Shown: piece after piece, positions 1-64,000 of the stretch
Layout of the letters: the number at the start of each line of letters is the position of its first letter
Numbering within the stretch: position 1 is the first letter of the stretch
Assembly: GCF_048128805.1 (NCBI RefSeq)
Contig: NC_136013.1
Location: 3,638,043 to 3,702,042, forward strand
Origin: Centroberyx gerrardi
Lineage: Eukaryota > Chordata > Actinopteri > Beryciformes > Berycidae
Direction of reading: 5' to 3'
Length of the DNA stretch: 64,000 nucleotides
Notes under the pieces: generated by a model
Databases searched by the model: none
Told to the model about the DNA's origin: nothing
The model's input: only the letters and a program-made list of their open reading frames with translations
Position numbers and translations under genes: made by a program

Positions 1-16
1 TGTTTCGTTGTTGCAG

Positions 17-2289
17 ATTTCCTCAGGCAGCACAGCCGCTCCGCCCAACACCGGCGTCAAGATCCCCACCTGCAAATTCAGCATGAGAGAAACCTTCCTC
101 ACCTCACCGGCCGAACTCTTCAGGGTCTTTCTCAACCAGGAGGTGAGCTTCACCCGTTCACTCCCTCTGTTATCACGTCGCTTCATTTTCACTTCTTTTT
201 TCCACTGTTTGTCTTCATGCCTGCTGTATCAGCTGACCCTCGGGGATGATAACGTTTAAGAAATTGTCTTTTTGTCAAAGGATTTCTTTTACAACATGTA
301 TGATACATTTCAATCAGATACCTCTTTTCTTTGACCTTTTTTCTCTTTAATATATACATAATATACATAAATATAGTCAAATAAATACAAATTCTAAAGA
401 GCCTGTACTTTGTGGCGGGAAAAAATTGTCTTAACACTATAAAATAAGAATTTTGCTAGTTCTACATTAACTAACGCAGGTGCACACAGGCTTTAGTGTT
501 GTATCTTCAAATATGTGATGTTTATCCATGTTTTTAGGTGTGTTTAAGCCGTTTGTTGGTGTGGAAAGTGTTTTTGTTAAAAGTGTTTTATGAATAAAAT
601 GACCAGCTTTATCTGACCGGTATCCGTCTCCCTTGCCGTCCTGCAGATGGTGCAGGCGTTCACACACGCTCCGGCCACAGTGGATGCAGAGAGGGGAGGG
701 AAGTTTCGCCTGCTAGATGGAAACGTTTTCGGTGAATTCACGGAGCTGGTGAGAGCTTTTGTCCTCACATCAATATGTGAATTCAGCGTTTTTATTTGTA
801 GCATGTTAAATCTTTATTGTGCATTATATTATATGTTATTATGCCGCTGTACAACAACATTTTTTCATTCCCACCAGGTATATGAGCAGAAAATAGTCAT
901 GAAGTGGAGGTACAACACCTGGCCCTGCGGTACGTTGGGATACATTTATACCACTTTATTTTTTGTATTTTTATTTATTTTTTGGATTACAGACTTTATT
1001 TTCCCGTAACACTCTACACAGTCGTATGTCTGTGTCACATCATTGTCGCTTTTGTTTTTTTGTTTTTTTAAGCTGTGGGACATTTTTTTTTTATTATTAT
1101 TCAAGAAATTTAAAAAAAGATAAATTCGAAACCAATTTCCATATATATCAATTATAATATAATATTCCCTATGTAGTAGTAGTATGCTGTTTTACATAGA
1201 GCCAGTTTCACAGACAAAGCTTTGCAGAAACATGGAGGGAAGCCATAGAAAAAATAATTTAGTTTTTCTGCACATAAAAAGGTTTGTTGGCTTTCTTCTG
1301 TTAAAACAGACTCTGAGCTTGACTTCACTCAGCAGCTTTTTTCATAAGCAACGATAAAAATAGAGACTGAACATAAAGGAAGGACCCTAAACAGGTCGGC
1401 TCCCACCCTGCCTGTGTTGTCCAGGGCTTCTTATCCTGCCACGCCTTACCCAGTGTTCATTATCAGAATATTTTATAATGTATGTAAAGGATAACTACAG
1501 CAAGCCGGCCTGTCTTATAAGGCAACATCACAAAGTGGGACTGCAACAAAGAAGAACATGTAATCCTCACATCACCAGCTTTAGTTGCCTGGCGCAGCTT
1601 TAATCATTTGACATAAAGTAACAATCTTCCAACAATACTAGTCCGACTCCAGCAGGACTGTCTGCAGCTACTAAGGAGCAGTTGCAAGCTAATGTGATTA
1701 GAAATCAACAATATCAACCGGACTTCTTGTCTGCAGAGTGATATGATCAGATGTGAAACAGCAGTCCGTTATTCAGAAATAACAGAACTCAGAATCCATT
1801 CATTGCTCAATCAGAATTGATAATTAAACAAAGCGGTTTAATAAAACATGTTACTGCTTCATGTCGGGGTCTTGATTCATTCATTCATTCATTCAAACCT
1901 TTATTTAAACTCGAAGAACCATTGAGGTTGCCCTCATTTACAATGATGTCGAGTTACAGATAAAAGTTAAAAATAAATTCATCCTGTCGGGGCTTATTTG
2001 GCTTTACATTATCCCTCACTAATATAGTTCATAATATAATGTGTCGTGTGATGTCATGTGGCGTGACGTTCCTTCAGTGACAGTAGGTTGACCCGTGGTG
2101 GTTTTTCGTCCCTCAGAGCATTACGCGACCATCACCTTGACCTTCTGCGACCGAGGCAGCGAGACGGAGCTGAAGGCGGAGTGCCGCGGCGTCCCGGAGA
2201 GCGAGGAGGAGCGGACGAAACACGGCTGGCAGAGATACTACTTCGAGGCTATCAAACAGACTTTTGGCTACGGAGCGCGACTCTACTGA
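17..2289 (+). CDS. ahsa1: Activator of Hsp90 ATPase homolog 1, C-terminal part (4 exons)
   Basis: Aha1 binds Hsp90 in the cytosol and stimulates its ATPase cycle. The window enters mid-gene; coding exons read 17-142, 647-748, 878-929 and 2117-2289, all with AG/GT borders and matching phases, giving the last 150 residues and a TGA stop. The first exon carries the linker into the C-terminal SRPBCC domain (GVKIPTCKFSMRETFLTSPAEL). The second has VQAFTHAPATVDAERGGKF, the third EQKIVMKWRYNTWPC, and the last ends GWQRYYFEAIKQTFGYGARL-Y. These strings are close to vertebrate AHSA1 throughout, including the conserved tail. The N-terminal Hsp90-middle-domain-binding half lies upstream of the window. 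The gene is convergent with the DRAP1-like gene. No frameshift is seen. I am very sure of the family; the paralogue (ahsa1 versus a duplicate such as ahsa1a or b) cannot be settled here. Confidence 0.95.
930..2116 (+). other. ahsa1 last intron
   Basis: Intron of about 1.2 kb between the third and fourth visible exons. It is AT-rich. At 1873-1894 it holds a (TCAT)n tract, followed by a stretch near 1895-1960 that resembles the common fish retroposon tail beginning 'ctttatttaaac' and reading on to 'ctcatttacaatgatgtc'. No coding exon is seen. Confidence 0.6.
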
Positions 2290-2567
2290 AGACGCTGTAT
2301 TGTAGTACTGTTATTTTTTTGGGGTTTTTTTTTTTAATCATGCCGTTTGGTGTCTCTGGCACAAGATGTCCAACTGTAAACTCATAGCAAGAGTAACGAA
2401 AGAGACGAAATCGATGGGATCAATCTGTCACCTGTCTGTGTGTGTGTAAATGTTTTAATTTCTAGAACATATTTAATTCTAGAAGATTCTCCCCTTCAGT
2501 GTTTTGGTCGGTTTTTCAAAGGAGCATAAATGGACTGTGCCTTTGGGACTCGATGGAAAAATGGATT

Positions 2568-2573
2568 AATAAA
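2568..2573 (+). promoter_or_regulatory. ahsa1: Proximal polyadenylation signal of ahsa1
   Basis: AATAAA about 280 bp after the ahsa1 stop codon, the first canonical signal in the 3' UTR. A second canonical AATAAA lies at 3185-3190. An A-rich run at 2640-2658 follows the proximal signal. Confidence 0.6.
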
Positions 2574-3184
2574 GAAAGAATCTATTGAACCACTAATGCA
2601 AATTGGCCTCCAGTATACATATTTAATTATGACGAGAGTAAAAAAAAAAAAAAAAAAAGATTTCTTTTATTTGAAAAAAAAAAAAATCGTGTTGCTTTGA
2701 AAATGAATGTTATTTTTTACTTCTTTTATTCTTTCAAGTTTAACTGTAGTAAAGAAGCTTTCAGCGAAGATGCATGTTCCATTTAAAGTGTCAGACGGGG
2801 GAATGACTACTGGATCTGAACTACACTAGTGAACTCTGTCATAGCTAAGCAGTACTGTACCTTCAACTTTGGTTCAGTTTGATTTCCTCATGCACATTAA
2901 CGCCCCGGCGTCGGTCTGAGCCGGGGAACACCGGACGGGATTGGACTTTTAGCAGGAAACGTTAACTCAAATGTACGTAAATGTCGGAACATGTAAATAT
3001 TTTCAATTTCTTATGCAGGTAGCTAGCGTAGCAACTTAAAAAATGAATTGTTTTGCTATATTGGGCCTCAAAATGTAAATTTCCAGAAAAAATAAAATGT
3101 AAATTTCCATAAGGTTTTCAAAACAAAATGCATCTATTTATTCCTCATTTCATTCCTGCATTGTAAAAAAGAAAAGTTTCTTGT

Positions 3185-3190
3185 AATAAA
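3185..3190 (+). promoter_or_regulatory. ahsa1: Possible distal polyadenylation signal of ahsa1
   Basis: Second AATAAA downstream of ahsa1, followed by a T/G-rich stretch. It lies about 90 bp from the opposing TTTATT (AATAAA on the minus strand) near 3279, so the two convergent genes may end almost back to back. Confidence 0.35.
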
Positions 3191-3278
3191 CCAATCCCTG
3201 TATCCACTTGACTGTTTTATTTTTGTGAGTACGTCCTTTAAATTTATGTTACAGCCACAAAGGTTGAAAGGAACTTGT

Positions 3279-4254
3279 TTTATTTATTTACAAAGTATTG
3301 AGAATCTATAATATTTAATATGAAAATATTTGTTTTTTTAAAATGTCAGTTTACAAGTGCTTTAAAAATTAAACACAGTTTACCACAAAGGCCACTATCA
3401 AGCAAAACAAGCACTTCATTTTGTTTTAAAGGGCAAAGAACAGGATTCCTGAGAGATTTGACCCATTTTCACATAATTTTCTCACGGCAAAACAAAAAAT
3501 AATGAGCAAGTTTGTAAAAAATATCTTCTCCACACAGAATGACTTGCTCCTGAAACTGTCCACACTGGCCTGTAGTCAACATGTAAAACAAGATGCACAA
3601 TGTCTAAAATGGTCTGGAAAAGTAATATATCAGCATGGAAAATGTATAGAAACCTTGAAGAAAATTATTCATCTTACCATCTAAACAGTAACTACTAGAC
3701 CAGAGGTTACGTTACAGCATATTCTCAATCCAACTACAAAACAAACAGAAAAACATTTGATATCTTGTAACAAATTCCCTCCTTTTGTGTCATAACCATT
3801 AACAAAAATGTGTTTATCGTATTGTAATTTAAAAGTCTTCATCTTTTTTATATAGCACCATTTTTCTTAATTATACATACTCTTTTCTGCAGTGCAAACT
3901 TTCACATAGCATTCAAAAACAAAAAGGTAAAGGGCTTCATTCCAAAATACCATATATCCATTTATGGAAGAAAAAAAAATATCACTTTAAATTCATCTCT
4001 CAATAGTTCAAAAACTATTATTTGGCAGGCAAAGGTCTTAAAATAGTTAATAACATAAATGTTTTACTTTCATGTCGGCAATCGTTCTGTAAAAGTAGAT
4101 GTCACTTTTTTTTGGTTGATGGTGTCAATCTCCTTCTGGAACAAACTCTTCAAATAAAGAAACTTATAAACAAAAAAAAAACATGATGAAATAAGATGCT
4201 GCTGGAAGTTCACAGCTGTTTAGTCTGGTCGAGGGGGCGGAGTCACGGGCGGAG
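3279..4254 (-). other. Probable 3' UTR of the DRAP1-like gene
   Basis: About 1 kb of AT-rich sequence after the minus-strand TGA at 4257-4255. A minus-strand AATAAA is read at about 3284-3279. The open frames on either strand here are short and low-complexity; I see no coding exon. Confidence 0.45.
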
Positions 4255-7200
4255 TCACAGGCAGATGAAGAGCTCCGACTCCTGGAAGAGGAAGAGGAAG
4301 TGAGTCAGTGAAAAAACCCCACACACGGGGTTTTCAGGTGACGCCCTGAACTCACTCTTTTCAGTTGTTCATCAGTGTTCGTGTCTTTTGATCGAACACG
4401 TGCATCCTGCTCATAATCTTGTTTCCTGGATGTTGTGTGAAAATCCCAGCTTTGTGTCGCCTCATAGCGTCTGAAACGTCTGATCTGAAGGAAGATGTTT
4501 TGGTGGTTTGGTTTGAAAGTTGCCTTCTCTGGATTTTTCAAAATTGTGCTGTAGGCGGTGAAAGGCTAAAACTGAGGGTGTCCTATCCCTTTAACGCACC
4601 CTCTGTCGGCCATGTTGGAGGTCTTCAGCTTTTGGGTGCCAGTGGCTGTGAACAGCTGATTGTTTTTAAATGTCTCAACAGAATGAATTAATTTAATTTC
4701 TGTGCTGTTTTTGACTGGGAACTGATCATTTCATCACTGATCCATCTGATTGATTTAGTGTTTAGATAATGTCAGCTTGTTAGCTAGTGAACCATATCTG
4801 GTCAGCTAACACTGTCTTGTAGTTAAAACATCTGATTAGCACATGATTAGCATGTTCACATTAACATCAGTGTCTTTGCTGGCTAGTTAGCTAGCTAACA
4901 GTTTGTTCAGGTTAAAGGTCCCATATTCTCCACTCTCCAGAGTTTTATTTTGTGTCTTGAGGTCCATTCAAAGCTGTGTGTGTGTGGTGTCATGAACCAA
5001 AAACACTCTCAATCCATTTCTCCACGTTCATTTTCCAGCATCTCTCTGAGCCTTACCAAGAACAGGCTGTTTCTGTCGCCGTGTCTTTAAGGCTCATTAA
5101 TATTAACGACCCCTCTGTTCCGATTGGCTAACCGTTTCGAGAGCGAAACGTGAGACGCCGCGGCCCGGCGGCTACAGGTAGGGAAAACTCTCCGGTAATA
5201 AACGATGACGACCGCTCGACCGCTTTGAAAAAAACACTTTGTTAGTCTATTATTTCTTACAGAAATGATAATGAGCGAACCTTTGTGACGTCACAAAGTT
5301 ACGGAAGTCCAAACGGCTCGTTTAGAGGCTCGCTTTTCTAATATGGATTGTGTGGATTTATTGATACTTTCACCATGTTTAGATAGCACAGACAGACAGT
5401 AGAGACTAGGGCTAAAGACAAGATAGTTTACTGTGTCACAGTAACCTACATTTGGAAACACCGACATGTACCGACCTGCTGCAGTGACCGGCACTGAAAA
5501 TCAACACTAACTGAGACACTGCAGCATAAATCACAACAGGCAGATACTTGCAATATGTCCGTGTGTTTGAAGTACAAAGATGAACACGTACTGCTTTTGT
5601 GTTTTACAGGAAGCCATAGAGTTGAATGTGAGTTTAACTGAAATTAAGTAAATTCAAATTAACAGATAGTGAGTACATACACTGGAGCTGGCGTCGTTGT
5701 CCAGCGAGTCGCGGCTCGGTTTCAGCGGCTTTTCTCCAACTTCAATCGGTTTTTTGACAGAAATTTCCTGCCGTTTTGTCCTGGAAAGGAGACCGACACT
5801 TGAAAATGCAACAAAATGCAATGTTTAGGTTTTGCATCAAGCCTTTCTGAGGTTTTTTACCTGCACAACATGACTTTTCCTCCCTCTAACTGCCCTTTTT
5901 CTATTTAATGTTTGAGCTGGGCGATATGTTTGAAATCAATATCACGATAATCATCAGTTTTTCTTTCAATATCGATATACAGTATATCCAATATGGCTTA
6001 CACTGCATGGTAATGCTAGGTGTGATGCCAAATCTAAGTCTGAAATCTTCAAATAATATTCCTTAAAATGTTTCATACCACATTTTGTAGTTTTTAAATC
6101 AAATTTTGCTTGTTATCATCAATTTAGACAGCAGAATTGTGTATCACAATATCATCATATCACAATATGATTCCACTGAAAGACAATAAACGATAATATT
6201 GAATTACCGCCCAGCCCTATTTGATGTGTTTTTCATGTGTGAATAAACTAAACTCAACTACACCTACTAAGTAATAGTAATAGTCACTGTTGACTATTAT
6301 TATAGTTACATTAGCCATCTTGAACCTGTTTCCTACAGAATAGAAACATGTTCAGAGGATATAATCATCAATTCTGCAAAATACAGAGCAAGGAACATCA
6401 GGTGACACTTTTCCCCACTATCATCAGTGTACAGTGGTTTGAGTAAAACCCTTTTAACGCTGTAATAACTGATGATGAGCGTTTCTCTACCTGTATAAGG
6501 GCCACATGCTGACGCCTCTGTTGTCCCTCTGGGCTGCCGTAGACGCCCGCTCCGCCTGCTCTTTCAGGAAGTGGAAGAGTTTCTCCGACTCGATGCACTG
6601 CTTCCTACACAATACAACTAATACATATTAACTGTACGGCACTTTTAAACACAGTACAGACAATTCAAACAGACAAAACTCAAATGTATTATGTACAATA
6701 TTGTAGTAGAGCTGCACAATGTTTCTATAGTTCAAATGTGTCTTTCAGATTAGTTGGTTAAAACTACTGGTAAACATAATTGTGGAAACAGCTGTAATTG
6801 CTTTCAGCTTTCAGCCTTAAAGCTGCACTAGGCAAGATTTTTATGTTCTATCTTAACTCGTACACTGGGAAATTAAACCTGAAATTGTCTCTTTTTCTGC
6901 AAAGCAACATTGTTTTGTTAAGTATGTGGAGGATAATTGCTATTTTTTCTTTTGTTTTATCCGTTCTAAAAGTCAAACTGAAGAGTTTTGGTCCAAAATG
7001 CAATATCCATGAAAAAAAGTGTGATTCCAATTACTACAAAATGACTGATAGCACAAAATTAAAGCTGCATGAGTCAAGACTTTTATGTAAAAACACACCC
7101 AACAAATCTACCAGCGTTGGATTTTTTCCTCTCTCGTTTTGGTTTCTTTGGTATAAAGCGTCACAGACCGGCCGGTCGGTGAACACGAGCGAGCTGTGTG

Positions 7201-9271
7201 ACGTTCACTGACCTCACTGCACGGGATTTCTGGGTACTGAAGTTTCAATCGGTTACCTCTCGCTGCCATTTGAAGCCGCCGACGCGTGAAGTTGCCTAGT
7301 GCAGCTTTTAAACCCGCTGTGAAAGCTGTGCAGCAGAAACACGGTCTGCTGAATTAAGACAGAGCTGAACTGATTCACCATATTGTGGAGTCAAATAACT
7401 TGTATTTAGGATAAGCGCGCGTCATTGTATAACCTGGATGAATGTGAAGCAGCAGGCGGACTCACATATGAGCGACCGACACGACGGTGCTGAGCTTTGA
7501 CTGAGTGATCAGACAGGTTTCGGTCAGCAGAGACTTCAGGAACATCTCCAACGCCCGCGCTGCTCGCTCCGGTTCAGGACCTCACACACTCTCAAAGACC
7601 GTTTTATCATTTTCAACACATCTGAAGTAACACTTACTTGATATGATGGAGGTTTCTCCCTGACCAGAGCTACAGAAAAACACTCTGGAAAAACTTGACA
7701 TGTTATTTTCTTTATTCATTTAACTTTTCAGCAGGATTTTTCTATAAATTTAAAAGCCCAATGTATCCCAGAGTTTCCCCCCTGCTATTGAATAGGTGTG
7801 GTGCGGTCTCCCTGCCTTAAAGAGCTGCTGACACTAAAAGAATTTCACCAGTCTGGGTTTCAGTGGAGAGTTTTAGTGTCCCATGATGCTCTGAATGCTG
7901 TTTCAGAGGCTTTTCCACCCTGGCAAGAAGAAAACTCTGAGGGGAAACACTGAATACTTGTGATTTCTGGCATGAAAATGGTCAAATTTAAAGATATTGA
8001 ATACTGGCACAAAATATATCAACTATCGGCAACTCAGCGTCTCTAAACTTGTCTTCTCATGTCAGCCTTCTGTCTGTCTTGTCGTCATTTCCTTTCTTTC
8101 TAATAGTTTCTATTAAGTTTCGAAAGGTGCTGTATAAATAATCACACGTCATTCCTCTCTCTCTCCCAGTCTTTCCTGTCTCTTTCTTCTTTGAACTGGC
8201 TAATAAGGGGTGAAAATGCTTAAAAAAAAAAAACCTTAAAAAACAAAAACAAAAATGACACGCCTTTAATCAGCCTCTCCAGTCAGGTTTGGATCTGTCT
8301 AGTAGCTGGAAAAGGATACAGATTATCACAGGAACAGCCATGGCGATCCTCCCCACCTCCGTGTCTTTCTGCATGATCTTTTTGATGCGACTCTGTGAGC
8401 GAGAAGGAAGATCCACTGTCATCCAAAAAACACATTACAGTCAGGTTAAGCTGCTGCCTTCAGGCGCTCCTCGTAAACTTCAGATTTCAACTTGTCGTGC
8501 ATTCATTCGGGTTAGAAATAATAACAGAATGGACCCTGGAACTGAAGTGTGTTTTTGGTGGCTGTTGTTTTATTCCATTTATTCCAATTAATCTTAATGC
8601 ATTTATTGCAAAAAAAAAGCTGAAGCTGGGGAACAAATTCATTTTTGAGTGCGATCCCCTGATTTTTTTCATTGATCCAAAAGGACTTTTTTTTAATTGT
8701 TTTACTTAAGAAATCAAGCAGCACAGACCGCAGAATTGATTTATTCTGATTTATCTTTATGTTGGAGAGATTTCCTGGTTTGGTTTTCACAACAATAATA
8801 AGAACAGGGCGGAAGATTTCTTTCTAATGTACTAAATTTAATATCCACGAATGTAAAACTTCTCATGGAAAACCATAATTTGTTGCATTTATCAAGGAAT
8901 TTGAACTGCACATCTCTCTCCTTTTATAACACCAAAGCTGTTTAAACTATAAAACTCTGCCATCATAGTAATTTGATATAACTTTACTGCAGATAAAAGG
9001 AATGTAAATGAGTCAAAAGTTGTTGTATACAGCCTCACTTCTACCATCAGTTGCTGTCTGTAAATGTCTCATTCTGGTGACCCCTGGTATCAGAGAAAGT
9101 ACTGGTATTTCCGACAGCACTTGAAGGCAGCAGATGCTACTCGCTACACACACGAACTCAGCCCGGTACCGCATGTTAATCTGACTTTGACACCGATAAC
9201 GTCGCGCGCGCGCTCCTGTCGCTACTCACCGGAGGGAAGCGCACGCTGTATCTTCTCTTCTGTCCGGGCAT
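4255..9271 (-). CDS. DRAP1 (NC2-alpha)-like histone-fold corepressor, 149 aa
   Basis: NC2-alpha/DRAP1 pairs with DR1 through a histone fold and blocks TFIIA/TFIIB on TBP-bound promoters in the nucleus. Minus-strand exons read 9271-9230, 8392-8320, 7559-7466, 6604-6491, 5780-5681 and 4281-4255; phases join without a break. The start MPGQKRRYSVRFPP followed by SRIKKIMQKDTEVGRIAMAV aligns with the DRAP1 start (K/R-rich, then RFPPARIKKIMQ). SRALEMFLKSLLTETCLITQ and AHMKQCIESEKLFHFLKE cover the second and third histone-fold helices. After about residue 108 it departs from DRAP1: it lacks the long basic/acidic and proline-rich tail and ends ESELFICL. DRAP1 is usually about 205 residues, so this looks like a short, divergent paralogue. 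It has out-of-frame upstream ATG 9335 (see findings). Family sure; exact orthology not. Confidence 0.8.
4560..5470. repeat. Dispersed repeat block, DRAP1-like intron 5
   Basis: The parts 4600-4915 and 5390-5465 recur in reverse orientation at about 20740-21140 in the phospholipase gene (shared runs such as 'gactgggaactgatcattt' and 'cagtagagactagggc'). The middle, about 4914-5310, begins TTAAAGGTCCCATATT, a start I recognise from common percomorph MITEs, and is absent from the second copy. No coding content is seen. Confidence 0.6.
5281..5298. promoter_or_regulatory. 18-bp perfect palindrome centred on a consensus CRE
   Basis: CTTTGTGACGTCACAAAG is its own reverse complement and contains TGACGTCA, the full CREB/ATF consensus. 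It lies inside the repeat block in intron 5 of the DRAP1-like gene. Whether it binds anything is unknown. Confidence 0.4.
5914..6218 (+). repeat. MITE family A, copy 1 (TIR gctgggcgatat)
   Basis: About 305 bp in intron 4 of the DRAP1-like gene, bounded by gagctgggcgatat and its near inverse ending accgcccagccct. The interior is AT-rich with 'ccactgaaagac' and 'attccttaaaatgtttca' signatures shared by copies at 15954, 28968, 41805 and 63394. Confidence 0.7.
6817..7311. repeat. TTAA-flanked MITE family D, copy 1
   Basis: 495 bp in intron 3 of the DRAP1-like gene, starting TTAAAGCTGCACTAGGCAA and ending in the inverse, TTGCCTAGTGCAGCTTTTAA. TTAA at both ends is what piggyBac-type transposition leaves. 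An internal second 'ttaaagctgcatgagtcaag' near 7059 hints at a composite element. Its right part matches, inverted, the element at 58438-58887. Confidence 0.65.
7763..8040 (+). repeat. Dispersed repeat family C, copy 1
   Basis: Intronic repeat in the DRAP1-like gene sharing runs such as 'cagtggagagttttagtgtc' and 'gaatgctgtttcagaggctt' with copies at 11093-11285 (same orientation) and 16405-16640 (opposite). It is non-coding. Its class is not determined; I could not define clean termini. Confidence 0.6.
8452..9132. repeat. Long MITE family E, copy 1 (DRAP1-like intron 1)
   Basis: 681 bp bounded by tgctgccttcaggcgct and the near inverse agcacttgaaggcagca. The interior shares 'tttttggtggct' and 'gaaatcaagca' landmarks with the element at 54938-55438 upstream of pgrmc2. 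It ends about 100 bp inside the intron from exon 1 of the DRAP1-like gene. Confidence 0.55.
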
Positions 9272-9335
9272 CTTCCCGCTGCGGCGTCACATCTTCTCTG
9301 TCTCCTCCGCCGCCGCTCGCCTTCCTGTCGGCCAT

Positions 9336-10063
9336 TTGTTTACCTTTCACAGGAAGTCAACTGAAAACCTTTAGCCCGCACACCTGAGGTCACACCCCTC
9401 CCCGTGACCCCAATCATGACGTCATCACCCCAATTGACAGTTTTTTGGGTTTTTTTTAAATTAATAAAATAAACAACAGCAATTTCTCAATTTCAAGATT
9501 TCTCTCGTGAATTTGCCTCTTTACTAGAATCGCTAAAGTTAGATACTTGACATTAGGAAAAGGAAAATACACTTTGTGATCTCTTTATTATATGTTTGTA
9601 ATGTGATTTTTTTTTTTGTTCCTATATTGAACCAAGACACTGTAAAACTCCAAGACTTTGAACACAAAAAGTCAACAATCTATGAACATCACCATAGAAA
9701 AATAAATAAATAAATAAAATAATTACAAATAAGTTAAATAAAAATACAGACGTAATACATTACCAAAATAAAATGAGATAATATAAAATTATTAAAATAA
9801 AATAACTTTATTCATGTATCATTATTCAAAACGGTTACAAAGTGTCACTCATTAACTCCAACATCCCGTAGCCTACAATTACATTGCAATTATCTCCTAT
9901 TACTGCAGTCCAGACGGATCCTGCTGCTCTAATGAATTCAAAGGTCACAGATAAGGTTCATCAGCTGCACAAAGGTTGAACAAAGGTTGTATAATAAAGT
10001 CTCAGCAGCAGGGAAACTCTGCTGTGTGTTTCTGTTTTTTAGGGAAGGAGGAAAGAAGCCAAC
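9336..10063. other. Divergent intergenic region, DRAP1-like / plb1-like
   Basis: About 730 bp separate the two head-to-head genes. The part next to the DRAP1-like gene (9380-9430) is C-rich; 9440-9800 is very AT-rich with runs of 'aaataa'. Just before the lipase ATG, 'tttctgttttttag' at about 10030-10042 looks like a splice acceptor, so the lipase may have an upstream non-coding exon. No coding exon is seen. Confidence 0.5.
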
Positions 10064-13000
10064 ATGTTCCGCTGCCTTCTGTCTGCAGTCTGGTTGTTTG
10101 CCACGTGTCAGGTGTACGGTAGGTGATGTTTTCTATTTATTTCTTATATATTATGTACAGTGATGTGAATTTTGTTCTTGTCTTTACTTGTGTTGTTGTT
10201 ACTGTATCATGTGTCTTATTTACTGTAAAACTCAAAACTGTAAATTGTCAAAATGTTTCTGCCCCAGTGTCACAAAAAATACAATTCCCGTAAATTTACT
10301 GTATTTTCTGACTAAATGTAACAGACTTAATATAACTGACTTAATATAACTGACTTAATGTAACTGACTTAATGTAATTGTAACCTGTAACTGACTTAAT
10401 TTTTAAAGTACATGCACTTTGCACTGGTTTTAAAATTGTGTACACTTCAGTGTCTAGTGTCTATTATGTGTTGTGTGTTGAACACCATGGCACAATACAT
10501 CACATTGTTTAACAATTTACATGATCCCTTACAAATAAATTAAATACATGGATAAATAAATAAGTATTTTTAAAGTGCTGTTTCTGATATGGCAGTGAGG
10601 ATTTAAACCAGTCTGGTCAAAGTATCTGCAACAAACTTGAACTTTTAAACTTTTCCTTCTCTTGCAGGATTCACACTGAGGGAAGATGAGGAGAATTTCA
10701 ACCAGGTAGCGTCTCCATCCAAAACATTTTAAACAGAATTTACAGGGAAAGAAAAGGCTTTTTTTTTCTACATTTCCTTCCTGGTTCTCTCTCATATTAT
10801 CATATTATCACTCTAGGATCGCAGGAATATTTGGTATATCTGTTGTCTTTGACCCTTACAGTGTTTTCAGCTCTTAATGTTGGTGATTTAGGGAATTTGT
10901 AGCTTATTCTGCTGTTGTACTCCTTGTAAGTCACTCTAGATAAGTCAGCTGCATGCTAAAAATGTAAAGGTAAGTTTGTACACAGCAAAATCGTCGGCGT
11001 TAATTTAATTACGAGAGTGTAAAATCAACACCATGCCAAGTGTTTATATGAGCCCACATATGGTTAGAGAGTTGCTAAACCTAAAAGGATGTCATCAGTG
11101 TGGGTTTCAGTGGAGAGTTTTAGTGTCCCATGATGGTCTGAATGCTGTTTCAGAGGCTTTTCCACACTGATAAGAATAACATTCTGGGGGGAAACACTGA
11201 ATACTTGTCATTTTTTGGCATGAAAATGGTCCAATTTAAAGATATTGAATATTGGCACAAAATATCAGCTATCTGCAACTCCAGTAAATAACCCTGCTAT
11301 AAAAACCCATATCAGTCAAACCCTTGTCCACACCCATCAGAAGTTAATTTAACACTCCGCACCCCAGAGTCATATCAGCTCTATGAGTGGACAAACAACT
11401 CTGCTATCAAAATTTATCAACTCCAAGTCACTGTCACTGAAACATCAACACCTGTTAACACTGGGAGATTTGCTGTGTGGTTTTCCTGCAGGAGGTTTTT
11501 GGAGGAGGAGGTTTCCAGCAGGTTTTCCATCCTCCCTTCCAGTGTCCAGACATGAGTCCGTCTGCCTCCGTCCCGACCTCCGGTCAGTGAGGCTTCATCA
11601 TCATCTCAGTCCACATTTGGACATTTAGTAAAGTAACATTATAAAGTAAAACTCACTCAAGTTATTTGCTATTACTTACAAAATAATGTAACATTTTAGA
11701 GGATGCAACCACCTGCATGTTTGAAATATTGAATGTAAACGTGAGGAAACATTTTGGGCTCAAATGGATGGTTACATGTATAAAAAAAAGGCTTGTTTTT
11801 GCACATCAGCTTTTGTAAAAGTATAAAAAATACATCCACAAATGAAAACATTACAGGCACAACTCAACACATTATTGTACACGTTTTTAGATGTGCAACT
11901 GCCAGCCTTTTTTATGCATTTAGATGCACAAATCTAAATGTGCAAAAATTTTATTTTACAGATTCACACATTTGGATTTATGTGCTCAAATCTTTTATAT
12001 AGAGTCACAAACGCTGATCACACAACTACAAGTTAGAAAACATTTGTGAACCTCGCTGTATGCATTCAAAAAACATTCAGCATGTGTTTGATCTGGTATG
12101 TGGGGGTATAGCTCAGTGGTAGAGCATTTGACTGCAGATCAAGAGGTCTCTGGTTCAAATCCAGATGCCCCCTACTATACATATTAGGAGAGAGACCAGG
12201 GTTCAAACCCCTATCTTGCAAACATTTCCTGAATTTCCCCAAGGGGATCAATAAAGTGCTGTCTTATATAAAAGGAGAAGTTTATATATACAGCGTATTA
12301 TCTTCTGCCTTGGACTCTACCTTTGCACTGTATATGAGGTCCTGTTGTCCTCATATAATCTGTCAATGTGAAGTCATTTACATTCAGAAAGCATCTTAAA
12401 TCGTCTTAAAGCATCTTAATTAAAGCACATGTTTAACTAACTGACTGGAAAACACTGATCTGACAAACCTTGCATCTCTTTTGCCAAATATCTGGCTTTA
12501 ATACGTTTTAAGTCGTCTTGAATCCTCCGAGCTTAATGCTTATCAATGGTCGATCATCTTTATGGGATGTCTGTTACCTTATCAAAAATGTTTTTGTTGT
12601 AATATCTGTGTCAGCTTTTATAGATTTATTGTACTTGGCGAATAAAGTAACTCTAATTCTGGCTGCAATGTCCTGAAGGATGTAAAAGACGAGCAAAAGA
12701 GGAAAGTGAAGAGATGTGGTTCAGCTGTCTGTGGGTCAGTGACTTTCCTCTTTGTTTATCTTCTGTTCTAGTTGAATATGTGAAAGCTGCAGACATTAAG
12801 GTCATCGCCGCGCTGGGAGACTCCCTGACTGTGAGTGAAGTTGTCTTACGTTGTTTTGTAGTACGCTCCAGGAAGTATTGCTTTCAGTCAGGAAATACCT
12901 CTCATAGAGTTTTTCCATTGCACAAGCACAGTGCTGCAGCCACACCGGACCTGCTGGGCTTCTTACTGTCAGCAGCGTCTGGTTTTCCACTGTAATTCTG

Positions 13001-16000
13001 TCACGGTTTGGTTCAGTTTGTGTAGAAGTACTGACTACATCCACTGCCAACACGCTTTGAAAGTAGTATGGGGAAAAAATGTGTTACTGTCATGCTGATT
13101 CTCACTTACAATGCTATTATTCTCTTGAGGAAGGATATCTCTGGTTGTGTTTTTGTTGCAGACAGCTATTGGCGCCAACGGCTCTACAATATTGTCAGTA
13201 CCTTTTGAATATCGCCATGTGTCTTGGAGGTAACTGTTCAATTCATTTATTGTAGCTTAATGACTAATGTATCTTATACCAAACCTTATACGTTTTTTTC
13301 TAATACAAATATCACAGGAATCCCTTTTAAACCCGAGCCTGACTAACCCCAACTCTACACCAACTACTGTATATCAGTATCTATATTAACTGATTTATAA
13401 TGTCTGTTTAAAAGGCTACTGATACATTGTGCTTTGTAATGTATGAGTTCATTAACCTTACAGTACCTTATCTCACCTGTCACATTATAGATGTTATTGA
13501 TGTTATTATTAGCCTGACTTATCACAAACTGCGTCCCTTTTCTCTTTATAGTATCGGAGGTTATGGAACTTATCGAGATGTCATCACTCTGGCAAGTGAG
13601 TTAATGTACAGTCAGCAGATTACAGTTTTAGTTATGCAAATGTTTCTCAAAGGCAGAAATAATCTCATTGGTTGAGTTTAACTTCAATGGGCGGAGCCAA
13701 AGAACCACAGTTTCTCTGGCTAAGTAATGTTAGACTGAAGAAAACTGCAATCTAGCCATTACTAAGTTATCTAGGTTAGCTAGTTAGCCTAGCTGACCTT
13801 CTGAGTTCAACCTAGCCATACTAGCCTATAGCTATCTAGGTTAGCTAGTTAGCTAGCTGCTGACCTTCAACATCATGATGCCATGGTTGTGAAAGAATGA
13901 ACAAACAGAAGTCATTGATATTTATAGTTTTTATTTATTTTGACCAGAGTTCCTTCTTTGCCATTCAAGTTTGCTAGTTAGCTAACTTGTGCTAAATTGG
14001 TTCTTTGGCTCCGCCCATTTAGGTTTAACTCAACCAATCAGATTATTTCTGCCTCTGAGAGACGTTTGTATAACTAAAACTCCTGTCTGCTCATAGTAAT
14101 AGCATAGCCTGTTTTCTAACTTGAGAAAACAGTCTATGTAACGTAAAGCATTTTTTAGGAATATGTATAAAATGTTGAGTTCCATCTGTCCAGCTCCTTG
14201 TAGAAAATGATTAACAACCTGAAATTCAAACATATTCTGGTAAATAATAGCCTAATGGCTTAAAGGAATAGAAAATGAAAATTCTGTCATTATCTACTCA
14301 CCCTCATGCCAAATGAAACACAGGTGAAATTTGTTAGTCCATATAACACACAGGGAGGTTGCCAGCACAACTTCGTTGCAGCCTTCTCCAAAACAACTGA
14401 AGTCAATGGGGACCGGTTCTTTAGAGTTCCAAAACAAAAACAGCCAAACAATCACACTGTGAATAGAAAGACCTATACACCATTATTTGTTGCAAATCAA
14501 TCAGCTGTAGTTAAGATTTGCACTAAATTATGGTGTAAATATACTGTAGGTCTTTTTGGAACTCTGAAGAACTGGTCCCCACTGACTTCAGTTGTTTTGG
14601 AGAAGGCTGCTATGGAGTTGTGCTGGCAGCCTCCCTGTGTGTTATATGGACAAACTTCACCTGTGTTTCAACTGGCATGAGGGTGAGTAGATGATGACAG
14701 AATTTTCATTTTTGGGTGAACTATTCCTTTAAGCTTACCTCTCTGCTTTATGAGGATATCGTAGCCAATTTGTTAACAGGTGAACATCTGCAATCACTTT
14801 TTTAAACTCCTTCTGAATCTCTCCTGTGTCGGTTCTTGTTGTTTGCAGATATTTTTAAACTGTTCAACCCCAGTCTGCTGGGTCCGGCCCCGATCATGAC
14901 GATGAGTGGTTATCCTACAACCGTCAACGACACCGGCTTCAACTTCGCCGTCACGGGCCACAACACACTGTAAGGCTCAGACAGTACGGACACAAGGGAA
15001 TTTCACTGGAAAACTGTGGAGGCGATTAATGAAAACCAGTGATGTAAATTAAAGGTCCAATCCGTAGACTCAACACTAACAAAACAAACCACTGAAAGTC
15101 AAAACCCAAAGCCAAAGGTGTTTTCTTTTTTTTTAATTCAAAATTTAAATCGTCAAAAAAATAAAAATACAGATTTGGGCTTTAAGAATGATAATGAGAT
15201 AGGCAGCTATGTATATGGATCATATCTGTATATCATTACTCTCAGAGGAAACCTTTATATCTCTAAGAAATAGACTTTTTAGCAAGGAAGAAATAACTGC
15301 CTGGCTTTTACACTGAGTGGTTTGAGGTTTTTTTTAAATATACAAATGGTTTTGAAGGGATTTCACAAACTCAAGGGTCATGAAACTTACTCAACACGTA
15401 CAGATTGGTGTACATTCTCACTCACAAGTAAAAAAAAACGTGAAAATCCCTCAAATTGGACGAATGAGTTTTTAATCCAACCATAATTTTCATAACACAA
15501 AAAACCATAGTGAGTAAAACTGTGACGAGATGCCTTAACAAATGCTTTACCCGAGGCTCAAAGATCAAAATAATTACAGCTGCATATTATTTGATACTGG
15601 CATGATAAGACTTTATTGCTGTGTGTGTTGTCTTCACAGGAACGTCTCTGACCAGATAAGACACATGATAGACACGTTCAAATCATATCCAGTAAGTCAC
15701 AGGGTTTCCTTATTTTGCTTCACATTTCACATTTTGTCCAATCAGTAAAGTCTTTTTTTTTTCCATGAAACTGAGCAGAGTTTCTTCTTCTCAGGGTCTG
15801 AGCTTCCAGCAGGACTGGAAGCTCGTGACGATGCTGATCGGCATGAACGACATCTGTGATTACTGCAAAGACAAGGTAAAGGAGAGTTCAGTGTCTCTTT
15901 GATGTCCAGTACTTTGTTCTGAAAACCCTGAATTTGTTGTATCCACTTTATATGGCCGGGCGATAATTCAATATCATCGTTTATCGTCTTTCAGTGGAAT

Positions 16001-18877
16001 CATTTGGTGATGACATGGTGATTTTGGGAAATCGTGACACAAAATTCTGCTGTCTGAACTGATGATAACGAGCAAATTTTATTTAAAAACTCTGACAAAA
16101 TGAGGTATGAAACATTTTAAGGAATATTATTTGGAAATTTCAGTTTTGTTTGACACCTAACATTACCATTCGGTTCAATGGGATGAACATTAACTTGATT
16201 ATTTAACACGGGATTTTGCATACGTCATGATATATATCGATATCGAAAAATCCTTACGATTATCGTGATATTGATTTTAATCATATCACCCGGACCTATC
16301 CTGTTCTATCCAATGGAAGTGTTTCAGTCCAAAATAAGAGTGACCATTTGAAAAACTTTTTTGGGACAAAATTATTGCTGAATGTAAAATACATCGTGGG
16401 CTAGGGTTTGACTGATAAGGGATTTTGAAGGACTGATATCAATAATTTTAGACTGAAGTCGTCGATAGCCGATATTTTATGGCTATATCTTTAAATTTGG
16501 CCAGTATTCAGTGTTTCCCCCCAGAATGTTATTCTTGTCGGGGTGCAAAAGCCTCTGAAACAGCATTTAGAGCATCATGGGACACTAAAACTCTCCACTG
16601 CAGGTATTCAGAAGTAGGGGAAACTCTGGGATTCATCAGGCCTTTAAACGAAGAATTCATTTATAAAAAACATAACTGAACATTTAAATGAATAAATAAA
16701 ATGCACAAAGAAAACAGTTTTCTGTAGCTGTGATCAGGAAGAAACCTTCATCATATCAGAGGCGGACGACTTGACCGACCACTAAGGCCAATATCGCCCG
16801 ATATATCAGTCTAATCCAATTATACATTACTTACATAAGTTATGACTAATCTGACAAAAAAAATGAAAAAAAATATTAATTATTGGCTGATTAATTTCAT
16901 GTAGCAATTTCTTAAGATTGAATCATACAGGTTTCCCACAGGCCTTGAAAAAAGTTTGTGGATTTGAGAAAAATAAAATGTAAGGCCTTTAAAGTTTTAG
17001 AAAATGAATGGATAGCCTTGAAAGTACTTAGACTTTTTAACTAAAATGCAGCATTTAAATTCATCAATATGCCTCACTCCTCTCATCATGAGTAAAAAAT
17101 TAAGCCTCTGATGCTTAATTCTGACCGTTGTCGTGTCTTACCCCAAAACATTGCAATTTTGAGTCCTTGAATTTCACCAAACAAGAACCATGAAAGTCAA
17201 TAAAAAACTCCTTGAATTTTGTGTGAGTGTGTGAAACCTGTTCATCGTGTTTTGGAATGAAACCCTTCAGTTTAATTGCTGTCCACTCCTCCTTTTTCAC
17301 CTCATTAAAACTCTCTCTCTTCCTAAACCGCCCGCAGACTCTCTTCTCCCCCGACAACTTCATCCACCACATGACTGAGGCGCTCGACCTGATGATGGAC
17401 GAGGTGAGATTTGGGTAACTTTCATAACTCAGGTCAAGATAAGGTAATATTTTTTTTTAAATATGGGAAAAACTACAAAAGTACTACAAATTGTAGTACG
17501 TTTTAAAGTTTCGAAGTTGCAAAACGACATCACAGATTTGATCCTATATATTTTAGAGAAATTTAAGGATAAACTTCTGGTAATGATGTTTATTCCCAGA
17601 CAATTGATATGTAGTATTTTGGAAAGGAACTCTTTGATTCTATTGTATTTACCACGACAGTAAAAGCAGCTTGGTGGCTTGCTAACTGCTCTGTCTGTTG
17701 GTTTCCAGATCCCCAGGATGATTGTGAATGTGGTTCAGATTCTTCCCATGAAGCCGCTGAGAGAAGTTCAGAAACCCAACGTGGGCTGTCAGCTTCAGAG
17801 GTTTGTTACCTGTCCACTTTCCTCCGCATGTTTTCTACCTGTTGGATCGAACCTTATAGGCCCAAAGTGAAGCAGCAGTATCTGCTTTCTGTGTGTTTTA
17901 AAAGTAAAATGCGAGGATTAGGGTTTAGCTTAATATGCTGTTAAATGATATGCAGTACCAACAAGAAGTGGATCGTTCAGACAGATAAACTTTCTTAGAT
18001 ACATTTTCTTAGTTTCATTACTCATGCAGTTACTGCCCTTAAGACACTGAAGCCTGAAGTGATTTGACCTGTGGTGAAATGTGACCATGTACAGTGTGTG
18101 TGGCAGAGGGATTTAACAAATTCTTAATTATACGGTATGAAATATGGTAATTGATGTAGTTTAAAGTCGAGATGAAACCGAGTATTTCCGAGTGAAACAG
18201 GAAAGACAGGCGGGACATAACGTTGTGAGGAATTTGATTTGAACGTTGAAAAGTGGGCGTGTCATAACACCCGAAGACACACCGAAGTACCATGCTGTTG
18301 CTAGCTAGCTAACTAATGAATCTTAGCTCTGTGCGCTAAAAGTTGAAGATTGATTGATGGGTGGATGTCGTGATATTATTGGTTGAAATTGGTTGAGTCC
18401 AGCTTACGTAAGCACACGGCATATTTTGTTTTACAGGAAGAAAACATGATTGAATTTTGATATAAGAATACAAAGAAATTGATTTTTTGTATTTTTTTTG
18501 GCATATATTGTTAAATAGGTGCACAATATGACCGGGGATGTGATCTAAAAGGGTTAAAGGGGCATTTTTCATTTCATCTCGACTTTAAATGAACTAAAGT
18601 ACTGTGGGTGTCGTATATTTCCACTGTGTTTTGACAGGATCTGAAACTGATCTTAGTTCAGCACTCACTAAGAAACTCAATACGTATGGATCAATATATC
18701 TTTTATCAGCATCTATTGAGATTACAAACCAAAACTGAGTTGATAATCTGACAATTTGACAAAGTGATAATCTGATGATCTGTTAATCTTCTCCCAGGAA
18801 ATTCTGCTCTTGTCTGGTTCTACCTGAAGAAAACTCCACCGAACTGAAGGAGCTGGTGGAGATGAACGTTGAATTCC

Positions 18878-18916
<39 letters not shown>

Positions 18917-19298
18917 TTGATGTCAGGAAAAACTGACAACATGATGTATTACATTAGTCTGCAGCAGTTTGTCTCTGAGCTGTTTTTAATGTATTTTTTA
19001 AAACAATGGGAGCCGAACCTGCAGTAAACATCTAGTGAAGAGCTAATATACCATCATGCAGAACACTGGAATAATAATACTGCTCTGTCATTGGCTTTTT
19101 TGGTGATATTATGGTCATTTGATGCTGTGAGACAGAGAAAATCTTACTTTATTGCCCCTTTAACTCTTTCCTTCATTTCCCTTGTTGATAGAGGAGACTA
19201 GAGAAGCTTCTGCACAGCGATCGTTTCTTCAAAGACGACTTTGCTGTGGTTCTGCAGCCCTACTTAACATACGCAGGACCACCGAGGCTCTCTGTAAG

Positions 19299-19350
<52 letters not shown>

Positions 19351-21541
19351 GAGCTCTGGCACCATGTTGTTCTTCTCTCTGTAAAACACTGTGCTTTGCT
19401 AATGAATTTTCATTCAGAGTCTATATTTAGTAGAGCAAACCTGCATTAATTATTTTTCTGTGCAAGAAATATAAACAAGGACTAATTGTTTTAACATTTA
19501 ACATTCAGCGTCTGAATTGTAGAACTGAAATATCTGCAGCTTTCAAAATAACACACTTTCTGCACAAACCGGTGTAGTTAGATTTTCAATATCACAAACG
19601 GAAATTGCTTTTAATTATATTTAAGCCCTTTGATTGACAACTTGTTGGCCCTCTCTTAAGTCCACAAAATCCATCTGTCTTTCTAGTGTCCATGCACATA
19701 GTTGAATACTGAATTTTGAATGTATAGAGTGATATATAGTGTCAGTATGTATGTGAATCTCTGTAATTGGTCAATATGTTTCTGCACCAATGTGACAATG
19801 GGACAAAATCAAATACGTTCATTATACTTGTTGTCGATTAATGCGATTCTGATTCAAAAGAAGATATCAAAAGTCTGGTCTACAAAAACAACCAGGAGCC
19901 TTGGTGTGGCTTGATTTTCCTGCTTTAGTTATTTATTCCAGAGTTAAATATCTTTTGTGGTTTTGATTCTGACGTTTGTCTAATTCATCTAATTCAACTT
20001 CAGAACGGGTCGCTCGACTTGAGTTTCTTCGCAGCCGACTGCTTCCACTTCACCATTAAGGGACATGAGGAGCTGGCAAAGGGACTGTGGAACAACATGG
20101 TGAATTCCTGATCATAGTTTCACACTGTACTCTTAAATAGAGTGTGGATTTATCGACAGTTCAGTCTTATCAGGCCTTGTGTTTGAATTTCTAAGGTCTG
20201 ATAGACTCGAATGTCAATAAATTCATAATCCTTGTGTAAGCAGAGTGAGTCTGTTTCTAAGTGAAAAACACCCTTCTACCTCTCTCCTTAGCTGTTATTT
20301 TTAATCTCTTCTTCTCTTACATCATTCTCTGGTCAAAGGGAACTATAGCTCTGACCCTTGACCTTCTTACTACTGGTTGCTTGTAATGTTGGTGATCCAG
20401 GAACTGAAGCTTATCCTACTGTTTTACTCACCAGATAAGGGCATCGGTTAAATGCCTAAAATGTAAATGCAAGACTCTGTTTCTTGTATTTTCTCCAAGG
20501 CACCAACATATCAAAGACTGCTGGATATGTATAAAGGCTTTGCAGTTATGTCACAAATTTCTCAGCAGCCATGTCTGGCTCCATCATGAGGTCCAGTGGA
20601 GAACTGGCTGTGTGCAAAAAATATCTAAATATATAACAACCAGGCTAGAAACAGAGAGCAGCTGAGTCAGCTTGTTGTGGTGTGGCTGTAGATCCATTCA
20701 GTAACGTTCTCAGTAAAAGTGAATAGTGTGATAAGGTGGATTTGGTTACTGTGACACAGTAAACTGTCTTGTCTTTAGCCCTAGTCTCTACTCCAAAACA
20801 CTCTGAGTTGTAGCTTGAGAAGAGTCAGCTCAGTTAACCTGAACAAACTAACTAGCCAGCAAACACACTGATGTTAATGTGAACATGCTAACGCTAGCTG
20901 CTACTAGATATATTAGCTAGTGTGCTAATCAGATGCATTTACAACAAGACAGTGATGGTTAGCTGACCAGATACAGTGATGAAATGATCAGTTCCCAGTC
21001 AAAAACAGTATAGATATTAACCGTCTATTCAATTCTGTTGAGACGGACAAGTTGTACATTTAGAGACGAAATCAGCTGTTCACAGCCACTATTGCACAAG
21101 AGCTTTGCACCTCCAATATGGCCGCCAGAGAGTGAGTTATTATCACCTGATGCTCACTATACTAAATCAGCACAACACTGTACACATCAGACTATGCATC
21201 TATGCAGAGTGTTGAGTTTCTGACTCCCACAACTCATCGAAATGATGTTTCCTCAGTTCCAGCCGGAGGGAGGGAAAGAGATGATAAAGACTTTCTCAGA
21301 GCCTGTAAAACTCATCTGCCCACCCAAGGTACGAACTGACTGACATGTTGAGGATTTTGATGTGAAATGGATTGAATTTAATTGAACTGAATTGAGTTGA
21401 ATGTATTTTCTGTCATTATTCTAGGAGCATCCGTTCATCTACACCAGGCCCAGAACTGTGTCGTCTGCACCGGCACTGAAGCAACTCTCCATGACTCTAA
21501 TGCTACCTCTGTCTGTGTTTGTCCTGTTTCATCCTCTATAG
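10064..21541 (+). CDS. plb1: Phospholipase B1-like GDSL lipase, single domain, 411 aa
   Basis: PLB1-type enzymes are SGNH hydrolases that release fatty acids from phospholipids and lysophospholipids at the outer cell surface. Exons: 10064-10118, 10668-10705, 11492-11582, 12772-12830, 13162-13229, 13552-13595, 14849-14969, 15640-15691, 15795-15875, 17338-17403, 17709-17800, 18798-18879, 19192-19293, 20004-20099, 21257-21328, 21425-21541; all phases agree. Residues 1-19 form a signal peptide (MFRCLLSAVWLFATCQVYG). Block I is ALGDSLT with nucleophile Ser79; block II SIGGYG (104-109); block III GMND with Asn194; block V DCFHF with Asp329 and His332. The end, about residues 388-411 (LSMTLMLPLSVFVLFHPL), is hydrophobic and fits a GPI signal or membrane tail. 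Human PLB1 has four tandem repeats in about 1450 residues; this gene has one, so it is a single-repeat relative. A MITE begins at the base after the stop. Confidence 0.88.
10318..10395 (+). repeat. Short tandem repeat, unit about 16 bp
   Basis: Four to five imperfect copies of 'taactgacttaatata' in intron 1 of the phospholipase gene. Confidence 0.6.
10846..10975 (+). repeat. Retroposon-tail-like repeat, copy 1
   Basis: Sequence 'tgttggtgatttaggg ... ttctgctgttgtactcc ... gtaagtcactctagataag ... aaaaatgtaaa'. Related stretches are at 20350-20465 and 47810-47945, with partial ones near 41450 and 43150. It matches the general form of the common teleost 'taagtcgctttggataaaag' retroposon tail (from memory, not searched). 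Confidence 0.45.
11093..11285 (+). repeat. Dispersed repeat family C, copy 2
   Basis: Shorter relative of 7763-8040 in intron 2 of the phospholipase gene, same orientation. Confidence 0.6.
12102..12173 (+). tRNA. tRNA-Cys(GCA)-like gene in an intron
   Basis: Seventy-two bases fold as a full cloverleaf: acceptor GGGGGTA/TGCCCCC, D arm GCTC..GAGC, anticodon stem TTTGA/TCAAG with loop CTGCAGA (anticodon GCA, Cys), and T arm TCTGG/CCAGA around TTCAAAT, discriminator T. A box (TAGCTCAGTGG) and B box (GGTTCAAATCC) are intact. Compared with the usual vertebrate tRNA-Cys as I remember it, the T stem differs by paired, compensating changes. No T-run terminator follows directly. A second B-box-like 'gggttcaaaccc' lies at about 12200, then a retroposon-like tail to 12260, so it may be the head of a SINE rather than a free-standing gene. 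It lies in the sense strand of intron 3 of the phospholipase gene. Confidence 0.75.
12174..12262 (+). repeat. SINE/LINE-like tail behind the tRNA-Cys
   Basis: Contains 'gggttcaaacccc' and then 'aatttccccaaggggatc' followed by 'aataaagt', a tail I recognise from many teleost retroposons. A reverse-strand version ('actttattgatccctgagg') is at about 35958. Confidence 0.45.
13609..14096. repeat. MITE with about 90-bp inverted arms, plb1-like intron 6
   Basis: The left arm (13609-13709) and right arm (13996-14096) are inverted copies. Shared runs include 'ggcagaaataatct' and 'gggcggagccaaagaacca'. The centre carries repeated 'taggttagctagttagc'. The left end lies 13 bp after exon 6 (donor at 13596). 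Confidence 0.75.
14260..14732. repeat. TTAA-flanked long inverted repeat (piggyBac-type MITE)
   Basis: Ends TTAAAGGAATAG... and ...CTATTCCTTTAA, with TTAA at each tip. Arms of about 170 bp match in inverted form: 'ctcaccctcatgcca', 'ttctccaaaacaactgaagt', 'cagcacaact'. The left tip lacks the 'ttcacccaaa' present in the right arm. It lies in intron 6 of the phospholipase gene, so it would be transcribed as a long hairpin. Confidence 0.8.
15954..16297 (-). repeat. MITE family A, copy 2
   Basis: Reverse-orientation relative of 5914-6218 in intron 9 of the phospholipase gene; starts 'ggccgggcgataattcaata'. Confidence 0.65.
16405..16640 (-). repeat. Dispersed repeat family C, copy 3
   Basis: Reverse-orientation relative of 7763-8040 and 11093-11285; shares 'catgggacactaaaactctc' read on the plus strand. 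Confidence 0.6.
16928..17240 (+). repeat. MITE family B, copy 1 (TIR cagggttcccaca)
   Basis: About 313 bp in intron 9, from caggtttcccacaggccttg to gtgtgaaacctg. Interior marks 'aaaatgaatggat' and 'tttgagtccttgaatttcac' recur at 28014, 29563 and 40005. Confidence 0.7.
18880..18913 (+). repeat. (GT)17 starting at the exon 12 splice donor
   Basis: Thirty-four bases of pure GT; the first GT is the donor dinucleotide of plb1-like exon 12. Confidence 0.95.
19300..19348 (+). repeat. (CA)n just inside intron 13
   Basis: Forty-nine bases of CA repeat, starting six bases after the exon 13 donor (gtaagt). It is complementary to the (GT)n at 18880-18913 on the other side of exon 13. Confidence 0.95.
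20350..20465 (+). repeat. Retroposon-tail-like repeat, copy 2
   Basis: Relative of 10846-10975 in intron 14: 'ttggtgatccaggaactga', then 'cttatcctactgttt', then 'taaatgcctaaaatgtaaat'. Confidence 0.45.
20740..21140 (-). repeat. Dispersed repeat, inverted copy of 4600-5465
   Basis: Intron 14 of the phospholipase gene. Reverse-complement match to 4600-4915 and 5390-5465, without the 4914-5310 block between them. Confidence 0.6.
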
Positions 21542-21820
21542 CAGTGATTCTCAACCCTTTTCATATCAAGGACCCTAATTTAGCACACATTTGGACCCCC
21601 ATTTGATGAGATTTTGTCTCTCGGACCCAAATCTGAGAATATTTTTATTGTTAGATATGATTTTGTCCAGAATTCCATGACTATCTGTATTGTAGGTAGA
21701 GAGATAACAGTGAAGCTATGATCAAAATAATCATTCTTCTACCCCCTGGGGACCCCCTGGAACGCCCTCAAGGACCCCTGGTGGTCCCCGGACCCCACAT
21801 TGAGAACCACTGCTCTATAG
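21534..21820. mobile_element. hAT-type MITE with perfect 8-bp TSD at the plb1-like stop codon
   Basis: Element 21542-21812 (271 bp) starts CAGTGATTCTCAACC and ends TTGAGAACCACTG. It is flanked by CTCTATAG at 21534-21541 and again at 21813-21820, an exact 8-bp target duplication as hAT transposases make. The last three bases of the left duplication (TAG) are the stop codon of the phospholipase gene. The interior has no long reading frame, so it is non-autonomous. A related terminal fragment is near 22650-22686. Confidence 0.88.
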
Positions 21821-23200
21821 GACAACAGGCAGCAGAGCAAGGCATTAACTCTGCCGGGGTTGGGGGTTTGATTCCCACCCTCAAAACATAGGCTATACAC
21901 TGGGTGCTTTGGATAAAAGTGTTCAGCCATATGTATTATGTTATATTGATTGATGATATGAGCGAGTTGTAAACTACTTTATAAATTTGGGAATTGAAAC
22001 GTTACAAAACAATCATAAGTAGTTGTGTATAACTCTCATCACAAATCCTCAGAGACTAATGATTGCATCTTCAATTACCAAAACAAAATTATTATTATTT
22101 TTTTTATCAATATGGTGATCAATATACTGTGTCCGTTACAGTGATGTGTACTATTCTGTGATTAAAATATTTTTTTTAAATTCTACATTTACTGGTGTTC
22201 ACTGACCCATTTGTTTTCTTTTGTTTTTCATGAGCAAATTAAATGATGATATTTCAACTTCTTGAACTACTGGCCACTGTTCTTATTATGTTAGTCCATT
22301 GGTTATTTAAAGCTTCATGTAGCCTATCATGCATTCTAAAAAATATTTTTTTCTCATGACTCAAGATATCTGGAAGGTCAATCAAGCAAAATGTACACAG
22401 CTTCCATGCTATTAAACTAGAAACCTGAATCATTATTTTCACCCTACTTTACTTTTGGCAAGATACTGACACCCTAACAAAGCCAGTCGCTTCTAGATAC
22501 CAGTTTCTTCAGAATAACTGAATCTTCCTGCGGTCTATCTGTTGCTCTTGACTCTCAAACATCTTTTAGTAGTCTTTCTCGTACAATTCTGTGATTGGCA
22601 TAAATTCTAGATAACTAACTGAACAAACTGAAATGTGGGGACTGTTAAATCCCCCCTAGAGGACCCCTACTTTGAGAACCACTGCTCTAAACAATAATGT
22701 ACTAGTATGTATTATTGTAGTCTATATGTGTGGATGAGGGTCTGTAGTTATCATGAATGATAACTCATCAGTAAAACGTAATTTGTCATTGGTTGATAAC
22801 TACTCATTAAAACAGAATTCATCATTGGAGGATAATTCATCATTAAAATACATTGTCACTGGTTGATAATTAAAACATAATCTATGACTGTTGATCCATC
22901 AACATGGTTGTTAATTCATCATTGGTTAATAATTCATCATTAAAACCATTTGATATTAGCTGATAATTCACAGTTGCAACATAAATCATCTTTGGTTGGT
23001 TGATTTATCATTAAAACATAATTAAAGTAGAGCATCATCCAACAGGTTTCTACTGATTTGAATGGAAGTCTATGCAGTAAGGGCCACGTCAGTTTCCAAT
23101 AACGAGCACTTATCAATAATGATCAATACTATCGGTTGTGCAGTGGCGCGTGGTGGCCACCAGAGGCAGCAGAGTCACTGTTTACAGCTCGAGACCAGCA
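21821..23200. other. Intergenic / 3' flank between plb1-like and larp1b
   Basis: AT-rich. Candidate ATTAAA signals for the phospholipase mRNA are at 22161 and 22238. A second hAT-end fragment lies at about 22650-22686 and a degenerate tandem array at 22740-23030. No coding exon is seen. Confidence 0.5.
22740..23030 (+). repeat. Degenerate tandem array of 'ttcatcattaaaac' units
   Basis: Six or more diverged units combining 'cattggttgataattcatc' with 'attaaaacataat', spaced about 30-55 bp apart. They look like a decayed minisatellite. Confidence 0.55.
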
Positions 23201-23647
23201 GGCTCCACGAGCTGTTACTTTCTCTGTCAAGTAGCTAGCGTGGAGTTGAAATCAGGGTTGAGAGGAGGTCGCTGTAGTTAGTTATTAAAAAGTTACCGAA
23301 AGTCGCTGCTGAACCAGATTTGTGTCTACGGTTTACATGGTGACTAACTCCATGCTTTGAGGTAACTACTTGTTGATATGATACAGCCGAGCAGGGAGGC
23401 GAAAAATAACATTTAGCTCGGCTCGCTGGTTGGCTCTAGCTTGCTGACTTCTGCATGGTAGCTAGCTAGCTAACGTTAGCTGCAGGAGCTACTTGGCTAG
23501 CTGGCTAGCGAGGTCCAGCCCAAAAGTTGTTTACCTCAAGTTGTGGTTGTTGTCACCCCTGTACTTTTCAGTATTTTTTCTGGGATTAGAGTAAATACCA
23601 AAATTCACACTGGATTTAACATTGTGTGTGGTTAGGAAACTAGCAGG

Positions 23648-26600
23648 ATGTCCACCGAGGTTGAGTGTAAGGTTGACTCAGGTTTGACAGCGACCAGCTC
23701 CACTGGGGGAGAGGAGAACCAAAACAAGTCCGAAGAGGCTCCGGTGCAGAAACCAGACAGAGAACAAGGAGAACAGGGCCAGAAAAAGACGGAAAAACAA
23801 CATCTAGATGGGCAGAACACCGAGGTAGCGAAGAGCCCGATGGACCTGCACAAGAAATGCAAAGAAAACGACAAAGAAAACGACCAAAATGCTCAAAGCA
23901 GCAACGTTGACTCGGCTGAAACGGTGAAGCGAAAAGTTGTTGAAGCGCCGCCGCCGAAAGTTAACCCGTGGACGAAGAGAACCACGGGCAGAGTGTCCAA
24001 CAACACTATCAACTCCAGCTCCCAAGAGAAAGGTAAGGGCGTTTGAGTGAGTTACATATTGTTGCGACTAAACCACACAATATGGTTACAGCATGTTACA
24101 ACAGTCTGCCCACTGACACTGCACCACTTTCCCGTATGTTACAGCATTTGAGCGTGGTGTTGCACGACTTTTGACAGCTTTACTATCCAGAAAGTCGCAT
24201 TAATCTGGGTGCACAGTTTGTGAAGTTTGTCTTTGGGCTTAATTGCGTTGAATGAAGTGCATAAACGCAAATGTCAGCAGAGTCAAAGGTGTTGATGGTG
24301 GCATGTTGCCCCCATCCCCCTCTGCTCGGATTGCTCTGGAGCACCACGTGTTGATTGCTGACAACTGCTACTTCTTTAGCCTGTAGCTACCAGCAGCTAG
24401 CTTTCTCACTGCTTTCCCACATTGGAAACGCCAGAATCCGAGTACCAAGCTCATGTCTGGGTGAACACAGCACAAGGGAAGCAAAATCTGCAAAAATCAG
24501 CTTTGAGTTTACTGCTGGGTTCACTCACTGTGAGCTAGACAGCCAGCTAACTCCTGCTGCTCTAGAGACACGTTTTGTGTGTCCAATGGCCTCGCTGCCT
24601 GCAATTCCTCCCACCAGCCACTTCTTCACTGTCAGTAGTAAAGCACAAGTCTATGAACTAGGTGGCTGGACAGGTGTCAAAGTTAATGGTTTAAATTCAT
24701 GAAACCAACCACAACTAACATCGCCTTGTAGCATTTAATGATAGACTACATATCCAATATTTTAGGTAATTATCCTATTTTAGCTAGGGCCACGTTTTAA
24801 CTGGTTATTGATCTGGCAGATGGCACTGAAATAAGAAAATGGCTTTATTTAAATCCACATTTCAAATTCTGGCCTATTTGAACTGTCTTGTGTTTGTGTG
24901 TCGTAGAGCAGAGACAGAGCGAGAAGGCTATATTTGAAGTGTGTGGCTCTAGTTGAGTGCACAGGCATCATTTTACAGCGTTACTGTACAGCCACTGATG
25001 TGGGTGTATGTCTGTAGACGAGCGAGGCCTACACCCATTCATGCAGAAGCCTGGGCCCTGTGTCTCTTATCAAGCCGACCATCCTCTGTGGAGCGATAGG
25101 GACTGTCAAACCCCAGTGTGCCACTCCCAGGCTACAGGAGCAGCTGGCTGTAGAAACGCCGCCACATACCGCCACTGGCTGTACAAAAAACACCCTGAAC
25201 TAGTTCAGTAGCTAAACCTAGGGTGCTGGTGGGGGAGGGAGAATATTTATGCATACTGTATTGACAGAAATTCCTAATGCTGTACAAAGACAACATAGCA
25301 TTCAAGTGTGGATGACTTGACTTTTTAGTCCAGTAGTGAGCGAGCTTCTGGGCCAGGAACTTACTTATTGGAGTTATTAAATTCTGATTATTAGGATTAA
25401 TAAGATGCTACGTTCATTTATTGACTCTGTATCCACAGATCAACAAAACCCTCTGAAAGTCGTCCGCGCCAGCAAGCCCAGGACGAGAAAATCCAGCAAG
25501 GTAATGAGCTTTTTTTTTTTTTTTAAATGCTTCCAAAGCTACTGGGGTCAAGCTTTTAGAAATGGCAGAAGCACGAGAATAACACCAGGCCCAGCTGTCA
25601 AAATATGCTTGATGGTGGCTTTAGTGTTATCAGTTTGTTTCGGTAATTAAGTTAGACATGGATTAGCCCTGTATCAACTTTGACATTAAATAAAATACAT
25701 GTACATGTTGCCAGTTTGGTGTATTATTTAATATCTCTGCTAATTTGTGAAGTTGTTCTGTTTAATAGAGTCACAAACAAATCACATGTGATAAGGGATG
25801 GTTGTGTTGGAGCATTGCCTCTCTCTCATTTGCAAATTAACCAAAATATTTGGCTCCCTGAGGTGATCCTCAGAAGATCACATGTTCATATTTTGCCGGT
25901 GTAACTTTGCTCGGCTGCTGGCACTTGACGCAGGATGGGAACGTAACACCTGCCGCCAGCCAAATGTTGGTTTGGTTGAAGCTGTGGCTGGTAATTTTGT
26001 TTACTTTCCCAACCGCTTTTCCCACAGTGATTCCTTTAAGTTTCATCTTTATTACAAAAATGTCTGAATGTAGATATTGGCAGCTCTTAAATGGTATGCT
26101 CACACTATCTGTGAATGAACACAAGCAACTGAATTCAAATAATTCGGATGATTTTGAAGCAGGGAAGTGATGTTGTCATCTTAAGTGAGGACAGCAGGAA
26201 ACAAATTTGCCAGTCACTGTGTCTGTTCTGTGGGTTTTTCATGCTAATGTATTGTATATAAGTATGTCTAAGGTTACACTTGCCATTTCAATACAGTTTT
26301 TCTCATCTGATCACATTAGGACAAACTTTACTTGACCCTCCCAAATTGAATTTTGCCTGCATTTAAATCTGACGACCCAGAATGCATCCTGGTGACACTT
26401 CATGATCAATTCAAGTCAAAATAAAATGTCAGAAGTGACAAGTTACACTAAGGCTGCACAATACTGACAATCATACTATGATTTTATTTGCCGCGTTTTG
26501 CAATTGCTGCAGCTTTTGTCTACATAATTTATTTTCAGTACCTGACAAAAATATTGAAAATAGATCGGTTGGGGCCAGGTAAGATGGTCATGCTTAAGAT

Positions 26601-27411
26601 TTACTTAGTTGGAGAATAATGAAATATATTGTTAGTTTCAACCAAGCAGTCTGATTAGCCAGGGATGTTTTACAATCATGTTGTTAATTCTTGTAATTAA
26701 TTTGCTCTTGTGGTAAACAGAGAGCTAGTTGGTAATCTTTCTTGTTTTCTCCTGTTCTACTACTGAGAAGAAACTGTTTCAGTCAGTATGCTGCGTTGCA
26801 TAAAGGCCATAATGCCCTTAAGGATTTATCGCTATTCCATCACTGTTATAACCCAAATTACAGTAAAGAACTTGCCCCTCAGGTATTATTGCTATAGTAG
26901 AAGACCTAGTTTAGGAGGCTGTGTGATTAAAACGTAATGTGCTTTGGAAATGGCAGCAGTTTATATTGTAATTTTGAGTTTTCTTCCCTTTCTAAGTGTA
27001 ACCGCAGCCCGAGTCTCCAACCTTGATCTCCTATCAGGCAGTCCAAATTTACAACATTTACACTGGCGGAAAGTGACTCGGCCGTAGCCGGGGCTGTTTA
27101 TCATTGTTGTTTACACTGTCTCTGCAGACAGAACGCTGACCTCCTTTTTTTTTTACCTGCCGGTTTCTACCAGAAGGGCACTTAACCTGTCCCGGCAATG
27201 TGAAAATACAAGCGGTGAATGAATGAATGAGTCGAGGGAATAGGGATCGACTCCGCCTGGAAACCGCTGAGCCTGTTGAAATGTTGAGGGAAATGTTTTG
27301 GTTTCTAATGCTGCTGTTTCTTTCTGTCTTTTACAGTCAAGTGATTTCAGTGACATCACAAACTGGCCCACACCTGGTGAACTGGCCAAAGAGGTATGGT
27401 TGGGTGTGTGT

Positions 27412-27455
<44 letters not shown>

Positions 27456-28818
27456 GTGTCGGGGCAGGTGTGTAGGTTGGGATCACCCCTTTTAAAAGCA
27501 ACAATCAACCAGCAAACGCATTGTACTTGTTGTGTGAGTGCCCCATTTACTGACCTGACTGGTTAGATTACAGAAGAGCTTTTATGATTTTGCTCACTAG
27601 ATGGAGCACTTAACATCCTGCCACTACTTTAGGTCTGACACACCATAGAGAGAGTGGAAGGCCTCATCATGAAAAGTGATTTAGTACAAATCATTGAAAG
27701 AGCCTTTGTTAAATCTTATGTGGTATTATTATCACGTAATATTAACCATTTAACTTGTTTTGTCAAAGCGTTTTACTGAACAAATGGACTTAAAGACTAT
27801 TAACTGTGTCCTTGTGTGAGTTTGTAACACCAAGGACCACAGTGGAAATAGATCTTTGGCTTTTTGTTTTGTGTTTGATCATTTTGAGATGCATGTGTGC
27901 GTTTAACATGTTTTAAAAAAATTGGCAAATGAACCCAAAGCTGGTCATTGACGAATTCAAATGAATTGGACAGTTAAGAACCGAGGGAAGTTCCGTTTTT
28001 CCAGAAGCTTATTGGTGTTTCCGTCCCAGTCGCCTTGAAAATCCATGAAAAGCTTGAATTTGAGAAAAAAATAAAGCCTCAGAAGTTTTGGAAATGAGTG
28101 GATGGCCTTGAAACTACTTGATTTTCTTATTAAATTACAGCACTAAAAAAAATGTGTTGATTGAGCAGCAGTTTCAAAATGAATAATTTCTTGACTTGAT
28201 AAGATCATGAATAATAAATGTCTAATTCTGACCAATGCCATATCTTAAACCAAAACCTGTCAATTTGAGTCCTTCAATTTCACCAAACAAAACCTTGAAA
28301 AACATTAAAAATTTTATGTCCAAGTGAGTGTGGGAACTCTGAATCGGGGACAGTACCTAATTCGGCACTGGTTCTCAATACCCAAGTGGTTTACAGAGCA
28401 ACAAAGGGCACAACAAATACAAGCACAAACAAATAACACAAAAAGTAATCGTTACAAAGCCAAATGATCCTTATTCATCCTGTCAAAGAATAAAGAAAAG
28501 GAGGTCAAAACTGTTCCCCTCTGTGCCAGCAACAGCAGAACGTACTCAACACCGACGGGAAGAAGCCGCCCTCCTCGCGCAGAGAGAAGGAGAGGAAGAG
28601 GGAGCGGGTGGAGAAGAAATCGGAGAGCAACCACGATGGCGGCGAGAGCAAAGAGAACCAGGAAGCTCAGCAGGACCCGCTGGCCGAGCTGCCCAAGGAC
28701 GGGGAGGCCGAGGCGGGACCGGACTCCAAGAGCCCCGGCCTGAAGAAGAGGGGAGGTGAGAGTGAGTGACATTCTCTACTGAGTGAAGCATGTTCAACTG
28801 CATCCTTTACATAATGAA

Positions 28819-28861
<43 letters not shown>

Positions 28862-31800
28862 AAATAATGGCTGCAGCCCTCATTGTGTTTGATTAATGCA
28901 GATTCATATCTTTGATTGTTGCACAGAGGGAGCATGCCGATATCCGTATTGATCATGGGTTGAAATTAGGGCTGGGCGATATGGTTGAAATCAATATCAT
29001 GATAATCATTTTTTTCAATATCAATATACATCACAATAAGGCTCACATATGCAAAATCATGTTAAATAAGCAAATTAATGTTCATCCCATTGAACCAAAT
29101 GGTAATGTTAAGTGTGATGCCAAACAAAACTTGACATTTTCAAATAATATTCCTTAAAATGTTTCATAACTCATTTTTACCTTATTTTTAAAATAAAATT
29201 AGCTTGTTATCATAAGTTTAGACTGCAGAATTGTGCATCACGATATCCCAAAATTACCATATCATCACCATATGATTCCACTGAAAGACGATAAATAATA
29301 AATATATTGAATTATCGCCCAGCCCTGGTGGAATTTGCTGATTGGTGCATGTTCTGTGGCCCCTGCTGTGATTACCTTACATGTTGCAGCACTCCCCCAA
29401 TTCACTCTCACCTATTTAGACATGGAAACAAGGTGACAGAGACATAAAAAGCACCACAGTGACTATAAGCTACTATAAGTGACATGCCACCATCTAAACC
29501 AGAGAAGAAGTGAAGAGTTTTGTTCCAAAATGAGTCGGCCACAGACACTTAGTCCACTACAGCAGGGTTCCCACAGGCCTTGAAAATCCTAAAATAAGGC
29601 ATAAAAAGTTTATGAAAATGAATGGATGTGTGTTGATCATACCAGGAGTTTTAAAATCAGTAATTTCACCAGGATTTCTTCATTTTACAAGATCATGGTT
29701 AATAAATGAGGCCTCTATGATGTCAAAATATGCCAATTTTGAATCCTTAAATTTTGCCAAACAATACGGATGGGACGATCTGTCTCACGATACTATTCGA
29801 TACGCGATACGGGGTTCACGATTCAATACAACCACGATACGATGTGATAAATAAAAGTTCAATGACATCAAAGTCTGACTGTGCAGAATTATGTTTATTT
29901 CTGTTTATTTCTATTTCTTTCTAGCGATGGCATTGGCTCGCTAGAATGTAAACAACAAGTGAAAATAATATAATTTGGATGGAGAGCTTGTGAAACTGTG
30001 ATGGTCAAGCGTCTCATTAGTGATTACTACAGCAGAATAACATGGAGCTAATATCGCGATTCATTTTTCTGCCCCACGATACGCATTGTCACATTTTTGC
30101 ATTTGCATATTCAATTTTTATCGTCCCATCCTGACCAACCAAAACCTTTAAAGTCATACAAAAGACAAAGCATTTGATGTTAGAGTGTGGGAACCCTGCT
30201 ATAGTGAGAGAGTTATATTTACTTTTTATTTAGGTACCAACGGATCCTCTTTATTTTAGAGACTAAATTATGAACTTTAGGTAATGACTTCATTTGTTCC
30301 AAAATGGATTCAAAGCGTTTCGGAGTAGAACTCTTCAAGTGCTGTTTTCGGTCGCTAGGTAACAAACGTAAGTGGGTTTCTCTGCCGCTGGAGGAAGCGT
30401 CCCGGGACGGCGGCGCCGAGACGCCAGGCGGGGGCCGAACGCGCTCGGACGCAGACCCCAACCAAGAGTCACCTGACCCCACGTCGCCCAATCACACGCT
30501 CCATAATAGCAGGGCGCATGATAGCAGCAGGAGTAAGTTGCCAGTAGCTTCCTGTTTTTGTGTTCCCGCCTTCCATCTGTCCCGCCGCTCTGCTTCTTCA
30601 TGCAGGCTTGTTCTTGGTGTTTGCTCTCCAACCCTGTGGTGTCTCCTAATGTTTGCTTTCCACATTTCCCTACTACCATCTATCTTTTCATCATGTGAAA
30701 GCTTTTTTTATGCTGTGGTTGATTTCTTTTTTCCATACTAAAATATTGCAATATAAAATAATGGGATTTGTATTAACTTGTCAAGATCAAACTTACAATT
30801 TCGATTAATCGATTAATCATTTAGTCTATAAAATGTAAAAAAATAAGAACAAATGGCCATCACAAGTTACCAGAACCCAAAGCGATTCTTAAAATTGCTT
30901 ACTTAGTTTGACCAGCAGCCAAAACCCCCCAAATTATTCATTTTATAATGATATGAACCAGAGAAAAGCAAGGCAATCTTAGCATTTGAGAAGCTGTAAC
31001 CAGCAAATGTTTAGTATTTTTACTGATAAAAGACTAAAACAATTAATAATAATTTTCTGCCAATCGACTAATCAATTAATCGACTAATCGTTTCAGCACT
31101 ATTTAGTGCTATTCACCAAATTATTTTACCCGGGATAACTTCTAAAAATAGTTTGCTTGCTTCAAGTTTTCTCAGGTCTCATGCCTCTTTACATCTTTGG
31201 AACCAGAGCCAAGCCAAAGGTCTGTGTGCCCTCCGAAGGGCCGCGGACCTTTGGTTGGGAACCGCTGCGGTAGATAACTGTAAGAGTTTACCCGAAGCTT
31301 ACGTGTGCTCTCGTCAACAGGTTGGAGAAGAGAGCCGCGGGATTATGGGGACGATTCTGCCAGCGTCCGGAGTGACGGGGGAAGTGTTCGTGGAGGACTG
31401 CGGGGCCGAGGGAAAGGGCGCGGCCGCGGGAGAGGTCGCGGACGAGGTAACAAAACAAAACACCTATTTAAGTTCTGTTTGAAATCAGGCCAGGAAACCG
31501 TTTTCTCACTCAGTGGCCACTGTAGCTGGTGGATTCCAAATTTAACAGTCACTGATTTCACCAGCCATACTGCTTCTGGGAATAGAAAAGAGACTGGATG
31601 GTTAACAATCAATCAGACAGTGTTAATCTCCCTTCCTGTTTGAGCTATTCACCTTGTTTGAACTACAGTCTGCTTTCTTTGAATGTCTTAATTTCTTAGA
31701 TCTGGTATTAATTCCTTGCAGGATAATAATAATGTGTTTGGCAGGTCTTGTGAAGGCTGATTTATGGTTCCGTGTTGAAGTGTCGTGTTTGCGGTGGCGG

Positions 31801-34800
31801 CGTCGCTCGCACAGGCTGCTGCCATAGCTTACGTACACCTCTCCAAACATGTAACTGTGTGTAGGACGACCCCAAGAACTGTGATTGGCCCGCTTTGCAT
31901 TTCCTCCTAGCTGTATCCGGTTGTTCTGGAGCAGATCAAAGAGAGAGTTTGCAGATATGTTAATTTGTGCGACACCTTATCTCCGAATTATAAAGATTAC
32001 CAGATGTCACTGAATTCATGGCGAGAAAGATTTTTTTTTAGAGAGTGTAAACACGACTATTTCTGTTATTATTACTTCCGTGTTAACAAAGTAAGACACT
32101 GCCATCTAGTGTTTCGGTGGTCTACGCGCAGATTCACCAACGCAGAACTATAAATGCTCGCGCTGTGACGTAGAAATGGCGACACTTTGACACAGAACTA
32201 TAAATCAGCATTGAGAAGGTGAGAAGAAAGCTTAAGTTTGTGTTTTTTCCCCAGACGAACTTACCAACCAGTATCTGTACGAGTAGACGAATGAATTTTG
32301 GATCTTGCAGCTGGTGTTCATTTCCCACTCTTCACAGGGTTCAGTATTTTTCTCATTTGTTTGCTCCTGTTTGTCCTCCTTGCTCAGGTCGCTACGATTA
32401 TTCTCAGAGCTTCCGGGACTCCCAGTCCTCAGACGGCTCCGGTGGTCAGGCCCCCGCAGAGTTCGGCACCAACATGGTTTACTACTATGACGACGGCAGC
32501 AAGGTCCAGATGTACACAGTGGACGAAAAGCTTCTCAAGGAATACATCAAACGCCAAATGTGAGGGTTTTGCCATTATTTATTCTTTATTAACCCATTAG
32601 GCTGCAGTGCATTTCCACAAATATCTGACATGAAAAACAACATGGAGGGCTTTGATGAGAGCCGTTAACACCAGGCGCTCCTCTACAGTCCTTTAGGGCC
32701 AGTGAACAAAAAACAATCAACCCCAAAAGCACCCAAAACATCTCTTTTACAGCATATTCACACTCACTCTGTAATGAGAAGTATATATTTATTTTTCAGT
32801 TTATCCATGACCTGACAACTTTCTCTATTTATTTTGCACTACTGTACGCAGCAGGAAGTGCTAAAGCAACAGCCAAGGTGGCATCAAAACCTGCCAAATT
32901 ACAAGAAATGCATGACAAACTAAATGATGAAACACTTTGTACTCAACACCACAGGTTCCCCCATAGAAGAGATGATCTAATTAGATTAGATTAGACAGTT
33001 TACTGCATGAATTTGCAAACTGACTTTCTTTAAACTACTATAACTCCTAAACGCTTTAAGATAAGAACTTCATAGTAATACCACCCATGTATTATGTGCT
33101 TCTTGTTTTTTTTCCTTCTTGTTTTCTGTTTTGTTTTTTTGGGGATTGTCCATTGGCACTATAGTGAAGCAATCGGCAAGGTTTTGGTCAGAATTGATCG
33201 GTATGCTGGAAAAAGAAGGGAGAAAGGGTCCAGGTAAAAAAAATGGGCGGAGTCATGCTTTAACCACCAACTGATCCAGTGGCCAACAGCGAACGTTAAG
33301 CAGGGTGTTGCTGAAAAAGAGCATGCATGCTCAGCAAATCTCCCCTTGATAAGTAAAGGTATAGAATAAAGCATTGCCAATGTATTGATCCATGCAGCTC
33401 TGGTTTTGCTGGTTCCAGGGATGGAGATTTTTGTGTGTGTGTTGTGCTCTGTAGCAGCAGATCAGAGTTGTTTTTCTGGCAGTCTGTCCTGCAGGGGGCA
33501 GCCTTTCTACTGTGTGTGTGAATGACAGCCTTGGCCTCATTGCAGAAGCAGACTCAGAATAGTGGTTGGTGAGGTGTATTACTAAAAATAGTCTCAGTGC
33601 CTTGGAGGGGGGAGAGAATGAATTATCTGCAGGCCTGAGCAAGGAAATGAAAAGGACTGAGAGTGTTTGGGGGGGGGGGATAGTGGGGAGAGAGAGAGAG
33701 GTAAAGAAAGGAAGAAGGGCTATGGGAGGGTCAGGAGGAGAGAGGAGGGGAAAGAGAGGCGATATGAGGAGGTGGGTAAGAGAGGGGGAGGGGAGAGAGA
33801 GAGGGGATTGGGATAGAGATGTAGGGGATTATGGAGAGGTTAGAAGGGATGGGTGGGGGGGGCATGAGGAGGGGAGGGAAAGGGAGAACATTCTTGTCTT
33901 CTCCTCTCTCGTTCTCCTTCAGGCGTTATTCATGCAGCCTCACCCAGCCGTCTTTAACCCTCCACATGAACCAAACCTGCGTCCCCACTGCCTCTGGGGC
34001 TGAGGCAGGGTTGGTCTTACGTGTGTGTGTGTGTGTGTGGTGTGTGTGTGTGTGTGTGTGTGCAATGGAGAGAGTGCTTTGTTTTTTTTTGTGTAGAGAT
34101 TTGGGGCATTTTTTGATCTCTCAGGTGTAATAGTTAGAGATTCTTCACTTAATAAGGGTTACAGAAGCACCTCATGTTATAATCTGAGACATGTTCATAT
34201 AAATAAAATGTCTGTTCTGCTACTCTCTATCACCGATTTCTATAACACAACCTACACAACCTATAACCTACATCCAGTTGATGAAAGCTCTTCCATTGTT
34301 TGTTATAAACAGCCGGTGTCTGGTAGCTCTTTCCTGGTTTCCTGGTTCACAGGAACTGATCACACAACTGAGAAGGAACTAGAGGTCCAATTATCAAAAT
34401 TATATCGATTAATTTTCTGTCAATCGATTAATCAACTAATCGTTTCAGCACTATCTGTAGCTGACTCTGACCTCCCTGTATAAGGATCAATAGAGTTCCA
34501 TGTTTTATTTCATTATACAGATTTGGCTCCTTTTTTTTGCGCTTACTGTATATACCAAAATTTGGCTTTCCTCTCACCTTTTATCTAACATTATTGTATG
34601 CTGTTTTATGCTTTCTTGATGCTGCCATGTTGGCCGGGTCTCCCTTGGAAAAGAGATTCATTCTCAGTGGGACTACTTGTTTAAATAAATTAAAAACCTA
34701 GGTTTTTGATTGACGTTAAATGACTCCACCCCTATAATTTTTCCTCCTTTAACCCCAGTGAGTACTACTTCAGCCTCCACAACCTGGAGCGAGACTTCTT

Positions 34801-37800
34801 CCTGCGGAGGAAGATGGACGCCCAGGGCTTCCTGCCCATCTCCCTCATCGCCAGCTTCCACAGAGTGCAGGCCCTCACCACCGACATCAGCCTCATCATG
34901 GAGGTAAACTCATCAATAAGAGACTCTCCTTGTACCATGCTCCACTATACAAGTGTGTGCGTTGTAATCTTTTCGGGGTTTTTTTTCTTTCTTAATGCTG
35001 TGTGTTGGTTTAACAAAGCAGCATTGAAGACCAGTGAGAAACGACTGAATGATATTCTAATATCAGGCTTCCTAAACAGTTACAGAAAAGTCTGGAAAAT
35101 AAATTTGGAAATTTCCAAGTCTTCGAGTTTAGGATTTACAGAAAAATATCTATTGATATATTTTTTTAATACAAGTCAATACCAATTTATTCATGCACTC
35201 AAGCAGCAGGATTTAACAATATAGATAAATAAAAAAAAGCTATTTGAAGTTTGTTTAAATTATTATAGTTCTCTGTTGTAGTCAAGAAAATGAGATGATA
35301 AAATAAAAAAAATGTGTTTCATCCATATTTTGTAATGTAGCCTAAACCACAGCAGTTGTGTAAATTAGTAGTTCTGTAAACTTACTCTGCAACAGTGTTA
35401 ATATTTGTGTTCATTCTGTTTGACTGTCATCACACTAATCTGTCACCGAATGGGAAATTGATCAACCATCTATTTTTTTTTAAACTGTGTTTTTTAGGAA
35501 TTTGAAAGCAGATACAGTACTTGCAGAGATAAAGTCACAAAATTCAGTGTTTTGTACTGTGGCAATGGGGAAATGCGTTGGAGCTTTGTGTCAGCCTTGT
35601 GTTGTAAATCCTCCTCAGGCTCTGAAGAAGAGCACAGAGGTGGAGCTGGTGGAGGAGAAAGTTCGCTGTAAAGTCGACCCGGAGCGCTGGCCCATCCCCG
35701 CCCCCCCCACCGTGGGATCCCCCCGGACCGACTTCTCCCAGCTCATCCACTGTCCGGAGTTCATCCCCGGACAAGCCTTCACCTCCATGAACGCCGGTTA
35801 GTCATCAAGAGAATTCATTGTTTTAAAGTGAAGAAGATGTTTACTATCCTCCAATCAGCCATGAGGAAATATCTTATTTCCGTTTAGTAATATGCCAACG
35901 GTTCTAACAACAGGTTATGAACTACGTGAGAAAAATCGTGTGACTGAGGTTAAGATATGATGAACTTTATTGATCCCTGAGGGGAAATTGGCTCATTAAA
36001 GCAGCAAAGAACAGAGGTGTAGGTTGAAGAGTAAGAAAAGTAATGAAAGATGTAAATCAAAATAAAATAAAAGGTGCAGCACAGTGTTTTGTGCTCTGTA
36101 ATTTTATGCAGCTGTGGTGCTTGGGGGGGATAATTATAGTTTTGTCCCATATCTGTTCCTGTTTAGGTCTAAGTTGTGTTTAAAGTTGAAGTTGTAGTGC
36201 TAAAAATGTTTTGTAATCGCAGTAAAATAAGTACTTCTAAAACATTTGGACTACACTTACTTTAGTTTTAGATGATAGTTAGCCTAAATTACAATGCTAA
36301 TTTTAATTTCACATTTTCTCTAAATGAATACAGAGCAAACACTGGTGGAGCGTCTCTATAATGCTGATGCAATGTTAATAATAATATTTTGCTATTGTCA
36401 TTTGTGGGCTGAACAGAAGTACCAGTGCCCCATTTTGGGACCTGCGCCGTAGTTTATACACCGTTCTGTGTAGTCGCCTATATAGATCAGTTTCTAACCG
36501 TTCCCTGTCTGATGTGGCAGGACTTCCGGTTTCATCGCCCGTAAAGGAAACTCCGCCTGAGTCTGCCGAGGACTCAGCCGAGTCCGGCTCCTCCACCCAG
36601 GAGTCCGACCCATCGACAGACGCCTCCAAAGACCCCCCCGCCCCCCAGCCCGACCCCGACGCCTGGATCCAGGTGGAGAAACGCCATCGCCAGCCCTCCG
36701 GCAAGGCCAAGGTACTGGATAGTGGGCAGGGACACGAATTTGGCTACGGTGGCTAGTGGTGTCCAAAATTCACCAGGTGCTTCGACTGTTTAGCAGCTAC
36801 AAACCTAAATGGTCGGTGGTTTTTCCCATTGTGAGTGATAGTAGTGTGGTGCAAAATAGTCACACCTCGGTCAAATGGTATTTGCAAATAATTCTTTGTG
36901 TTTGTTTTCATGTTCTGTGAACCATTTGGGTACAGCGAGTGCCAAAATGTTTAGAGAGTAGAGCTGCACATGGCTAAAATGATAATGCTGATTATTTTGG
37001 TAGTGATTACAACTAGCTATGATGATTATTGGATTTTTGATTTGAGGAACAAAATAATTGATTGCACTTTTTGCATCTCAACATCAACATTTAACCTGTT
37101 TTCACCTACAGCGGGCGTCCTAACTGAAGTTAAACATTCACTATTTGACACAGCTGGTTATAAGAAAATCATCTTTCATATCTCATATTTTCATACTTTC
37201 ATATTTTCATGTCTCCATTCTGTTGCTGTTTTTCCATCCTCATTTCATCTCTCTGTCTGTCCATCTTCCTCTGTTTTCGTTGTTCCCTCCCCATGTCTTT
37301 TCTCCTGTTGTTCCCTCCGCCTCTCGGCCGGCAGCACGTCAGTGATGATGTGTGTGTTGTCGGCTCCTCTCCTCCCCCAGCGCCCCAGTCTGACTGCCCC
37401 CCCCCTGCAGTTGAGTACTTTCTTCTCTCACTCGCCCACCACAGCCTCTTCCTCCCCTTCCTCTTCCCTATGCTTCTCGCTTATTTCATGCTTATATTTC
37501 ATGCTTATATTTCATGCGTACTTCCATTCTTCATACTTTCTTACCTGATTTCCATGTTTACCTTCATTTAAGATTACACACACAAAAAAGAATATACAAA
37601 AGAATACACACGCACAAGTTTTTGGGAGATTCGAACATTGACACCAAAATCACTACTGTTGCAGCTTTTCAAGATGTTCAGACACTTGCTAAAAAATCTC
37701 TCCTCCTTATAATTAAAAACGTATTATTTCATCAACCAATCTCATATTCTTCTTGCTTATTACTGTGTTAACGGCCGTACGTTCGCCTCTGTCACCCAGG

Positions 37801-40800
37801 AGCGCAGCGAGTTGGCGCCGCTCAGCCTCCAGGCGCCGCCGCCGCAGGCCGAGCCCGACCAGGAGGAGCTGGACTTCCTGTTCGATGAGGAAATGGAGCA
37901 GATGGCGCCCAGGAAGAACAGGTTCACCGACTGGTCCGACGACGACGACTCGGACTACGAGCTGGACGACCACGACGTCAACAAGATCCTTATCGTCACG
38001 CAGACCCCTCCCCACCTCCGCAAGCACCCCGGTGGCGACAGGACGGGCAACCACGAGTCCCGCGCCAGGATCACCGCCGACCTGGCCAAAGCCATCAACG
38101 ACGGGCTGTATTACTACGAGCAGGACCTGTGGACGGGCGAGGAGCAGGCCGAGTGCAGCAAGGTAAGGCAGAGGGTCGAGAAATGTGTCGTGGTCTGGGT
38201 TTCAAAAAAAAACCAACTCAATTTGTGCATTGAAATTTTGTTTTAAGGCGTCAGAACGTAGTGAAAAGCTTAAAATTTTGGATTGGAACAATGGGATCTT
38301 ATGGTATTTTTACTACGAAAACCAATTGAATGTGGCCTGATTCTATTTAGAATAGCAAACGTATACAAATGTTACACAGAAAATAATTTACTCTAGTAAA
38401 ATGAGTTTCCAACAGAAACGGTATCAAAAGGTATTATTCTAGAATCACTATCAGAAGCGTAATTGTAAGTGAAACATACCCACCTACAATTGCATATTAT
38501 TTAGATTTTTTTTTTTACTTTTTTCCATTTAGAGACCCATTACTTGATGAATGCTTGAACACACATAACTTACTAAACAGACCTGGGTCAAATAGTATTT
38601 GTGCACTTTTTATGGGTGGTTTTAGCCTATTTGCCAGATGGGTGGGACAATTTCAGTTGACAATTAACTGGAATTGCACCAATGTGGTAAACCTGACCCA
38701 TCTGGTACTGGTACAATTTTGTTGAAAGCGCTGTTTGACCCAAGTAGTAGAGGAGAGCACCAAAGGTAGCGAAGGGTAAACTACAGGTAATTTGTACGCA
38801 GCCATGTGTTTCCTGTCAGGTCTGAACACGCCAGCTCCTCCATTACGCTGCCGTTCACATTCACACAAGATCCTCATGAGTCACGTTCACTGCAGAGGGA
38901 CTTATGGGCCGTTTTCCCCCATCAGACACTTCAGTCTCATCTCTAAAGTTACTGCAGTCTTCTTAATTAGACCTTTAGGGGCTTTTGACTAATAATAGTT
39001 TGTACTGTCACACTGACTTGTGTCCCAAGGCTTCATCAAACCAAGTTGGGCGTTAGATCTTGACAAGACATTTTTGTTAACACTTTTGGCATTTAGCCGC
39101 AACTCTTGTCCAGAGATACATTTCGTGCAACACTAGAAAACCCTTACATTCCTAGATTATCGACATTAAAAGCACCCAAGGAGTGCAACAGTCTTAGTCA
39201 AAGCACCCAGATATTAGATCAATTAGTCAGATCAATTCCTTTGAATGCTTGTCTATGATCTCTGTAGGCAAACAGGAGGGGAAAAAATATGTTTTCTCTC
39301 TGGCTCTTGTTCCCTATGGTCCTGTGCTATTTTGGCCGTTTGTTGTTACTTATAGTTTGTAGTAGCAGTGTGTGAACAGAGGGGCTAATGTTAGCGTCCA
39401 GCTGTCCTACAGTCAGTAAGCCAGACTACACTGCAGGCTTGTGGGCCTTGGCTGCGTTGCATTCCAAAAAATGTGTTCACTTCCACAATCCCTCTCTTTC
39501 CTTGAATCAGCCGCTTTCTTACCACCTGTGTTTTGTTATTATTATTTTTTTTATATTTATTTTACCAGGGAAGGTTTCAGCTCTGGCCTGCTTCACTATC
39601 ATTGAAATAAGACATTAACACAAACACAGTCTTCCACTGGCTGCTCACTTAACTATCAGATCTGTTAAGAGGAGTGAATGAGGAGACAAGCTAGTGGACA
39701 AATTTCACAGACTAAAAATTTAGGTGAAACCCCGGTGTTTCTGCTGTTTAGGCGTCAGAAGCCGAGCCAAGCCCCCCGCTGCAGCTCAGACCCAGGACAT
39801 CTGACATGAACACGTAGTGACAGAGCTGTTAGACCACATAGATACTGCCAAAAATAGGCCACTATTTAGCGCCCAGTATACGAGCCTCCTCCGAACTACA
39901 TGTGTGTGGCACAGCTGCCGCCAGAGTTGACCCTCTTTTTGGATGGCTGCCTCCTCTGTAGACACTTTGTGCTGGAACATTATAGGAACACAGAACAGAT
40001 AAATCAGGTTCCCACAGGTCTTTAAAATCCTTTTAGGGTTTGTGAATTTGATGGAAATTAGATAAGGCCTTGAAGGTTTTTGAAAATGAATGGATGGCAT
40101 TGAAAGCGCTTGATTTTTTTTATTAAAATTGAGTAAAATATAGACTCAGCTCTCTGTGCCTCTCTCCATCCTGGGGTCGACACTTCACATCCTGAGGAAA
40201 ACCCTATTATGGATATTTTTTCAAATGATGAATGATATCTTGACTCGGCAAGAAAATGAGTAAAAAATGAGGCTTCTATGATGTCTATTTTCGACCACAA
40301 AACATGCCAATTTTGAGTCCTTGAATTTATTTCAACAAACAAGACGTACGAAAGTAATTAGAGAAGTCTTTGAATTTGAAGGATAAGGCCGGTGTTTTTT
40401 AATGCATTGCTTACTGTCAACAAATCCTATGAAAATAACAAAATCAGCAATGATTTTGTTACAGCCGGCTGTAAACACTTTGCGATCTCAGGAAAGTAGT
40501 TCCAAAATAGTCCCCGGCGTAATGAAGAATTTGTTCCCATTTGAATTTGATTTGGTAATAACTACAACAGCCTGACTTTTCATGGTAACAGTTAGCGATT
40601 TTTAAATTTTTTTATTTCAAGGTTTTTAGCTTACAATTGGAGCCAATGACTTCCAGGTTGACGGCTAAAAACGGTACGTGGGAAGTCGGAAAGTAACGGG
40701 AGTAGAGCAAACGCATTGTTGATTTTGTTATTTTCATAGGATTTGTTGACTGTAAGCAATGCATTAAACAACACCAGCCTTATCCTTTAAAGTCCAAGTG

Positions 40801-43800
40801 AGTGTGGGAACCCTGATAAATAGGTAGTCATGTTTTAGGACATAGCTACAGACATTTCTTCCTTGAACGTTTTACTGTAGAACCAAATCAGCATAATTTA
40901 TAACACAAAACTGACTCAAACTTGTCTCTCAACCAGCCACCAATCCGTGACTTGTAATGTCTGACATTTGAAAAGAGAGCAAAAAACCTAAATCCTAAAT
41001 ATTTCTTTTTGGGGGACGGAGCGACAGGAGCAGCATTAGTTCAGCAAGTATGCGGTGAAATTTGAAAAGTGGGACTACAAGTTTAATCCACCAACAGGCT
41101 CACACAAGTTATCTGTACACATGGAGTGTATCACACATCAGGAACAACTCGTACTTTTTCTAAGACCAGCTGAAAGCTACGATCCCCTATTGAATTCGCC
41201 TATTAAATCCACCTCAGTTATGGAGGGGAGGAGACGGCTTGTAGAAGAGTTTTTCTTGTTTTGATGCCTAGAATTAAATTACGAGGAATAGTATTACTGA
41301 TATAGTGATACTGAATCTTTCTATTTTTTACACCCCAACCCAAAGCTTTTTCCCCATGTGGCTTATGCTATGAGACACTATAAACAGATTAGTGTTGGCT
41401 CATTCTGCAGAGGAGTAATCGGGGGGGGGGGGGGGGGGGGGGGAGGTCTTGGTGCTGTGGCTTTTACCCTCGCTCTTCTTACTGCATGTAGAAGAGTCTC
41501 TTCCTCTTCTTTACTGCCTGTTTTCTGCTGCTTGGGGTTCAGAGACTGCAGGAGGAAAATGGGAGCGAGAGAAACAGCCATGTGTTGACCTTTGATAGAC
41601 AGCAGTGAGTTAGTTCAGCAGCAGGTCGGGGATCTGGGACTCTCACGCCCTGCCACCTCATCCTGACGGCCGCTCGGCGGTCAAAAGCTCAGGACAATAA
41701 AAAAACAAACAGTCTAAGTCAAAGATCAAGACATGAATGTTCTCATTCAGCGTTAATGTCAGCTTCATTTATTGCACATATAAACGCGGTAATCAACATT
41801 CTGTACTTATCAATATCACGATACTCATTAGGATTTTTTTCTATATTGATATACATCACGATATGGCTCACTCATAATCAAATTCATGTTCATCCCATTG
41901 AACCGAATGGTAATATTGGGTGTGATTGTCGAGCAAAACAGAAATTTTCAAATAGTATTCCTTTAAAATGTTTCACACCTCCATTATGTCAGTTTTTAAA
42001 TATAATTAGCTTGTTATCATCAGTTTAGAGAGCAGAATTGTGCGTCACGATATCCCAAAATCGCCATATCTTGACGATATGACTCCACTGAAAGACGATA
42101 AACGATGATATTGAATAATCGCCGAGCCCTATTTGATCCCACTAGTAGTCACTTTTAATAAAATTGTTTGCACACAGAAGATACTTTATATGAAAGAAAC
42201 TAAAGAAAGTGGAAGAAATGAATGAAAGCCATCAAATTGGTCTTCAGTTTTAGCTCGGTCAGCTCCCGCTCTGCTCAAAGGTCGTCAGTCGCGTCTGCAG
42301 GTGGGAAATGTCGCGCCTGAATACATACACCGAGGTCACCTGCAGTTTTTTTGTTTTTTTGATTCTCTCCTTCTGACGCTGACGTGTAAAGTTCAAAGTA
42401 CGCCCGCCTGGATTCGTCCCGTACATCGTCACATCTGCTGTTTGTCACACATGCCTGCTTCATGGCTTCAGGCTCTGGCATGCTGGAGCTTTTTCCATCC
42501 ATGTACAACTGTGTTTTATCAGTGTAAACAGGCTCTAACTAGGGCTGATATTACAGTGCTGCGAAAAACGTTTGTACACCCCCTTGAGTGTTTTTTTTTT
42601 TGCACAATTTGTTGGGCTACAGAATGATTTAAAATGAAATTATTTGACATTTTTTTGTCTGAGACGTATTCAATGCTTTCTATTGCACATAATGAAGTTA
42701 GAAAATTAAAATACATGAAAAATAGGCTGTGCAAAAGTAAGTGCACCCCTTGAGCTAAATTCTGTCACTGACAAATATTTGCTCAGATCTCATATTCAGG
42801 TTGTAGCTATAGGTTTTGAACATTATTCGCGTTTCAAAATTGTAGTTATTCTGCCTTTTTTTAGCCAACAAAAGCTGAGTCTCAATGCATTTCAGGGTGT
42901 GGGATGGATTCAATCTCAAAACATAAAAATATAGTGTAGAATATGAGGTTCGCTTATGGGTGGCACTGGGGTCCAGGTCTTCTTCATGTCTTCAACCTGA
43001 AGGTTTTTTGGCCATGTGTCTTATGCTAATGAGGTTGCAGTGAACACTATAATAGTGTAATTAAGGAAAAAAATGTTTCTAGATTGCTGTTTCTGTTTAC
43101 ATGGCACTTCTGTATCACACATTATCACCGCAATATTTTGTTACATCTGCTGTCTTGGTGCTGTTGTTTTCACCCTCGCTCTTCTTACAGTTGGTTGCTT
43201 GAATTTAAACCTATTACACTGTTGCACTCATTTACATTTGAGCAATTTAGCGGTAGTTGTTGTTCAATGTTACTTTTTTTTTTTCAATCAATAACCAAAG
43301 TCTTTGTCTGCACCTTGCTGCTGTTCTCCTGACTCACTTTGACTTCACATGTACTGTATGTATGTTCTGCGTTTTCCAGCAGGAGGTGGAGAACTTTAAG
43401 AAGCTGAATGTGATCAGTAAAGATGAGTTCGACACCCTCGCCCCCAAAGTGCCTGTTGACCCAAACCAGGAAGTCCCGCCTCCTCCCATGCCAGGTTGGT
43501 TCATGTCACTTTCACACAAGCTGACCAGCCTCTCTGGACCTAATGCATTATGCATTTTTAACCATACTTTTATATTTACGTTTTTAGACTTTTTTTTACA
43601 CTTTTTAAACATTACTCCTCCTGTTCTTGTGTCCCTTCATGACTTTGGTTATCTTGTTTCTATTATTGGCTTTCTTTTTCATTTTAACCATGTTTGTGAA
43701 ACACTTGAGTTACGTTGATGTATGAAATGTGCTACAAATTTAATTTGAATTGATTCAACTTAGACCTGGGAAAACTTAAGTGCCTGAAACTCGGTAATTT

Positions 43801-44463
43801 GTCCTGCAGTAGAGATATACTGTCAGATTTCAAAATGTAGAAAGGCATTAAGGGCTCAGCAGGCGGATCATATAATCATAATGTTGTGGTTCAGTAGAAA
43901 ACGATTTAGTGTTGTATATACAGCCTCATGTTTTTTGTTTTTTTACCCGTGTCTGTTCTCAGTGGACAGTGAAGTGTCAGAAATGGCCCACTCTCTGCCC
44001 AAAACGGTCCCAGAATCCCCCAGTGCTCACGAGCCCAGGACCCCCAGGACCCCGCGCACCCCCGGGCGCCAGGACCCCAACAAGACGCCCCGCTTCTACC
44101 CCGTCATGAAGGAGGGCGGCACCATCGATGGGAAGGTGAGCACCCTCTCTACTCTACTCTCGCTATATACTGTGTATATATAGGGCAGAGGAAGTGAGTG
44201 ACACCCTTTCATACCTGACTAGTAACCAGGGAAATAAGTGGGTCACCTGGGGAAGTCGACCCCCCAAAACGACCATGGTGGACTTGAATGAATATTAAGC
44301 CTGGTGTTGCTGAAAAAGCACATGGAGCCCAGTCAACCTTGACTGTATAAAAAAGTTTTTCTTTTTTTCCAATTTGGCCTAAAAGGATAAAGCCCGGACT
44401 TTTGAATAACTCAAAATTAAGATGAAAAAATAAAGTATAACAGTCCTGCTCCAGGCCTGAGAG

Positions 44464-44504
<41 letters not shown>

Positions 44505-47500
44505 AAATGCCTTTATTTAGAGCGCATCGAGAAATTAAAAACAACCAGCATGTTCTCATTACTTCCTTGAACTTTCTCCAGCCATTGAGCAACTGTGGAG
44601 ATCATTTGAAATCAGATATGCAGAATATGCAGCATGCAGCAATTCTCTTGGATCATTCAAATTAAGATACTGACAGAGTTGACAAGGTTTTTAGTGTTAG
44701 ACTACAGTTGATCCATGTCTGTGAAATCGGCCCAGGATGCCTGAAGCACATGGGCTTTCACGCAGGAAAATCACTGTATCGTCCGCTAAGCAACCGATCA
44801 AGTAAACAGTGATTTCTAGTTTAAAGCTTAAAACTAAATGCTTCTGACTTTCTCCAATATGGTTTCTGAGTTTTGCTGAGCTGGCAGCAACAAGAGAGTC
44901 TGCAGCACAAGTCTTCCACTGTAGCTGGTTTGTTTTTTTACCTCTATAGTTATTATTATTAACAATGAAGTCCAGACACCAACCTGTTTGCATTCCACCC
45001 AGTTGTTTATTTATTGTAACGTGACAGCTTTCCCTCTCGGTGCATATTGTTGTACTAAGCATTGTATTGGCTTTTGCATACATGCTTTAATATGCGGCTA
45101 CATTACAGGCAGACAATGCTCGCCTGTTACTTGTTTTGCATGTTTTTTCTTATGTGGTTATGTTGCAGACCAGGATCAAATAATAGCATTTGCAAATATT
45201 TCTTGGCGTTTGTTTTAACCTGCTCTGAGTGCAAGAAGGGTGGAGTTTATAGCGTGAGGAGATTTCCGATGACGTCATGCAAGTTGTCAACCCAGAAAAG
45301 TAGATTTAATTGACTTTCAAATACCATCTTGACTTTGAAATACCGTCCTGTAATTGTCTTAACTATCTAGTGTCCTATGTGGCCGACTCCACCCATATGA
45401 CTGTTGGCAAAACAAACCATGAGAAGAACTTGAAAGAACCATTTAGTGTGTTGATGAAACAATATAAGTGGCCGAGAACATCCTGTAACTAAAAGTTTAC
45501 AGGTTTGAGCCCCACAGCAGCCCATATGTGTCCTGTCATTGTCCCTGTCCTTGTAAATTGCTCCCTATAAGACCTAAAATGTAAATGTAATAGATTGATT
45601 CTTGTGTTTTTCTGTGCCAGACGCCCAGGAAGAAGAAGACCCGCCACAGTTCGAACCCTCCCCAGGAGTCCCACATCGGCTGGGTGATGGACTCCCGCGA
45701 ACACCGGCCCCGCTCTGCATCCATCAGGTCCTACTGCTAGTTTTATTAAAGCTACAGGCTACGCTTTAGTTCATGTTTCAGTTATAGATTTGTAACAGAT
45801 AAACTCAAAAATGTAAATCACTAAATGGTTGCCACCTCCCTTCTTCCACTCTACCAGACATTTTCCATCCCTCTCTTCCGTCTTGTTGCAGTTCTTCTAC
45901 ATTGTTATCCTCCATCCACCTCTTTGCCCTTCCATTTTTATAAAGCACTTTTACCTAAACAGTCATAAAACTCTTTGCACAGCAACAAAGGGCATTAATA
46001 CATGTAAAAACATGAAAGAAACAAATTACAAATCTAAGATATATGGCTAAAATTTAGATATGCTTGTGCACGTGTGACTTTCGAGGCAAGGCAAGTTTAT
46101 TTCATACATAAAGGCAATTCAAAGTGCTTTACACAAGGTATATAAGACATTAGATAAGAAATACAGTCTAGTTTTAGTTTAGTTTTTCTGCCTCTTCACC
46201 CAAACTCATCCTCCTCCTCCTCCTCCTTCATCGTCCCACAGCAGCTCCAACGCCTCTCCGTCAGAGGGAGCCCCGCTGACGGGGAGTTACGGCTGCACCC
46301 CCCAGTCGCTGCCCAAGTTCTGGCACCCATCCCACGAGCTGCTGAGGGACAACGGCTTCACCCAGCAGGGATACCACAAGTACCGCCGACGGTGCCTGAA
46401 CGGTACGGAGGCGACTCGGATTCACACCCAGACACCTCAGACACACACACACACACACACACACAGACTTTACAATAGGACTAGAAATGTCTGATAAGTT
46501 TGTGTAATATAATTGTGCAATGAAGTCGTCACTGGGACATAAGGCCAATTTAGGCCATGCAAAAGCACTGTGAGGTAAAATAAAAGTGTACACCTGAGCT
46601 AATAATTAACTAATTATTGCAATGTACTGATGCCTGATGGATTTCGCGTACTTAATATCCATTTTGATGTACATACATATATATGTACATTAGCTAGTAT
46701 AAATTATTACCCTATTCTGTATATCAAGAGTTTATTTCCATAATATTACCTATCCATACCTACCTAAACTGCATCATTCAAGACTTGTAAAATAGAGGTG
46801 GATCCACTCTGTTAGTGTTCATTTTGTCAGCCAAGAGCTTAAAACCTAGTTTTAGAAGTTGTTTTTATTTCATCAGCCATTTTGCAAGAGTAGGTGTCAC
46901 TTTTTTTTCAAATGGTATCTGATTTTGAAACTCCTCGTATATTGAAAGAGTGCAGGTGGTTGATGACTCATATTATGTTTTGCAGAGAGGAAACGGTTGG
47001 GGATCGGCCAGTCTCAGGAGATGAACACTCTGTTCAGGTTCTGGTCCTTCTTCCTGAGGGACAACTTCAACAGGAAGATGTATGAGGAGTTCAAACAGTG
47101 TGCTGTGGAAGACGCCAAAGACAATTACAGGTGAAGAGGGAATGGAGCTGCCGTTTTTAAATACTGAGGTCCAAATTCACTAAGATTTCATTGTGAAGAC
47201 GATCTGTACATTGTTTTTTGTGCCACAGGTGCTCGAGCTGAGAGCGCAGAATTTTCATCTTATTTACCAAGAAATGTATACAAATCAAGTTGTGGCGCCA
47301 ACAAGTCTTTGAAACGAGCAAATAGACCCTTCATCACCAATTGCAAGCGCAAATTGTTTGAGCTGTAAGACTAATCCACCGAGGCTGCACTCCTGCGGCC
47401 TAAAGCGCCTTTTATAATTGGTCTGACCCGAGCCTCTGGGATAGAAAACCCCCTCATCTGACTGTGAAAGATGCCTGTGTCTTGTAACCATTCTTTGCAT

Positions 47501-50500
47501 AAAGTCTCCATGTCACCTTTCAATGGGTCTTACATGCACTCAAATAATTTGAATTTGAATTGGGAGCAATAATGATATTTACATATACAGTTTATATGCA
47601 TGCCCATAACAGGTGCAAAGAGGCTTTATTGACCAGAGCTATTAGGCAGCTTTCCACACTGCGCCTTGCACACAGTTAGTGAGTAGCATGGCTTCCTGAT
47701 TTGGTCATTTTGGTGATAAGGCGCACACTCTCTCGTCCTTGTGGAAACCTTCAGTGAATCTGGGCCTCTGTGTTTTTAACAGTTAAATGATTTATTCTGT
47801 TGTATTCTGTTCTGTGACCCTCACTCTCCTTACTATTGGTTGCCTGTAGTATTGGCGAGGAATTTAAGCTTATTCTACTGTTGCACTCTAAGATGCTTTG
47901 GATAGAAGCACCAACCAAATGCCTCAAGCATAAAAATGTTAGTGGATTCTATTGTAGTCTAGACGTTTCTAGTCCACTCCTACTGTACTTCTACTCTCCT
48001 CTGTGGGATCCTGCTACACCAGAGTCTGCAGCAGTCTTCTTGCTGTGGGGGTTAACAGGGGAGGCTGCCTCACGGCAACATTGTTGTGTGTTTGCCAGAG
48101 GCGCCTTCAGACATCTGCCAAACCCACATTCTTGGATAAATAAGTAGGCGGTTCCACACTGCACAAGTTTTTGGGGGGAGTGACTGTTGTTTCAGGGTGT
48201 GTCAAGTGAGGCAACACACTGTAACACCCCCCTCAGCTGTTTATAGAGCTCACATTCACTTAAACTGGTCAACTCGTCTTTCCGGTTCCTCTCCATCAGT
48301 CAAATAAAAGCCGTTTATAAAACCTTGGGAGAAATGTTTTAGCGTTACGAAATGTTCTAGTAGGCACAGTAAGCAGTATGTGCTGGTATGCTGAGAATCA
48401 ACATACAGTAGAGCAGTTACACCACATCACATCCTGCCCAGGAAAATAAACCTTTTAGAAACCAGACTTGAAGCTGAATGCCATTTGTTTAGCAGTTTCC
48501 AAGATAAAGTAAGAGTGTGTTTGAATTTGTCTGTGTTTGTTTTCCCCTGCAGATACGGGCTGGAGTGTCTCTTCAGATACTACAGCTACGGTTTGGAGAA
48601 GAGATTCAGGTTAGATCTGTTCAAGGACTTTCAGGAAGAGACCCTCAAGGACTACGAGAAAGGTAACCAAGTCATACTCCTCTGTCCACCGGCCACAGGG
48701 ACCAGTGCATCCCAGAATCCACCAGCCACTTTTACTGGTTTAAAAGCCAGAATAAAATCACATAGTTGATGATAATTGGTCTCGATAAAACATACCAACC
48801 AAAGCCAGTTATACACATTGCAATAACTAAGTTGTACATTTTGAGCCTTAGGTAGCAGGTCATTTCATCATTTTCTTTGTGTGATCAAACATTGTTTTAT
48901 CACGTTTTATCAAGTCACACAATCATAACAGAGACTATAAGCTTCAAACATCATGCTGTGCCAATAAGAAAACATCCAAACAAATAAATAAAGAGAAAAC
49001 AAATATGTACTTCACCCACTGATCCCACCCATCCAACCACATCTGAACCCCGGGACTATCAAGTTCAAGTTAGTTTATATAGCGCTTTAAAAAACACGAA
49101 ACAAGTTTGTACCTGTTAGTGCTTTACAGAAATTGGTTATAAAAGACAAGAAGACAAATGCAAGAAGAATACAAACACATAAGAGCAGAAAAATAAAATA
49201 AGTAGACATCACTTCGTAGCTGTCCAACGTGTCCGATGATGACACTTGCTCCAGGGGTGGGGGGGTGGGAGGGGTATCAGCGGCGTTGGTGCTGGTGCCG
49301 CTTCATGTGGCCGTGGAGGCCGATGCATGAGCCACACACTCGACCGCAGGTGGGGCATGAGAGCCCAGATGTTGGGGTAATACCAGCAGGCCGCTGGTGT
49401 CGTTGGGCACGTCTCTCGGTCCTCCTCTGTTGGATGCTGTCGTGTAGTTGTTCTGTCCCTCTGGCACCGGTGACCTGCCAGGCCGTCCTATCAAGAGCCA
49501 GAGGACGGCCTGGCAGGACGTCCTACGGCTCTTGTAACGCCTCTTTTGTCCGCCAGCTGCCCGTTTTGCAGCACTGAGTTGGCCGTAGAGGACTTGGCGG
49601 GGCAGACAGTGGTCTGGCATACCCTGATAGCATGCCCTATCCAGCGGAGATGACGTTTAGCCAGTGCTGCTTCCATGCAGACGGTGTTGGTCATGGAGAG
49701 AAGTTCTGTATGGGGGATTCGATCTTCCCAGGACAGGCCGAGGATTTTTTGTAGGCAGCGTGTGTGGAAAGCCTCCAGGTTGGTGATGTGTCGTCTGTAT
49801 GGGGTCCATGTTTCTGCCCCATAGAACAAGGTGGAGACACATACCGCATTGTACACGCAAACCTTCAGATTTTTGTTTTCAAAAACCCTTGTACGGAGGC
49901 ACCCAAAGGCTGAGGAGGCTTTGTTGATGCGGTTGTTTATTTCACTGTCAAGAGAGCTAGAGAGTAGAAGTGGGTTTTCAGATGATTCTTAAACAAACCA
50001 GACGAATCAGCAGATCTAATGTTTTCAGGGAGACTATTTTTTTCTTTTTATTCTGCAGCACTTTGTAACTTTAAGACAAGTGCCATAAAATATACTACTA
50101 ATAATATAATATTAGTAATAATGTTTGTGCTGCAAAACCCACTTGCCCTGACTTGAAAGTGCCAGAGGCCAACTCCTCGGAGGTGAATGCGTAGTCTGTG
50201 TAAAGGAAAAAAAGGATTAAAGTGGGTTTCTCAACCTGTTTCGACACTGTGAGTGACTCACTGAAGCAGAATGAGGATTACCAGTGAAGCTTTAGCCTCT
50301 TGTTTCCAGCTGAGTCGGTTTCATGTTCAGCAGAACATTTCTCATTCAGAACGGAGGCTGATCTGACCGGAGAGATGTTGGACTGAACATGATGCAACAC
50401 TAATGCTGCCACAGTCACAGTCTGGGGTTCGGGTTCCCCACTAGGAAACACACACTAAACAAGAGTAGGGCTGCAACTAACCATTATTTTAATTATTGAC

Positions 50501-52918
50501 TAGTCTATCGATTATTTTTTCCATTAACTGATTAATCATTTAGTCTATAAAATGTCAAAAATAATGACAAATGTCCTTCACAAGTTACCAGAGCCCAAAG
50601 TGATTCTTCAAATTGCTGACAGCCAAAAAAATACCCAAAATATTAATTTTATAATGATATGAAACGAAGAAGAGCAGCAAATCTTAGTATTTGTGAAGCT
50701 GTAGCCAGCAAATGTTTGGGTATTTTTACATGATAAAAGACTAAAACGATTGAATCAAAATTATAATTGATTAATTTTCCATCGACTAATCGTTTCAGCA
50801 CTCAACAAGACCGGGCCAAAGCTTCGGCCTCCACGTCTGAAATGTTCATTTGCAAATAACTCAATACGCCATGAGCAGACTTATTTATATGTTTTCAATT
50901 ACATGTGGCAAGAAATTCTAATAATTGGTGATAATTCCAATAATTTAACTGTGGAATCTACTTTTGCACTGCCACATGTTTTGATTTTATATCCATTTGG
51001 TTAAAAAAAAAGTAGTTACATGCACACTGAATGCTGTCTGAACTAGTAACCCTGTTCTCTAAAACACCTTTTATTTAATATAAAATGACAATATTTCTGC
51101 TTTGAGGGTGCACCTTGTCTCTTTGCATTAAATAAACAGAGATTTGGAGCGCAGTGTTGGGCGAGCGTCCCGATGTGTTGAACCCAGTCAGTCTGTAAAT
51201 CAACTGAACGATATTGTGCCGTTGTGTCTTCCTCCTCCAGGCCAGCTGTACGGACTGGAGAAGTTCTGGGCCTTCTTGAAATACTCCCGCATGAAGAACC
51301 AGCCCATCGACCCGAAGCTGCAGGAACACCTCGCCAAGTTCAAGAACCTGGAGGACTTCAGGGTGGAGGTGAGTGGCCGCTGTCAGACTGACGGAGGGGA
51401 GGTTGCATGTTTTTTTTCCCATGGAAACCAGTCTGACGCTGGTTATCTCAGTACACGCCCAGTATTATTAGTTTACATGCACAGCAGAACCCCGATTTCT
51501 GATTACAGTGGTTACATGGTTCAAAGTAATGTGACTTCTCTAATAACCTGGGTTACACAGATTAATTTAATAATCGTTCTGCTGCTCGTCATACATCTCA
51601 CACCCTGGTTAAGCTTCATTTTAGTGCACAAGTTACATCTTGTTTCCTTGTTTTAGTTAATTTGTAACCTAATTTTCATTGTTTTCTATGCACTATTTCA
51701 TAATTTGTGCAAACAAATGAACACGTGCCCATAAAGTAACAAACTGTGCACACGTTTTTTTAAAAGCATGTGCTCAATTTAGCTCCTTAAAGTTTCAAAC
51801 TGATTTCACTCACTTGTCATAAGTAGATGAATTTACTTGATTGCATTGATTGATTTAGTTTAATTAGCCTGATATTTTAGTTGAATAAAGAGAGATTTAG
51901 TTGGAGGTTTTGGATAAGGTGTAATGGATAGATTTGTTGATTACATTTTACTTCAGGGGAAAAATTTTTTTTATCAAGGCGGTTATCAAGGCTTTACCTG
52001 GTGATAATGCAGCCATGCAGGGAGTTATTATGAGTAAGACACAGCTGACAAGGACACTGGGAGCTAATGGGCTCTATTGTCAATATGCAGACTGGAGGGA
52101 AGTTACAGAGAATCAGACAAGTCTCAGAAAAGAGATTTGTGCGGTTGGACTGACTCTATATATTAAATAGTTAGGTGTGCACGCTTTTATATCTATTTGC
52201 ACACTTCTTATGCAACTCAAGCAGTTCCCACAGAAGGCTCTGTAGAGCAGCGTGGGGGGAAACTTTAAAGTCACCAGTTAGTTCCATGAGGAAGTTAATG
52301 CTGAATAAAACGAGATGATAAAGTCCCCATGAAATGAACTCCCATTACTTTTACTTCCTGGTAAACAGAGTATATTTAATGGTGACATCATGCTGCACCA
52401 GTAGGCGTAAATATAAATTCCAAACAATAAAACCATCACAGATTTTTGAACAAATGAAACTGCCTTTCTCTCCCTGACTGATATCCTATTGGTTTAGACT
52501 TTTGAATGATCCCTCCCTGCCTTATGTCCCGCCCCAACATTTACATCCAAGGAAGTACAGATGCCGTTTCATGGGGTCTTTAAAGATGAATTCTGTTTGG
52601 AGGTCAGGGTTATGTTACACACCTGACCCTGATGCCTGACCTGTGTGTCCGCAGCCCCCCATGGGAGAGGAGGGCGGCCGGAGGAGGCGTCACTCGTCCT
52701 CGGCCGGGGACGAAGGGAGGCGTCGCCGACACCCCTCCAACCCTACCTCAAAACCCACGCAGGCCTCCGGTCAGCCTGCTGCCGCCGCGGCTGCCGCTGC
52801 CGCCGCCGCCACACAGCACCCACCCAAAGACAACGCCCAGAAAACACCTGGCCAGGTGAAGAAGGCGGAGCCTGGAGCCGGGAACGCCAAAAAGGAAAGT
52901 CTTGCACCAAATAAATGA
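23648..52918 (+). CDS. larp1b: La-related protein 1B (LARP1 family), about 1093 aa, 19 exons
   Basis: LARP1-family proteins bind mRNAs in the cytoplasm; LARP1 grips the cap and 5' TOP motif through its DM15 region. Exons: 23648-24032, 25439-25500, 27337-27393, 28530(or 28536)-28755, 30359-30532, 31321-31446, 32388-32559, 34759-34903, 35619-35796, 36521-36711, 37800-38162, 43380-43494, 43963-44135, 45621-45727, 46242-46402, 46986-47130, 48553-48662, 51241-51368, 52655-52918; phases agree. N-terminal [23 protein letters not shown] and [11 protein letters not shown] match the family. The RG-rich box is at about 325-343, the La motif at about 385-475 ([29 protein letters not shown]). [12 protein letters not shown] and [20 protein letters not shown] precede three DM15 repeats at about 849-1006 ([52 protein letters not shown]). 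Strings such as [15 protein letters not shown] and EFIPGQAF fit LARP1B better than LARP1, and pgrmc2 next door agrees. The exon 14 donor (GTCCTA) is weak. Confidence 0.88.
24033..25438 (+). other. larp1b intron 1
   Basis: About 1.4 kb without a recognised repeat. It contains a 67-codon open frame at 25008-25211 with ordinary composition and no family I recognise; I do not call it a gene. Confidence 0.4.
27403..27453 (+). repeat. (TG)n microsatellite next to larp1b exon 3 donor
   Basis: About 50 bases of TG-rich repeat starting ten bases after the donor of exon 3. Confidence 0.9.
28014..28341 (+). repeat. MITE family B, copy 2
   Basis: Diverged copy of 16928-17240 in larp1b intron 3; ends 'gtgagtgtgggaactctg'. 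Confidence 0.65.
28819..28862 (+). repeat. (GATT)n microsatellite
   Basis: About eleven clean copies of GATT in larp1b intron 4. Confidence 0.95.
28968..29326 (+). repeat. MITE family A, copy 3 (best termini)
   Basis: 359 bp with termini AGGGCTGGGCGATAT and ATCGCCCAGCCCT. It is the clearest copy of the family for defining its inverted ends. Confidence 0.75.
29563..30198 (+). repeat. MITE family B, copy 3, interrupted by another element
   Basis: Ends CAGGGTTCCCACA and TGTGGGAACCCTG. The body is split at 29764/30135 by a hAT-like element (next entry). Joined parts match the family-B interior ('gccaattttgaatccttaaa'). Confidence 0.75.
29757..30142. mobile_element. hAT-like MITE family F, nested copy with near-perfect TSD
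   Basis: Element 29765-30134 (370 bp) begins TACGGATGGGACGAT and ends ATCGTCCCATCCTGA. It is flanked by ccaaacaa (29757-29764) and ccaaccaa (30135-30142), 7 of 8 identical. The same family is at 62709-63054 with ends TAGGGATGGGAC and GTCCCATCCCTA. Confidence 0.75.
30796..31103 (+). repeat. hAT-like MITE family G, copy 1
   Basis: Larp1b intron 5; interior runs such as 'catttagtctataaaatg' and 'cagcaaatgttt', and end 'actaatcgtttcagcact', recur at 50467-50802 and in part at 34395-34454. The left end is truncated. Confidence 0.65.
31752..32213. repeat. MITE with about 30-bp TIRs, larp1b intron 6
   Basis: The left end, 'ggctgatttatggttccgtg' followed by 'ttgaagtgtcg', is matched by the inverse at the right: 'gacactttgacacagaacta' followed by 'taaatcagca'. 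About 460 bp, no coding content. Confidence 0.65.
33655..33890 (+). repeat. Purine-rich (G/A) tract, about 235 bp
   Basis: Larp1b intron 7. Long runs of GA, GGGGA and G10 with few pyrimidines. The open frame through it is only low complexity. Confidence 0.85.
34021..34063 (+). repeat. (GT)n microsatellite
   Basis: About 40 bases of GT with one interruption, larp1b intron 7. Confidence 0.9.
34395..34454 (+). repeat. MITE family G, 3' end fragment
   Basis: Only the last 60 bp or so of the family at 50467-50802, ending 'actaatcgtttcagcacta'. Confidence 0.55.
35950..36050 (-). repeat. Retroposon tail, reverse orientation
   Basis: 'aactttattgatccctgagg' followed by 'ggaaattg' is the reverse complement of the tail seen after the tRNA-Cys-like gene at about 12230. 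Larp1b intron 9. Confidence 0.45.
40005..40815 (+). repeat. MITE family B, copy 4, interrupted by a long-TIR element
   Basis: Starts CAGGTTCCCACA and ends GTGTGGGAACCCTG. Family-B interior ('gccaattttgagtccttgaa') runs to 40380 and resumes at 40786 ('aaagtccaagtgagtgtggg'). Confidence 0.7.
40381..40785. mobile_element. Non-autonomous element with about 65-bp TIRs, nested
   Basis: The arms 40381-40446 and 40721-40785 are inverted copies with about four mismatches ('taatgcattgcttac', 'gtcaacaaatcctatgaaaa' shared). 405 bp in total, no coding content. The flanks 'tttgaa' and 'tttaaa' are similar but I do not claim a target duplication. Confidence 0.75.
41805..42130 (+). repeat. MITE family A, copy 4
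   Basis: Larp1b intron 11. Right end 'gataatcgccgagccct' minus small changes; the left tip is degraded. Confidence 0.6.
44466..44499 (+). repeat. (GT)n microsatellite
   Basis: About 34 bases of GT, larp1b intron 13. Confidence 0.9.
46440..46464 (+). repeat. (AC)n microsatellite
   Basis: About 25 bases of AC in larp1b intron 15, close to exon 15. Confidence 0.9.
47165..47773. repeat. Possible MITE with about 24-bp imperfect TIRs
   Basis: The left end 'gaggtccaaattcactaag' is matched in inverse by the right end 'ttcagtgaatctgggcctc'. Larp1b intron 16, about 610 bp. Confidence 0.5.
49060..49960 (-). pseudogene. Decayed LINE reverse-transcriptase 3' end
   Basis: On the minus strand, codons from about 49856 down to 49491 encode strings typical of the C-terminal end of non-LTR retrotransposon polyproteins: [34 protein letters not shown] and [14 protein letters not shown]. 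In another frame further down (49400-49290) a C2H2-like finger reads [21 protein letters not shown]. The two parts are not in one frame, so the copy is broken and lacks its 5' portion. It lies in larp1b intron 17, antisense to the gene. The plus-strand 49060-49140 carries a 'tttatatagcgct..gtgctttacag' repeat tail of another kind. Confidence 0.75.
50467..50802 (+). repeat. hAT-like MITE family G, full copy
   Basis: Starts 'agggctgcaactaaccatta' and ends 'actaatcgtttcagcactc'. 336 bp, larp1b intron 17. Confidence 0.7.
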
Positions 52919-54145
52919 AGCTCCCTCCTCTCTGTCCGGCTATACGTGGAGAGAAGAGACGGAAGCGGCGCTCAGCGGAGTGGCGAGCTCTCACATCGCT
53001 CTTTTCACGTCACACTTTACTGTTTCGGTGTGTAGAGGCTGCTGAGGGCGGTCGACTTCTTAATTTGATTGTTTTTATCAGTGCATTTCATTTTAAAGCA
53101 AGCGTAGGCAGAGAGCTTGAATGAAGTTATCCTTGCGCTCGACAGCTCGTTAACGTTTACAAAAGAATGCATTCCCTGCATTTTGCCTGCATTTATTCTC
53201 TCAGATGCCATACGTTTCCACAAGTGTTAACCGCTTGTTGATCTCCACCATCTGTAAACAGCCACACAGTTTATATAGAGCTGTGAGGGTGATTCTAGTT
53301 TGCCAAGATAAGAAATCCTTCAGAGAGTCTTTTGTGCCTTAATTTGACTCTCAGGGACAGCGGAGTGCGATTAGTGAAAATTAGTAAAATTTTGCATTCT
53401 GAAGTCTTTCTCCCATATTAATTATTTGGGGTTTTTAACGTATTCAAACTGAAACTACATGCAGCTTTGCTTTCTTGAGACACAAATACCTTTCCAGAGC
53501 CGTTTTCATCGTGACAATCAAGTGACAGCTGCAGTCGTAAATTTTGTGATGAACTGACCCGGAGGCTGCTGCTGATAACAGACGCGCCCTTGATGTTTTT
53601 ACTCTGACTGACAAGCATCACAGTTAAACTTGACAAGAGTAAAGTTGGTTTTTGATTAAAACCTGCAAAGTTATTGACAAATATAATTCAAACTGCTCGT
53701 CTTTCTGGGAAGCTTTACCTAAACCCCATTTTACACCCAGAGGTAGTATAATTTATTGTTGTTGTTTTTTTTTTTTTTTTTCATTTACTTGATTGATGGA
53801 ATAGTCTTAGGTAATCATTGCAGTTGTTTTTAATGGCTTTTGCAATTGAATATTATAAACAAAAGGAAATGTTTCAGCTGGAATTATGGGTGTGAGCTAG
53901 CAACATAAAAGTATATTTTAGCTTGAAGTTTATTTCATATCATTATGTTTGAGGCTTGGTGCTCTAGAGCACTTTAATCATGAATTGACCTTTCTTCATT
54001 GACAGACTTAAAGAGGTTTTAGTGTTGGATTTAAAGAAAAAAAAATGTACATACTATAAAAATCATTTGCTATTCATTTTATTTTTTCGTTTTGATTTTA
54101 AGAACTGATTTGTTTTATTGGTAGCGTGGTTTGAGTGTGTTTTAG

Positions 54146-54151
54146 AATAAA
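54146..54151 (+). promoter_or_regulatory. larp1b: Polyadenylation signal of larp1b
   Basis: AATAAA about 1.2 kb after the larp1b stop, in an AT-rich 3' UTR (52919 to about 54200), followed by a G/T-rich stretch. Confidence 0.6.
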
Positions 54152-54937
54152 GCAATGCATGTTAATGCCAGAGTTTCCTTGTCCTGAATTGTAAAATGCA
54201 AAAAAATATAAAATAACAGTTGATTGTATAAACTTGTGTTTGTGTGATCTGTTGTTTGCCGTTAGTTACGTCATCAGTCAAATACGCTTTGCACATTTCA
54301 TTGTCTTCTCCTTCTGTTTGAATGAAGCGTTCCCATGTTGCTGAGGGCGAGTCAAGTCTCCTCCTGCAGCGTCGAGCCGGATCAGCAGGTTTTGGTTCAG
54401 AACCCAGCAGCTGACGAACCCCAATCTAATCTAAATCTAACACCGTAACTCTAATCTGATCTTATTTCACAACACTTATCACAGCCAACAATACAGACAA
54501 GCATATAGGTGTTAAGACTGTTTATATATTGTGTGCAAAATGCAAACAGATGAGAGTTTTAATAAGAGAGAAATGCAAAAAATACATTATGACTCATCAC
54601 ATGTATAGTATAACATCAGCAGTGATGTGGTGGTAAATAAGCAATTAAAAAGAAAAATCAATTACATTTTTAGAAGAGCATTATGTTTTTGCCTTAAAAG
54701 ACTTGTATAACTTGCATCAGTTTGATACTACTTAATAGGATGTACACTATACTTTCACTTAATATACTTTTATGACAGGTTGAACAGTTTGTTAAACTGA
54801 TCTTAAGTGAGTTTACTTGTGCTAACATTATTCTGGGGTGTTTGGGGCAAGAAGGGCGCTACGGCTCCCGACGGGGGGACAAAAATAATACACGCAGCCC
54901 AATCATAATGCATTAAACAAGTGGTAGGTGGGTGTTT

Positions 54938-55438
54938 TGCTGCCTTCGGGTACTCCTCGTAAACTCCCACTGCAAGGAAGAGGGACACGTACATACAACT
55001 TTGGTCAGAAAAAGTTACAGAAATAGACAAAAACGTACCCTGTAAGAAAAGTCGGTTTTTGGTGGCTATTATTTTGTTTTAGAAATCAAGCACAACTCGG
55101 ATACTTTGTGCTGCAGCAGCAGAATGAAGAGGAGAAAATGCACATCAGGCACTTGATTGATGTTTTCATTAATTTATTAAAAAGAAAAATGCGTGGCAAG
55201 TAAAAGTGAACGAGTGAAAACAGCAACGCGCATGCCCAGTAATGATATATAATAATGAATTGCATAATTTTTGCTACCAAATGCTAATAACTCTCCATGC
55301 TCATGCTCCATAGTCCCTAAACGTCACATCCCAGCGACTCAGGTACCATCCCACTTTCCCAGTGGTTTTTACCTCTTGGGCCGTTAACGTGCGCTCAAGT
55401 TCCAGTCCCGACATTTCTGACAGCACTTGAAGGCAGCA
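54938..55438. repeat. Long MITE family E, copy 2, upstream of pgrmc2
   Basis: 501 bp bounded by tgctgccttcgggtact and agcacttgaaggcagca. Related to 8452-9132. Its right end is 34 bp before the pgrmc2 start codon. Confidence 0.55.
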
Positions 55439-55472
55439 CTTGGCTAGGGGCGGGTAGGCGCTATCGTGCAGT

Positions 55473-58400
55473 ATGGCGGACGATGGAGACAGTTCGAGTG
55501 GACCAGTTGACACAAGTGGCGGGCAGGGGACAACAGATGAGTCGGACGGGCTCAGCCTAGGCGGGATGTTGCTGAATATCAGTATTGTAGTTTTAGTCGT
55601 GGCGATCTGTTATGTGGTTTATCGACGGTGGGGCAAACGGCTCGGTGCTGACGCGGCCCAGGGCAGCGAGGCCTCGACACTTCCCAAGATGAGGAGACGT
55701 GATTTCACTTTGGAACAGCTGAGGGAATATGATGGACTCCAAAACCCCCGCATCTTGATGGCAGTCAATATGAAAGTCTTCGACGTTACCAGCGGCAAAA
55801 AGTTTTATGGAAGAGGTAAGGGGGCAGCCGGTGAACAGGTGACAGCTCGCAGATGAACACCTAGTTAGCTAACAGCGCTAGTGGTAAGTTAGCCCACTGT
55901 CCTAAACAAAATTTGGGCGCAAACCGTTATGGTTAGCTTAGCTCAGCTTTTGTGGCTTTGTCTGTTTTGTTGAATGGGATGCTAGCTGACGTTCGCTAGC
56001 ATGGCATGGGGAATACGGATCACAGAGGCATCGTTCACCCAGCAGAAAGCATTCGAGCATCTAAGTCTGTGTTTATATGATGTTCAGACTGTGAAAGTTG
56101 TTGGCCAGCATCGTACAGTTAATGTTGTAGTGCAAGATGTCACCAGCTAGCCTACTGACGTTAGCTTGCTAGCTAGCTAGCGATATGCTGCCAACATTGT
56201 TGACGTCCACACTGCACTGTCTGGCTGTCTAGACGCGCCACTTGTTTACAGGGACGGGACTCATCATGAACCCCACACTTTGCCCAAAGGCTTTAACGTT
56301 TATGGACACTTTTGTGTATTTGTATTAGCTGATGTTAACGTTAGCTTCACACTGAAAATGAAGTGTTATTAACTCCCGTGCTCGTGGAGTTATCTCCCTC
56401 CGCAAATAGACAGTAGCAGAGCCTGGGGGAAGAGACTAACGTTAATCAGCAAATTCAGAGAGATAACGTTACTTTTACACTTATATAGCGTTCAGTGGAG
56501 CGTTATGTTAAGCAGTATAAGTCATTAGTAGTTTAAAAAAAGCAAGGCTAGCCTGCTTGCCAACATTTTCTCTGAGTTGGCTGACCCGCCCATCAACTCA
56601 TTACAGCCTATAATTATCATATTCCGCACAAAATACCATCGCAGCAATCTCATGTGTCTGATCTACTATTAGACACATTCAGGACCGAGCAATGTCGGCC
56701 TGAATCTAGCCAGCTAACCAAATTATAACTTGATTTTACAGTCGCTGGTGTTTCTGACAACACTCTGACAAGACTTGCTGTTTTCCCTTTAAATGGTTTC
56801 TCTATTAGCGGACTGTGCAAGCCAAGAGCAAATCTAATCTCGCAAGGTTTGGCGACGTGATAAGACTTCTTTGGCTCATGGACTCTTTGAGGACATGTGG
56901 AGCTCTGGACTGAAGTTTTGCTCTGTTTTCTGTTGCACAACTGCAACAAGACAAGCTGAGGGGGCCCTTGAGTTTTCACATGCTGGTCAGATGATGCACA
57001 TGTGGAATATGACAGAAGAGTTAAACTAGGACAGGAAATTAGCTTTATCTGCTGGCTGCAGTAGCTGCTTCCCAATATTCAACAGCAGTTTTTAGTACTT
57101 TACCAGCCAGCTACATTTTTAGAATAACAACGCACCTCAAAATAATATTTGGTGTTTCAACTGTGACAGGGGCTGGTAGAGTAGACAGACTTGCAGTAAT
57201 GTGAATTATGCTGAAAACTGCCACCTTTATCCTTACTGTTTTTAAATTTTTGTTTCTGCAGATGGTCCTTATGGCATTTTCGCGGGCCGGGATGCTTCGA
57301 GGGGCCTGGCGACCTTCTGCCTGGAGAAAGACGCCCTAAGGGACGAATATGACGACTTGTCAGACCTCAATGCTGTACAGATGGAGAGCGTGAGGGAGTG
57401 GGAGATGCAGTTCATGGGTAGGGCGATTTCTTTCTGACGCCTGTAAAAGAATATTCTCAGTGAAAATGTTCCTCAGGTATTGATCCGGCTCATGTTTCAC
57501 AGACGCATCCGCCGTATTTATCATCTATCCCAGAATGCCTTTGCACCTCTGTCCTGCACTCCCATTCATTCCATTCAGAGGATCCAAAACACAAGGAAGA
57601 CCAAGGACAGACTTATTTTCAGACTCGCACTAAGCGCCTGATAAACCTCCGCAAGAGCATCCGCTGCTCTTGTTTGTCAGCTCTCCATGCTGCAGAGTTA
57701 TAACAGCATTATTACTCCTATCCCACTAGGACAATGTAATACACAGTGAGACCAATGTTATATTTAAAGCTGCTAACGCCAGTAGGCAAACTAACATCTG
57801 TTGTTCAGCTGTTAACATTATATGTGTTGGACAGAATCACACCATCTCCTCCAGCTTTGATTGAGTCCATATGAAATGTTTCTACTCTTCATTCAGCAAG
57901 AACACTGCCTCTCCTGGGAGAGAAAAGGGGAAATTAACAAAACATCGTAAACAAGTAAAGGTTCAGTGTTCAGAAATGGTTATTTTAATGTATTCAATAA
58001 ACTATTCAAATAAGAAAAGGTTCGGTGCTGCAATGTGCACTAGAACCAAAACTAGTATTGCAGTTGTGACACGTAAACAAAACTGAAAATTATAATTAGC
58101 CACCACAACTGCTGGAAAACAATTACAGAGGAAACGTGAAGGGTTCATTCCAAAGAGCTTTATATTCATTTTGGAAACATTTTAGCACGTGAAATCCACC
58201 AGTCAATATTTCAAAATATAATTGATATGTAAGTAAAGGTCCTGAAATAGCGTGTAAGTTTAAATAGTATTCCAAAATGTGCTTTACTTCCAAGCTAGTG
58301 TTTATTCAAAAGAGCAGGAGTCTTTTGTTTTTAAATAGTGGGCATTTAATTTTGGAGTGAAACCCAAGTAATGTCAGGCTTCTGCTTACCTGAATAACAA

Positions 58401-59079
58401 GTCGCTGGACACTTGTAGCTTTGATTCAAATAATATATTTAAAGCTGCACCAGGCAACACATTCACACATTGGCGGCTCCAAATGGCAGCGAGAGGTAAC
58501 GGATTGAAAAGAATGAACTTCAATACCCACAAATCCTGTGAGGCGAGGTCAGTAAACGTCACACAGCTCGCTCATGTTTCCCAACCGGCCGGTCTGTGAT
58601 GCTTTAATACCGAAGGTTTTTGTGAGTCCAGCTTTCTCTAGACGGAGCGCTGCTCACTGCTGTTTAAGCGTCAGTTTGGATTTTATTCTCAAGTTGTGAT
58701 TCGTCTCTTCCTGTGGGCGGAGACGTGACCAAACCTGACGCCAGAGTTTCACTTGGGCAAACAGGGAGAATCTGCGGTGTCTCAATTAGTGGGAATGGGA
58801 CTCTCTTCTCCACTGCAGTCCCACTTTGTGATTTAGGCTGATAAGACAGGTGCATTTTTGCATACAAATCCAGCCTAGTGCAGCTTTCCACATTGCATTA
58901 CAAACACCTGACATCTTGAGGGGGGAAAAAGCTCTTCCATCACGTTCCCCGCTGACACGCCGTCTTTCTTATTCCTTCCAGAAAAATACGATTACGTGGG
59001 GAGGCTGCTGAAGCCCGGGGACGAGCCGTCGGAGTACACAGACGAGGAAGACATCAAGGACCACCTGAAACACGACTGA
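55473..59079 (+). CDS. pgrmc2: Progesterone receptor membrane component 2, 198 aa
   Basis: PGRMC2 is a membrane-anchored haem-binding protein of the MAPR family, with a cytochrome b5-like fold, in ER and nuclear membranes; it is linked to haem trafficking and steroid responses. Exons 55473-55815, 57262-57417 and 58982-59079 join in phase (597 nt with stop). The sequence has an acidic N-terminus ([16 protein letters not shown]), one membrane segment at about residues 29-51 ([21 protein letters not shown]), then the b5-like domain: [55 protein letters not shown]. It ends [20 protein letters not shown]. Tyr residues of the YGxxG..Y type are present. The PGRMC2 rather than PGRMC1 call rests on the N-terminus and on larp1b next door, as in human 4q28. 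Exon 1 carries all residues up to the domain start. Confidence 0.95.
58438..58887. repeat. MITE family D, copy 2, pgrmc2 intron 2
   Basis: Ends 'tttaaagctgcaccaggcaa' and 'agcctagtgcagcttt'. The left half matches 7140-7300 in inverted orientation (shared 'ccggccggt', 'cacacagctcgct'). Confidence 0.65.
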
Positions 59080-60464
59080 GCTGCTCATCAAACCGACCAA
59101 AGCCAGGAACCCAAACAGCTGCGACAGACCGCCCCAGCCCCCCCAAACCTCCACCACCTCCTCCTCCTCCTCCTCCTACTCCGCCCTGCCGTTCTACCTG
59201 CCACCCCTCACCCCCTCCGCACCACTCCGCCCCCCCCCCCCCCCCTCCATCCCTCTCCTGTACCTCCTGAATCTGTCCGGTACGGTGGCTGTTGTGGAAG
59301 AGCAGGACTCAGTCTGTCCCGCCCAGACCTCCCTCCCTCTTCATCCCGAGAGATTCCCACCAACAGAAAACGATTGAGAAACTCGATGGGGGGGCTTTTA
59401 ACGAGGGGAGGAGGGGGGGTGGGGGGTGTTGTGCTATTAGATGTATTTGTAAAGGAAACAAAACTACAAAATATTTAACTCTGGGTGGAGGCTGGTCGGA
59501 GGGTCTCGGCAGTCAGAAACACATTGGTCACAGATGGTCAGTGGAGTGGGAAGGGGAAACGGATTTCTCTCTTTTTTTGGTGTAGTCACCTCGCAACTGA
59601 ACTGCTTTAGCTTTGGAAAGCTTGTCAATCAATCGTTTGTTTTTGTTAAAGAAAAAAAAATCTGTTTTTTTTTTTTGTTTTTTTTCCCCCGCCTGTTGAG
59701 AGGGCAGCGCTGTGGCCTAACCAAAGGCAACGGGAGGGGCGTCGCATTTTCCTGTTGTGTTTGTAGTGTATGCACTACTTAGTTTTCTTTGTTTGTCACC
59801 ATGTGATTGTATTTGTTGAGTAGCGTAGTGGGAGGATGTGGGAGGGGCGGGGCAGAGGGAGGGGGGGGGGGGGGGTCAAAGGTCCTTGCCATATGAAACC
59901 TATTTTGAATCACTTGACAGACTGAATCAGTGATTGGGAATACAAAGGGAAGGTCATAAGGCAGTTCTAATCAATCGACTCAATTGTTTACATGCCTCAC
60001 AAGCCAGCTGCAAGTCTGTAGATTCCCCCGAAAATGGTCAAAGTATTAATTGTGCCTTATTTTGTTTGTTGTATACAACTTAAGTCCTGACCGGTCTGAA
60101 AGAGAAGAGGCTGGAGGGTGGAGGCGGGGGGGGGGTGCTGCCCCCCCCTCAAGGCGTTAGAGGACGCTGGTTTCCAAGACTCGGTCCCCCTGACTTAAAG
60201 AAGGCATGCGTTTTGTCAGTCCTCCACACACAGACTGTAATATTTCCCCACTTCACTTTGTAAATAGACCGTATGAAGTACTCAGTGTTACTGCCATATT
60301 TATGTAGTTGATGAACTCCATATATATTGCTATGTCGTATTGGCCAAAACCCCCATGGTTTGTGTTTTTTCTTTATTTTTTTTGTTTTCTTTCAGTTCTG
60401 AACTTCTTTTTAAACGTGGGTGAATTTCCAAACGGAGCGTTGCAAAGTGCTGCGGGGTGGGATC

Positions 60465-60498
60465 GGGATCAGGATCTGGATCTGGATCTGGATCTGTT
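60465..60498 (+). repeat. Hexamer tandem repeat (ggatct)n in pgrmc2 3' UTR
   Basis: About five copies of GGATCT-like units (two diverged, then clean) just upstream of the presumed poly(A) site. Confidence 0.8.
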
Positions 60499-60668
60499 CT
60501 TGCGAATCTTTGGGAGAGACGTTGCTTATCCTGTAAATATATCTATCATTTTATTAAAGCATGTGCAACAAAGTGAGCTATGCCGAATTCCCACCACGTC
60601 ATGTATTTAAATGTTGGGTGTGTGTGTGTGTCTGCGCGACAGAGGCAGGAAGGGATTTGTTCATGCAT

Positions 60669-60674
60669 AATAAA
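60669..60674 (+). promoter_or_regulatory. pgrmc2: Polyadenylation signal of pgrmc2
   Basis: AATAAA about 1.6 kb after the stop; an ATTAAA lies at 60553-60558. The 3' UTR is marked by C-runs (59231), G-runs (59861), T-runs (59667) and a 'ggatct' tandem repeat (60470-60497). Confidence 0.55.
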
Positions 60675-60689
60675 TTGATTTGGTTAATA

Positions 60690-61990
60690 ATTGAAGAAGT
60701 CTGGCATTTATTTACTTTCAGAATCAGCATAATTGGATCGGTCTCAAAGAAAAGGTAAATGTTGCATGTTTCATAGTTCATTCAAATGTTAAACTATAAG
60801 TTTCTGTCCTGCAGGATTGCTTTGCTACAAGCTCAGTATATGAATTCAGTCAAGTTAGAGGCAGGGATGGAGTGGGAAGTAAAAATTGGTTTTAAAAATA
60901 GATTTAGCAGCTTACATCAGACTGATCATTCACACATCCACATGTCTACTAAGCTTGGTTTCTTTCAGTTACAATACTTCTGAGTACAGCTACAATACTT
61001 TAGAGTAAAGTTCAGCTTGATTTAGCATGATTTCATGTCAAAAAAAACAAATTAAAAGGAGTTAAAGTGAGTTCACCCTTCACTACATCCCTGGATTTGG
61101 GCCAAGAGATGAGAAAACTGCTATGTATATATAAAAATAAAAAAAACAAGTGTGCAGACTACTTTGTGGCAAACTTGTGGGGGAACTATCTATTGTTGTC
61201 AGATGTTTACTGGCAGCAACGCACATATGAACTTGTGGCAAACCACTCAGTTTAGTGCAAATATGTTGCAACTTTTAAAGAGCTTTTTATCTTATAAGAC
61301 CTTTACTTAGTTTTTAAAAAGGTTTAGCATTTGAACTTATGAACTTATGTAGAGGAGGGAAAAGCTGCCTATATGCATTCTACTCATTTATGTGGAGAAT
61401 TAACACTTTTTGACATAACATCATAGAATACAACATAAGTGGTATTAAACTGATATGTTGTATATTAAGGTCTTTTAAGGGGGAATAAGCTCAAGTTAAT
61501 GCTTTTCTGAAAATATGATTATATACATGGTAAACTTATTTATTAGTTTATTTGATAGGGACAATGCAAATTAACATAGTGCCACTTCAACTGCTTACAA
61601 ACAATTTGATGCAACTGATATTCTGCATACAGAGATTATACCTGTTACTAGTTTCTTAGAAAGAGAAAAAAAGGAAGAAAATATTAAGGTTACATACAAT
61701 TATGAAGCATATATGATTTTTTGTTAACATGGGTTTTCCTCATAATAATCACCTACTGTATATAATTCAGCCATCTTTTTATTTACCGTCGCATCACTGC
61801 GCATGGCAGACTTTTTAATTAACAGCAGTTTGCATGTAAATTAATGACTTAACTGTAGGTGATGATAAACAGTGCAAACATATACATTCTAGCACTGCAT
61901 CAGATACAGTGGTATAACACTGTGGCACCGTGCTGAGTGTCATCGGAGGCTAAAAATAAATCGCCCTGTCATGTCTGTAGTAAAACTGTC
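60690..61990. other. Intergenic region pgrmc2-asmt
   Basis: AT-rich, no recognised repeat family or coding exon; short open frames only. Confidence 0.5.
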
Positions 61991-62060
61991 CAGTCAGAGT
62001 GAAGCTCAGCAGCGCCGCCGCCGCCGCTCAGGCTGGACCCGGAACTGCACTGCATGCTCC

Positions 62061-62061
62061 G

Positions 62062-62140
<79 letters not shown>
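62061..62140 (+). repeat. (GT)40 microsatellite upstream of asmt
   Basis: Eighty bases of GT repeat with one early interruption, about 520 bp before the asmt start codon. Confidence 0.95.
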
Positions 62141-62141
<1 letters not shown>

Positions 62142-62436
62142 TCAGTACAAACTAGTCGCTGTTATTGTGTGATCGGTCTTAAAGCGAAGCGGCTCCAGCA
62201 AGACACCCGGAGAGCTGCAGCGGGGGTTTCGGTGCAGATGAGCCCGTCGACCATTTCATTTCCCGGAGTTCAGCTCGACCTCCTCGGCTCCACACCACCG
62301 ACATCTTGGCTGTGTTTTTTTTTTTTTTTTTCTTCTTCACACAGAGACCCCAACTCTCCAAATCTCCCAAATCTTTCCTCCCGGGAGCGGATCCTGCAGC
62401 TTTACTGAGGCATCAACAGTTTGAGCGTCAGATCTG

Positions 62437-62550
62437 GTGAGTGAAGAAGCATTTCCATTAAAAACCCACTGTGCACAAATACAATGCAGAGCAGAGATGT
62501 GGACACAAAGCTGAGCTGATCTACAGAAAGTTGCATCCATTCCTCCACAG
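62437..62550 (+). other. Likely 5' UTR intron of asmt
   Basis: A donor-like CTG|GTGAGT at 62437 and an acceptor 'tcctccacag' ending at 62550 suggest a non-coding first exon ending at 62436 and a second exon starting 30 bp before the ATG. Confidence 0.5.
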
Positions 62551-62580
62551 ATTGATTTCTTCTCCCTCTGAAGCGGAATA

Positions 62581-63295
62581 ATGGCAGAGCATCTTTCCCA
62601 GAGCGAGCTGGACTACCCGTTCAAACTGCTGGAGTATTTCAACGGCTTCAGGGTGTCAAAGGTCACAATTATTTACTTAAAACTCATTTAATTAACATGT
62701 CAGATAAGTAGGGATGGGACCGATCTGCTTCTCTCACGATACGATGCGGGTTCACGATTCGATACAACCACGATAAATAAAAGTTCAATGATAAAAAAGA
62801 CTGACTGTGCAGAATTATGTTTATTTCTGAGTCAATGGCATCTTGCTAGAATGTAAACAACAATTTAAAAATGTCATTACAAAGTATAAATAATATAATT
62901 TGGATGGAGAGCTTGTGAAACTGTGATGGGCAAGCTGTCTAATTTGTAATTACTACAGCAGAATAAAATGTAGTTAATATCGCGATTTATTTTTTTTTAG
63001 TGTCACATTTTTGTATTGTGATATATTGAATTTCAATATATTGTCCCATCCCTACAATCAGTACAGCCTCCTTTCTGTCCAGCAGTCCAGAGATGCTGAT
63101 TTGCGTACTTTTCCCTACAGGTGATATTTTCGGCCTGTGAGCTGGGAGTGTTTGACCTCCTGCTGAAGTCCCAGAAGCCCCTGAGCGCGGAGTGTGTGGC
63201 GGGGGAGCTGGGCGCCAGCGTGGACGGGATGGAGAGGCTGCTGGACGTCCTGGTGGGCATCGAGATCCTGGAGGTGGAGACGATCGACGGGACAG
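62581..63295 (+). CDS. asmt: Acetylserotonin O-methyltransferase, N-terminal part
   Basis: ASMT methylates N-acetylserotonin with S-adenosylmethionine, the last step of melatonin synthesis in pineal and retina. Exons 62581-62661 and 63121-63295 encode 85 residues, and the gene continues past the window (phase 1 donor at 63296). MAEHLSQSELDYPFKLLEYF, NGFRVSK, VIFSACELGVFDLLLKSQKP, LSAECVAGELG and DGMERLLDVLVGIEILEVET match the N-terminal dimerisation / winged-helix domain of ASMT-type plant-like O-methyltransferases. The SAM-binding Rossmann domain is not in the window. Teleosts carry more than one asmt gene (and asmtl); I cannot say which this is. The first coding exon is preceded by a probable UTR intron. 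Confidence 0.88.
62709..63054 (+). repeat. hAT-like MITE family F, copy 2, asmt intron
   Basis: 346 bp, ends TAGGGATGGGAC and GTCCCATCCCTA. The interior 'ctgactgtgcagaattatgt' and 'ttggatggagagcttgtgaa' matches 29765-30134. No clear target duplication here. Confidence 0.75.
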
Positions 63296-63393
63296 GTGAA
63301 GTCCAGGACACATGTTAAACTTAAACTACCTAACAGGTCTGAGTGGAAAGCCAGATCTGACAACAACCAGGCAACGATATTCAGGCTGACGAG

Positions 63394-63700
63394 AAGGGCC
63401 GGGCAATAATTCAATATTATCATTTATTGTCTTTCAGTTGAATCATATCATGATGAAATGACGATATTGAGTTATTGTTGTGATGCAGGATTCTGTTGTC
63501 TAAATGAATGATAAAAAAGCAAATACTAATTAAAATCGATCACAAAATGAGATCTGAAACAAATTAGGGAATATTATATGAAAATTAGTTTTATTGTACT
63601 TTATATCACCATGCAGTTCAGTGCAATGAATATCAATTTGATTATTTAACGTGATTTTGCATGTTAGCCAATATTATTCTATATTGATATTGAAATAATG
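63394..63700 (-). repeat. MITE family A, copy 5
   Basis: Reverse orientation, begins 'agggccgggcaataattcaa'. It lies just after asmt exon 2. The far end is weak. Confidence 0.6.
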
Positions 63701-64000
63701 TCCTTTGGTTCTTCTATTCTATTCTGTTCTGTTCTATTATTAACATATACAGTATATACTGTATATATACAGTATATATTAATAATATCATCTGTGACAA
63801 GTGTGATGGTATTTACTAGTGAAGAGCCACACACAGATGAGCAGACTCACCTATTTCCAGGAATCAATTTGAGAAAGAATGAGAATAGGTGACATCGCCC
63901 TTTATCAGTACAAATTATAAAAATCTCTCCTTATTGTTTAGTGGAGTATGTATTGTGAAAACAAAATGGAGGACGGTGCTTTGCCTCCCTGTAATCCCTC

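What the first reader, a model, noticed from the sequence alone, without database searches (positions are those of the whole stretch)
21534..21820. hAT-type MITE inserted exactly at a stop codon
The 271-bp element has inverted ends (CAGTG.. / ..CACTG) and an exact 8-bp duplication CTCTATAG. The left duplication contains the TAG that ends the phospholipase frame, and the first base after TAG is the first base of the element. The gene therefore kept its own stop and C-terminus, but its entire 3' UTR now starts with a transposon, and a second copy of the same stop context lies 279 bp on. Precise landing at a stop codon is a rare geometry and could change 3' UTR regulation.
Basis: seen in the sequence. 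Interest (0 to 1): 0.7.

Follow-up and report, generated by a model that had tools for sequence, protein, structure and literature searches.

The report
hAT MITE abutting a stop codon
A small, common jumping-DNA fragment sits exactly where a phospholipase gene appears to end, most likely because its preferred landing sequence happens to contain the letters of a stop signal; the protein end is unchanged and the event looks ordinary apart from its neat geometry.

Summary
A 271-bp element (21542-21812) with 12/13-bp inverted ends lies between two exact copies of CTCTATAG. The left copy ends in a TAG that closes an open 350-codon frame over 13 AG/GT-bordered exons of a GDSL lipase (PLB1 by recall). 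The last exon itself is only moderately supported, and no transcript was seen.

The element belongs to a multi-copy hAT-type MITE family of the same genome: 58 match rows from 40 scored of 2,600 candidates. It differs by 4.1% from the consensus of eight copies.

The "rare geometry" has a simple likely cause. Duplications of 5 of 7 other copies read give the palindrome CTCTAGAG. CTCTATAG is the best 8-mer within 1 kb and 11th of 63,714 in the window. The preferred target holds TAG, and the 8-bp duplication preserves it.

A regulatory effect was not tested. No related species were available, and the genome tools answered one search. Verdict: new member of a known kind, low interest.

The parts
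21542..21812 (+). non-autonomous hAT-type MITE, 271 bp
   Evidence: 12/13-bp inverted ends and exact 8-bp flanking repeat; dispersed copies in the same genome; 11 substitutions in 271 against the consensus of eight copies
21534..21541 (+). left target-site duplication CTCTATAG; its last three bases are the TAG stop
21813..21820 (+). right target-site duplication CTCTATAG
21425..21541 (+). probable last coding exon of the lipase gene (38 codons plus TAG), ending in a hydrophobic tail
   Evidence: AG acceptor and matching phase; weak 7-residue resemblance to the recalled mammalian PLB1; 15-residue stretch of mean hydropathy 2.19, seen in 33 of 862 chance frames
12772..21541 (+). span of the 13 recognised exons of the PLB1-like GDSL lipase gene (upstream exons not traced)
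   Evidence: open 350-codon spliced frame with AG/GT borders; Pfam PF00657, E 8e-14, on residues 5-168 of the last 235 aa
21539..21547 (+). TAG-CAG-TGA: gene stop followed by an in-frame TGA made by the element's first bases
   Evidence: all 8 copies aligned begin CAGTGA in this orientation
22661..22692 (+). lone right end of a related hAT element with flank CTCTAAAC (22685-22692)
   Evidence: weak E-values 0.046 and 8e-4; the flank is the second-best target 8-mer within 1 kb of the empty site
21821..21935 (+). possible degraded tRNA-type SINE (B-box-like and tail-like motifs, recalled)
   Evidence: motifs seen by eye; ARAGORN and Rfam found no tRNA there; the genome search for its copies did not complete

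Best explanation
A hAT transposase acting in trans moved a short internally deleted element (MITE) into the palindromic site CTCTATAG. That site happens to overlap the end of a lipase gene so that its last three bases are the TAG stop. The 8-bp staggered cut and fill-in duplicated the site, so the stop and C-terminus stayed unchanged and the element became the first 271 bases of the presumed 3' UTR. The transposase's own preference for nTCTAnAn, which contains or adjoins TAG, is enough to explain the exact landing. Shown: inverted ends, exact duplication, dispersed copies, target preference, open frame. Inferred: trans-mobilisation, timing, that the stop is the one used, and that the element is transcribed. 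The most likely effect on the gene is none or slight: a longer 3' UTR and a backup TGA.
For: Exact structure. Dispersed copies: 58 match rows, 40 of 2,600 candidates scored; 20 rows span both ends in one piece, the window copy included. Of 8 copies read, 3 have identical flanking 8-mers, 2 agree at 7/8, 1 at 5/8, and 2 (L004, L008) show none. A matrix from 5 of the 7 other copies (L004 and L008 left out) gives CTCTAGAG; CTCTATAG ranks 11 of 63,714 and 1 of 2,001 locally, robust to leaving out each copy (3-43, and 1 or 2). Eight-bp duplications and the patterns nTnnnnAn and nnnTAnnn are published for hAT transposons (passages of PMC10368747, PMC3517528, PMC3499496); CTCTATAG fits both. The gene frame is intact.
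Against: The preference matrix rests on five insertions, chosen among the copies most similar to the window copy. Two of seven other copies showed no duplication. By the same leave-one-out test the other copies' own sites rank lower (28 to 4,104 of 63,714), so CTCTATAG is an unusually good fit. No autonomous partner was sought successfully, and no empty site was seen.
Confidence: 0.82

Rival explanations
1. Selection kept this insertion because it helps the gene: the in-frame TGA one codon after TAG and the stem that begins at the stop codon limit readthrough or change mRNA fate.
For: TAG-CAG-TGA against the empty site, where 16 sense codons follow before the next stop. The folded element (z -3.88 against 100 shuffles) pairs the A and G of the stop with the second duplication. 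Selection for extra in-frame stops is reported in several eukaryotes (abstracts of PMC1088959, and PMC6764699).
Against: Any inverted-repeat element folds well. CAGTGA is the family's own end (8 of 8 copies), so the second stop comes free with the geometry. No expression, conservation or population data.
Confidence: 0.05
2. The true coding end lies elsewhere: the last exon is spliced differently and the TAG is not used, so the geometry is incidental.
For: Mammalian PLB1 (recalled) has a longer transmembrane and cytoplasmic tail, absent here and not found downstream (best score 28, reached by 56 of 200 shuffles). Homology of the last exon is weak (24 of 200 shuffles reach it), and Pfam coverage ends before the last two exons.
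Against: Acceptor AG, matching phase and an open frame; hydrophobic C-terminal tail at the expected place, seen in 33 of 862 chance frames.
Confidence: 0.13
3. The MITE family or its transposase targets gene ends as such, beyond the sequence of the target.
For: Only this one insertion.
Against: The local sequence preference already singles out this site. Genomic positions of the other copies relative to genes were not tested.
Confidence: 0.02

Closest known systems
hAT-superfamily MITEs (for example Mar of Drosophila, PMC3517528, passages seen)
   Same: 8-bp duplication, short inverted ends, no coding capacity, many copies, duplication centred on TA
   Different: different ends and host; autonomous partner not identified here
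hAT-Charlie-type elements of vertebrates (recalled)
   Same: ends CAGTGGTTCTCAA and target nTCTAGAn as I recall them
   Different: no transposase or library consensus compared here; the name rests on recall
Tandem (additional) stop codons, as in yeasts (PMC1088959, abstract seen)
   Same: second in-frame stop close behind the first
   Different: here it is brought by a transposon end and sits at the second codon after the stop; no evidence of selection

Membership tests
hAT MITE | 8-bp target-site duplication | tested here: met
   exact at this copy; 5 of 8 copies read agree at 7 or 8 of 8 positions, 1 at 5 of 8, 2 do not
hAT MITE | short terminal inverted repeats, CAG start | tested here: met
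   12 of 13 positions
hAT MITE | hAT-type target preference | tested here: met
   matrix consensus CTCTAGAG from 5 other copies
hAT MITE | many homogeneous non-coding copies | tested here: met
   58 match rows from 40 of 2,600 candidates, two length classes; 271 bp is too short for a transposase
hAT MITE | autonomous hAT partner with the same ends | not tested
   no such search was sent; the genome tools were busy
hAT subgroup (Ac or Buster) | nTnnnnAn versus nnnTAnnn | tested here: inconclusive
   the sampled duplications fit both patterns
hAT-Charlie | similarity to a Charlie consensus or transposase | not testable with these tools
   no repeat library on hand; name recalled
phospholipase B1 (PLB1) | GDSL lipase domain | tested here: met
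   PF00657, E 8e-14; GDSL, GxND and DxxH-type blocks present in the spliced frame
phospholipase B1 (PLB1) | transmembrane segment with cytoplasmic tail | tested here: inconclusive
   hydrophobic tail only; no tail found downstream by recalled sequence

The most novel reading that the evidence does not exclude
Because the target palindrome nTCTAGAn carries an amber codon on both strands and the duplication rebuilds it, this hAT group would hit TAG stop codons far more often than chance and leave the proteins intact, giving many genes transposon-born 3' UTRs and, in one orientation, a ready-made TAG-CAG-TGA double stop. From five insertions the matrix gives TAG about 18-fold over random at positions 4-6 of the duplication and 5-fold at positions 6-8.
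Probability: 0.15. Interest if true: 0.45.

Novelty: new member of a known kind. Interest (0 to 1): 0.17.

Why it matters
As a single case it is a clean example of how a transposon's target sequence, rather than the gene, can set an apparently meaningful position. It also makes a genome-wide question easy to ask: do transposons whose target contains TAG accumulate at amber stop codons, where the duplication protects the protein?

Tried and rejected
Decayed gene: at first two inner exons seemed missing, which would have made the lipase a pseudogene. They were then found at 13162-13229 and 15640-15691; the first by clear resemblance (0 of 200 shuffles reach the human-like score), the second mainly by splice sites and phase, since its resemblance is weak (93 and 21 of 200 shuffles reach the two scores). 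Pseudogene rejected for the part traced.

Other copies in the window: none full-length by blastn or nhmmer. SINE downstream: no tRNA by ARAGORN, and Rfam gave only a sub-threshold snoRNA match (21.7 bits against a cut-off of 52); copy search unanswered. No PDB relative was found by sequence (one chance match, E 0.61). Pfam found nothing on the last 94 residues alone. Paper searches for the end sequence (5 papers; titles and abstract starts do not concern transposons) and for insertions after stop codons (8 papers, 7 listed, listing only) gave no matching case. Simple chance estimate: with 2,600 copies, 25,000 genes (assumed) and 779 Mb, 0.08 exact stop-abutting insertions and 0.5 with the stop anywhere in the duplication; these ignore target preference and the number of copies is only a candidate count.

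Full report
What is there. At 21534-21820 the window reads CTCTATAG, a 271-bp element, CTCTATAG. The element begins CAGTGATTCTCAA and ends TTGAGAACCACTG, 12 of 13 positions complementary. A scan of the whole window for exact 8-bp repeats around 12-bp inverted ends found 2 pairs; ten block-shuffled windows gave 2 in all, so the pattern alone is slightly more than chance. The family evidence below settles it.

The family. The first look gave 2,600 candidates, of which 40 were scored, giving 58 match rows. Twenty rows span both ends in one piece (one of them from base 2), the window copy included; one row runs 21-271; nineteen cover 1-201 or 1-199, most with a second piece further on, which is a longer variant; the rest are 18 short pieces. 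Eight copies (the best-scoring, the window's own included) were read. The window copy differs from their consensus at 11 of 271 positions, the others at 3.2% to 11.9%. No date is derived, because the eight were chosen by similarity.

The target. In 3 of 8 copies the flanking 8-mers are identical, in 2 they agree at 7 of 8, in 1 at 5 of 8, and in 2 (L004, L008) no duplication is seen. From the five usable other copies (L002, L003, L005, L006, L007; window copy, L004 and L008 left out) the consensus is CTCTAGAG. In the joined-flank window CTCTATAG scores 11th of 63,714 8-mers and first of 2,001 within 1 kb. Leaving out each copy in turn gives 3rd to 43rd, and first or second locally. As a control, the other copies' own sites rank 28 to 4,104 under the same test. 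The second-best site within 1 kb, CTCTAAAC at 22685-22692, directly follows a lone right end of a related element at 22661-22684. Published hAT patterns are nTnnnnAn (Hermes, PMC10368747, passage) and nnnTAnnn (Buster type, PMC3517528 and PMC3499496, passages). CTCTATAG satisfies both.

The gene. Thirteen exons from 12772 to 21541 splice into a 350-codon open frame with AG/GT borders. The last 235 residues match the GDSL lipase family (PF00657, E 8e-14, residues 5-168). The name phospholipase B1 rests on recalled mammalian sequence, against which two stretches score far above shuffles (88 and 111 against shuffle maxima of 37 and 35). Two pieces resemble it only weakly: the exon at 15640-15691, and the last exon, where the match is seven residues. 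Frames of 38 or more codons after an AG occur at 632 of 3,419 AG sites outside the gene; a hydrophobic tail as strong as this one occurs in 33 of 862 such frames of 30 or more codons. I therefore take the TAG as the probable, not proven, stop.

The junction. After insertion the frame reads TAG-CAG-TGA; at the empty site TAG is followed by 16 sense codons before the next stop. The second stop is part of the family's end (8 of 8 copies begin CAGTGA in this orientation). As RNA the element folds better than shuffles (z -3.88), as an inverted repeat must, and the A and G of the stop pair with the second duplication. Neither fact shows a function.

Reading. The simplest account is an ordinary hAT insertion at an excellent target that happens to include a stop codon; the duplication kept the stop. 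By simple chance 0.08 such exact cases are expected for 2,600 random insertions and an assumed 25,000 genes; the sequence preference raises the use of sites ending in TAG about five-fold. The bolder reading, that TAG stops are a general sink for this group, is not excluded and is easy to test with the full genome.

Limits. After the genome tools did not answer again, so copy number, a larger target sample, paralogues of the gene, copies of the downstream sequence and the autonomous element remain untested. No related vertebrate genome and no transcripts were available. The host's identity was not established.

Noticed in passing
40401-40765: A second structure with exact 8-bp flanking repeat AATGCATT and inverted ends GCTTACTGTCAACAAA / TTTGTTGACTGTAAGC; may be another MITE, though ten shuffles also gave two pairs in all.
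   Followed up: no
22661-22692: Lone right end of a related hAT element with flank CTCTAAAC, the second-best target within 1 kb.
   Followed up: partly
18880-18915 and 19294-19330 (approximate): The 5' splice sites of two successive lipase exons abut microsatellites: the donor after 18879 is the start of a GT repeat, and the donor after 19293 is followed within 8 bases by an AC repeat.
   Followed up: no
21821-21935: Sequence after the element resembles a degraded tRNA-type SINE (recalled motifs); not confirmed.
   Followed up: partly
21425-21541: The lipase ends in a short hydrophobic tail (mean hydropathy 2.19 over 15 residues) without a cytoplasmic part, which could be a GPI-anchor signal; inference only.
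   Followed up: partly
23636-24046: Open frame of 136 codons that recalls the N-terminal part of LARP1 (name recalled).
   Followed up: no
20634-21170 (approximate): Part of the intron before the last two exons is itself repetitive: 75% identity over 565 columns with the flank of locus L002, and 69% with window 4592-4915.
   Followed up: no
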